NCBI RefSeq assembly: GCF_035582795.1
Contig: NC_134365.1
Location: 76,737,635-76,801,634 of the forward strand
Source of the DNA: Mycteria americana
Lineage: Eukaryota > Chordata > Aves > Ciconiiformes > Ciconiidae
Length of the DNA stretch: 64,000 bases
Direction of reading: 5' to 3'
The notes beneath the pieces are model-generated. The model searched no databases. It saw only the letters and a list, made by a program, of their open reading frames with translations, and had not been told where the DNA came from. This document shows, one piece after another, positions 1-64,000 of this stretch. The first letter of the stretch is position 1; the number at the start of each line of letters is the position of its first letter. Position numbers and translations under genes: made by a program.

Positions 1-3000
1 ACATTTTAAAACGGATGTGGATACATTTAGCACCACACTTGGCATTACCTCCTCAGTGCGCGGCAATAGCAGTACATCACTGGTTGAAAACAGATGGGAA
101 ACATGAAAGTCAAGCCTGCTATCTGACCTCAGCACAATTAGCACCTCTGTTTCACAACCGTGGCTCCACCTGTGGGAACTGCTATCTTTTCAGTGGCAGG
201 GACGTAAATATACAAACAGAAGCCACGTCAGGCTTGTTGCACGCTTGTTATTCAATAGCTGCAAGTGCTAAGAACGTGCGCACAAGATATATACGGAGCG
301 GGACTGGATCGTATCAGGGCGCGGGCAGGATGGAGATTCACCCACAGATGTAACACTTTAAGGAGCAAATGAGAGTGTAAAGGCAAAAAGAAGTCCCAAA
401 AGGAAAAAACTCTTGATTTCTGTCAATCTTCTCATCACAGTACAATTTGCTATCTGACACTGGGGAGAAAAACGTACTTCCCTGGCAATGGGAGCCTCTC
501 GAAATGCCCTGAACTGCACCTCTGCTGGCGGGGGCCATGTGGCAGCTGTCTGATAAAGCAAAAGGGCAACAGGCAACTGCTTCCAGGGCGCAGCAGAACG
601 GAGCAGAGCGAAGGTGCTGCTGAACCGCTCCCCAAGACTGTGAAGGTGGCAGGTGATGTGGTTCATCCTTGGCGTCACTTCTGCTACAGTAATACGATAC
701 ACAAAAAACCAAAACCAAACCAACGTTTCTGCGGCATGCCAACAGAGACTGTGATGAAACCCCCCTCTCCCCAGTCCGTGCTGCCAAGCCACTACTGATC
801 TGCAGCACAACTGTGCCCCAAGCTTTCAGTTAATCCTCGCTCGTCTCTTCCTACCCATTGCCCTTGTTACCTCCTGTTTTCAATCTCTTCAGCAGCTGCA
901 AGGCCACTCCATCCGTCCATGGCAGGGACAGGTAAAGCCTGCCTGCTGCTGCTGCTTCCTGATGTCCTTTGTTTCTCCTTTTCAGCCCCCGGCTCATGCA
1001 CACCACCCAGGAACATCAGGGAGCACAGAGGATTTTGGAAGCAGTGGAGAAAAGGAGCCCTCCCCCAGAAGCAAGAATCTTTCAGTGTATTTTGATAGAT
1101 AAAAGTTTCCTCTTGGCTACCTCATCTGAAAAACTGGTTTATCCCCCATTCCCACAGTACGTAAGCACTGCATTAATGAACGTATCTTGACAACCTCCAT
1201 GTGAGAAAGCAAAGTATTACCCAAGTAGGGTACAGCACAGGTGAGGAATGGAAGAACTGAGATATCTGAGAAGAGATTTATGAATTTAGCCACTGAGAAG
1301 CAGGCATTTAGGAAGATTTATTTACTTTGTGAACCAGCTGAGCTGTTGAAGCACTTACAGAGAACAGTAAGACACCCGTGCTTAACTTGCCTATCTATCT
1401 TCGAAAAGTCTGAGAGGTTCCTATCTGAATCTCAAATGCTATCAAAAAGAGCATTACATGATGTCTCTACAGGCAGTGACAAGGCACAGTGGTGTTGTCT
1501 CCAAGTCCTAAGTTAGTGCTCGAACCACCGGGAAATCCTGGCACTAGGAAATCAGCTGGATCTCATACTTTAAATCCCAGGGATACAACGGGGCAGGTGG
1601 GGGGGTGTTTTGTTTTAAACTCATCCCCTAGAAAGAGAGAACGCAGACTTGACTGACTGGTGTAGTCCTCTACAGACAAATTCAACTTAATAGTGTTCTT
1701 ACCACAGATCATCCACATCCAGACGCAGTATCTATTCATCAAAATAAACGCTCAGAAACCCTGCAGAATCAGAGGCAGACAGCCCAGAGGGAGCAGGCTG
1801 TGACAGGTCAGGGACAGGATGTTCCTCCATGGCAAATATTCCCCCAACAAGTTACATACGTGGTGCAGAACCACAGGAGGAGTGCAGGGATTGCTGTGGT
1901 TTATCTTCTGTTACAAGTTTTCATTTTGATTTTTACAGCTAGCATGGAAGTATGATACTTTTTTTGCTGCTTAAGTTCAGAGAGTTTATATTACAAGGTG
2001 GCAAACCCTACTGAAAGGCTCTCAACACACATGACAGAGAATGATGTCCTTCACGTGGGAGGTGCAGCGTTGCTCAGCCGGGACTTTGAGAACTGCGGTG
2101 TTTGCAGTGTATTGGCAGGTACGCACATCCCTCCCATCCCTGTAAAAAGAAATCATAGGTTACTGTGCAGAGGAAGGGAACTTGCAGCTTTTCTTCAGAT
2201 GCCAAACTAAGAATTGGTATTTATTCTTCACAGTGCTGTAGTACCTTGGAGCCCTTGTCAGTCATTAGGACCCCAGTGTGCTGGACACTGTGCAAAGAGA
2301 CCAGGCAGCAATTCAGCCTTCACATACAACCTCAGGTAAGGGCTAGGAAAGCATAATGAAAAACTGGTGGTCAGGTGCACGCATTGTTTAGTCCCTGAAA
2401 TGCAGAAGAACTTTTACCATTTTCAATGGGCTTTTATTCAGGCTGCTCATCTGGGTGTGGTGCCCACTGGTCTATCCCAGACGCCCACATGCATGCACAT
2501 ACGCAGCCTCATCTGCTGACAAATTTCTTTACATCATCACACATCAGTTTACTGGCTCGCAAAGGGGATAACTTACGTTCCCTGACCAAAATCCATGAAT
2601 TTGCTACGAAATTCTTACACTTATTTCCAGAAAAATACCAGCGTATCAGTAACATACAACAATGTTAATGGCAAAGAGATATCCCCAAAAATGAAAAGTA
2701 GGATTCAAATTAAGGGGAACACCCAGCAAACAAAGGAGCCAGCTTATGCCTTTCTAATGAAGTTAAAGATTAATGGGGAAGACCATAAACAGAGAACATG
2801 AGGAATCACGGACTGTTTGTATTGTGTGTGGAATCAGCTGACACTCTATTGCATAAAGCTGAGAGTAAATGAGCTACATCAGGGAGCTCTTGGATGCTCT
2901 TGACTAGTAGCAAATCAGCTACATTTCATTATTTCCCACTGATGCTCTTACTGGAATTATATTCAACTCATTTTTAAACAAAGCCTTTTGTGTACCCAAA

Positions 3001-5351
3001 TGGCAAACAAATCACTGATTAAATGGAGAGATAGCATACCCAGATGATTTGCATCTATCTAACTGCACCTCAAGTCATATAATTATGCCTTGTAACACCA
3101 CTGCGAAGGGCTTGAACTAAAATTCCCCAAACACAAAGCTAGTAATTGCTGCAAAATGAGGTTACTAATTTATTTTTTAGTATCACCCCCCGAGGGGTGT
3201 TGTGATGCCTGAAGGTCCCCAGTCTCCAAAACAGGAGTAAATTTAACTCTAGCCTTTTCCACATTATTTTGTGTTTACTGATACGAAAGTGTTTTATGGG
3301 GTTTTTTTCCTCCCAAGTCTGTGTGCATGAGACCACTTTCACCCCATAGCTATGGAAAGCAAGGGGCAGACAAGGCCAGAACCAGAGTGATGTCCCCTAA
3401 GTCCTTCTTGCTTGGCCTTCACAGTGAGATGCAACAAACCCACTGCTGACAATCGCACTCCTGGCACCAGTGTTGGCATCCCAGCCCACCAGCTCTGCGG
3501 CACAGGTCCTCGCCACTGGACCTGCAGAGTGATACCATTTCCACGTCCACAAAGGACTTGCCTCTGCGCTTTCCTCCCGAGAGCACTGGGGGTAAGACAA
3601 CAACTCCAAACCTGCACGAAGGCGATGGCAGGCAGGGTAGGCAAGCTGTGACTGCTCTTCAACAAGCTTAAAAATTATATTTATGTGACAGTTATTTGGG
3701 AGAGAGAGGCGTTACTAGTCATGCCTTGGATTAGAGACAGGAAAAAAGTGAAGCAAATATGACTTGGAGTGGAAAACAATTTGGCTTGTGGCACTTTTTT
3801 TGCAGCATTTATTGCTGATCATTCAAAACCATTCGTTTCTGACTGCTGCACATCCTCCAAAAGCACTCTGTGGTAAATAAGTCTCCCACTCCACTGACCA
3901 CCTTCAGCACTGTATTTGAGGAGCCACCTTCCAGCCTCTGCCTCAGATGTGCTGCCCAGTCCACCCAAAAACACCTGGCCTTAAACATTTGAAAAAGGAG
4001 GAGAGAAAGAAATCTCTAACTCCCAGCTGGTGAATATTCCTAATGTTGACAACGTGCAAATAATTGCGTTCCCCACGCTCAATTGCGTTTATTTGCTACC
4101 CGCTCAACAGATGAGAGTCCTACATACGCAGACATATATAAGAAACCTCTTGAAAAACAGTTCCAAGGACTGCCTCAAAATGAAGCTCCCTCTTCCTTCC
4201 CAGCTCCCACAAGCTGGTCTGTCTCTGACCAGTCCAAAATTACAGGCTGAGGTGTCTAGAAACAGGAATTCCCTCCAACTTGTATTTGCCCTGGGGTGAC
4301 GAGATAGATGAGGTTTCTTCCAGCCTTTCCAGCCTCAGGTTGCTCCTGTCAGGGAGCTGCCCTGGACTGCAGCCAGCTAAGCCCTTGGAAGAGGGGGAAT
4401 GTCCTTTCCAGAGCCTCTAACAGTATGGGCCCGATGCTCAGTGACAGTCGAAGTGGTGCAGGGGTTGTTAAGGGTTGACACTTTTCTCCTGTTAGGAGAA
4501 AAATAAGGAGCAAACCAGACAGTGGCTGTATTCCACTGCATAAAGCTAAGGTTGGCCCAGACCTCACGTAGGGGTGCAGTTCTGTCCCTCTGCTCAAAAA
4601 TGATGTATTAGAATACGGAAAGGTTCAGAGAAGGGCAACAGTGGTAAACCAGCTTCCATTAAAAACAAAACAAACGAACAAAAACCCCAAAACCCACAAC
4701 AACAAAACCCACAACGCTAAGTGTGCAAACATTCTCCAATAATCTACAACATCAGGATTGGCATGCGGAGAGTTTCCAGGGACCGACGTTTGCCTCTCTC
4801 TGCTAACACAACTAAGAGGTGCAGAGCAAAGCCACAGAAAGGAGCCCCACAAAGCAAAGGCACGTGGTCCTTTGTCCAACAGGCAGTGCATCTGCAGAGC
4901 TCCTTCCCCCAGGATGTGGTGCGTTGCCAAAAGTTTATATAGGTTCATGGGGAGACTGGGAAAGTTCACAGAAATCAACCCAAAATTGCTGTAAACAGAG
5001 TCACCTTATCCAGCTCATGGATTTCCTGAATTGGCTGGAGGAAGCATCACTGCCTACGTACCTTGTTCTTGCTTCTCCTCAGGCATCCACCTCTGGCCAT
5101 AGCTGGGGGAGAGGATACTGAGCCAGGTGAATCACCAGTCTGAGCCGGCGTCACCATTCTTGCTTTCCTGTCACTCCTGAAGGAAATGGCTAAACTTTAA
5201 CTGGTTTTAACAATTCTGGTCTTAAATCCATTTAACTTGCTTAGAAAGGCTAAGTTTATAAAGCAAGCTACAAAAAGTTTGGCATGCAGCTTGCAAAGCG
5301 AAGCCGACTATCGTCATCTTAACTTGCCCAAAGAAAATCCAACCAAATTAA

Positions 5352-5380
5352 AACACACACACACTATATATATATATATA
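5352..5380. repeat. Compound (CA)n/(TA)n microsatellite
   Basis: A short CA run passes directly into a TA run, followed by a GA run (about 5382-5390). It is ordinary dinucleotide repeat DNA with no coding context, likely to vary in length between individuals. Confidence 0.85.
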
Positions 5381-8300
5381 TGGAGAGAGAGTCTCATTGC
5401 TGCTAGTGAACAGAATTCTCCTTGGGATTTGCCCTCAGCCCCAGCTGAAGCCCAGGAGGAAGCAGTCAGGCCCTGCAGTATTTTTGAATGTTTTCATGCA
5501 GTGGGATTCAGACTGCTTTGTAACCTGCATGCCAAATTCTGCTCCCTGTAATATCACGTAATCCTGTTGGTTTTCAGCTGGGTTGTCTCCTTGCTTAAAA
5601 AAAAAAACAAAAAAAACCCACACAGATTTTCAACTGCGTAAGAAATGCTTTCCACAGTAGAGCCTTCTTTGGGGCTTGTTGAAGGTGGTGTCCTATTCCA
5701 AGGGTTGGACCTGCGCAGACACTGGAGCGTCTCATCATTGCCTGTACCACCACAAGTGAGAAATAAAGTGACGCCAAGGGCTGTGGCCTGCCAGCTCCTG
5801 AACCAAACCTGAAGCCTCAGATGTGCCATGGGAAGAACTGCCTCATGAATTTGGGATGTGTATAAAAACTGGATCTCTGAAAGCACAGCAATCCCCACCA
5901 CCACTCCCAGCAAACCTCAGTCAGACAGAACTTTCCTTCATGCTTGAGCTGGAATTTAGCCGGAGTAAAGACCGATGAATCTCATTTCTTGTTGTTTGAA
6001 TAAGGAGAAACACTGGTGATATCCTGGCAGGGCAATTTTGCCTGCCCTGCCTGCTCCTGTGTCACAGGAACCAGCTGTAGAGACAAGATGTTTTGCTCAG
6101 CTCGTTCTCTGTAATTACCCAGACTATCTCTTGTTTACCTTGGTGGAAACACCGGTACATGCAGAGAGCATGGAGTGTGCACCTCCGTTTTACCTGCACT
6201 GGCAAAAACACACAGACTGAAGATTGAGAGATTAAAAAGAAAGCTTTTTCAGCATTCTGGCTGAGCTGCTCTGGAAACCCTAGGAATTTGGGAGCAAGGA
6301 TGTGCATAGACAGGTCTGGAGCGCTTCAAGCAGCTTCTGGCTTTGCCAGCTCACCTCCTTCTTCCAGCTGCACCAAGCCAAGAGGGAGGACGCGACATCA
6401 TCAGCCTCCTTTAAAAAAGGGGCGATGCCACAAAGCACAGCGTGGTTACCCGGCTGCAGAGCGGCTCCTCAACGGCACAGCTCTTGAAGGCCAGCGCTGC
6501 AGATGGGGGACCGAGGGGTTTGGTTTCTGCTGCGCTGGGGTTGAGGTTTCTGGCTCGGGTAAGGAGGGGTCCTTCCCTCACCCGCCAGCAGGTTCTCTTG
6601 GAAGCTGTGAGCTGCTGCATCGTTTTCAGAGTCATTTCATCCTGTGAGCAGTGCCTGTATTAGCCGTGCTGCATACGGTCATTTGCAGACCCCTTCTACC
6701 TCCAGTTATCCCCAGGTGATCCCAGAGCCCCTAGTTTTGGTTTGTGGTGGCACACGTTTACAGTCCCCGATACCTGCCGAGCAGCAGTTCGGCCTAGTGG
6801 AAGTGCTCAGGATTTACATCCCAATGGCCTGACAGAAGCAGCTCCACCATTTGTTTTAATAATAACCGTCTAAAGATCGCTTGGGGGATCTCTAGGAGCT
6901 CTCCAGCTGTGCTGAAGGGTGAGGAGAAAGGGGAGCAAGGGGGTGCTTCTTGCTCTGCACGTGCCTGACCCGCTCCAGCCCGCTGGTCCCATCAGCTCAC
7001 CCACCTCTGAATTTAGCTGCTGTCACTTGGTCCTGGTCAGTCCTTGTATTAGCCGTGCCTGGACACGAGAGGCGAGGGCCTCTTCTTGGTTTCTCACGTG
7101 CCTATGCTCTGCTGTATGTTGGTGAGACAAAACTGCCGGGCTCATCCTTTCTCACGGAAGGTGCTGCAACGGGGCTGACACTAATGCGTATCAAGGAGAC
7201 ATAGCCAGGCTTTTAAGCAGACCGTGTCATTCAAAAGCAAAAATACGAAGTTAGTGAAACAGGAAGACTTCAACCCTGTCTATACTCAGTTGGGGGAAGG
7301 GAAGGAACTTCTGTAAAAGCACAAAGGGAATTTTTACAAGGTAATTTCCGAGGTTCGAAAGCTAGCTTAATTTTACAAGGCATTTTGTTCCCCAGGTACA
7401 AGTAGCTGGTATTTTTTAAATTGTTGTATACTTAGAAAGACAACACTTTTTTCTAGCTGAAGTCCAAGTTGTCTCAGGATAAAAGTTACAGAAGCGCAGA
7501 CTAGGACCATAGCCTCTGCTGCACCACTGCAATGTTTGCCTCTTCCAGTCTCTGGCCATTTTTCCTACACTTTCTTAGTGTAGTTTCCATGGTCTCATCA
7601 CTTGCCTGTTTTCCATCCTGTGCGACTCCTGGAGTTTTTCCTCTCCATTCTCTGCTCCTGGGCTTGCTCCTGCACAGGCAAAACCACCAGCCAGGCTACG
7701 GCAGATCAAAAGATCCGAGCTGTCAGTATTCAAACCGACGCCAAAGCAGATAAAAGCAGTTTGCCTGTACTCTGCTAACTGCACGGACAAGGAAAGGCCA
7801 TTTTCCCACGTAGCACTTCATTACAAGAGTCACTGACAACATGAACAATCTAGCAGAAAAAACCGATCTGTCTCACAATGCTAACTTCACTATTTTTCGC
7901 TCTTTTCTAGTAAATCCCAGTTTGGACACTACAGTGCAATAAACGCGGCTGCAGAAAAGAAGTCTTCGAGCATAAAACCAGCACAAAGCCTACAGTAGCT
8001 CCTTAAGCTCTCAAAATAAAGTTTTTTGTTTACAGGTGTCAGATTCCCAAGGACAAATATCCATCTCGCTTATAATTTAATTTCCTGAACTGTAATTTAT
8101 CTACTGAAAACACAGCTGATTAATTCCCATGTGTATCAACTCTTCAAAAAAATTGTTTTCCTCCTCCTTTCTAAGAGAAGAACCAATAGCGAGGATTTCA
8201 GATTCTGTTTTTTCACCCACGGTGAGAAACAAAACCTTAGGTCTGAAGACCACCAAGCTCTAAGGAAACATACTTTGTTTCCAACATTGCATCTATGACA

Positions 8301-9362
8301 ACTCTTAAAAGTTTTTTGAGGGAGCGCATCCAACACCAGTATTTTCCTTTCTTTGACACAGGTAAGCCTATGTGACAGCAAATAAATATTTGCTTTTCCC
8401 TCCTTGCAAGAGAGATGCCTTACACAGGAATGCATTACAGAAATTGTTTGGGGTTTTTTTTTTTAAAACGTATGCTCCGAAGTTGACAGTACCTTGTGAT
8501 CCCAGGACTTGAGCCCTTTGCTGTTCCTGGCAAAATGAGCAGTTTACAATGCAGTTGGACCACTCCTGACATCAGCATAGACTGCTTTCCCCATCCTCCC
8601 TACTAGGAGACTCTTGGACAACCTTACTCTTTCCTTAGGCTACTTTGACACTAGCTCTCCTTTGCTTGAGGCCAAATTGGGCTGGTTTTTAGGGTATGGC
8701 CAACCGGTAAGAAAAATACATTTTTATGTTGCTCCGATCACTGAGTAGAATACTGAAGAGATGTAGATTACAGATTAAATTATACTTTCAATAGAAATAA
8801 AAGCCTCTCCATGACACACTCATCAAGTATTTGTAACCACCCATCTCCAATGCCACTTCGCAATGACTTAGGGCTTGCTGTAAAAATATTCTGAGGGAGA
8901 GGACCAAAAAAAAAAAGTTATCAGCAGGAATTCTGTTAATTGTCACCGAAAGCCTTTCGCTAAATCATTTCCTGTCCTCCAAATCCAGCTGGAAGCGTTC
9001 GCCAGCGAGAAGGCGGACACACAATTGCGCGGCCCTGCCGCTCGCTGCCAGACAAACGGAGGAAACTGCGTCCTATCATAAATCTGTCAGTCACGTACCA
9101 AATGGGTATCAGGAGGGTTGGGTTTTTCCTCCCCCCCAATTATCACTTGGCAGACACACAGAAGCAGAGTTTGGAGATAAACTCTTTGTATCGTAGGCTT
9201 TTTTCAGTGGCCCAGTCCCACAAATTCAACTTCTCACAGACCCGATGCCGGAGCAGTGAAAGAGGCTGATCCATCGAGGAGGGTAGCAGAGGCAGCTCAG
9301 GAGACCTGCCCGTAGTCCTGCTCTGCTGCTGGGCTGCAGGGTGAGCCTAAAAGATTCCTCCT

Positions 9363-9445
9363 TTAAAAAAACCAAAACAAAACAAACACACACACCCCCA
9401 AACTAAAAACACAAATCCAAACCAACCCAAACAGACAGACCAATA
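9363..9445. repeat. A/C-rich low-complexity stretch
   Basis: The plus strand is almost free of G and is built of A runs broken by C, CA and CCAAAC words. It is strand-asymmetric simple DNA with no fixed repeat unit that I can see. Confidence 0.7.
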
Positions 9446-9825
9446 ATACTGCCCTTCTTTTTAGGTGCTTTCAGTGGATGTATATCAAGAAGTATGAAGT
9501 TAATTTATTTAATGCAAGCTGATCATGGTTGTTTTGACATGTCCAGGCATATTCGAGAAATAGGTAAGTAGGTAGAAACAAAATAAACAACGAAAACACG
9601 CGTGAGTTTCAGTAACAGAAGAACCATGCCCAGACTCCTTTCTGCATCCAGTTGGTCCTGGAAAAAAGTCAACATTTGCCCAGTGGCCTGGTGCTCGATT
9701 CCAGATAAGCAGAGGTACAGCCACGAAGTCAACCAGCCCTGCTGAAGTCCACGGAGCGGACCGGGGGTCAGAAGGGAAATGGAGACACCAAGAGGTCAAT
9801 GGCGGGAGCTACAAAGGAATTTGGG

Positions 9826-10150
9826 GCAGCAGGGAGGTGTGGAGGCCAGCCGGCACGTGGGCGTGGGGAGACCGGGCCGGGGTGGACAGCAAGGTGCGAG
9901 GAAAGCCCACGCGTGTGGGAAGAGTTCTTTAGGCAAACCTTTTGGAAGCCGAAGGTTGCTAGGCAGGGTCTGGGTGGCCGCCCAACAACAGGCACCCAAG
10001 AAAAAACAGTCACTGAACTGCTTTGCTGGTTCCTGCCAGGGGCCGCTCAGGCAAAGGCAAACGCCGGTGGGGGAGGCAGGGCTGAAGCCCGGCTGCCCTG
10101 GCTCCCGGTCCAGCACCCAGCCGGGGGGTGCCGGGGGTGCTCTCGCCCTG
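9826..10150. other. Isolated GC-rich, CpG-containing patch
   Basis: This stretch is clearly richer in G, C and CpG than the AT-rich DNA around it. It contains an E-box (CACGTG, near 9855) and is open in several frames on both strands, which is what high GC alone produces. The predicted peptides match no family I know and no splice structure is evident. It may be a small CpG island, an enhancer or a local compositional fluctuation. Confidence 0.4.
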
Positions 10151-10263
10151 CTTTCAAAAGGAAACGACAGCGGAATCTGTTACCGTGACAACTTTGGGAG
10201 TCGTGATTGTTGCAGGAACAAACATTATGTATGCAAATAAAAGCATTCGGGCACAACAGCCTG

Positions 10264-10298
10264 CAAAAAAAAAGAAAAAAAAGAAAAAAAAAGAAAAG
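10264..10298. repeat. A-rich (A7-9 G)n tract
   Basis: Runs of seven to nine A are separated by single G residues. It could be a decayed poly(A) tail of a retroposed sequence, but I see no recognisable element body upstream. Confidence 0.6.
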
Positions 10299-10767
10299 GC
10301 AAATAGACAGACTAGTATTTGCAAAAATAAGAGCCTGAAGTAAGGCTCCTAGATCCGTAGCGAGGTCTTTAAATAAATAGTTTTGTTTCCAGAAGCTCTG
10401 AAGGACTGCAAGAAGAGAACTTGAACTTTTCCTAAAAACTTACCTAGTTTACCTGATGCCTCATCAGAGCATCAAAACCCACAGTCGAGATCTGGCTTTG
10501 GAAAATGCAGCCCCACGAAGACTGCTGCTGGTTTGTTATAAGAGCAGTTACCAAGCTCAGCTAAAGGCTTTTTGCATTATTTCATGCATAATTTCACTTC
10601 AGGCAAGAGGCATTTATACAAACTAATTTGTTTTGGCTTTCTCCCATCCCCCCAAGTTCAACACAATTTATAGCGTGGGGCTGATTCTTGTGCTGCACCT
10701 TACTCTTTGCACAAGAGCATAGGGTAGATATGGGCCGCAGTATGCTTCTTGGCCTCTTCTTGGCCTC

Positions 10768-10875
10768 TGTATTCTATCTAAGAATTCTATCTCTATCTAA
10801 GAATTTCTAAATATCTAAGATATTTCTAAAATATTTCTATTCTTAGAAATATTTTTCTAAGAATATTAGAAAAAT
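10768..10875. repeat. AT-rich repeat with a perfect 12-bp hairpin
   Basis: Variants of the words TCTAAGAAT and ATTTCTAA recur across about 100 bases. Within them TATTCTTAGAAA (10838-10849) and its exact reverse complement (10854-10865) flank a 4-base TATT loop, giving a perfect cruciform-capable palindrome. An 11-base direct repeat (CTTCTTGGCCT, twice) lies just upstream at about 10746-10768. I know no named element with this structure. Confidence 0.75.
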
Positions 10876-13485
10876 TCCACCAACTAATGGGCACAAATTT
10901 GTGCTTCTGTTCAGAGGAGATCCCTTATCGGAGAGCGAAGAATGTGTCAGAGGCGCTGTGCAAGACGGCGGTGCGTTGATAGACCTGTAAGGAATGTGCA
11001 TGCACAGCCCTTTCCCCCAGTATACTTGACTCCAGCTCCCTCACTTTCCTTAGTGTTAAATTCACTCAAAACCACCTCAAAGATTTCACCCAAAAAATTC
11101 GCTCAAAGAGCTGCCTTTCTGCCTCCCCACCGTTTTCTTTCCTATTATACTGATAAGCCTCAATAAAGACCCTTGAACACCTCAAAGTGAGTCACTCACA
11201 TACTTACCAGGGTCTTGGAGCAAGTCTCAACCCACTCTAAAATCTGACAAATTGTTTTTTCTTTAATTTCTGGCATATTAAATATTTCGGGATTATATTC
11301 AATGCCCTGTTAAAAGTCCTGGCTTCATCACTGATCAGTCATATGATTCCTCAAAGACATGAAAGCAGACTCATGGCTGTCTCTCTGTAGAGGCCTCAAT
11401 AACTCCGTAATCATTGGTTTCACACACAAGACAACACTTTTCCTAAGCTGTGGTCTTCTGGGCAACACTTGATTTCACCTACAACAGGGAGAAGATTGGC
11501 ATAAACTAAAAAAACCAGTGAGGCAGAAACTGAATCCCACAGGTAACTAGGGGCCAACCCAATTGAAAGGAAGCTGTCAATTCAAATCACTCATCAATGA
11601 GCAATCAATCATTCAAATTCATTGTCATAAATCAAGAATGAACGTAAATACTACTTCTACTGTAGCTATCATAGTATCTCCTTTATTTTAAAGGGAAAAG
11701 TATTTTTTAAGTGCTATTGCACTTTATTCCCCTCCTTTTGTTGCTTCTTTGCAACAGAGGCAGCCTGAAGTGTTTCGTTGAGGATACGGATTTTCATTCT
11801 GCTCAAGTGTTCTGAGAAATAGCAGGAACAGCTCGCCCAGACAGCCCTGAGGGATGCAGAAAACAGGTCGCCTTTTAAAAAGAAGGCTTCCAGGAACTAA
11901 CCTTCCACCTTGGTGTCATGAGGAAATGAAGCTCGTGCAATTGCAGCCCGCCTGTCCCCTCTGGGAACCTGATCCTCTCCCCAGCCAAAACGCCTGACCC
12001 CGTTGTTAGCCAGTTTAGAGCATTTGGAAGGGGAGGGATCTCAAGGACACCTTGAAAATTATGTTCTTTCAAGTTTTTTTGAAAACTAGAAGTTGGGTAA
12101 AGGACAGAAATCCAAAAGTGTCCCCCCACTGAGGGAGGGGAAAGCCAAAACCAGCCCCGCTCGGCTCCTCGCTGCCCTTCCGCACGGACGATGTGGCAGA
12201 GGACGAAGCTGAGATCATTAAGAGAGACGAAAGGGAACTGCAGAAGAACCTGAAGGAAACCAGACTTCATTAGCTCCGCTGCTCAGACAGCAATTTGTCT
12301 AGTTAATTGCCAAAGTAAAACAAACATAGAAAGAAAAACATCTGGGAGGAAAAATTGGTAAGAGGGATCTGACTCTAAATTTGCTTCCTACCCCCCATCA
12401 GTCAACAGCCTCTCAGTTTCTGCAACACAAGAAAGGCACAGGGGCTTCAGCTGTTATTTGTTTGCTTTTTAGAGAGAGAGCTTTAGGACTCGCTTTAAGC
12501 AACAAACAGGGGTGAAGGAGGGCAAACAGACCGGTTGCCCCATTTTCAACACCTTTGAAACTGCCTAAGGGCGAACGAGGTGCGCTGCACACCCTAAACC
12601 CAGCGAGCCTCTCGTACGCTGGGCAACGCTGCCGTCTCCTCTGTGCCTCTCATTACTTTCAGGCAGGGCTGAATTAACTCTCCTTATGAGAAAGATCCGC
12701 ATCTGATCATAAGGAAATGGGATTTTTCATTCTTTCCAGCAAAGCAGATAGGAACCGTCTAGTATAAAGACAGAGTAATGGCAACGGCATCTGTACTAGC
12801 GGAGGGACGGCGCTGGATGTAACGGAGTGCTTTGAGCCAAATTCGGGGCTGGTGCGAGGGGAAGGGAGCTCCGTCCCAAACTGTCACATCAGCTAAGAGC
12901 AAGGCTAAACTGAGCCCATTGAGCAAGACAAAAAACATTATGAGGTTATTACAGCAGCTTGTTTGGAAAAATCTGCTGTGGGAAGCCAGCAACGCCAGCT
13001 GAATGCAAAAGCTGAGCCCGGGAGCAGCAGCAGGCACCATAAATAAGGTTCTGTCAGCGTGTCCATTATAAACCCTGTGTTCCTTGTTTGGTACATAACC
13101 CACCCCCTTTAAAAAAAAAAAAAAATCACACAAGGCTGGAACTTGGCACGATGGCCTCCACGCTGCCCTGGTGTTTGTACAAACCTCGGCTCTGCTCAGG
13201 CTCCTCCATTTGACCAAAAAGGAGGGGGGGAAGAGTACATTGCCAAAATATTTCAGTCAGTAGCTCCATGTGCCATGAAGGACAGCTTAGAGTAATATCA
13301 GCCGACAGGATTTCTAAAATCCCTTTTGAAGTGATGGCCCATGTTTTTATTAACAGCTGGAGAAAGATGCAGGCAGTTTTAAAGATTTGCAGGTCTCACA
13401 ATGAATTTAACAAAAGGTGCAAGGCCAAAAGTCCTGCTTTTTGGGCAGCTCTAGCAGTCTCCTGTCTCCCTTCCCGCAGAGCCCA

Positions 13486-13562
13486 GCATTAAAAACAAAA
13501 CCTTCCTACAACAGAGTATCTTTATTGCATTAAAAACAAAACCTTCCTACAACAGAGCATCT
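13486..13562. repeat. Tandem duplication, period 41
   Basis: A unit beginning GCATTAAAAACAAAACC at 13486 is repeated from 13527. The copies differ by one base over the 36 bases I can compare (TATCT versus CATCT near the end), so the duplication looks young or selectively quiet. No gene is near it. Confidence 0.85.
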
Positions 13563-16500
13563 AGTGACCTTTTCCTTATTAAATAGCTAATAACTTTGAG
13601 AAGGCCAAAATTTAATATCATTTCAAGTTTCATCAAAAGATGATCTTTCATCAAAAAAACCTGAAACTGAATTTAATCTGTTTTCCTCATTTTCAAAGAA
13701 GTTGAAAAGGAAAACAAAAAAAATGACACTTTAACAAATGAAATCATTGAAGAAATTAGTTCTTCTCAGTTTTTAACTCTCCCTAGGTTAAAAAAAAAAA
13801 AATCTAAGATGAAATAGTGAGGGCTTGTCTGAGCAGGAAAGTTTTATCTGCTAGATATATAGCTGTAACTATGTAAGTGCCTGAGTCCTTTTACTACAGC
13901 CTCTTCCAGCTCAAACAGTTTGCAATGTCATAAGCTAAGCTTTAAAGAGGAAAAGAAAACAATAATTTGAAAAAAAAAGAAAAATGCTTGTAGCAAAAGA
14001 AGAGTGTTCACATGGGTAGTTAAAACCAAAGTTAACCCTGGTATAAATTCATACCTTTGCTTTCATGTTTAAACTTTCCCACGTAAACAATTTCTCAGAG
14101 GAAACATGAGGGTTTGGGAGGGAAGTGAGGGGGGAAATGAAAATACTTTCCCAGTGCAAAGCAGAATGAGAACTAGAAGCAAGTAAAGACAAGGTTTAAG
14201 AAGAAGCTTTCCCTCAGAAGTTGTTCCTTTGTCCTTTCTGCTCTTCCCCCCGTTCATTTTAAAATAAGAGAAAAAGAAAGAAAACCTGAGGCAGCAGCTC
14301 AAAGATAAACCCCAGCATGTTTAAAATTCATAAAATCATGGAATTTGTTTTTATTTTGAAGAAAAGACATGGAAAAAAAACCCCAACTCTCTCTCCGACA
14401 CTTATCACAGATACCAAAACCTTGCCTTTCTCCATAATTTGCAGTAAGCCACACAAGACATCTGCCATCTGACCCCACTGAATAGGCAAGGGGGGAAGCA
14501 ACACCTCAATGATGACACTAGACTTCCTCCGTATCAAAAATAAAGCGTGCACCCCCCTTTCACACAGCCCCACCTCTGGATAAAGGGGGAGCTGTGAAAA
14601 ATGACCCCATTTAGTACGAGTGAAGTAAAATGAACACTTGGAAATTAGTGTGTCTTGTGCCCCGAGACTTTTCATCCCGCTGTAGAAAGGGTGCGTTACC
14701 ATCATCACGCCAGTTCCGGCCGGCCTGTCACACAGGAGTGACCTCAGTTTAGACGCACAGGAACATACAGGCTCCTTTCTTCCACCGTATGCATTTATGT
14801 CTTTCCCAACACCCAGTTACCAGGTTTCTGTCTTCCAGAAACAGCCAGTATGTTTATTGCAACAGTCCAAACAAAAACGTCTCCCATATTTTGCATAAGG
14901 CTCCATGCACCAACAGCCACTTTGCAGGCATATCTCTATGTTACTAGGCAACTCCAACACAAGACTTTTCCTGGAATATAATGGAAATCAAAGGGAAAAG
15001 GTGGAAAACTCCTATACTGAACAATTCAGCAGAAAATGTGCTACCACCAGGCTTCCTGTTATGTCAACGCAACCCATGCTGAAACTGCCTGGCAAGTTAT
15101 CAAGGTGTGGACTCCAGGGCTGTCAGCACTGCCAGCTTCAGACATTCCAAAAAATAATTAACCAGACCTCCTAAAAGAACCCAAAATATTATTTTTAAGT
15201 CACCCTCTGCTTGCTGAGTTTTCTGGAGATACTGGGAAAATACTGGATTTCCTTTGCAGCAGAGAAGGTGGTTGAAACATCAGCATGTTGCAAAAGGAAG
15301 TTAAAGTTGCCAAGCAATTACTTGATTCCAGGTGCTGGGCCTTCAATAGATATAAAAAACAACCTCAAAAAACCCGTTAGTTTTGTGGTAGAGGCCATAA
15401 AACTCAACCATTCTAGGCTATTTTGGATGTTGCCGGAGACCCTAGACCCCTCCAAGCAGGCTTGCTAACCATTGCACAGAGAAGTATTGGACATTTGCTC
15501 CCCCTTTCCTCCTAGCCAGAGTGACAAGAGCACGCTTTAGGCAGGGGCAGCGCGGGGAAACAAGACGGTCATGATTGCCATTTTACAGGTTTGTGTTTCC
15601 CCTCCCTTGTTTGGTCACTGAGTCTTGTCTTGGAAAAAAAACAACCCACAAACAAAAAACCAAAAAGAAAAAAGATAGTGTATCCTTCAGTTGTGTTCTT
15701 TGGTGTTGCAGATAAAGATTTAGGGGTGGGGTTTTTTCCAGTTTCAGAATCATATCTGTGTAAATGTAGTACAGACTTGTAGGAAAAAGATTGTGTCTAA
15801 AGCTAGAAGTGAAGCAAAATAAGTAAGCCATTTTTGTCTTTACAAGTACTTACAGATGCCTCAAAAAGATCCTGTTTGATTCAGGTGAGCTTTGGAATAC
15901 AGTTACCCACCTTTATCTACGTACCTGGTTCAACTGAGTCTGGTCATGAAATCACATGAGAATGAAGTTATTCCACAAAACTTTTGATATTTCTTGGTTC
16001 TGGTTGGGAAATGAATACTTTAAGCCAGGAGTCCTTGTTTCTGGATGAGCTACATTTGTTCTCAAGTTTTCCTGCATTAGCCAGAGTGTGGCACTTTAGA
16101 TGGTTTCTGTCTTTATCCAAAGGCATTTGCCCAACAGACTGCACATGCCTCTGTTGCAATTTAGCTAGAAAAATTCATGATGAGCTCAGTAACTGTACTA
16201 CAGTGAGACTTACAGGAAGCGTCCAGAGAAGTTTTAAAAATCTAATTATTTTATGCTTCCCTAGCACATTCATGTGAAGTTTTAGTAAATTTATATCCGG
16301 AGCACCAAGACAGCACGCAATGTGAAAACATTGTGCCTCACCTGACGCTACAGAGCAAATACATGATATTTGCTGCTGTCAAAGCCAGGAGGTCAAAAGT
16401 TACTAAGGAGGGATCCAAATAGGTGAAACGCTCACTGGCATTTCCCCACCTGAAATGCAGGTGGGTCCGTGGGCTTTGGGTCCCTGAACTGGGGCAGATG

Positions 16501-17965
16501 TTGCACTTCTGGAGGTGGTTTTGACTACTTTCAGCTCACAGCAACCAAGGGACCTCAGAGCGTTCCCATCATTTTAGAGCACACTGGTGATTCATACGTG
16601 GTTACAGGGCAATATTTACTAAGCTCTCAGGAGGCAAATTCATTAGGAGATTAGTCAGCTGTCAAGCACCCATTCCCTTACATAAGACTTATATTCTCTA
16701 AATAAAAGTTCTCATCTCCAACTTAAACTTCCGCCCCACCACCTACTCGCTCTTTTCGTAGTTTCATAATCAGTGAATGAGGACGTGCCATTATGTTTTT
16801 AGAGACTGCAGAAGAAAAGAAGATGGGAGACACTGACAAAGAAAAAATGGAGATTTGAGTGTAGCAACTTGTTTCTCAGCGTAACTGAGCATAATCAAAG
16901 AAACACAACTTTTGATTTATTCAGAGCCAGTCACAGTTGCAGCAGAAACAGCCTTAGCTGGATACAGATTCATCTCTGCCCAAAAGCAGCCAACAACCCC
17001 AAGCACATTCACTGAGCTCTGCACACCTATCAGTAGGGCAGTTGGTTTTCTGTTGCTTTTCAGAGTATACTTCCAGTAGGACACACCGCAGGCTCTGGTA
17101 AACCACTGTGTTTCAGAAGATACCACACAATTTTTGTCTTTACATATGAACACTTAGGAGCATTGATTTACATTACCATTTCTCGCTCTATCCAAGGCAT
17201 AACTCATCACTAAAATGGAAGGGATCTGGGCAATGGAGCATGACAGAAAGGTTGGCAGCTACTACAAAGCACACTGCAAACACATCCACAAACAGAAGGA
17301 AGAAAATACTTGTTAAAAACCAGCAGAGCGAGACCTCATTCCTAGATAGATGGCCATTGAGTTTGCAGAGCCAATGCAAAGAGGACTGTGGTTTTCAAGA
17401 CATCCTGCTGTAAGAGCTGTAAGAAGAAAGGAGTACTCGCTGCACTGGTTCTGCAGTCATCTGGGACCAAAAGATTGCTCACGCTTTTCCAGCTGTATCA
17501 ATTGGTTTAGTAAACGTTGTGCTGCTGCCTACAATTATTTTCTTCTTGTGTGCTTTTAAAGAAAGCTCTCCTAAGCAGGACAGACTAAGCATATTCTATG
17601 CCCTTCTCTTCTAAAAGTTGGAAGCCACTCCCAGGTTTACAAGAGCCTCGCACCTGCAGGAACTATTTTACTACTTATTGCTTTTATCTCCTCTTGAAAA
17701 AGCAGCATCAAATGTAGCAAGTCAAAAGTCCAGCCCTTGATGCTACAAAGCAAGGGATATTGACTATCAGCCTGTCTCTGCCCTCACAATTTGTTTGCCA
17801 TATGCCATACTCACCTTTCCCTTTCCTACCGCTGTACCACAAAATGCTGGTGGGTCAGGTTACTGCGCTGTTTATCTGGCTCTCCTCTAAGCCATATGTT
17901 GAAGGCCCCCCTGGTGAGGCCCTAGGGTAGCATTTCATCTCCCAGAGACCAAGTGGGCTTTTATC

Positions 17966-18091
17966 ATGACAGAAGCAGAGATGGGAGCAACAGCAAGTCT
18001 GAAGGAAACTGGGTTAAAAAGCATTACGAACTGGATTTGTGCTACATGGTGTTTCCTCACGAAAAACCTTCAGCTGAACGGAGCAGCGATG
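17966..18091 (+). other. Candidate 5' leader exon of the dystroglycan-like gene
   Basis: A very good donor (GATG|GTAAGTACG) follows 18091. It pairs naturally with a strong acceptor (pyrimidine run, then CCCCTACAG) ending at 18288, just upstream of the first confident coding exon. The 5' limit is unknown; 17966 is only the first base of the local open frame. If spliced, an ATG at 18046 reads in frame into the next exon and would add 39 residues before the preferred start. That would bury the hydrophobic signal segment, so I treat this exon as mostly untranslated. Confidence 0.45.
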
Positions 18092-18288
18092 GTAAGTACG
18101 CCAAGGCTTTTTAAAAGCCTAGAACCCTCCCCGGACGTCACTGTGGCCCAAGCAGATCAGCAGGGCTGTAACGAATGCAACGTGAAGCCTCGCCACGTTT
18201 GACAGCTTTCTGCTTCCCCGCAAGATGAAGTTGACTGATCCAAAGTGCATGTGCATATGGGTTTGGTTTTTTTGTCTTTCCCCTACAG

Positions 18289-18638
18289 CTCCAAAGCGCA
18301 ATGAAGTAGCAGCACCCGGCTGCCAGCGGCACGCAGAGCCGTATGCCCGCTGGGTGAGGATGGATGCCTGCAGGGACCCAGCGGGCACCCGCAACAGGTT
18401 TCCTGTCCCGGGGTCCTCTTTGCTCCCGGGGACGCGAGTCTTACCCACGCTCCCTCTTCTCTTTGCGCTGGCATCTGTCTGTGTAAACACGCCTGCTGTG
18501 GTTGCCAAGGGATCAAATAACAGACATGAAGAAACAAAGAGCCTGCAAGGAATCCCAGGCACAACCGTCCTTATGGGAAAAATATTCTATTATCCAGTGC
18601 CAGTATTTGCCTTTCAGGGAATGAAAACTCAGTACAAG
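18289..18638 (+). CDS. Dystroglycan-like exon A: signal peptide and start of Ig-like domain 1
   Basis: The exon follows a strong acceptor at 18287-18288 and ends AAG|GTAATG. I place the start at ATG 18360 because it has A at -3 and G at +4 and precedes a hydrophobic signal segment (PTLPLLFALASVCV, residues 29-42). Two tiny upstream frames, 18301-18309 and 18343-18357, end just before it and may restrain translation. The end of the exon encodes GIPGTTVLMGKIF, which parallels GIPDGTAVVGRSF of dystroglycan. The n-region before the hydrophobic core is long (about 26 residues), so the start is less certain than the exon. Confidence 0.75.
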
Positions 18639-21600
18639 GTAATGCTACTAAAGACGCTTCTTGGTACAATCCTGCAGCAAATGGGCATTCACTTTATGTT
18701 TAAAATGAACTCGTTAAAAAACTCCTTCTAGAAAAGTGACTCAGATGTATCAGAAATAAGTAAAACTGATGGCAAAAATCTCACCATCGTTCACTGCCAA
18801 CATAGCAGTTATGTGCTACGCAAATAAACAAAACCCCCACACAACATTTATTTTATCTACCTGCAGTCTGAAGAATGCAGGGTCTTAAAAATGGACAGTA
18901 AGTGTTGCCACTACATTAAAAAGCACGCAAAACAAGCAGTACACAAAAATCAAGGCACTGTGGTTTCTAGATTTTTAAATGGATCATTGGTGGCTGTTCC
19001 TGGACCTATGTCGAGTTAGAACTTGCAATATGTAAAACTAGGTAGTAACACCATTTCCTATCTCTAATTCTGCTTATCTGCCGTCCTCTTACGGAGCAGG
19101 TCACTTTAGCCAGTGGTGCAGATTTGCCAAAATGGTTGGACTTCAACCCCAATACAAACACACTGCAAGGACTGCCGATGGCAGGGGAGAGTGGAGTATA
19201 TCTGCTGAACGTAGCTGCCTCTGGAAGGACGCATGCCCAGAAAACACCGAGAACTGCTGGAAATTTCACCATCCATGTTCAGGATGGCATCTTATTCCTG
19301 GACACAGAGGGGAGCTTGAACCACATGCCAAAGAGCTACCAGTGAGTACTGCTAGCTTCCAATGGCTTTTGCCCTAATCGGGGGGTGGGGGGTTTAAAAA
19401 CAAACAAACAAACAAACAAACAAACAAACGAGATGGGTGCTCCCTAACTGACACAGGGTGGTTTTTTCCTACCATGGAAATATGACATTGGGGAAAAAAC
19501 AACAACAAACAAAAAACACCCCACCCCACCCCCAAAATACTGAATGAGCACATGTTGAACCTAAAAGCAGGAGGCTTTGTTGCCCCAGAGCAGTAGGGCA
19601 CAGCAAGCATGGGCATGAAGACGGCAAGCCCAGTGGCATTGGGGCACTGATTCTCCAGGTGGCCACTGTACGGGTGGCATCCAGCCTCCCTGCCCCAGTT
19701 AGGAACTGGAGCTCTTCTGTCAGCCAGGAGAGAGGCAGGCTCCCAGTGGGGCTCTGAATTGCCTCCACAAGACACTGTCTGTTTCCACTGATGGTACTTT
19801 CTTAGTGTAAGTACCTACATTTGATGTCTAATGGACTGGGAATCTCTCTTAGGTGAATTACTTCCAAGTCCACATAATGAGGATACTGTTTGGTAAATTC
19901 AGACCATGCTGCTGTGTTCTGCACAAGCAATGGGATCAAACTTAGTGCTCACTGAAGTTAATGGAATGGGAAACATTAATATATCCCGTAGGAGGAAGTT
20001 TTGGACTAAGAGGTAAAATTTCGAGTGATGCATGTGCGTAAGATGATAGACTAAATCCAAACAGGTATCTTCACAAAAACAGAGGGGCAGACAAAGGACT
20101 CTTAACCAATGCAATTTTGGACTTTCAATATCAGGTGTGGGAAGGATGTTCCCATCACTTCTGCTGAAATCATTATCTCTACTGGAGCAGAAACCCTGAA
20201 AGTACAGGAACGCCTCTACATCGTGTGCACGATGGCCGAATATCTCCACCTGGATTCCTCCCTACTAACCCTGTTGCAACACACAGATTCGGCACAGAGA
20301 GGCTCGCAGAGCCTGACCGTACTGGCTGAAGACACTGGGCACATCGACTTTATGGTGAACCATTACGTAGGACTCTTCTGGCCTGTGAAGTGTGGAGGGT
20401 TTGCCATGCTCCACGAATTCATCCAAGTCCTGCAACACAATGTTGACTCACGTCACCTCTCACAGCTGCTAGGGTATGAAATTGCAGGCTGGAGAATACT
20501 TAGAGGTGGTTATGAAAGAAAGTCTCCAAGACGACAACGTAGGCGATTAATGATCACGCCAACACCTACATTAAAACCAATTAGAATTACCCAGAGACCA
20601 GCTGCAGGAGTTGCTTCCAGGCCTTTGTCCTCTACTGTGCCAAGCCGCTTAGTCACACAACTTGTGGTATCACCTACTCAGAGTTTATCATCTTTCTGTG
20701 AAGAAAGTATAATGATGGCAAGTTACAAGATGCAGAATAACATCCATCTTATAACTCAAGAAAGTTTGGTCACCTTGGAAATGGACTCAGTGTGGGACAT
20801 GCCAACTAAGCCACCAGTATCTATTATGTTTGCAGACTCTAGTTTTCCAGATCTTTCGCCTTCACTGATTACTAAAACAGTGCTTCTGGAAGTGCTGCCT
20901 ACTACAACTTCTGGCACATCCTTGCTGTTAGAGCAGCTGGAGCCTCACATGCCTGAGACAGACTCATATTTCCTTTCTACTAAATCAGAAGTATCGACAT
21001 ACCATTTCCTACAGGACATCACTTCAGACACAGACCAGCTTTCCAGGCCCACATACACTTGGGTGATAAACACTCTTCATGAATGGCCTCTCACCTCAGC
21101 AGAGGCATTTCCTTCTAAGACAGAATTTCATGTCTTTTTGCCAGAAGCAATGTCAGTATCAGAAGCGCCAGATTACAGCGACAAGGCAAAAAGCCACTTT
21201 CCAGACCTTGAAATGCTTCCTAGTGCATCCCTCTCTCCAGAAACACACTCTTCACTATTCCCAAAAGCTTCAGCAAGAGCCACAACTTTGTCTGACTTCA
21301 CATTTCCCATTGATGACACGCTTCCACCTGTGCTAGCAAGTAGCAGTCTGAGCCAAGTGTTCGCTAACGACTATGAACAGTTATCTAAACCTTTTATGAC
21401 TATCCCACAGCCCAATGGGTTTCCATTAGCTGGAGGGAAAAGCACAGTTTCTTCTGTAACCCAGAGAGACGCACAGACCCTCTATCCCAAATTGCATTTC
21501 AGTCCTGAAGCCTCAGCCTGCTTTTCTGGCATGTTATACAGCACTTTCCCTAGCAAAGCTGAAGCACCTTATGAACCAAGTCTGATCATTCTGTCCCATC

Positions 21601-24600
21601 CTGATACCGCTTCAGTTCTTACTCTGCCAGTAGACTTTTCTAGCTTTGACATGTCTGAGCTATCCAGACCAACAAATATACTTTGTTCTTCTTACGGCGG
21701 CAGCATGCTCAGAACAGAGATGCAGTCTGCAAGTATTTTGTCCAGCGGCACAAAGGAATTGCATTCGGACAGAGATCTGGGAACAAGAAGGATTTTGCCA
21801 AATGTCACCGAGCCTACCCTGGAGTCACACAAAATCTCAAACATCAAGTCGGATGCCGTAGAAGTACCTCTGGTAACTTTATTTAAAGCCACTTCTCATC
21901 TGTCCAGCAGCATACTGGGTATGTTTAAGATTTGACTTTACATTCATCTTCTTTCCTGCCCTGAGAGTCCTGACAGAATAGGTCGATACAGTTTCTTCTG
22001 CAAAAGCACAACTTCACTGCACTAGGGATGTGTCAGCAGCAGTGTTCCTCGTGCGGGAAAGTAACTTTTTCACTCAACATGGTACAGATAACAGCTCAGT
22101 TGAACAATCAGACCCAGCTTTGGCCATCCTATCTAAAGAAAGATATGGACCCATTGAAAGAGCTCCGAAGGAACGCAAGGATGGTCAGAGGTCTAGAAAA
22201 CATGACAAACTGAAATAATTAGTCTAGAAGACTGAGGAAAGATGCAGGTTTATGTAACAGTTTGCTGAAAAGATGAAAGAAGTGTTCTCAGTATCCCCTG
22301 GGAACTGAAGTGGTACTAATGACCCTCAATTGCAGTTAAGATGATTTAAGTTAGACATTAGATAAACTTTCTCACAGTAAGGAAAATAAAACATTAGAAG
22401 AGATGCTTGGGGAACATTGTGGAGGGTTTTTAAGAACCGAACAATAAATATTTATCAGAAATGACACAGAAGTAGTTCAGTATCCTACAGAGGAAAGAAT
22501 TAGACCAGACACCCTTTATAGTCCGCCTTCTCCTCCAACTGCATGAATCTGTGACACAGGCTTAAGTATATACTAGATTACAGAGATGGTACGTTTGTAG
22601 GAACAGCTGGGTAAATTTGCAGGATTATGTCTGAATCAGCTTATATTACATGTGTAAAAAGGTACACATGGTAGATCTTAAACACGAAGTGCAGCATTCA
22701 GAGCCAAACTATTCCTCCATTCTAGAGTGACCTGACTGCCCTTATTTTTAATGCATTGGCCTTGTTAATGCTCCTCAGAACCATCTTCTTTCTAAAACTT
22801 TACTAGACCTACATTAAGTCTACACCCATAGCGCAAGACTGTAGTCCGAAATATTTAGGTTTGCAATCAGGTGTCCAAGCAAGCATCTGTCAAAGCCCAC
22901 AGATGGACAACACAGCCCTAACACGATACTGTTATTAACACTCTTGCAAACACAGGCCATCTAGAGATGTTAAAAAGTATCTTTCCACTCCAGTGAGAGA
23001 AGCCACTTGGGTGAAGAGTTCCCCCATTTTCTAAAGGGGAGGCTGAACTCTAGCTTCCTTCCCATGGTCCTTCCCATGCTGGCAGATGCTGGCAAAGAGT
23101 TTTCAATCACATGCCATAAAAGCTTTTAAACTACATTCCCAACCCTATAGCAAATTATTAACGTAAGATCCCATTTACGTAAACCTAAACGATCTTTCCC
23201 CATAAACTGTAATGATCTTCTCATTTTCACAGAGGTGGTTCAGACACTACTGCCATCACACCAGGATCCAAGCACCTTGCTGTTTCCCACATCTGAAAGA
23301 CTACGGTCCATGGAAAGCGCATGGATTCTTCCTCCATTTTCTGTTTCACAAGAGCTTCAGAGTATAACCCCAGGTAAAAAGAAGTTTACTTCTATGTTCT
23401 TACTTCTGAACATAGCCGTCATCAACCTTTTCATCCATCTTGCAAGGTATCTCTGGTTTCCTACACGAGAACTCATGCAGTCCTCAAACTACTATGACTT
23501 AAAGATTTGTGTCCTTCTGAATTAATCCCTCCCTATTATTTACATTTATTTAATATATAAGGAGAGGATAAGATTAGGGCATGATTTTACTTAATCTTGC
23601 AAATTGGTCCCTATCCTAAAGTGTAGAAAACACAAGTGAGATCCAGAAATGGCAGGAAGAAAGGAACACTTTTGTCACAGGTTGCAGGAACTCCCTGCAT
23701 CCTGATCTTCTCCCTTACTCCTTGAGCCTGCCAGCAAACTTCACCTAACAGTCACAGAGAGATTTCCTTTCAAATTTGTCACCACATTTTATCATCCTAC
23801 AGCTTACTTGGTGTCCACTCACATATTCATAGGAGCTCTTCAAATTGGGCAGATGTGCAGCACTCAAAGTAATCCTGTCCCAGGCAGGGTGTCTGCCACC
23901 TCCAGAAGTGGGGTGATGCTGAGACACCCAGTGCTTGCCTGATTAATCTGAAATTATTCTTGATGCTAAACACAGCTCAATGGAATAAAGAAAAAACAAA
24001 TATATTCTCATAAAATCCCCAAACAAAAAAATCCATGATTACTGTTGGAAATAGAAGATGAAACAATAACATGTTTTAATAATTACCCTGTACATGAGCT
24101 CCATTTCAGAATCTGATGACGGAGCACTCAGACATCAGGGCTGGGACCGATTCTTTACAGAGTTAAGACTTGTTTCTTCAGGAATTGTGTCTGTTTCCCA
24201 AGAGGACACTTCATGTGGAAACATAATCATGAGCTTCTGCACTTTCTGAGGATCTCAGCTTGTGCAAGCACACTCCCAGGGGTTCCTGCAAACTTAATGC
24301 TGGGAATGAGGGCAAGTCAAGGTAACACCCCATGACAGCCCTGCTAATGAGATATCTGTGCTAGAGTCTTTGATAGGTAAAGTATCACAGTACCGGGCAG
24401 TCTCCTGCTGGGCAGCTTTGAACTGTAATCCAAACTCAGATTTTAGTAGACCATCCAATCACACAAGGAAAGGTCTTGAAGTTTACATAAGCTTTCCATA
24501 ACACAAAATGCAAAAAAAAAAAAATTCAAGCCAGAACTTTGCAATAACAGGAAGAAACACTGCCCTTATTCTTCGAAATTAATGCATTAGAAATGAGACA

Positions 24601-27135
24601 TACTTAACTGCCACCATGAAGTAAATGCATCACCTGAGAGGCATATTGTGATATTTCTGTGTAAAAATTACAAGAATAAGATATTCTTGTTTGGGAAGGC
24701 ACTATACAAGACCTGACTAATATGTTAGACTAGAAAGAACAGTGTTGTGCCTATTTACAACTCCTTAAATAAACATATATCTAAATATGCTTAAGCAAAT
24801 GAAGTGGTTGTTAAGATGTGATCAAGGACAACACTTTACAGTACTGATATAACCTTAAGTTTCAGTAGAAGGGAGGCAAGTACAGAATTTCCCTTACCAG
24901 TCCTCAGCATCTGCCATTGTCATTCGCAGGTCAGAGGCTGCGTGAGGTGATGGGCACACTGTCCATCGAAAAAACAAATGTCATCCACCCCAGCTGAATG
25001 CAGGCTAAGCAAGGACAACAGCTGAAGTGGCTTGCTTCTGATTTACAAGATATTAGCAATTAGTTATCATAGAATGTAAAGCAGATTTTTCTAAGATAAT
25101 CTATCTTCTAATTTGTTTTCTATATTTTAGCTTTGAATTAATCTGTTTAAGACTAACATCTAAACGTGAACCTTTTTAATTGCTTTTGAGATTATCCTCC
25201 GATTATATGATGAATTGGTCTTGTTAGTGCTGGGTTTGGAAAAAACAGATTAAACAAAACAGAGTGCTTTATTGGATTTTAGATAGTTATTACCCATGTA
25301 TTTTCAGTCTAAGTCTCCCAAGGACTAATATGTGATCCCTATTTAAGGATGCTACAGAAGCTCCAGATTACCAACACATTTCCATCTTCATGCAGTCAGA
25401 GGAAGTATTTTAAAAAAATCTTCAAATCATCTTCCAAAATGATGCTGTAGCTAAGTGGTTGTGCTCAGTTACTCACTTCATAGGAAAGAATGATTTGCAA
25501 TGTCTATCACAAAGGGAAATAATGTAAGAAAAGCAGTGGGGAGTTCTGTTGACCCTAAATAAAATCAGTAAGAAGTACTGCTTCTCAAAAAGGAGCCTAG
25601 AGGGCAATGTAACACGTCTCTTCTGAAAAGTGGTAGATGATATAACAAGGGGCAATAGCCACAAAACTGCATTTCAGGAGGTTCAGACATCAGGAAAACT
25701 TTCACTTTCTCACCCAGAGAAACCTGGGAGCCTTCATCCTCAGAAGTTTTTAAGACTCAGCTAAGCAAAGCCATGCTTGATCTCATTTTGTCTTGGCTAC
25801 AGCTCTGAGCAGGAGGGTGGCTAGATGACCTCCAGAGGTCCCTTCTAACCAACATGCTCCATAATCCTATGAGGCTGACAATATTTCTTTGCTATCATTC
25901 AGTATCAGATAACTATTTTTTCCTCATAATTCTTTCCTTTCCTTTTCTCCCTCTCTAAAGGGCAAACAAACACTTCCCCAAAGGTTGTTCATTCCATTAA
26001 ATTCCTAACAGCAACCATTGGATGCCTCTTCTTTTTTCCAATACCTGCCAATACATTTTACGATGAGGAAGATGGCAACTCAACTCGGTTATCTCTACAA
26101 ATCGTTCCAGCTGATGGCTCTCCATTGGGATCAGAAAGCTGGCTGCAATTTAACACCTCTCAGCAAGCAATGCATGGCTATCCTTTTGATATTGATTTCC
26201 AGTATTCGCCTCAGGAGTTTGTGCTGTCTGCCACAGATTCAGGAGGACTGACTGCCTGGGAATCCTTCACCATTGAGCTTCTGAAGCCCACCAATGTACC
26301 ATGCCACCTTTACACCATCAGAACAAAAACCAGCTACTACTCCTTCCTGAGAGAGAGGAAAAAGGTTAGTTTGTTTCTAGAGAAGCTCTCCCTCTATTTG
26401 AACTCCAGCAGTCCCAAAGACATCATGGTGACCGCTCTCAAGCCTGGGTCCACAGTAATCTCATGGTATAACAGTTCGCTGTGTACAAGTGCCAACAGAT
26501 CTTCCAGCTGGTGTGCAAAAGATGAAATCCAGGAAGCACTAGAGAAATTAAGAATGCCGGATGGGTATGTTAGCCCACACTTTGTCCAAGCAATGTTGCC
26601 AGAATACAAAATTGATGTCATTTTCAACATTTCATATAGCGAAGTCTGCTTTCCCACTACAAAGCCATTCGATGGGTCTTTCAACACTACTGTGCCTATA
26701 CTTCAAGACAAGAATGACTCCACGATTAGGAAGACCCCATCCGCCTTACTAAGCAGTCTCTGTGTCACTGTTGGGGTGGTTCTGATAATATTGGTCTACT
26801 GGTTTTGCAGGTATCGCAGGAAGATTCCTGGATCACAGTCTGTGACATTTCAGAGAAACTCTCAGTTAAGCCATGCTGATGTGGAACTGGATGGCCTGAA
26901 ACCTCGCAAAGCACCTGTACATGAGTGCAGGGCTTCGCCTTCACCTCAGTTATGGATACCACCTTCGGTGTCACTTACCTCCCAAGAGCAGTATTCTAGG
27001 TCAATAAGACTGCCTCACATGACACCATCTTTCCGGCCGCCAAAATACCAACTCCCTCCCCATTATCAAGAAGGTATGACTACCCAGAATGACCAGGGCA
27101 ATATCCACAGACTTAAGTTAAGATCTCTTAAATGA
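18360..27135 (+). CDS. Dystroglycan-like membrane receptor (DAG1 paralogue), 5 coding exons
   Basis: Coding exons are 18360-18638, 19100-19341, 20135-21918, 23233-23373 and 25961-27135. All junctions are GT/AG, phases agree, and they sum to 1,206 codons plus TGA. Domain order follows dystroglycan: signal segment (about 27-49), Ig-like domain (64-170), second N-terminal domain (175-300), basic furin site (306-311), Ser/Thr-rich mucin region (312-815), cadherin/Ig-like domain (about 816-930), SEA-like region with Gly978-Ser979 and cysteines 990, 1000 and 1045, membrane helix (1077-1097), basic RYRRK stop-transfer and a cytoplasmic tail with PPKY and PPHY. DAG1 is about 895 residues, so this is longer, mainly in the mucin region. 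By homology it is a plasma-membrane adhesion receptor cut into alpha and beta chains. Identity is too low for DAG1 itself, and I see no damage. It runs tail to tail with INTS13. Confidence 0.9.
19100..19341 (+). CDS. Dystroglycan-like exon B: rest of Ig-like domain 1
   Basis: The exon opens after GGAGCAG and closes TACCA|GTGAGT, giving 80 codons plus two bases. It encodes LPKWLDFNPNTNTLQGLP, which lines up with LPSWLHWDSQSHTLEGLP of dystroglycan, and then GVYLLNVAASG for GVHYISVSATR. These Trp, Leu and Gly-Leu-Pro positions are the core of the N-terminal Ig-like fold, which in dystroglycan takes part in recognition by LARGE. The family match is clearest here and in the last exon. Confidence 0.9.
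19398..19429. repeat. (AAAC)n microsatellite
   Basis: About eight perfect CAAA units lie in the intron after exon B of the dystroglycan-like gene, followed downstream by further A/C-rich sequence (about 19495-19535). A low-complexity tract with no sign of function. Confidence 0.9.
20135..21918 (+). CDS. Dystroglycan-like exon C: second N-terminal domain, furin site, mucin region
   Basis: The first base completes a CAG codon, giving YQCGKDVPIT, and the exon ends ACTG|GGTATG or, by phase with the next exon, ACTGG|GTATG. Residues 175-300 match the second N-terminal domain of alpha-dystroglycan, ending with LLGYEIAGWRI against LGYPVVGWHI. A basic cluster PRRQRRRL (305-312) sits where dystroglycan has its furin site, followed at once by TPTPT (315-319). 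The rest is rich in Ser, Thr and Pro, with scattered acidic and Phe residues, and is not an obvious tandem repeat. It would be a heavily O-glycosylated stalk. Confidence 0.88.
23233..23373 (+). CDS. Dystroglycan-like exon D: distal mucin segment
   Basis: A 141-base exon between TTTTCACAG and CCAG|GTAAAA, with phase 1 on both sides so it can be skipped without shifting the frame. It encodes 47 residues rich in Ser, Pro, Thr and Leu that carry the stalk toward the membrane-proximal domain. I recognise no motif in it; support comes from phase, splice signals and an open frame. Confidence 0.7.
25590..25870 (+). mobile_element. CR1-type LINE 3' fragment
   Basis: The block carries diagnostic CR1 3'-end phrases: ACAAGGGGCAATAGCCACAA (25643), a TTCAGACATCAGGAAAACTTT segment shared in part, and TAGATGACCTCCAGAGGTCC (25824) followed by CTTCTAACC and a degraded ATAATCCTATGA end. 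It is a 5'-truncated, diverged copy with no reverse transcriptase frame, in sense orientation in the last intron of the dystroglycan-like gene, ending about 90 bases before exon E. CR1 is the dominant LINE of birds and other sauropsids, which supports the taxonomic guess. Confidence 0.8.
25961..27135 (+). CDS. Dystroglycan-like exon E: cadherin-like and SEA-like domains, membrane helix, tail
   Basis: The exon starts after CTCTCTAAAG and runs to TGA at 27133-27135. It encodes IPANTFYDEEDGNSTRLSL and SWLQFNTSQQAMHGYP, matching the IPSDTFYDHED and SWVQFNSNSQLMYGLP blocks of dystroglycan. ATDSGGLTAWESFTIEL follows for ATDKGGLSAVDAFEIHV. LKPGSTVISW matches the TRGSIVVEW cleavage site. A 21-residue membrane helix leads to a tail with FADELDD-like HADVELDG, MTPSFRPPKY for MTPYRSPPPY, a second PPHY and a 22-residue extension beyond it. 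DAG1 ends shortly after its PPPY. Confidence 0.93.
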
Positions 27136-27815
27136 TATTAAGAGCAAATCTACAAAGACAAATTGCACTAGAACGTACTATCCCTATTACTCAGAAAAAA
27201 GTCATAAGCAGTTAGTGATTTTTATCATTTTTCAATTTAAAATAGAACATACTTAACCTATGCCTGACGAAAAGGCAGTAGCAAAATCAGAACCCTGAAA
27301 CTAAGTACTAGAACAAAATGCCACATAAAACAGGTAAAGGAATCCATAGATGAGGTGGGTAGAGTGATATGCCTTTACAAGTCAGAACAAGAAAATGTAT
27401 ACCAAGCTGACACTGGTGGGAATGAGGGGTCACAGCCAGTACTGAGTAAAACTAACTCCATTATAACTCCCTGATTCATAAATACACCTTTTACATAGAA
27501 GAGGCAGAACTGTCAGAAGGACCATCACAAAACATGATGTTTCCACAGAAATTCAAAGGCACTGCAACCCTTGAGTCTCTACATCATCTTGAAATTTTAG
27601 ATTAGTATTTAAAAAAAAATGCATCCAGTAATTGTCCCTCTCTCATGGGTAACATTGTCTCTGTCCCCAATCTTTCAAAACTTTTGTTAGCGTTTCTATT
27701 AAATACATTATATGTAGCATTTATAAAGGCAACAGTAGCTACTTAACATGAAACTCTTCCTGTTAGGTAATTGTGTAATGTATTTTTTAAAATAAATTTT
27801 AAAGTTACAGGCTTG
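27136..27815 (+). other. 3' UTR of the dystroglycan-like gene
   Basis: AT-rich sequence follows the TGA. The first reasonable poly(A) signals on the plus strand are ATTAAA (27698) and AATAAA (27791), giving a predicted UTR of about 0.6-0.7 kb. No conserved element was recognised within it. Confidence 0.5.
27791..27796 (+). terminator. Predicted poly(A) signal AATAAA
   Basis: Canonical hexamer 656 bases past the stop codon of the dystroglycan-like gene, followed within 40 bases by a CTTTCTTACAG, TGGCTCTCTTGTCTG pyrimidine/GU-rich region typical of a downstream element. A weaker ATTAAA lies 93 bases upstream. Confidence 0.5.
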
Positions 27816-30600
27816 CTTTCTTACAGTAAAACTGGCTCTCTTGTCTGCTTCCACCCATGACAGTTCAAGGACCATGTAAGAAAATGTGTAAAAGAATTTC
27901 TAAAAACTTTTCAAATATTTTGAAATCCTTTCAGTTTAATAGATTAACATACACAAAATTTAATCCATAACTTAATTATGGATTAAACTACTTAGTCCAT
28001 AACTTCCAATTTTAATCTGTAAAGTGTTTTAGAACTGAGAAAATCTTCCTTAAACCCGAAAGCACAGTGTGAAATAGGACCTAAGTACCACCAGTACCAC
28101 CACACAGAAAGGAAAGGAGATACATACAGAACGTCCTTTCCAGAATTGCCACAGGACTCTACTGGAGAAGGTGGATCGCCAAAGAGCCTCAGACCACTGA
28201 CATTACAACTCTGGAGATATAGTTTCACTAAGCTGTCTAGGAACAAGAACTCGCAGGGTAACTGCCCTGTCATGGTGTGCTCTTGCTGACATGGTACATA
28301 GCGGCCACCTATTGTTCTGACAAACTCTGACCGAGCAGAAGGTATAGAAGCCACCCCCTATACAGGGCAGCCCAACCACCACAAACACTGCTCTAGCACA
28401 GCGAGCAGACACTAGAGAGCAGTGACTTAGCCAAAGAATAGCTTTTGCAGGCTAAAGAACACAGGCACAAATGTGTACTCGTACTGTAAGGAAACTAGGC
28501 AGAACTGGATACAGTTTGGCAGCAGACTGCTCACCAGTCCAAACGGAATCCAGCCCAGGGACAGATCTGGGAATGGTCCACAACAAGGAGATGAGAACAG
28601 CTCTCCAGTGGTCTACTTTTATGTTGTAGTGCAGATTAATGTTTGCAAACAACCGGATGCCAGCATGATGTACCAATGCAGGTCCCTGCAGCCTCTGCTG
28701 GCTTGCCTTCTCTCCAAACTTAAGATTCGCACCACCCAGCAATTCCAACAACAGCACAGCTCAACCAGTCGTCATGGCATAGAAAGAGAATTTGAACAGC
28801 TCACTAGCCGCAAGTGTACCAAGAGCTACAGGACCAAAGTATGTGAACACATTAAATTACATTTGTGTGTACATTGCACATGTACAATCCACCTCTAGTT
28901 ATAACATATTTGTGGGAGCAGATGAACAACATGCACTAGTTAGCTGTGCATATGAAAACTTTGCTAACGTGTTATGTTCTTTTCTTGGGACAGCAAGTTG
29001 CTCTGTGAATGACAGTAGTGACAGGATTTACATCATCTTGCATGAATGAATAGCACTTGTCTGGGTTTACAGTGTTGAATAACTTTTTGGATAAATACAA
29101 ATTCCTCTAGATTACTACTTCAGTGCCTTCCAGAAGACATCCAGCTATAAACCAGCTCTAAAGTTTGATGTAAAAGTCAACAAAGCAGCAGAAATTCGCT
29201 GTAGTCAATAGTCTAGACATAAGATTGATACAATATAAATCTAAAGGATTACTGCAGGAAACATCAGCCCTTGTAGTATCTCATGTCTCAGTAAGACTCT
29301 TCAAGTACTTAGAATACAGGCCCACAGTCAACCACCTTGGAGAATCAGGTTCATTTAATCACTTAACAGTCTTACCTAGCAGATGTTCCAAAAGTCAAAA
29401 ATGTAGTTAGTAAACAAGCTAAACAAATACATATTTTAATAGCAGGTGCAGAATTTTTCTTTTCCTCTAATAAAGTATTGAACTCCTGTGCATATTTAAG
29501 GACTGCAGCTGAATATTAATGGCACATCAGGAGATGCAATACACACAATTCCCCAAGGCACAGGATAAGATTTTCAGTTATACTTCTCTAGACTAGCAAC
29601 AAGTTGCAGAAAGCTGACATTTACATGCTCCCAAGGTTCCAGACTTTAAAACTCCTTTAGTAAACAAGAGAAATATCCAGACTGATATGCAGTACAATCT
29701 CATTAAAAAAACCCAGAAACTTATGAGAAACAGTAATTCCATGGTAGTTTTCTCCATCAAAACATTTCAGATGGGATATCAAGAGATGTGGTGATGCAGG
29801 ACATCCTATTTTCAATTAAGTAGCGAAAATAAAAGTCTTCAGACTTTAGGATCTCCAAAAATTATACACTGCTTCTGTAAAAGCTATTTAAGTTTTAGAA
29901 TATGATAAAAAATATTATCATGCAAGTACTCTTCAATCACTCTGTAAAAATGGTTCTAAAATCATTTAACAGAAAACACATCTGCATCACAGTGGCTAAA
30001 TAATCCCCTTGAAACTATACATGGTACTTTAACACAGCTGAAGAAAGGACTCAGCTACCAATGTAAGCAAAGAATACTTGCATGATACTTGTGTTCAGAT
30101 CTAGTCACCACGAACTATGGTATTTAAAGTTTCAGGTGAAGAAAGATGAATATATTAATTTAGTTTTCTAAAAGCTCACAAAGATGTATCTTAAATCAAC
30201 CTAAGCTATAACATACCAAATCTGTGAGACCTTCAGTGGCTTAATACAAGGTAGAATAAGGCAACAGATGCAGATCAGAGGAAGGCTGATATACTTGGAG
30301 AGCTTAGCTATTCATCTTCCCTTAGCTCACTCAAGTCAACCCATTTGGAAGCCAAACCAAAATCTTACAAGGGATTAGATCAGACATTGGGTGAGAGAGT
30401 TTTCTCGTTTGAGAATTCTACTCTCCATTAAGAGAAAAAGAGGCTCTACTCAAAGAAACTGAAGACAGATCATCTACTTTGTCATTTCACAGCCATTAAT
30501 ATTCAGAATAAGTCTCTTCATTACATTCAAAAAGCTTACATCCAAAACCACAGGTGTCTTAGAGGGCATATTTCATTTAAAAATAATTTAATGATTAGCA
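27816..30600. other. Tail-to-tail intergenic region
   Basis: Between the predicted 3' ends of the dystroglycan-like gene and INTS13 I find no coding sequence with family similarity. The open frames near 28.0-28.9 kb overlap on opposite strands and look random. One perfect inverted repeat (27959-27987) is listed separately. A longer INTS13 3' UTR could occupy part of this region. Confidence 0.5.
27959..27987. repeat. Perfect 12-bp inverted repeat (hairpin)
   Basis: TTTAATCCATAA and its exact reverse complement flank a 5-base CTTAA loop. A partial third copy (AGTCCATAAC) follows at about 27994. It lies about 160 bases past the predicted poly(A) signal of the dystroglycan-like gene, between convergent genes. 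It lacks the length for a microRNA precursor. Confidence 0.8.
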
Positions 30601-30605
30601 AAAAT

Positions 30606-30611
30606 TTTATT
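30606..30611 (-). terminator. Candidate poly(A) signal of INTS13
   Basis: AATAAA on the minus strand, about 650 bases past the INTS13 stop. A nearer but weaker ATTAAA occurs at 31097-31092. I cannot tell by eye which is used. Confidence 0.35.
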
Positions 30612-31263
30612 TTACTTTTGCTTACAAACAAAGGCTTAACTCCAGCACAACAACCCAAAAGGCTTTGCTTTCTAAAGATCATTTTTAGTTAATTTTTAAA
30701 AGCCCTTAAACAAACAATTTTTACCTGTAAAACCACTCGCTCTCCCACCCCTTAGTTGAAAACCAAGACTGGCATTTTCTCAGCTCAGTGACTAGGTAAC
30801 TCAGTGTGCAGTCTTTTCCAAATTCTGGACTCCTGAGGAAGTTTCATATAATAAAAGTATTCATGAACCAAAATTAACAATATTATCAGTTAATTTTCAA
30901 TTACTTGAACTTGCTTTTTTTAAACAGTCATCACTGATTTTGGAATATTAAACAATACTTATGGGAATGGACTTTAAACTCTGACTAACATTTTTGATTA
31001 CTTGATTTAGTCCATGGCAGCACAGGTTTTCTTCATCCTAAAAACATGACTGTAAAATACTTCAGGACAGCTCCTATTTGCACACTATTCATTTAATGTG
31101 ATATGCGGATTTCATATTTCATAGCAAAAATAAGAATAGAAAAATGTAAAAACCCAATCAAAACAGAGCTATACAATTGCACTGAAATGGTACCAATATC
31201 AATTCCAGCATTAAATATTTTTGCAATTCGGCCAAGTTTTGTCCAAAGAAACAAAAGTAATCA

Positions 31264-34200
31264 TCACTGCCGGCCTGCTTTTCCATTCTCTGTCGTTTCC
31301 ATTCTGAAATGCAAGACAACAATTGGTAAGGCTTGTTATTGGAAATACAATCAACAGATTAAGAAAAAAAAATCAGACTTAAGTATTTTTTTAATAAATA
31401 TTTTTTTACTTCACTAACCAACCTGTCTCTCCCTGCCCCCAACATACACAATCTTCTCTCCTCTTAATACTACTTTAAGCAGCAATCAGTACATAAAGGA
31501 AGGTTTCTGCAAAGAAACTTTCCAGCAACAAGCACAAAAAGCTGTCCATTATCAACCTCGCCGAATGACAAAAGCCCATATTCATGTGACTATAGAGAAT
31601 CTATTTCTAAAATCTGGGCTTTGTTTGTTTCATGGTCTTTATTTTCACCCTTCTTACACTGATCATTGACTACCACCATCTTATTTACTTAAGAGGAGGT
31701 TGGTTTGGTTTTTCAGTATTTTTCAGTAGAACATGGACTACTATCAACTTCATTACAGCACAGCATAAGATTCAGCCACTCTATTATCAACAATATTTTT
31801 ATATTAGCCATTCCTTTGGAAGCTAAAGCAAGCAACAGACTGGCACAAGAAATCTCAACTTAACTACTGTTTAACCCCCTGAAGTTTAAGAGTTTTGCTG
31901 CAAGGGCAACCACTAAGGTACAGGGAAGACCATTTATCAGCATTCAGCCTTGCTCAGCACAGATGCAAACAACTGAAAAGCAAACACTACTGTAGTTCTC
32001 CATCAATACTGAGAGGCAAAGGAATGTATTTATACATTTTAATCCTCAAATGAGTAAGGAGTCTTTTTAATGCTGTAACTGAAGTATTCCTCCATACTGC
32101 ATATTGACTACTGCTAAGATATTTGTAGTGATGCATTTACTGATACAAACCCGTTTTCTTCTTTCAGATGTTGATATAGCTCAGCTTTATTGTTGACAGA
32201 GTTCAAACGACCAACAAATTCCTGGTGTTTCCTAGAGTTCGCAGTATTAATCCTGTTGCTCCATAAAGACAGCAAGGACATTGGCCCTAAAATTGCAAGT
32301 AAAAAGAGTGTAAGCAATTTAATTTCTGAATTCTTAAACTTTACATCATTATAAAGGCTTAGAAGAAATTAGACTATGGTAGTACAACATATTAAAACCA
32401 GTAATATTAAACCACCTTATAAAAATAGAGGCTAAATAAACACAAAATATGCAAAGCGATAACAGCTGAGTAGTTGCTTTGTATGAGATGGACTTTGCTT
32501 CAAATGCAGAATATGAACATCAGCTCAGCCATTGTGACAGATAATAGCTCGCACAAAGGAACAGAAGTCAGTGAGAACTGCCCATTCTGACAACTATACT
32601 GCTTAGGCGTGTTTGTATTTATTAGTCAGCAGGAGACAGTGATTTCTGATACCTGTCCTTAAATAGCATTTCTGACATACAGTAGCTCAAATAGCATCAG
32701 CAGAAATTTGTCCAACCCCTGTCAACCCAAGTGCCTATCTGTAGGCTCACACAGTATCTTGGTATCTCTCGTTTTACGTAGACCTGTTGAGGTTAACATA
32801 TTTATCAAGAATTTCTCAAGATTGAGTGCTTAATTAAAAATCATTCTCACTGACTTAGCTTTAACTCCAAGAATATTCATCTCATTCCTTTAGAAAATAC
32901 AGACTGATACAACAACTTCTATCTTTAAAAGAAATAATCTGTTGCTGTTCTTCTGGTTTACCTTTTGCCTTTTCAACTGTGGGCATTTCATCCATTGTAA
33001 TAAGGGGCTTTTTGTTGGGTGGCTCAGGAGAATCAGGGGAATCTTTGATAACTTCAGCTTCTGCCAGTTCTTCTTTTTCACGATCCAAAAGACCTTTTAA
33101 CCTTTTTGAGAGGGAAGGAAAACAGTGAAGCAAAATATGCTAAAGCAGCACATATGACTCTCAATACCCTTCTGTACTCCTCAAAGTTATACGCAACCCA
33201 CATCATAAGAAAATTTATTTTGACCCCTTGGAATGGGTGAAAAACAATAGGGAAGACTAGCCAAATAATCCTCTGGATAAAGCCTTAAGTAAGGGGAAGG
33301 ATCTTAAAATATAATTTCACTTAAGGTAGTTAGCAGTATTTGTATTGTAGTTGTTGAGACAGTTGATCATTCTGAATTTTGAAGGAAAGACTAAGTAACA
33401 ATGACTATACAAAAATACCACACAATTTCCTATTATCTTTTCTACGTTAATTCAGACCTATTCTATACCAAATCCCTTTTATCTCAGTCCCCATTTTTGT
33501 TCCACATGTGAAAGTAAAAGCAATTGTAGGAATGGATTTGACCATACACAGAAAGGCGTGAAAGGTCATCGGCATGGTGCCAATAACGTAGGTGAAAAGG
33601 TCCTCCTATTCTAAATGATTGTAGCATGCACAAAACGTATGCAAATTAAGCTTACTACCATGAGAGTTTTTTTGATCTCTTTAGAATAGCAGTTTGAAAG
33701 ACAGAAAACAGAAGAGACTGACAGACGCTTACCACTTAGACAAGTTACAATAACAACATGAATTACAGACAGTAGGTATACGGACAATCAATCCTGACAT
33801 CAAACTAAAGAGAAGAGCCAAATCAATCTGGATTGTTTATCTACCTGAAGACTAAACTATCTACAGCTCAAGAGACAATAACTGCTGTCCCAAGTTTTAG
33901 TCATGCTTTATATTTCTATAAAGCACTTTAATGTCTAATAGGTGGTGTGGTTACGATAAAATCCAACAGCAGCAACCCCTCATGCTGCAAAGCCCTGCTA
34001 AGTAGTCAATAACTTGTCCAAGAACGATACCGCTTGTAAAATATATGAATTTGAAAAGTATGATAAGCAGGCACTGTAATAAGATGCCCATTTCCAAGCT
34101 TGGTAACGGTGACTGATCCAAAAATCCTTGGGATGCACACTCACTGGTAGTAAGCCAAGGTTACAAGCATGAACACATCAAATTGAAACCTGCAACTGTT

Positions 34201-37200
34201 TCACCGCTATTCCTCTCCCCTTTGAAGTAGGGCAGGACAAAAATTATTATGCTACAGTTTTATTTCACTTTAGAAAATTTACCTTTCTGATTCTTGCCAT
34301 GGCTTATCTGATTCATAGTCTTTGCCCAACTTCTCTGACTTGTCTTCTTTGTCTTCTCTCTTTCTACCTCGTTTCTTGCGCTCCTCTTCTTCTGGGGGTT
34401 TGCTTCTACAAGCCATCAAACATTCTAAGACTCGCTGGTGTTTATCAGAGTTGTTTATGTGTGCTCGTACAAGGGTCTCCAATTCATTCCACATAATCCG
34501 GTACTGTTCATCTCTGAGCAAGGCCAGAAAAAAGATATTAAATACAGGATTACCTAGATCATTAAACCATTGAATAAATTAAGGTTAAAAAACAGACCTT
34601 AAGAAACAAACAAACAAAACCCAAACCAAAAGTAACTCTGAACAGATTCTCTCTCCTCTTGTACTGGAGGTCTATCCACCTGGGATTACTTCATCCCTGA
34701 AACCACACTGCATGTAACATTTCCCAACTAACATTCAGAGTCAAGTTTCAATTGAAATAGACTACATCCACTGAAATAAAATTCTTAACTTCCACAAGAT
34801 CTCAGTGCCACAAGGCACTTCTGAATCCTCTCGGGCATTTGCTAACTATGCAATGTCAGGATACGCATATGGCCACTCATGTACTGACATGCAAATTAAT
34901 TACTATTTAATTCTTTGGATAAAAAAAATTAGAAAGAATTGTACCATGCTACTGTAAATAACTTCCAGTCATGTGGGCAAATCTTCTATAGCTGAACTTC
35001 TTTTCAGCCAATTCTTGGAAATACAATGCACACATCACAATGACTGAGATATCAGGATATTCTATCCTTATTTTAAAGCAGTAGCACATATTTTAAATAA
35101 CTGTTTCAAAATTATTTAACTATTTTAAATAGAACCCAATTTTAAAGCATTGTTCATTTGTAATATGCTTAAGTTTTCCTTTTTATTAATTTGAAGTTAT
35201 TCCACTTTCTCTGTCCTAGCTTGTATCAATCTCTTACCTTTCTCGATGACTATCTTTGCTTTCATATTTTTTAACATACTCTCAGTTCTTGGGTAATAAA
35301 ATGATGCATTTTTTTTCCCTAACTTACAGCAGTATCAGTACTGTGATAGCCCCTAAATGATGCAGACAAAGTATTCACAGCATTTGTTTTGCGTACGTAC
35401 AGCATTTAGTTTAGTACGTATTACCTTTGGCCAAATTTTAAAAATTTGGTATGAAAACAATGTCAATAGAATATTTCTGAAAAAAGTCCAGCATCAACAA
35501 AAAGAGATATGCATGTAACCTTTTTGGACCCTTTCCTCTGGTACCAACTGTTGAAATTGGCAGCGGATCATTTTTCCTCTCCATGTCTACCAAATTGTAT
35601 ATTGTTTTTTGACAATTCAGAACATCCTCATCAGTCATTGCTTCTTTTACAATCACACTGGCTAATGGCACTACCTGTAAGACAAAACAAAAGTCAACAA
35701 CAAGAAAATCCGTTTATGTCGCAGGAGAGAAACAGGAAGAAAGAAATCAAAGGCAATGGAACCATGGAACAACACACAACAAAAACACCCCCTCTTATCC
35801 TCAATTTAGTAGTAACTCTGAGCAGTTATAAGCAAATACATGTTTTCTTTACCCAGCAGCACTGCAGCTGTCAGGTTCAAATATTCCACCCTATTTAAAT
35901 GGCATTCCAATAATCTATTGACATTAAATACATAGTACTTAAGTGAAAATAAAGCTGCAAATAAACTGATTTTATGGCACGTGATTTATCATACAATACA
36001 GTTAATATTTCATCAAGCAGCAAGGCGAAACTTAATCTAGAACAGAATAAAAGGTTACAAACCCCAGGTTACTTACAGCTTGCATGTTGAAGATGGTAGT
36101 CTGAGAAATAATCATAGGCCAGTAACGAGTATGTTTCTCTAACTGATCTTTTGCACGTTCCAATGGAATTTCAAGACTTCCATCGATCTTATATCTGGGC
36201 TCTAGAAAAGGAGTTAATCGGTTTTCCCTCATAAATTCACCAAAATCCTAATGATAACCAAACAAGATACAATTAGGCATTTCTCTAACAAAGTAATTTT
36301 CACTGAATGGGTGAAACAGCATAGTCTTGCTTATCACTAACCATGTACCATCCCCACCGCTAAATCTGACCCTAACAACCAAAGCCCTGTTTCTAGCTTT
36401 CAGATGTACGTTATTCAGGGTAAACACAAAAATAGTTGTAAAAAGAATACGGGTTAAAAACTGATGCAAGGTTTTTGACGAGGAGGCCTTCTGGATCTGC
36501 AAGGTATTTCACATATGGTAAGAGTTTTCTTAGGTTTTTCTGGAAGCCGTGTCTGCTTGTTTACAACAGATACAAAGGATGTGTTGAAAAAAATAAAGGA
36601 AAAAAACAAAATTAATGCCAGCTGATTGTCTGCTCCATATCCAGGGTTCAAAGCTGACAACATCTTTTTTATTTATTGTACAAACCATTCACGTGCAATC
36701 TATCCTTCTGACAATAAGCAGGATATAGTCCTATGTGTATCCAGCCCACAGAAAAAACTTGCCAAGAAAAATGTTATTCTAGAATCAGAACAAACTTTAA
36801 ATACTCATAAGTGCATAAGGAGGTAAGTACTTCCTTGACACAGAAAGGACTATGAAGCAGGCATAACAATAAGCAGATGTACTACTTTGTACTAAATATG
36901 TATCAGTAGTACAAAGAAAAACAGTTTGACCATACAATCCACTCCAGCTCTCCAGAAAACGTACCAACATTTCCTTTACACGTCTACTGCACTACATCTC
37001 TTGTCATCTGAGATAAGCAACAACTTAAGAAAAAAGGAAAAAAAAAAAAGAAAAGAATCTTACTGTAATCCGGTAGTCAGTGACTCTTCCACCACACCCT
37101 TCGCTAATTGATGGGGGATCTTCTAGAATTGATCGTGAGCTGCTTAATACATGCAGAAAAATTTCTCCTCCATGGCTGCTGAGCATGTGACTAATTACTT

Positions 37201-40200
37201 TAGAGCCAGATTTGCGTGGCTGTTCCAACAAAACAGAGCGACCTGTTGGAAAGATCAGTTTCATTAGTTACTGCGTGCTGCAATTTTAAATTAAAACTAC
37301 ATATACACAACACAGGTTTGTACCTAGCCAGAAAGACTCTGAATCCATTAAAGTTGTGTTTTCACCTAGCTGAACAAGAAACAGCTATCTCCTTTGAGTA
37401 TTTACTCCATGTATTTACACAGAACATAGTGTCATATGCTCTTAAATTTTACACAGAAAGATCAAAAAGCCTCTCTCCTGGACCAACCAATCACTTTCTC
37501 AGTAGGACATTATTCTCAGGAAAAATACATATTTGTAAGGCATTAAATGGTATGTTGTGTAAGGGCAGTTTGCTATTTTTAATTATTACAGATTATGTTG
37601 TATACTAAACTTATCCTACTGCAGAAACTCTATTATTAAAAGCAACTTCTAAAAAGTAATAGTAAATAACCTACCTGAGTATAAAGGTATCAATTGATAC
37701 TATCTGTTAATGCTTACAGTGGATACCATTTTTCAGAGAAGTAAAACTGCCTTTGTCTTATTTCCAGTAGAATACACTAAGCATAAAAGGGTGCATTCTC
37801 CAAATAAGTTGTTTGTTATAAGGAAGCAAAAACAGAAGATCAGAAGAGAGTGTTTATCTGAAGTATGCTATTAATATCGGTTCTAACAATTTTTATTAAT
37901 CAAAGTACTTTTTCAGTACAGAATCTTTAGAGAAAAATACATTAAAATATAGTGTTTAATAAAACCACTGCACATTTATTTAGACATTCAAATGACTTGA
38001 CTGAAGAAAACATCCCATTAAAAGGATGTTTGTAATGCAATTTTGTTTGTGAAGTGTAAAAAAACCCCACATGTAATTAACATTGACTCCATATTACTTG
38101 TTTGGAAGAAACAGCTTTGGCTTACCTTTTTAACATGTATTTAAATGGCAACTTCTTATAGCAAGATTATTCAATTCGTGGCAATGCGCAAGATCTTGTG
38201 GATAAGGAAAAGGTAACTAAATCTAACCTACTTTTTGACCGATCCCAGTATACATAGGTGTATCTGCTTCAATTGACCAACATACTTAGTTGGTCATAAC
38301 CCAGTTAAAAGAGCTTTCTGAGGCTGCCCGGCATCTGCTAAAAATCAGGCACAGACATAAGCTGCTAATATTTTGCAATAGTCAGAGTGAGCATTGTGAT
38401 CGAGTGCACTATCACCTACTGAAAGCAGTGTTTCCTAGTAAATAGCATAAATTGAAAAGTATTTTACATTTGGATTCAGCAAAGAACTACCAGAATTCAA
38501 TACTTGCTCTTTTTTTACATCTTTCCTCCCATGTTCAAGTTTCAAAACACATTCCCTTTGCCTTTGAGTACATTTAACAAGTTTCTTCTCTTATTTATAT
38601 GACATGTTAAAATAAACTTGACATCTTTACAGTATATAGACATTTACTGCTATACAAATCAAAATGTGATAAGTGCTCTATTCACAATATTAACAATTAA
38701 AATGTTAAATAATTAGCCAAGGACACAAATTTACCATTAAGGAGAAAGTTAGTAAGGCATGAAGAAGGTCTGCTATTTACATCTACTGGTGAAATTCTGT
38801 ACGCTCCAGTGCAATAGTGTAATTCTGAAAAATAAATGAGTAGAAAAGTTGAGAGTGTGCTTCCACATACAGAAAAAACATCGCACAAAATAAAAGAAAG
38901 GAAGAGGAGGAGGCTATTCCACAATCAGCAGAACTAAAAAGTCTAGCTGTCTCTCGATCTAAAAGTCTGCTCCTTTCACCATCTCCTTGCAATTGTTGCA
39001 GTATCCTCAATTCCGAGAACCTAATACATTCCCAAGCCCTATTTCCAGCAGGACCTCCAGTTCTTTATCTCCTGAGTTATTTCACTGTAGTCAGGCTCCT
39101 CTTATTTCTCTTATCTACATTTTCAACCTGCTAGCTCAAAGAGTCAACATATCTTGCTGATAGTCTACAGGGTGCATGAGCTGAATGGCCAGATGGTTCC
39201 TATGTTACCCCAAATCTTCCCTGTCTTTCTCTCTTTTACTCAGATTTGGGTAGAGATCTCTCCCTTACTCGGATTTGAAAGTTAATATAGAGGGACCAGT
39301 CTACTGATAGTATCATTGCATACATTTAATTTCCTTACAAAGCTTTTTACTTAGCACTCTAAAGATTACACTAAAGATAGTACTTTGATCCCCCTCCCCC
39401 TCGAAAGAAGAATTAAAACTGAAAAAGATTCAACGTCTCAAAGCTGCTATGTTTAAAAAACACCACTGTGGAACTGATAAGGTATACTTGGCCTTGTGGG
39501 AGGGGCAAATGATTACTGAACATTGTAGTCAAGGAACAACTTCATGATACTTAAGAGAAGACTGAAAAAAAGCCACCAAAAAAAACATTATTACTCCTCT
39601 CACCTCTTAAACAAACCACTGATTAGCCAAGATCAGAAGAGCATCGCATGACCATTAGTAAAGCAGGATGCACTCAGCAGCAAGGTTTATAGAGCAAAAG
39701 GTAAACCTAGCATTAACAAGAAGCGAATTACCTCCTTGTTCAGATTCTTATCAGTGTATGGAAAGAACAGTGTTCAACACAAATTAGAATATCAGTTTTC
39801 AACGATACTATGTTACCTACCTACACTATTTGTTCGAGGAGTACACCATTTTAATGTTACAGTTTCTTTAAATGTGCCTTCTCTGCTATTGCCACCTACG
39901 TGATTATCACCTGCAAGATAAAGTCAGAAAAAGTGTGTGATCAACCATATTTTCTTTATTACAGCAAAAAACCTCTAAACTTTTAAGGTAAAAAATATTT
40001 GTAACGAGCATATACAAAATGTAATCTAATTTTAAAAAGTTAGATATCTAACTTAAGCAAAAAAAGTTATTAGCAGAAGTAGTTGAAAAAATAACCTTTT
40101 AAAATCAGCAGCCATTGCACATATTTTTAAAACCCATTCAGGAAACAAAATACTGCAGCTCCAGAGTATGTTCCATAGGTTTGATTCAACATTTAGAAAG

Positions 40201-43200
40201 TTACAGATATGTTTTGTCTATAACAGGCAATTTTTTTTCTTCTAAAATGCCTAGGACTTTAAGACAATATCTTTTTTAATTTTCCACACAGAAATCAGAA
40301 CCCTTAACAAATGTTAGAGCTGATAATTTCTTGTACATATTGTATCCCAAAGTCAAAACTGAAACTGATCTAAAGGCACACTTGACAAGTTGGGCTTTTT
40401 GGGAAAAGAAGTATTTGGACTCATCATCCAGTATCTTTGCTATGTCATATTCAATCTGAACATCTCTCAGCATGTTTTACTGGCTATAGATGTTTTATCA
40501 TTAAAATACTTTCATATAACGTCTGATAACTGGTCTGGCAAAAACCACCTGAAGGCCTTAAAACAGACATTATCAATACTCCTTAATACATTAAACTACG
40601 TTTCTACTAGTGAGTTTTGTGATTCTTTATGATCTTTGACTCACATTATCTCAGGAAACAATTAACCGAGTTTTGCATGAAGCTTCAGAATTACACTACC
40701 ATAGTCACTTAATGAGCTCGAATCCACACTAATTGGGAGGAATGAGACATATATCAACATGCAACATTGTATGTAATATGTTGGGTTTAGTCTAATCTTT
40801 CACGTAAGAAGTTTTCTTTTATTTCATATCAAAGATTTACACACAAAAGATTTGTTTGATTTGCTTATTAATCATGCAGGTAACTTCCAAAAGTTCTTTT
40901 TTTTCAGTTAAATTAAAATAACTGGAACCAATTTAGGAAGTCTCTCTCAGAATATCTAAAGGCCAAACTTATTTAATCTAAAAATTCTCTAGCAACATTT
41001 CACAGAAATAAGATCACTGTAACTGAACTCCTACCTTCCTAGCACCAGAGCTATTACAGCTGAAAGATTTATTTAAAAACAAAGAAACCAAAATTTACAG
41101 GATCTAAGAACAGACTTTTTCCTCTCAAAGTTCTGATGGAAAAAATTTGAAGAAGAATTGCAGTCGGAGTTTGCTTTTAGGTTTTACTAGCACATGTAAC
41201 TCCTTGAGCCAATAGGTATTACAAAACTATTTCTGAGCCCTTACAATAATGTTTTATGCTTTCAACATGGTAACACAAGTTCAGGTGAGTCTGAATTCAT
41301 TTCTGTAACATCCTACTCTTTTTCCTCAATCTTTAATCATACACTCCACTAAAATATGGAGCACAGTACTTGTAGATGATAATGAGGAGTTACCTCCTTT
41401 TCCTCAAAGTAATAGTAATCTCCTTCAGAGAAAAAAAAGCACAAACTCCCTAAAATGGCGACTTACGGACCATATGATTTCAAACTTCAGAAAAGAAATA
41501 TCCACTCTTTGTTAAATAACTCTGACATAACTAACTAATTTGTGAAATACTTCACTACTTAGAAGTTAAACCAGGATCAACTTTCTAATATGCTTTAAAA
41601 CTATATAATATAGTTTCAGATAGTAAAACAAGTATCTACACCCTATATCTAAACACATGTATTCTACACACATAGTAAATCAGACTAAGCTTTTAACAGT
41701 ACTGAATCATATAACAAGTTACAATCGAAGCAGTAAGGGAAAACAAAGCATATACAAGCCTTTAAAAGCTTCAAATGAGAGTTCAACACTGGAAAGGCAT
41801 ACAGTCTAAGTATTCCATAACACACTGGTACAGGCTGAGGGTTTTTTCACTGCTTGGCTTTGCTTTTAATTCTAATACAGAATTTTCAGCCTGACTTATT
41901 AACAAAATTTTACATCAAGCACTGTTTCCTGAACAAAATAGTTTTGTGTAAGGCTTACTGTTGTGTTTTTCTAAACACAGTTGAGTTATTAAAAATTCAC
42001 CTCAGAGGAATACTAGGTAATAATCCTAAATTTACAAAAAGGATAGTAGGTATTTCAAATGCAACAAGAAAGCTCAAAATCCAAATAGCTATTGTCTTTT
42101 CCAAAGCAATTACTGTCATGAACAGGCCTATGGGATGTAAGAGATGCCATCTATTACTACTTAACAGACAGATTAAAAGTTCAATTGTGCAAGGAATAGT
42201 TTTCCACAAATACCCACAAGAGGTACTTTCTTTTGTAAAATCACTGCACATCTAGTCTCTCATCTACTTTTTATATCTCAATAAGTTTACATGGCCCTCA
42301 AATCTCACACAAATATCCTGAACATATGTGAAACCTTGTCTGATGAATTTGACCTGTTTTTTCATTGTTATATCCTTATTGCTATATTAAAATATGCCAG
42401 TAATGAGTAAAACTCCAATGCCAACATTATAAATCAAATTATTGAGTTCTAAGGAGTAACTGAAAATATGCTAATCATTCCTGAAATTTACATCCATTTG
42501 AAACTTGCAATCTTTCTTTGCGAATACTTCCAGCAGGCTGATCAAAAGCCACTTTTACAGGACTATTTCTACTTACCACTCTTTAAAAAGTCAACGTGTG
42601 CCTCTTTGTGATGAAGAAGCTCCACATCATAGTTGGCTGATGTGTTAGCATGTTGTTCTTCCTTTAAAAGAGAAAGGTAGAAAGCATAAATATAATTATT
42701 TTAGCTAGAGGTCACTGTTTTCATAAATGAATGATTCTACATTTACCTTTCACTCCAGAAGAAAACAAAAAGTCTCCAAAGTGCATCAGACAACAATGGG
42801 ATTGCAATGTTAAGGAAACTGTTTGCTCTCTGACCTGTTTAAAGATGCAGCCATCTGCTTTTCCTCTTTTTTCCTTTTTTGAAACCTTATGGTTTCCTCT
42901 TTATACAAATGTCATGACAGGGTGCATAGTGTAAGATACAGGTAAAATATAGGCTTAACTACTTTTGTTTAAATTAGTGAAGTTAAGGAAGCCTACAACA
43001 TATTGAATACCACCAGCAGTTACAACTTACTGAGCAGCAACAGTCACTGCAGAATAGATTGGCAATTACTTTTCATAACTAAAAATCTCAAGAATCCAAA
43101 CTAAAAAACACACTTTGAACTTATATCTTAAGTGCAAGGAAATGATAATAAGAAGTGTGCTTGCAGCTGCAAGTTTATAATTAAAAAGAAGGAATATTTG

Positions 43201-46200
43201 TAAAGAGGACACTGCATCTTTAAACAGCTGCAGAGGATTAGCAAAAACAGAACAGTAACCTTGGTAATTTATTCCAAGTTTAAAAAAAAAAAAAAACAAA
43301 AAAAAAAAAACCAAAAAAACAACAACACAGAGAACCCAACATAGTCTATTACTATAAGGACAAAGGCAGAAGGGAGAGGCATACCAGCAGCACACAGGTC
43401 AGAAAGTTACAGACAAGGTATTTGCAAACTTAAGTCACATTTATGCCATGACCCATGTCAAAGTTTCATTAAAGCTGTGAAAATAATTTTTAATTTCATA
43501 TTTTAACTTATAAAATCCATACAATATTGCTAGTTTTCAAAGATGCAAGTAGTGATTGACAGTATTAGAACTTGATGATTTTTTTAAATCAGGAAAGTTT
43601 ATCTGCCCCTGCCCTTTTTGTTTGTTTGAATACTGACACTTCTGTTTCAATTGTTTCTTGCTGCCTGATCAGAAAATGACTGTAAACTTAATACTACTTG
43701 AAATTCTTAGTTGCACTGATTTCTCTCCCAGTAGCGATAAAAAAAAAAATTACAAATAGGGACATAAACAACTTTGAACAGAAGATGTTTAATTTAATAT
43801 CTTTCTTAACTAGATATATCCCCTGTCCTATTTCTGGTTTATGGACCTTCAAACTGGAAAACCTACTGGAAAAAGTTCAGTCAAAAATCAGCTATTAGTT
43901 ACAAACACCTTTATGTTGGGTGGGCATGACAATGAAACAGAGGAAAAAAGAGACTCACTATGCCACTATAATGCACAAGGGTCAAGAATATCTAAACACA
44001 ACTAGAAAAAGACAAAAGAATCACAGACAAAGTAATCTGAGGTAAATAAGATTGTATTTATATAAAATAATACAAACAGAACGGAAATAACATTTGTATT
44101 GCTATATCAAAAATTGAGATTCAGCAATACAACATTTTGTTCTGTGATCCTTCTTTACTTTTTTTTTTCCCCCTTCTTTATTTTTACTAACCTGGTCACA
44201 GACATTGAATGTGGGCTAATAAAAAAAACAAAACAGAAAATATGATATGGAGAGAAAAGCAATGTAAAAATTCAATTAAAATAAACATTAAAAGTTTTCA
44301 AACAAATTTAGAAGTGATGCAGCTAGTTAACACAAAGCTATAGACACAATATTACCTTCATAGGAATGTTAGTTATTGTGGTTGAAGCCAGATCAAAGTG
44401 CTGTTGTACTAAAACATTCAGTTTTGTAGCCAGATGCCGTCCAGCACGGACACTGTGCACTTCACTGGTTAAAACAGGTGAAAGCTAAAATAAATTGACA
44501 TAGAGTATATAGTATTAATGGATTAGGCTCTAGTACCATGTAACAGTATTATTAATTTGAAACTCTAAAATAAGCACATTTATACTGCTAAATTTGACTA
44601 GGGGGGAAAAACTACCACCCAAAACACCCACACCATGGGAAACTAAGAAGAAAGAAGCAAAAATTATTTCTCATTCAGAATTTTGCAGGTTCTGCCAGTT
44701 GTTATAGTCGCAGTTGCTACAAATTGTCAAAAAATTAGAAATGTGCTAAAAAACTTGAGTCATTAATTGTTAATAGGAAGAATTAGCATCACAACATGGG
44801 GAAGAAATCCTCTCAATAGCAGCTCTGGGCCTAGTTTTTCACTCTTTTACCTGCTGGGTAACAGGAACAAAGTAATTTTTATATACCTACCTGTAAATGC
44901 ATCCTATATACACACAAGGGAAACAAACATGAGCCACAAGATGTATTTGATTTTTCCCTAGCTAACAAGGACATTGGTTTTAGGCTTTTGAAAAAAAAAA
45001 AAAAAAAAACACCACAAAAACCCACACACAAAAAAAACCAGTGATAAAGATGACTGTCTTACAGAGGAACGTAGTAATCCATTTATTCTCTTCTGTTCAC
45101 ATTTTAATTTTTTTAGCACAACCACAAGAGAGTTTTGTAGAAAAGAATCTCAGGAAGGTAGCTATTATAGTCCTTTTTATTTATGAAATAATATGCAGGA
45201 CTAGATGCCTTTCATGTTAAGAATAAGATTTTTTTTCTTGTGTCTTTTCTCTTTCTTACAGACAGCACATTAAAATACTGAGCAGAGCAGACTGATGAAA
45301 AGCAGAATATATTACAAAATATTTTGTATGTACTTGGTTTCAAACAACCACCAGTAAGCATACAAGTCCACAGAGCACACGTGCTTTTGTTACTGAACAA
45401 CTGAGATTATTATATATATAATTTCTTATATGCATCCTTTCACCTTTTCGTAAAATAATCTTTAAAAGTACCTCTAGTGTACTTTGATGAACTTCAAACA
45501 TATTCTACATTCCTACAATGTATTACCCTTTCATTTGGAAGCAGATATGCTTTCCAATGCTTTTCATTAAAAAGGCATTCCGTTTGCTAATGCTGGAACA
45601 ACAGAATTTATACGCAAAAGCTCATTTTGGTTTCATGAGAAAACCATTCAAGGAAAAGGCTAAAAATGCTAACATGCTAGTGTGGATAACACAGAACACA
45701 CAATGCTGAACAATATCCACATCATTCAGTAACATATTTGGGGAAAGAAGGGCTTATGCTAGCTAGCAGCTTATGCTTGAATAGCAGGAAAGTTACTCAG
45801 CTAACCTATTCAACACACCAAGTAGTTGACGGTTTTCCACTAGGTTCCTAAATATGCATTTCCTTCTCAAAAAAAACATCAAACCCAAGACTATCGTTCT
45901 ATGGCATCAACAGGCTTACTTCACAAAAAAAAGAATCATAAATTATTAATGGAAGAAATCTAATTAATGAAATGAAAAAAGGGAATACCATATATGCACG
46001 AAGACTACAAAACAAGAAAATAAAGCATACACTGTAGATGGCAATATGCAGGCTGTCAACTTTTCAAAGAATTATCGCCTGTACTTTTTCCCACACCTTA
46101 CCAGAGACCAGAGGCTCAAAACGTTATTGCTGAATACTTAATTTGCACTGTTTATTTTGAGTCTGACATGGTTCCTAATCCTTGGATAAATTTTCTCATT

Positions 46201-49200
46201 TTAAGCTCCTTACCTCTTTTTTAGGACGATCTGAAACAAGGCTGTCTTCACCAACTGGGTAAGTGTGGATTAAGACCAATTCACATTTCTGAATCTGCAT
46301 TAGACTTAAAAATAAAAACATTCTATTTAGCCTACAGTGTGGCAGACTATCTCCTAGAAATTAGACCAGTTCTCCCAAGATTCATCTGATTTCCAGAACA
46401 TAGAATCATAAAGATGTATTACGAGATACTGTTTCTGAAAGCATTCTGTAGAAACTAGGTTACATTAATGGTTTTCAAAAGCACAGACTTCAAAGTAAGT
46501 TTTTATCATAATAAAAAAAAATGTATAACATTTCTAGCTCTTCAGATGCTACAGCACTATGTTTCTTTTTGGACATATGAATGGAATAGATCCTTAACTG
46601 GTGTAATCCATTTGGCTTCATTCAACTGAAAATTGACACTACAGAGGATTTGTATCTCCAAGTCTGTGTGCAGGTATTAAATAAGGGGATTCCAGTGAAC
46701 ATGGAAACAACTACCCAAATAGCATGCTTATCTCCTAATGTGGCTGGAAATTTGGAGAGATCAAGACATTGTTGCACATCTCTACCTACAGGAATGAGAC
46801 CATTTTTCTGTCTTTACAGAGGACTTAGAACATGATTCCCTGGGGCAGTATCCTTTATAGATACATGAAACAGCAATGGCAGCACGTAAATATAGGATAC
46901 TCCTGCTTCTGCTATTTAAGCGCCTAAGGAGCAACCAAGAATAGGATCTCCACCTACTATACACTTGACAAGGCAATACACAGTCCCTGGGCCAAACAGT
47001 TCACTGTTTAATTAGACGAAACATATGGTGGAAAAATGACTTCTCAGGGGAGATGCAACCAGTATTTCAAGAGTTTCCTTTATCTCAAGGGAAGTGTCAC
47101 GCAACACAATAATTTAGAAATTAAAAACTAGTTTCAAAGAAGTTAGCTATTTTAGTTAAAGAAAGATGAATGTAAAATTAATGCAGTGTTATCAAGAAAA
47201 AAATGCATCAGATGCATTACTGATTACAAATACGTAGTACATAACAAGGCACAGTTACATGTCTCATTTTGGAGCAAGATGTAGAAGGTAACAACCTAAA
47301 GAAATACTGTCCTATGAGGATAAAGGATGATACTGAAAAGCTAATGATTATATACCAGCTCTAAGTCAACAATATCATGACTTAGCACCTTCTATTTCAC
47401 ACAGGCATTCATTCAAACAGTTCATTAGAATAAGTTAAGTGACAAAATTACATCCGTATTTCATAGAGCATATAAGAGGCACATGCCGAATAAGAGAAAC
47501 TATGTTTGTAAAAAGTATACTCACTGATCCGAATTAGCTGCAAGCTTGTTATGCTCATGAATGGTTTCCTGAACACAGTCCTCAAGCATCCGAACATGAC
47601 TGTCACTAGAAAGAAATTTTATTTATTTTTTTTTTAATCCAGGATAATCAATCCTCTGTTCAAACCAACATGCGACTAAGTGCTCTCCTATTTCAAGTGG
47701 GAAATTTTTGGTTTCTTACTGTAACAGACCTCCATAAATGAAACCTTTAATAAGGCAAGAAATGATCTAACAAAGAATGCAAAAAACCTAGCTACTTAGG
47801 GCACTAATTCATGACAATCAATGAAAGATTTCTAAAAATGTATGAAATAACTTTTTTTTAAATTGGGAGAAGCACATATCATACATACCTTTTCGCATTA
47901 GTAATACAGATTATTCTTCCTCTGTTTCCAACACGTTCTGCATTCTCCATGAGCATGGTTCGGGCCTCATGCTGGTATTCTGTTATTTTGCAGAGTGCTT
48001 CAACTGCTGCAACCAGACCATGAAGTATGCTGCAGCACTCTGGATCTGCCCGAGGATTAGGTGGCCCGACAGCTGCTAATGCTGCCATCAACTAGTTAAA
48101 AGGAAAGAAAGAAATTATTATTATTATTATTGAAAGTTACTTTCCAACCAGTTGTTAAAATGATCAGTTAAGAGAAAAGTCATCATTAGAACTTATTTTA
48201 CATGCGAACTAACATCATTGGGAGAAAACCAAACAGAACAATTAAAGACCATTTTATGTTGCCAGCCTTCTGGAAAAGATTTGCCTTAATTTATCCTTTG
48301 CAATTCCTTTAGTAATTGTTACTAAACCTTGAGAATGTAATATTCTTATTTATTACAGAAAAATACCTGGATATAATAACAAGTTATATCCAATACCTGA
48401 AAGACATTCTAACATTATCAGTTGCCACCTGCTTTTATTTTCTGAGAATTTGGAAATTCAGTTCCTCCCCAAAGTAAATTTTTCAGAGGACGAGCCCATT
48501 CGGTATAAAACACAATGAGAGCAAAGAGAATATTTACAATTTTTTTTTTTTAAACACAGTTTATTTGCCTATCATGCAAATGTAAAAAAACAAACCCCAA
48601 ATTTAAAATTCAAGAAGCACCACCAAATTACAGAAGAAATACATATGTAATTTCTTCATAACATTTATTTTAATATATACCTCTACACTCAAAGCTACTA
48701 GATTCTTTTTAAATTATGTAAAGGTGCTTATAGAATAGTGCAGCCTCACAGGCGGCCACTTAAAATTCAATACAATAATTTCGGACCACATCCACCAACA
48801 TTTTAATTAAACAAACTTATTTCATACTGAACATAGTAAGAAGCTGCTATTTATTCCGCAAATAAATGAGACTTACAAAAGAACAGTTATAAAGCATACC
48901 TCCTGCAAGTTCTGATCTTCCTGAGTCCAAGAATTCAAGACATGAGCCCCAGAATCACTCACAATGAAATTCACCTAAAAGGATCAAAAGAGCACATGTA
49001 AGATAACAGCCCATCATACAGATAACAGCCATTATGGCTACTTCCCCAAATCCAAACAAACACGAATTACACCTCTTTCTTCTGATACTCTGGCAGTATG
49101 TGCAGTGACAAGCCAAACTAAAAATAAGGCAACAAAACCATAAAAAGCATCTACTCCTGCTATGTTCATCTACCCCTTTAGTAATGTTATGATTAACAAC

Positions 49201-50667
49201 TTCTTACTCTAACTATTTATATTTTTAAGCCACTAAATCAATCTCTACACCAAATTAGCATTGCAGGATATTATGAAGTATTTTAATAATTAGGTAATAT
49301 TTTCAGTAGAATAGCCACAAAATAAAGTAAATTCTAATACTGCAATATTGCAAATCATTCCCCAAAGACTGTCACAGTAGATCACAGGGGTAAATATCTA
49401 GCAAGATTTAATAATTACCATATAGAAAAATATGTTCTAAAGATGACAAAAAAGTCAAGAGGAAGCACACCTTCCACCTCAGTTTCGGTTTCTCATACCA
49501 CACAAGCTCCAGTTCAGCCAACTGATTCAAATGCATTAAGCATACACTTGATATAATCTCATAATGGGACTTGACTGGATATTAAATGCTCTAAACTAGA
49601 GTTTAAATTAATTGTTCATTGTCTGAGAACCAGGACATGCAATCCATCAAGGCAGTGAGGCTGACATGCATCAAATCACTGAACTACCGGTGGTACTGTT
49701 AGTGCCCGGCCTCTGCCTCAGCTGCCAACATAGCCAGTATTCCACCGTCACTACTTTGTACCAATATCACTGTCACAAGGTTGTTTAACTTCTTTTTTTT
49801 TTTTTTTTTAAGGGTAACTAACATTTAAGACATTGCACAATGGTTTACTCAATAATGAGAAGAGATCTAAAAAAAACAGGGATTAGTTACCTTAATTTAT
49901 GATACAATGTTACAGAAGCCACCAGGCATTTATTTTTCTAAACAAGAAGGTATGTGCCAGGAAGCTCTCCCACTTTTTCAAACTGGTAGCTTCAGGGCAA
50001 TCCTACCTCTTCCTAAAGCTCAGAATTCCTTCAAAGTTGACACCAAAAACCTCATGAAGTGCTACCGAGTGTGTTTGGAAACAAAATTCAACTTGAAGTA
50101 ATACCTCACTCAAGCTTTTGTAAACTTATAGCTCAGGAGAATACAACAATAAATCTGTAAATTACCTTAAAGCACCTCTCCTCATGTTCTGCACTGAGTT
50201 ATGAAGTGACATTAAGACAATGAAAGGTCCCAAAAATAAATATGTAATGGGATTCATATACTACTCAAACCAATTTAGATAGCTATAAAGTGTATCAACA
50301 GCACAAAGAAATTTTTATATAATAAATTATATTTGATCTTTTAATCTAACCAACAGCTAATGATATTAAAAGACTTCATTAAAATGGGAAAATATCCTTT
50401 ATACCATCAAGTATCACATGCAGCATGGCTAGAAGAACTTACCAGTTTCTTGAAAGGGAAAATATCATACATTATTCTACAGTACTCCATGGATGATTCC
50501 ACTGAACAGGTCCATAATGATTTTGATATGGGTGCTAGAGGTATAATTCCTTGGGTCCGATTCTTTACTAACATATCGAATTCAACATGTTGTCTGCAGG
50601 ATTCTGCCATATATGGGCAGTGATCCACGACAAAAACAGTTTTATGAGACTCAGAAAAGATTTTCAT
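31264..50667 (-). CDS. INTS13: Integrator complex subunit 13 (Asunder), 16 coding exons
   Basis: Coding exons in transcript order: 50443-50667, 48900-48974, 47889-48091, 47525-47605, 46214-46304, 44356-44484, 42577-42661, 39821-39910, 38735-38824, 37064-37242, 36077-36247, 35520-35674, 34283-34513, 32962-33101, 32151-32286 and 31264-31303. They total 2,121 bases, i.e. 706 residues plus stop, the same length as human INTS13. All junctions fit GT/AG. The protein opens [20 protein letters not shown] (von Willebrand A-like domain), has a basic nuclear signal RKKRGRKRE near 570-578, and ends with [14 protein letters not shown] from residue 649, the C-terminal motif that contacts the Integrator cleavage module. 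The last coding exon is only 40 bases and encodes [16 protein letters not shown]13 works with INTS14 and INTS10 in the nucleus and is also known as Asunder for its role in mitosis and dynein positioning. Confidence 0.97.
43282..43325. repeat. A-rich tract in an INTS13 intron
   Basis: Two runs of 12-14 A separated by a single C and followed by CC and CAACAAC words. On the transcribed strand it reads as poly(T)/U. A similar A-rich tract lies at 44990-45040 in another intron. Confidence 0.8.
48116..48131. repeat. (TTA)n microsatellite in an INTS13 intron
   Basis: Five to six ATT/TTA units preceded by GAAA repeats, just outside the acceptor of the exon at 47889-48091. No function is expected. 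Confidence 0.8.
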
Positions 50668-50674
50668 TTTCTTC
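50668..50674 (-). other. INTS13: 5' UTR part of the first INTS13 coding exon
   Basis: The acceptor (GTTTCTTTTAG on the minus strand) leaves only GAAGAAA before the ATG, so nearly all of the leader lies in the separate upstream exon. The ATG has a purine at -3, and the encoded [10 protein letters not shown] is the known INTS13 N-terminus. Confidence 0.85.
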
Positions 50675-51971
50675 CTAAAAGAAACAGATATTAAAATCAG
50701 AAAGAAATTGTACAAGGCAAAAAAATCACATCACAAGATTATTATGCAATTTATATAGTATAAAACTATCTTACTAGAATACCCAAGTTTTAAAGGTTAC
50801 CTCTTACAGTATTTAGATTACATGTTGCATACATTAGCTCCTACGAAACTGTTAAGCTTTTAAAAAAACTGCAAAAATTCCCATTTTAAGAATCTGTTTA
50901 CACGGAGACAAATATCCGCTAGAACTCTTACTAGTCCATATAGAAAATGCAATACTTACTTTGCACTCATCTATACAGAAACTGCTTCCTATTTAAAGCT
51001 TATTTCCTAAAATAAGCAACATGGAAAAAAATAATTTATGATTAGGCTATACAGACCTCAAAGCAGCATAAACATCAGACTTTTAAGTAGATTTTCAGCC
51101 TTCACTTTGCTATGTACATCCTTCTATTTTTAAATGAATATTTGCATCTGTACTTTGATCTCTCACTGACAGACATACCATTTATATTGAAATTATAACC
51201 TAAATGTTTCTTATCCAGCAAGACTCACAGGAGCACCCCTTGTATTCTTCCCAACTGTGAAGCCCGAGAACTCCGCAGTGAAGTGTGGTGCATTTTCCTG
51301 TTTCACATGGATAGACTGGGTTTCCCTCTCCTATAGCATCACGGAAAGGAATACTTTTGAAGCAACTATAACACCAGATCCTTGTGTTAAGGGTGGGCAT
51401 CGTAACTTGGAGACCCAAACTACATATGAAAATTAATCTTAGACCAGTGCTACTTAGACCACTGATCTCAGACCGAACACTCCTCATCAAACTTACTCAA
51501 CTTCTAGATGTTTCCATAGTGTTTCTAGTACAAAAATCTATTTCGTCCACGCAAATGCTGCTGAATTACAGAATAGACAAAACCAGAAGTTATATACGGG
51601 CTCATTTAAAAAACTAAAACATTAAAACAGTAAGGACTCACACAAGTCCGGCTGCGGGCAACATCTGGCTCTCGGGGACAGGTTTCGCACCCGTCCTCGG
51701 CAGCAGCTCCAGCTGCCGGGGCACACTACACCCCTTTCGGCAGAGGCCAAGGCCGGCCGCAGCCCGGGCCGGCCCAGCGCCGGGGGCCCGGCCCAAGAAC
51801 CTGCATCCTATCTTTAGCCTGGCAGAGAGCCCGAGGGCCCAGGAAGCCGCGCCGGTTCCTCGAGGGCAGGCAGGGCGGCAGGCAGGAGGGCCGCAGGCGA
51901 CCGGCGGGGTCCGGAGGAGGCGAGGTCGGTCCCCGCCCGCCCGCCCGCAGGCCGGGGGCAGTGTTTCTCAC

Positions 51972-52530
51972 CTGGGCCGGCTCCTCCGCTGATGCAGAAG
52001 TCCCGGTCCTGCTCCGCGCCGCGCCCGGGCCCGGCCGCGGGCTCGCTCCGAGGAGGAGGGATGAGGCCCCCGGGGCGCCCTAGACGGGGTCGGGCGCGGG
52101 CGCCTCCGGCCGGGCGACCTCCATGCCCCTCCGCCCGCTTCCTCCGCCGCCGGCTCCGCGGCGAGCGCGGGGCCCAGCTCCTGCCTCCGCGCCCGGCGCC
52201 CGCGGGGGTGGGAGAAGCGGCCGAAGCCCCCCCCGCTCCGCCCACCCCTGAGGCCGCGAGACCCCCGCGCGGCCACTTACGCCGCTGGCACAACGGCTCC
52301 CCCAGCGCTGGCGGGGGGAGCGCCTCTCCCCTCCCCTCCTCCCCTCGCCTCCCCGGCCGCGGCGGCGCCAGCCACCCGCGCCCCGGCGGCTGCCCGGGCT
52401 CACTCCCCCCCCATGCCCGCACCGGCCCCACCGCTCGGCCCTCCGCCTGGGCGCGGGCCGCCCCGCCCTGCCGCGAGCCGCCGCACGGCGCGGAGGAGGA
52501 GGCGGAGCCCGAGGCCGACGATCTCGCGAG
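51972..52530 (-). other. INTS13: Noncoding first exon of INTS13 (5' limit estimated)
   Basis: On the minus strand GGCCCAG|GTGAGAAAC is a consensus donor ending an exon at 51972. It would be followed by an intron of about 1.3 kb to the first coding exon. The start of the exon is unknown; I set it at the nearest TCTCGCGAGA palindrome. The many long open frames here are a by-product of GC richness. Confidence 0.5.
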
Positions 52531-52531
52531 A
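52522..52531. promoter_or_regulatory. TCTCGCGAGA palindrome, copy 1
   Basis: Perfect 10-base palindrome known from CpG-island, often bidirectional, promoters; binding has been ascribed to Kaiso (ZBTB33) and related factors. This copy is nearest INTS13. Confidence 0.8.
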
Positions 52532-52544
52532 CGCCAGAGACCGA

Positions 52545-52561
52545 CCCCCCCCCCCCCCCCC
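52545..52561. repeat. Poly(C) run of 17
   Basis: An unbroken C tract in the core promoter, followed by AAGGGGGCGGGC, which contains an Sp1-type GC box. Its length is prone to sequencing error and to real length variation. Confidence 0.9.
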
Positions 52562-52606
52562 AAGGGGGCGGGCGGCGGAGGGGTCGCCCTTCCATACGGG
52601 CGCTGG

Positions 52607-52611
52607 CCAAT
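52607..52611 (+). promoter_or_regulatory. CCAAT box
   Basis: GGCCAATAGG fits the NF-Y core with good flanks and sits between the first and second TCTCGCGAGA palindromes, a usual place for a proximal element serving FGFR1OP2 or both genes. Confidence 0.6.
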
Positions 52612-52650
52612 AGGGAGGCGAGGAGAAGCGGCGGGAGCCGGGGAGGCGTC

Positions 52651-52660
52651 TCTCGCGAGA
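52651..52660. promoter_or_regulatory. TCTCGCGAGA palindrome, copy 2
   Basis: Second perfect copy, 129 bases from the first and 51 bases from the third, start to start. Confidence 0.8.
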
Positions 52661-52701
52661 GCGGGGAGCGGCGGCGGGGCGGGAGCGGCCGCAAGGTGTC
52701 G

Positions 52702-52711
52702 TCTCGCGAGA
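52702..52711. promoter_or_regulatory. TCTCGCGAGA palindrome, copy 3
   Basis: Third perfect copy, nearest to FGFR1OP2, about 190 bases upstream of its predicted first donor site. Confidence 0.8.
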
Positions 52712-52826
52712 GCGGCGGTCGCTGGCTCGCTCGCCCGGTGCCGCTGGCAGGTAGCGCGGCCACCCTCGCCTCACACCGCCCCGCCCACTGGCGGGGACGC
52801 GCCTCCTCCGCTTCCCCCTGCGGCCT

Positions 52827-52838
52827 GCCGCCATTTGA
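52827..52838 (-). promoter_or_regulatory. YY1-like site
   Basis: GCCGCCATTTGA on the plus strand is the complement of the YY1 core ATGGCGGC. In CpG-island promoters such a site often lies just downstream of the transcription start, so FGFR1OP2 transcription may begin shortly before it. Confidence 0.5.
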
Positions 52839-52903
52839 CAGCGGGGCGGGCCGGTCGGGGCTTCACCCCCGGCGCCGGGCGCTGCCGGAGCCGCCGGTCA
52901 TGA
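52830..52903 (+). other. FGFR1OP2: FGFR1OP2 first exon (5' limit estimated)
   Basis: The sequence CCGGTCATGA|GTGAGTGG gives a consensus donor at 52904. The exon start is a guess from the YY1-like site. Joining to the next exon (AAATGAGTTGC) makes the ATG at 52900 read ATG AAA ATG AGT, in frame with the usual start, so translation might begin two codons earlier (MK-MSCTIEK). Confidence 0.5.
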
Positions 52904-52965
52904 GTGAGTGGCGTGAGGCGGGGAAGGGGCGTTTGGGGGCAGCCCGGCCGGCTGGGCGGTGGGGG

Positions 52966-53020
52966 AGAGGAGAGGAGAGGAGAGGAGAGGAGAGGAGAGG
53001 AGAGGAGAGGAGAGGAGAGG
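52966..53020 (+). repeat. (AGAGG)11 pentanucleotide repeat
   Basis: Eleven perfect AGAGG units lie about 60 bases inside the first intron of FGFR1OP2. The G-rich strand is the transcribed sense strand, so the RNA and displaced DNA strand may form G-rich structures. Length variation is likely. Confidence 0.9.
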
Positions 53021-53108
53021 GGAGGAGTTGGGGAGGTTAGGGTGCCGTTGCCGGGCGCTTGGGAGCCCGACGGACTCGCATTGGGGCGCACGGGGAGCCC
53101 CTCGGCCG

Positions 53109-53116
53109 TGACGTCA
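53109..53116. promoter_or_regulatory. Consensus CRE (TGACGTCA)
   Basis: Perfect palindromic CREB/ATF site in the CpG island, about 200 bases downstream of the predicted FGFR1OP2 first exon. It contains a CpG, so binding would be methylation-sensitive. Confidence 0.6.
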
Positions 53117-53129
53117 CGAGAGGTGCGAG

Positions 53130-53157
53130 GGAGGAGGAGGAGGAGGAGGAGGAGGAG
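53130..53157 (+). repeat. (GGA)n triplet repeat
   Basis: About nine GGA/GAG units in the first intron of FGFR1OP2, 110 bases beyond the pentanucleotide repeat. Purine-only on the sense strand. Confidence 0.85.
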
Positions 53158-56100
53158 CCCCCCAGTACTCTGGCTGGGGTGGGCCGGGGCGAGTCCTGCC
53201 GCTCGGCTTTGGCGAGGGAGCCTTCATCGGCCCTCCCGTGCCCGCCGTGTCACGGCAGGTGACGGTGTCGCGACAGTCCTGACTGGCGCGCCTCAGCATC
53301 CGTTCTCGCGGCGGCGGGGAGAGGGGGGAGGAGGCGGCGCTCCCTGAGAGCCAGCTGCCGCCCCGCCGCCCGCTCCCCTCCCTCGGCCGGCGAGCGGCGG
53401 GGAAACCGCAGGTCTGCTGAGCGTGTAACTGGGCTGCGGCGGTGGCACCGCGTACGGGCCGGGCCTGTGCGCTGCGGGAGGCTCATTGTCTGTTTCGTGC
53501 TGCTGGAAGCGGTGGTGGCGCCGGCTGAGCCTGTGGCACTCTCTTTTTACGCGGAGAGGGCCAGTGGGCGTTTGCACCCAGCCTAAAACTCTTGGGAACT
53601 GCAGCGTGGTTCAGCGTTGCAAAACCGGAGCGTGAAGCTATGGGAAAAGGTAGTTTTCAGTAAGGATATAAGAAAGAAGAGGCAGAAGACTAGAGGAAGG
53701 CTATAGTTGCACAACAGTCTTTATTCTTTGGTGGTTTTGTTTTTTTTTTAAGGGCAGCCAAATTTGATAATGAAGGCAATTAGTAAATAGCAGGAAGTGA
53801 CAGGAAATTAATACGTAGTAGCAGTATTGGTATGTCGTTTGAGGTGTTGCTCTTGCTACCTGTTGACCCTGTTGGTAAGATTGCAGGCTGACAAATGTAT
53901 TTGCAGCTGGGCATCTCTTGTAGGGTAGAATTCAGGAATCATTAAGTTTAGCTACTATAGTCCTCATGCTTGGAAAAAAAATCAGTATACAATAAGAATT
54001 GGTTTGAATCAAATATATTTGATTAATTGGTTGGGGTTTTTTTTCCCTAAACGTCCAGGCTAACTCACAGATTGAGATCTATTGTAGGATAAGACAAAAG
54101 TTTTGTTTTTTGTAGGCAGCCAGATGACCAACTAGAGAGAATTTTAACTTCCAAGGATCAGGGCCAGCATCTTGCCCAAAGGAATCCTAGTCAAGGCTTG
54201 GAGCCACTATGAATTACCATGATACAAATAATGATTCTCCTTTTCGAGGTACAAATCCTGCCTGAAAACAGGAGGTGGCCTCTGGCCTGCTGAAGCTGCT
54301 GTGCTGTGGGGGTGGACAGTCACTGCTGAATTTGCGTGGCTGCATTCCCCACAAGGCACACACCTGTCTTCCCCAACTCATTCGCTGTGAAAAAGAGCGC
54401 CGGTGGCTTTGCTACAAACGAATTTCTTTTTATCTTGTGTAGTTGGGTTGGGTCAAAATGAGAAAGTGCATGGGCGGATAAATACGTGCTGTGTTTAAAA
54501 ATTTATTTTGATGCATACAAATTATCAGAGGTGTTAACTGCATTGTAGTCTGAATGCCAGATGTATTCCAAGCTCATGGAGAGGCCTGAGAGGCGTTGTT
54601 TATACTGGCTAATTCATGACCCATGAATTGAGTTAAAGACTGCTCTTCAAACTCTCCTTAAATATGGATCTGATTAAATCAATTTCTGTAACAGTTTAGC
54701 CAGCTAGTGTGGAAGGTCATCTTTTGTCTGTGATATTTTTGTAGTCCAGTAAGAACATGAGACCAGAATTGGAAGGAGAAATGAGCAGCGAGAAAAGCAG
54801 ATGCTTAAAAACAATGCAGTGCGATCCCTATCTACATAATATTAAAAAGAGCTCAAACTGCTAAACCAGAGTGAATAAATTAACTACCCGTGACAACACA
54901 CCACCCTGCTGAAGAACTTGACTTGATACCTCAAATACCTGTATACATCATATGGAAGTTAAAATGAAAAATCTAGTTGATAAACAGGAAGGAATTAACA
55001 TTACGAATGTGTATAGGAAACTTGTACATGTCAAAATGCTGATGCTTTTGATAACACATGAATCACAGAAAACACAGGTTAAAACAGTGGTGCTCTGTGC
55101 ATACACGAAGCTCACTTACGGAAGCTCCTTTGTCAGTAAGCAAGTATCAACCATTCTGTGATGGTAGGGTCCCTTGTAAGAAAAAGTAAGCTAAATGCTT
55201 TTAGCAGAGGGAGCAGCTAATGAAATCACCAAATTAAAATGCTTTTGAGAGGTTAGGCCTTGCAGGACGTTCTGGGTGCACAGAGAGAACATTCCAAACT
55301 CTCCTGCAGTCTTGCTTAGCTTTCCCCCACCTTCATGCATGAGGGAAGGATATTCCGCTATGTTTGTAAATCTTTTGAGGGGAATGGTGGAACTTCTGGT
55401 GTTTGAAATATCCTTACTTCTGCTACTTACCTGGGACAGTGAGAAAAGGTCAGTTGGGGAAAGCATGAGGATTTCTTTAAGTTTGGCTTAAATATCCTAG
55501 GCTATGATTTGTTAAGGTGCCTAAGAAAGTCAGAAAATCAACTTGGAGCAATTTTTTTTCCCTGTAGCTCAGGAAAGGCTCACTGACCTTTTATGCTTCC
55601 AAAAATTTCTCCTTTAGCAAATGGCCTGCCTAAGAAATGGATTTAGTTGATCTTTCAGTACTTTGGAAAGTTTTCTGAAACAAATATCAAGCCTTATATT
55701 AATAAGGCCCATAACTCTAATAAGCCTCCATAGTTGCTGTCTGATTGCTGAAGAACTGTTCAAGGGGTTTAAGTAGGTTTCCTTTTCAGCAGAAAAAGTG
55801 CAAGGTTTCTTAACAGAAAATTAAAAATTAAAATTAATCTCGGTCTTGAAACTTAAATCTATCAAGAATGAGTATGAAAAAATTCAACGTAAAGGCCAGT
55901 GTTTTGGAAATGCTAGTATGTACAAGCATTTTGCAAGTTTAGCAATTCTAGCAATAGGTAATTTCTGCTAACAATGACTGCAATTAGAAGGTTAGTATTT
56001 TAACTACACAGTCAGTTCTTTTTCTTAGCTAAGTTGCTGTCTTTCTCTATTTTCTTGAAAATTTGCAGTTTCCTTCCATGCAGTGATGTTTGTGTTCATT

Positions 56101-56732
56101 TATAGACATGAAGAAAACATAAGCCTTTAGTTTTCTGAATTTTCCCTGAGTAATTTTCTCTACTCTATCAGTTTGAGCTGTTCCTTCTCTGCTGATTTAA
56201 TTACTCAAAATCTTCCAGCCCACTGTAGTTCTTTGGCATTCTCTTCTGTGCTGGATTTATACAGCTTAAATATCTTGAAGTATATCTGACTGGTAGGAGG
56301 ACACATTTAAAAAAAAAAAAAGGTAGTATTGAAAAATTAAATAGTTAATGTGATATTCTTTTTTTTTTTCCCTGCTACTTACAGAAGGACGTGCACTGCT
56401 CAGTTTCCATATGTTCAATAGTCCTCCTTTTGCACTTAGTATATTGATACTCTCCTCACAACACAAAGTTTACTTTCATTTCCTTGCTCTGTTATATGGT
56501 CTCAACAGCAATTAAAAAGGAGGAAAAGGAAAAGCAGACTTTAGGGTATTCTTAAGATATACGAATTTTCCCTACTTCTAAAAGACAACAAAATGTCTGG
56601 ATGTTTCTGAGGGAAAGATTGTATTCAACTGCTTTAGACTAAAAAAAAAAAAATTATATATATCACACAGATAGCTGTGCTCTGTATAGCAAACACGTGG
56701 CGTTGTGAAAATAATACATTTCTAATCTTTAG
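53158..56732 (+). other. FGFR1OP2: FGFR1OP2 intron 1 (3.8 kb in all)
   Basis: The first 450 bases belong to the CpG island. The rest is AT-rich intronic sequence with T and A runs and no coding similarity. The open frames in it are random. Confidence 0.7.
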
Positions 56733-56734
56733 AA

Positions 56735-59700
56735 ATGAGTTGCACAATTGAAAAAGCCTTAGCAGATGCAAAAGCACTGGTGGAACGGCTAAGGGAACAT
56801 GACACCGCAGCAGAAGCTCTTATTGAACAGACTACAGCTCTTAACAAGCGGGTTGAAGCAATGAAACAGGTTTGTTTTTCAACTTTGTTTACTCCAGTAA
56901 AAGAACAACTTGGAAAGACATAATTTAAAATCATTTTTGTGTGCTACTGTACAATGTAGAATCAGTATGTTATTTGGTTAATCCTTTAATACCATACTAA
57001 GTATTTTCATTATAGGTGTGACCATGATCTAAAAATAGGTTGTTTATATATTTAGTTTGATCCCGTGAAGAAGTTTTCTCTGTTACTCTAGCTTAAATAT
57101 TGAAAACCAGCATTTCTTTGAAGAACACTGGTAGAAATGCAGTTGAAAACTAGCATTTCTTTGAACACTGGTAGAAATGGGGTTGGTATCTTACAAACCA
57201 TTGTGTGGTGTCTTGTGTTTTGCTCTTCTGTGAAATACTACTTGTTTTATTAATTTCATCACGCACATTTAATCATATAGCGGCCCTGTCATGCATTCTT
57301 CTGTTCAGAATACTTTATCTTTTCACAGTCTCCTTTTGTTTCAAAGCAGCCTCTTAGGCTTATTTGTGATCATTTCCATTCTGATGTTAGATTGAGCGTG
57401 ACTTTCACTGGAGAACTTCTGGTAAAACATAAAGGTGTCTACTGACTTTCCATATGGGTGTTCATCCTGTCATTTTAATAGAACACAGGACATGTTAATG
57501 GGCCTGTAAAATAATAAAACCCTGCATGTGCTTCATCCCTGTAAAACTGTAAAACTAGTCATGCAGAGGCTTCATAACTTCAGATCAAGAGTACTAAATT
57601 TACCCATTTGTTGAGAGTCAGGATCCATTCATTCAGGTCCATGTGAGTTGTACCCATACAACCTTGTAGTTTAAGGTATTGGGAAGCCATAGTAAATATC
57701 TAGGGGTTAATACCTCATGGTTTTTCTTTACCATATGCATATCAGTTTTCAATTACTTGATGGTGAATTTGACCTGCATTAATTGAAGGTTAAATAATGC
57801 CCACTACACACATCTGAGGTATGAAACTTGTTTAAAAACAAAGGTGATACTTTTGCATCTCTAAAGGGCAGTATGTTAGCAACACCTCCAGAAGTGTTTT
57901 TGTTTTCTGTTTGATATTATTATTTAAAAACAAGCATTATCTTGCTGGTTACAGCCTTTGACTGACATTAGAACTGGTCCTTTGTGACTTGCTGAGTAAT
58001 GCTTGCCTTCAGTTACTTAAATATGTTGTGGTTGTTTTTTGTTTTGTTTTGTTAATAACTAGTACCAAGAAGAAATTCAAGAGCTCAATGAAGTAGCAAG
58101 ACATCGTCCTCGGTCTACGTTAGTGATGGGTATCCAACAAGAAAACAGACAGATTAGGGAATTGCAACAGGAAAATAAAGGTAAAACATGAATATTCTAT
58201 CCTTTAAAAGTCCTGGCCTGCACCACTGGAATTAGTGAGACTTTTACCATTGATCCATTCTCAAAAATTTGTTATAGAAAAAATTTTTTCTTCTAATCTC
58301 AGTTTGTCAGTTTAACTGATCATAATGCAATCTAATAAAGAGTCCTAATGTCCAACCACTGGGACTATGATTAACAAAAAGAGAGACTTGTGGAAAATTA
58401 CTTTTTCAGTCCTTATCTAATGGTCAGCACAAGTGAGGAGATAAATATAACTTACTTCTACAATACAGGTATCTATCTGGAAATGCATTTTCCCACTGCT
58501 AAAAACAACTAATTTAGGAGCAGTCAGGACAAGTTGTAGTATAAGTGCAGGAGTATAATTCCTTCTGAAATTCTGTACACTAGGAATAAATATACTGTTC
58601 TTCCTGGAATACCTTAGGTATTCTAACAGTTATATTCAGCAAAGGAGTCAATGATCTCGGTTTGTATGAATCTTATCTTGTCTCAGGAGTCATTTGTCCT
58701 TTGACTTCATATATTTTGAACACAAGCATTTTTTAACTCTCATTTTACCAAGCTGCAGATTAAAACAGATCTGTAAACTTCTTTCCAGCTTTTGTACAGT
58801 GTTGCTTATAGTGGCTAGAGTAAAGCTCTCCTCAGCTACACTCAGGATGGCTTATATCAGCTAAAGGGGCTGAATAAGAAGTCATATTAACAAAAGACCT
58901 TTTGTTTCTGACTGAACAAGAATTTTCCCAGGGCATTCACCACTAAAGACATTTGCAGAGCATATGTAGATTTTATGGTGCAAGGAGAGGGGACACTCAA
59001 TTAAGGGCTTATTTTGGTTTTCTCAAGCTGAAGTACTTCTGCGTTTTGTTTCAGTTCTTCTCTGTTAAACTTTAACTGAATTTAAAATTATGTTGGTAGA
59101 ACTACGCACATCTCTTGAAGAACATCAGTCTGCTTTGGAACTCATAATGAGCAAGTACAGAGAACAGATGTTTAGGTTGCTTATGGCGAGCAAAAAGGAT
59201 GATCCAAGTATAATAATGAAGTTAAAAGAGCAACATTCCAAGGTAATGACTTCATTTTTTTGGCCTTTGTTTTTTTAGTTAACACTTAAAGTTAGTTTGT
59301 AGTGGATCAATTCAAAGCTTACTTTTTCTCAGTTTTTATATCATTGACTAACAAGTCCTAATTTTTATAATCCAGTCCATGAAATGCAAACAGGAAACTT
59401 GATCAGTCTAGTAAGTCAACCTTACTAGCTTCTGATTTATTTAAGCTTTTATCAGGTAGCATTTCATTACTGTACCTACTCAATTTACTTTTGTTTTGCC
59501 TAGGTCTCTAAGGCAACTGCCCTATTATACTTCCAGATGCCCATAGATCTCGGTAACATTCAAACATTTAGGCTGGTTTTAACTTACGCTTGTGACTCCA
59601 ACAAAGAACTAGTAAACCTGTGCTTACTGGGGAGAGTAGGAGGAGTAAGCTTTTTAAATTCAATATTCAAATATTTTTTCCCCTAAATACTGTAAATTTA

Positions 59701-62700
59701 AAAAAATATATATTTTAAAAGCTCTTTTGAATATTGAATAACTGAGCACATACTTCTCTTCCCTGCTTCAACCCTTGGTTCTTGTTTTGGTACTGATCAG
59801 GATTGCTAAGTAGAATCCAGGGCAGCCTGGAGAAGCTTGAAGGGTGGTGAAAGTTACTGGTATTAGGTGTGCTTCATCTTATGACTTTTGAAAACTAGAA
59901 AAGGAAAGTGACATCAAGCAACATTTTTGTAAACTATCATGAGGGAGGTATATATGAGTATTCAGTAGCTTCATATAAGGTTAATACATGTTTTTATAGC
60001 GTTAATATATAGTTTAGGCTTTTTTATATGTGTTTTCAGGAAAATTCATTATTCTAGGTCACTAACAGATCTCAACAGGAGCTTTCTAACAAAGCATCAT
60101 ATTACATTTTAAATGAAACGTAATCATCTCAGGGCAGCGTAACTGTGTAGACAAACACTAGTTCTAAGTGTTTAATAATCTTTGACCTCAACAAACTAAG
60201 CCTGCAAAGCAGAGTTAGGGTCTGCATACTGGGAAAACAAAGTTTAAGAATTTGATGTCATCTTATCTCCTTGGAAAATCACATGTATGTATTTAGTGCC
60301 ATTGAAACTAATGGGACTACTTAGATTGGTATGAAAGAATTTACTGGATTAGAACTATATCTAACATAACTCCTAAAAAATGATAGCTATATATCCTTTT
60401 CAAAAGAAGTTACCTTAGGAGATCGTATAACATATCTTACAGCCTCAGGAGAGGGTAAATTTATATCCGTTCTGAAATGGACTTTGACATTTCATTTAGG
60501 AATGCTTCTATGGGTTAAAGCTTGAGGTAAAAAAAAAAAAATTGAACAGTATTATTTAAACAGGAGATTTAGGCTTCAACATTTTGGTTAAATCTGATCC
60601 CACAAGAATGCCTGATGAAGAGGATTTATCACCCTTAGCCTGATGCTTAGGATTTCTGGAATTTCATTATTTCTTCTACTGATCGGCCTTCACATTCAGT
60701 AAAATTGAACAAACTTGAAGCAGTCTTTAAATACTTCTCTACTGTTAACTAAGAAATCCATCATACCTAAGGAATTAATCTTGCTGTTACCAGTAATCGC
60801 TGTTCTCTCAAGTGGCAGCTATTAACTTTAGTGCCTGTTTACAAAAGATTCTTAAAAAATCGTTGATTTCTGCAGCTCAACAGGCACCTCCTTTAAACAG
60901 AAAAACAATTTCTTTTAGCAGTGTTGTATGCATGAGAAAAGCGTGTGTTGGTAGTAATGACCTTGATCTAAGCGTGCTGTTTGAATTCACTCAACTGAAA
61001 CAAGGCCTAAAAACGTGGGTGTATGGCAAATAAAAAGGAGAGCAATACAAAAAGCGTTTGTAGATGTTTGAGGCTGTCTTTGTAAAGAAGCACTTTGATT
61101 GCGTTGTTTGATGTTACAGCATCTAAATTTTACACATCTGCCTTCCAGACTAGAACCTTACAGTTTTGTGTTAGCATCTGATCTAACATTAGTGACCTTG
61201 GAACAGGCCCTAAATCATATTGACTGAGATGCCATGTAAGCTGGCAAAATAGGAAGTAGGGAGGACAGCAGCATACCTAAAAACCACTAACTCCTTCCCA
61301 GTCCTTCTCAAGGGTACATCCTTGCCAACTCATTTCTTTACCACTGATCACAACTTCCTTTCAAGCTAAACTTTTCATTGAAAAGTTCATTTTTTCATTG
61401 AAAAAAATGTTTCATGTAATGACCTTCACTGGAAACTGAGAAGAAAATAAAGATTCACAGCAAGTTGTTTTGGTTTTTTTTTTTTCTTTCCTGTTTTTTT
61501 TTTTCCCCTCTATGCTGTGAGTGGGCATTTAATGAGTAAACAGCTAAACCATAGCTTTGGCCATTGCAATGGCAGAGAAGAAAAGACGGAAAGGGCCAAT
61601 GTTCATTTTAGTAGAGTATATTTGTTTTGGTCAGGTAAAGTTCATGATTCCAAGTGAGGCAGTTCTTTATGGTAGTTTAATCATTTCTGGTGGTTTAAAG
61701 GCAAGCTGATCATCTGTTAGATATATGGACCTCCAGTGAAACTCATCATTTAAAGGTGGGATTTAACTTTAGTCCATACTGTTCTTCATTTCAGTCCTAC
61801 TGTTCTGCTTTTCCTGATATTAGTTAGTAAGTAACTATTGTGAATTTTGTCCAAAGGTCAGGTCAGACATGGATAGGCTGGCATGATAGTAGAGTTGGAA
61901 TAAAAGACAAGTTGAGGAAACAACAATGAAAAATAAAAACTTCTGGAAATACCATTAAAATATTTGGCTTAACTGAACAGCAATTAGTGCCAGAGGCACA
62001 GGCTCTTTATCTAGATCTGCAGGGAAAAGAAGTAGTGGCCCTTTAAGCATTTCCTGCTGGTAGGTTGGCCAGAGAGAAAATAAACTGTCACCTGAACCAA
62101 CAAGGTCCAGGTAAGAGATCAATTCTCTGCAAACAGTGAAGATTATCTAAAATCTAGCTTCCTTGTAAAGGCTGTTATGCCTATGTAACTGGCTCCTATC
62201 ATTCCCACTCCTGGCAGTGGAACAGGACAAGAGCAAACTGCTCTTTTCTTCCTTCTTGAATCTTTCAGTGAGATGGGGTAGTTATTTATTTGTAATAGGA
62301 AAGTACCCTGCTGTCATTACTGAATGGACACAAGGAGGTCAGTGAGGACACAAAAGTCTTTCTTACAATTCAGCAAGGACAAGGACAAGGACCTCTGAAG
62401 TCCAGATCCTACATGAGCCAGAACTGGAAGTGGATTCAAGTGGAAGTATCTAAAGAAGAGCTAAGGACAGATCTGAGTTTCCTAATACATGACATAGTAA
62501 GGATGACCACTTCAGCTGATCTTTTTAAGAGATAAATGCCTACCCCTGGGCTGGTACTGGCTGTACCAGACTTGAGATCAGGTTTCAAACAAATGGAAAG
62601 AATGTCACATACCCTGCTGTTCTTAAACGAGTTTCGTCTTTCTGCATATCCAAAATAATATACATAAATTCCTGCAACACAGGAAGGCCTTGTCAGAGCA

Positions 62701-64000
62701 AGCACATGGCTAACTGTAGCTGTTTGGAAGATGTGGAAGCTACAGAATATATAGTCTTTTAAGCTTATGTAAAATTCTGCTAAAAGGGATCACTGTGTGG
62801 CAAACCAGATTTATTTAAACAAACAGGACCATAGTGGCTGCTCATGCTGTAAAGTTATAGAGAACTTGTTTTCTCAAATTTAGACCTGTGTTCACATTTT
62901 TATTAAGTGGCACAGCAGTTAAAATGCACATTTAATGCTTTGCTTATTTTTAATAATGCAGAAAATACATTACTAAAGCTGTCACTATTTTAATTTTATG
63001 TCTTAGGAGCTGCAAGTGCATGTGGACCAAATTACAGAAATGGCAGCAGTAATGAGAAAAGCCATTGAAATTGATGAAAAGCATGGCTGTAAAGAGCAGG
63101 AACGTATCATTCAGCTTGAGGTAAGTATGAAATCAAAACAGCAGTGGCACAAATAGCAAGGGAGTAAATGTTTCCACAGTTATTTATATTGAGTTACTGT
63201 ACCAGTCACTCACTGCTATTTTGTTACGCTTCCCTTGGGAGGACTGTAAGTACTTTTTTCCCCACTATGGTTTACTGTCAAGTCTGGCATAGGTGATACT
63301 TCATCACCAGAAATCAGTGATTTATATTTATATACTAGCTTAAGCTTTCTCTTTTTTTAAGTCTCTGTATAGCAAAAGAGATAGAAAATAATACAAATTC
63401 ATCCTAATGAATAAGGCACTAAGATGCAAATAATAATACCCACACCTTTGGCTTTTAAATATTATTTTTTTTAAATAATGTTGTGCTTGGTGGGGGGGGG
63501 GGGTCTCAGTTGCTTGTCATTGAAGGGTCAACGCTATTGCTCTTTAACTAGTGCTAGCAAAGCTGTTCATTATGGGACAGGCTGTGTGGAAAGAACGGGA
63601 GATTTTTTTGAAATGCAGCATTTGAACTTAATTACCCTCTTCTTACCCATCTCTGTGTTTTGAGCTTTTTTTTTTATGCTTAATGCCCATTCAAGAGAGC
63701 AAGAGGGTCAGAAACCTGATGTTCTTAGTTTTAGAAGATAACATAGCACTACCTGACTGCAAATCAGTATTTTAATCCTTATACATATGTCTGGAGTAGA
63801 GGGGAAGGGAGAGGAGATTATTAAGGTAGTTATCTTAACTTCTTTCTGGAGTTCTATTAAATGCCTTTTCTTTCTCTGGTTATAGCAAGAAAATAAAGGC
63901 TTGAGGGAAATTCTTCAAATAACTAGAGAATCATTCCTGAACCTCAAGAAAGAAGATGCATCAGAGAGCACATCTCTGTCAGGATTAGTAACAAGCAGTG
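56735..64000 (+). CDS. FGFR1OP2: FGFR1 oncogene partner 2, coding exons 1-5 (3' end outside window)
   Basis: Coding exons: 56735-56869, 58063-58180, 59100-59242, 63007-63120 and 63886-64000, the last cut by the window edge. Spliced, they give [20 protein letters not shown] through [18 protein letters not shown], a [18 protein letters not shown] block, [20 protein letters not shown] and [20 protein letters not shown], i.e. 208 residues, near-identical to vertebrate FGFR1OP2. Only a few residues should follow if it ends like the roughly 215-residue human form. The protein is almost all coiled coil, belongs to the SIKE family, is associated with STRIPAK phosphatase-kinase complexes in the cytoplasm, and was named from a fusion with FGFR1 in a myeloproliferative disorder. 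All junctions are GT/AG and phases agree. Expression is probably shared with INTS13 through the common promoter. Confidence 0.97.
57101..57181. repeat. Imperfect tandem duplication, period about 43
   Basis: TGAAAACCAGCATTTCTTTG with the following ACACTGGTAGAAATG is repeated with one substitution and one 3-base gap, in FGFR1OP2 intron 2. No known element is recognised. Confidence 0.8.
59243..63006 (+). other. FGFR1OP2: FGFR1OP2 intron between coding exons 3 and 4
   Basis: About 3.8 kb of AT-rich sequence with T-runs near 61,470-61,505. No exon with family similarity, RNA gene or clear transposon was recognised. Confidence 0.6.

Follow-up and report, generated by a model that had tools for sequence, protein, structure and literature searches.

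The window analysed here, 64,000 nucleotides of Mycteria americana (contig NC_134365.1), carries next to INTS13 a gene homologous to dystroglycan. We regard it as probably a protein-coding second dystroglycan gene (working name DAG2), the partner of DAG1 and most likely a product of the early vertebrate genome duplications that has since diverged a great deal. Judged from the letters of the DNA, it is a fast-evolving paralogue that is probably functional. We established its gene structure, homology, domain order, motifs and map position, together with the second locus in this genome, that of DAG1.

The coding sequence (18360-27135, plus strand; exons in Table 1) comprises five exons amounting to 1206 codons plus the stop codon, with no internal stop. 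All four introns are of the GT-AG type and their phases (0/2/1/1) agree across the joined exons; the five exons of consistent phase and the open frame announced in the preliminary description were thus both borne out. The start of the gene, placed there at 18289, was moved to 18360 for the coding sequence; 18289 is a putative acceptor of the exon holding the ATG, and exon A may begin there. We infer the start codon at 18360 among several candidates: five further ATGs lie upstream of it (18225, 18249, 18257, 18301 and 18343), of which the two behind the 18289 acceptor (18301 and 18343) are out of frame. Exon D, which can be skipped without a shift of frame, is the least certain of the five, its basis being splice sites and frame alone. 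A 78-codon frame (21982-22218) was considered as an extra exon and rejected, as the acceptors inspected by eye give no stop-free in-frame join to exon C.

Table 1. Coding exons of the second dystroglycan gene and the genes found downstream of it (positions in the window)
Feature	Position	Strand	Content
Coding exon A	18360..18638	+	contains the start codon, a hydrophobic stretch resembling a signal peptide and the beginning of IG1; 93 codons, phase 0 at its end
Coding exon B	19100..19341	+	remainder of IG1; entered in phase 0, left in phase 2
Coding exon C	20135..21918	+	S6, RQRR, TPTP, most of the Ser/Thr-rich region
Coding exon D	23233..23373	+	47-codon cassette of the Ser/Thr-rich region; phase 1 in and out
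Coding exon E	25961..27135	+	IG2, Gly978-Ser979, beta-DG ectodomain, transmembrane helix (about 1076-1096), cytoplasmic tail, stop
INTS13 exons	32147..50667	-	15 blocks matching the human protein at 74-100% identity; downstream
FGFR1OP2 exons	56735..63999	+	5 blocks matching the human protein at 81-100% identity; beyond INTS13

A chance open frame was ruled out because two controls fell far below what was observed. The window holds a stop-free run of 609 codons, whereas 60 first-order Markov simulations averaged 157 and never exceeded 240. The model protein scored 102 and 62 bits against the DAG1 of the same genome, the best of 100 shuffled copies only 26 bits.

From one end to the other, the predicted protein displays a signal-like segment, IG1, S6, a furin site, TPTP, a Ser/Thr-rich region, IG2, a Gly-Ser site, a transmembrane helix and two PPxY motifs, which confirms the succession of dystroglycan layers, from N-terminal Ig-like domain to PPxY tail, initially proposed. 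The presence of IG1 and S6 at the N-terminus is given by phmmer: the joined N-terminus is colinear with residues 27-292 of alpha-DG (9c3c) over 266 residues (E 4.2e-17), and exon A takes part in this alignment. The open frame containing exon B (19049-19342) matched Pfam He_PIG (E 5.5e-7) and alpha-DG 9c3c (E 1.2e-7). Exon E matched beta-DG 8yt8 (E 1.9e-19) as well as Pfam DAG1 (PF05454; 29.5 bits for a cut-off of 23.3, over 92 of the 290 profile positions), i.e. IG2 and the alpha/beta maturation region. Searched alone, S6 with its flank gave a weak match (E 0.0074), and the Pfam model for S6 (a_DG1_N2) was not reported at E <= 1, which counts against our reading. The exon A/B junction (K|V, phase 0) corresponds to human K95|V96, the site at which, according to PMC5216574, every dystroglycan gene surveyed has its IG1 intron; the DAG1 of this genome shows an AG acceptor at the same place and in register. 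Since the IG1 intron was kept, a retrocopy was ruled out. A scan of viral contigs found no relative.

The motifs were compared with the dystroglycan definitions of PMC4582122, which gives Hy-x-R/K-G-S-Hy-Hy-Hy as the consensus for Gly-Ser maturation. The furin-type RQRR (residues 307-310) occupies the columns of human 309-312, and TPTP (315-318) those of human 317-320, so that TPTP follows the site by four residues, exactly as in DAG1. The column of DAG1 Thr192, on the first S6 strand, holds Glu185; because PMC4582122 lists Ala, Val or Asn at this position in the dystroglycans of some other animals, Thr192 was not taken as defining the family. Gly978-Ser979 is retained within LKPGSTVI, with Pro instead of a basic residue before Gly and Thr after Ser. 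The Cys669 column is also conserved; that of Cys713 contains Tyr, the nearest Cys being 4 columns further on. The tail carries PPKY (1175) and PPHY (1181), respectively 28 and 22 residues before the C-terminus and therefore non-terminal; the alignment pairs them with a proline motif inside DAG1, whose terminal PPPY columns stay unmatched. The stalk, of 504 residues, is Leu/Ser-rich, with 9.5% Pro and 9.9% Thr versus 22.5% and 24.2% in the DAG1 of the same genome.

As to the conserved processing sites claimed earlier, a furin site, TPTP, a Gly-Ser pair and PPxY are present, but not every processing feature is intact, the exceptions being Thr192, the residue before Gly-Ser, the displaced Cys and the position of PPxY; all of these exceptions, and the stalk composition, count against the preferred reading. 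The Glu in the Thr192 column, the replacement of a Pro/Thr-rich stalk by a Leu/Ser-rich one and the 22 residues behind the second PPxY motif speak for a functional descendant that left the laminin-dystrophin axis and serves as a mucin-like adhesion molecule that has different ligands and WW partners, for example in a restricted tissue. This we hold to be a serious possibility, somewhat short of an even chance; it overlaps with our own explanation, being the same gene with another job. It is opposed by the retention of PPxY and of a TPTP spaced from the furin site as in DAG1, while three quarters of the aligned residues changed.

The preliminary description had named a DAG1 elsewhere in the genome among its checks, and there is one: the ordinary gene sits on another contig (C11), with an open 802-codon exon. 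At E <= 1, exon E had at least two matches in the genome, the second dystroglycan gene and DAG1 (6 candidates scored). With DAG1 intact elsewhere and exon E only 28% identical to it, a misassembled or second copy of DAG1 was ruled out. Outside the mucin region, the second gene is identical to either DAG1 in 152 of 605 aligned columns (25%), versus 484 of 605 shared by the DAG1 of this genome and human DAG1; it is indeed far from DAG1, as was first noted. Where these two DAG1 sequences differ (121 columns, mucin excluded), the second gene matches each of them at 15; this equality suggests that the two genes probably separated before birds and mammals did, which agrees with the old paralogue initially suggested. 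The BLOSUM sums outside the mucin region lean slightly towards the DAG1 of the same genome (632 versus 598) and count against this.

A dystroglycan duplicate that arose later, within sauropsids or birds, and changed very rapidly, without being half of an early genome-duplication pair, would account for the 152 of 605 identical columns as well, through relaxed or positive selection. It could also draw on the mucin region, where 11 of 35 differing columns match the DAG1 of the same genome and 2 the human one, and on the three introns absent from the surveyed DAG1 genes of land vertebrates, which fit a simple ohnologue poorly. We consider it unlikely. A late duplicate should match the DAG1 of its own genome above the human one, and outside the mucin region it does not; the mucin lean is within the range of shuffling (shuffled segments lean likewise, 7.6 versus 4.4 on average, and 9 of 60 reach the observed difference), which makes it weak evidence and no support for an ancient duplication either. 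The retained IG1 intron speaks against a retrocopied origin, and so does the neighbourhood against a late one: relatives of ITPR and BHLHE lie on the same two contigs (C1 and C11) as the two dystroglycans, as expected of a genome-duplication pair. No more than two gene families enter this comparison, and on C11 a distance of 5.8-6.0 Mb separates DAG1 from the ITPR and BHLHE relatives, a loose linkage that counts against our explanation.

The position beside INTS13 proposed in the preliminary description was confirmed (Table 1). On the other side, the N-terminal part of ITPR2 had no match within the 64-kb window, and its first coding exon was located 8.8 kb to the left of it. Human INTS13, FGFR1OP2 and ITPR2 sequences served as queries. 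A link with the eggshell through ITPR2 was dropped, the text of the paper in question containing none of INTS13, ASUN, FGFR1OP2, SSPN and dystroglycan.

The low conservation of the sequence and the depletion of the stalk in Pro and Thr could also be those of an intact-looking gene that is untranscribed or dying. We judge this very improbable in view of an open frame of 1206 codons whose splice sites are canonical GT-AG. Simulated neutral substitution at 0.2 per site gave 19 in-frame stops on the average and never fewer than 9 (300 runs); at 0.1 per site, at least 2 stops appeared in all 300 runs, the minimum reaching 0 at 0.05 per site. Birds and mammals separated about 300 million years ago, and by that date the gene would probably be more than 300 million years old.

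Besides the domain order, the position and phase of the IG1 intron, the furin-TPTP spacing, the Gly-Ser site, Cys669 and the PPxY tail, the second gene has in common with vertebrate DAG1 both S6 cysteines, Gly563 and Pro565 of IG2, Ile593 and the transmembrane topology. It departs from DAG1, in addition to the sequence differences detailed above, by its length (1206 versus 895 residues, a difference of 311 that matches the 'about 300' given earlier), by its four coding introns instead of one and by its place between ITPR2 and INTS13. The surveys consulted (PMC1885269, PMC5216574) describe vertebrate dystroglycans very similar to the human one, and a single gene per bird, reptile and mammal, with duplicates in teleosts and lampreys only. 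The teleost pair, DAG1a and DAG1b, which they ascribe to the teleost genome duplication, and the second DAG1 of lampreys resemble the present case in being second full-length genes, one copy carrying an additional intron. The teleost extra intron is located within S6, after 403-480 exon bases; in the present gene 242 bases precede the next one, which ruled out a teleost-type mini-intron. That of lampreys, with 975 bases before it, falls within the mucin region and from the lengths alone may be homologous to an intron in the lengthened mucin region here. No second dystroglycan of birds, reptiles or mammals was indicated by the titles and abstract openings among the literature matches listed, which included few subscription papers and no bioRxiv preprints; an automatic annotation of the gene may well exist in gene databases.

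If transcribed, DAG2 would yield a precursor that enters the secretory pathway, where the glycosylation machinery would recognise the N-terminal IG1-S6 unit as it does in DAG1. A furin-type protease would cleave after RQRR, and TPTP and the 500-residue Ser/Thr-rich stalk would bear O-glycans, possibly matriglycan. Cleavage of the SEA-like region at Gly978-Ser979 would give an alpha subunit of about 668 residues and a beta subunit of 228 residues that remain associated, and the PPxY motifs of the beta tail may bind WW-domain partners (dystrophin, utrophin or others).

The usual picture of a single dystroglycan in land vertebrates may therefore be incomplete. A gene older than the bird-mammal split that retained its furin-TPTP and Gly-Ser sites while three quarters of its aligned residues changed would help to tell the indispensable parts of dystroglycan from the others, and experiments on dystroglycan in the chick may have to reckon with a backup or second receptor. 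More speculatively, and we think this rather unlikely, the land vertebrates started out with a pair of dystroglycan receptors, the second of which, bearing matriglycan, is still an independent laminin receptor in this lineage and was lost in mammals; every mammalian account of dystroglycan function would then lack one of the two original genes.

The open frames of the second dystroglycan-type gene of the window (the window gene), once joined at GT-AG sites, give 1206 codons in five exons with intron phases 0, 2, 1 and 1 (see table). Residues 27-292 of alpha-DG (9c3c) align with the joined N-terminus (E 4.2e-17), and because this alignment spans both junctions the A/B and B/C joins are supported; exon D is predicted solely from its splice sites and frame. 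The acceptor pyrimidine tracts are modest for exons B and C (61% and 67% C+T over 18 bases) and stand at 78-89% for exons A, D and E. The longest stop-free run of the window is 609 codons, versus 157 on average and never more than 240 in 60 first-order Markov simulations. Directly 3' of exon C, in a different frame and preceded by a stop, lies a 78-codon open frame; this may be a relic or an alternative mucin-region end, or may be due to chance.

Coordinates of the features discussed (C1 carries the window; C11 and C20 are other contigs of the same genome)
Feature	Sequence	Position	Remarks
Window	C1 (223 Mb)	76,737,635-76,801,634	
Window gene, CDS	window	18360-27135	+ strand
Exon A	window	18360-18638	
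Exon B	window	19100-19341	
Exon C	window	20135-21918	
Exon D	window	23233-23373	
Exon E	window	25961-27135	
Open frame	window	19049-19345	alpha-DG 9c3c, E 1.2e-7
Weak dystroglycan match	window	20106-20700	E 0.0074
Open frame	window	25930-27135	beta-DG 8yt8, E 1.9e-19; Pfam DAG1 score above family cut-off
78-codon frame	window	21982-22218	+ strand
Sequence resembling a CR1 element end	window	about 25800-25880	intron 5' of exon E
G+C-rich island	window	51600-53350	long overlapping frames, both strands
69% G+C	window	52001-54000	
GGAGA array	window	52964-53027	12.8 copies
43-base unit	window	57100-57179	two head-to-tail copies, 90% alike, between FGFR1OP2 coding blocks one and two
Own DAG1, match	C11	5,886,851-5,887,984	28% identical, E 4.6e-21
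ITPR2	C1	76,649,499-76,728,868	minus strand; 12 blocks, 69-98% identical
ITPR-related	C11	11.86-11.91 Mb	12 blocks
ITPR-related	C20	4.45-4.47 Mb	11 blocks
BHLHE41 match	C1	76.38 Mb	3 blocks
BHLHE41 match	C11	11.69 Mb	3 blocks

Dystroglycan motifs were taken as defined in excerpts of PMC4582122. Exon A encodes a hydrophobic signal-like segment, and both S6 cysteines are in register. RQRR occupies residues 307-310, with TPTP (315-318) four residues after it; human dystroglycan has RVRR at 309-312 (PMC9917425) and Thr317/Thr319 at TPTP (PMC4582122). The Ser/Thr-rich stretch counts 504 residues (26% Ser plus Thr), that of the ordinary DAG1 of the same genome (own DAG1) 178 (30%). IG2 retains its conserved Gly and Pro, Gly978-Ser979 is present, a transmembrane helix lies near 1076-1096, and the tail of about 110 residues contains PPKY and PPHY. 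The preliminary description spoke of conserved processing sites: the furin site, TPTP and Gly-Ser are indeed kept, but the basic residue before Gly-Ser is not. Gly563, Pro565, Ile593 and Cys669 of DAG1 are also retained, whereas the Cys nearest to Cys713 is 4 columns off and the PPxY, C-terminal in DAG1, is not terminal. Thr192, whose mouse equivalent we take to be T190, is replaced by Glu. For mouse T190M, PMC9917425 reports an inhibited interaction with LARGE1. From the motifs we predict cleavage, glycosylation and binding. Matriglycan would be possible, given that TPTP retains its place after the furin site, but the Glu replacing Thr192 and the change in the stalk speak for altered glycosylation.

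With the last exon as query, at least two matches were found in the genome (1.35 Gb, 279 contigs) at E <= 1 (6 candidates scored), the first being the window gene itself and the second the ordinary DAG1, on C11. The latter has an 802-codon open frame that starts after an AG at the IG1-intron site and has the usual C-terminus (Pfam DAG1, 513 bits), which bears out the proposal of a separate DAG1 elsewhere in the genome. The window protein, the large exon of own DAG1 and an unverified human DAG1 sequence were aligned, and the 605 columns outside the mucin region filled in all three were compared. In this comparison, all of which hinges on that human sequence and a single aligner and is made at high divergence, 152 columns were identical for window-own, 152 for window-human and 484 for own-human; at the 121 columns where the two DAG1 differ, the window protein carried the own residue in 15 and the human one in 15. 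Had the duplication followed the separation of birds and mammals, agreement with own DAG1 would be expected to predominate. The 15 and 15 show no such lean; on the other side, the BLOSUM sums lean slightly to own DAG1 (632 versus 598 for human). The mucin region, where the DAG1 sequences are mostly gapped in the alignment, was excluded; there, 11 of 35 differing columns agree with own DAG1 and 2 with human. Shuffling the window mucin segment (60 realignments) gave means of 7.6 (own) and 4.4 (human), with a difference of at least 9 towards own in 9; since shuffled segments lean likewise, this lean is mostly due to composition and aligner.

Under simulated neutral substitution of the CDS (300 runs), stops averaged 6 (fewest per run, 0) at 0.05 substitutions per site, 10 (fewest, 2) at 0.1 and 19 (fewest, 9) at 0.2. 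The open frame of the window gene, its retained processing sites and its probable age speak in favour of function. It has four coding introns, versus one in the land-vertebrate DAG1 genes surveyed in excerpts of PMC5216574; either three were gained post-duplication, or the copy has an older or more complicated past than assumed. The extra teleost intron does not match in exon length; the lamprey mucin intron may correspond, judging by exon lengths.

INTS13 and FGFR1OP2 neighbour the window gene. The G+C-rich island between their first coding blocks looks like a shared two-way promoter, its frames probably being a by-product of composition. On the ITPR2 side, located with an unverified protein start as query, the block containing that start ends 27 kb upstream of the window gene's ATG; in chicken, ITPR2 maps to chromosome 1 (PMC4521446). 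An unverified BHLHE41 start matched both C1 and C11. The 35 ITPR matches in all include blocks on C11 and C20 that we take to be ITPR1 and ITPR3. DAG1 is also on C11, 5.8-6.0 Mb from the ITPR/BHLHE pair, and none of the dystroglycan matches listed for the genome lay near ITPR3. That the ITPR and BHLHE families also pair C1 with C11 fits a putative genome-duplication origin of the DAG1/window gene pair.

Dystroglycan duplicates are reported from teleosts and lampreys, and vertebrate dystroglycans are described as highly similar to human, in excerpts of PMC4582122, PMC5216574 and PMC1885269. Among the papers listed in literature searches, none dealt with a second amniote dystroglycan; a computed gene-database record may exist. 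To conclude, the window gene is, on the homology and architecture of its predicted product, a dystroglycan, and a divergent variant of the family.
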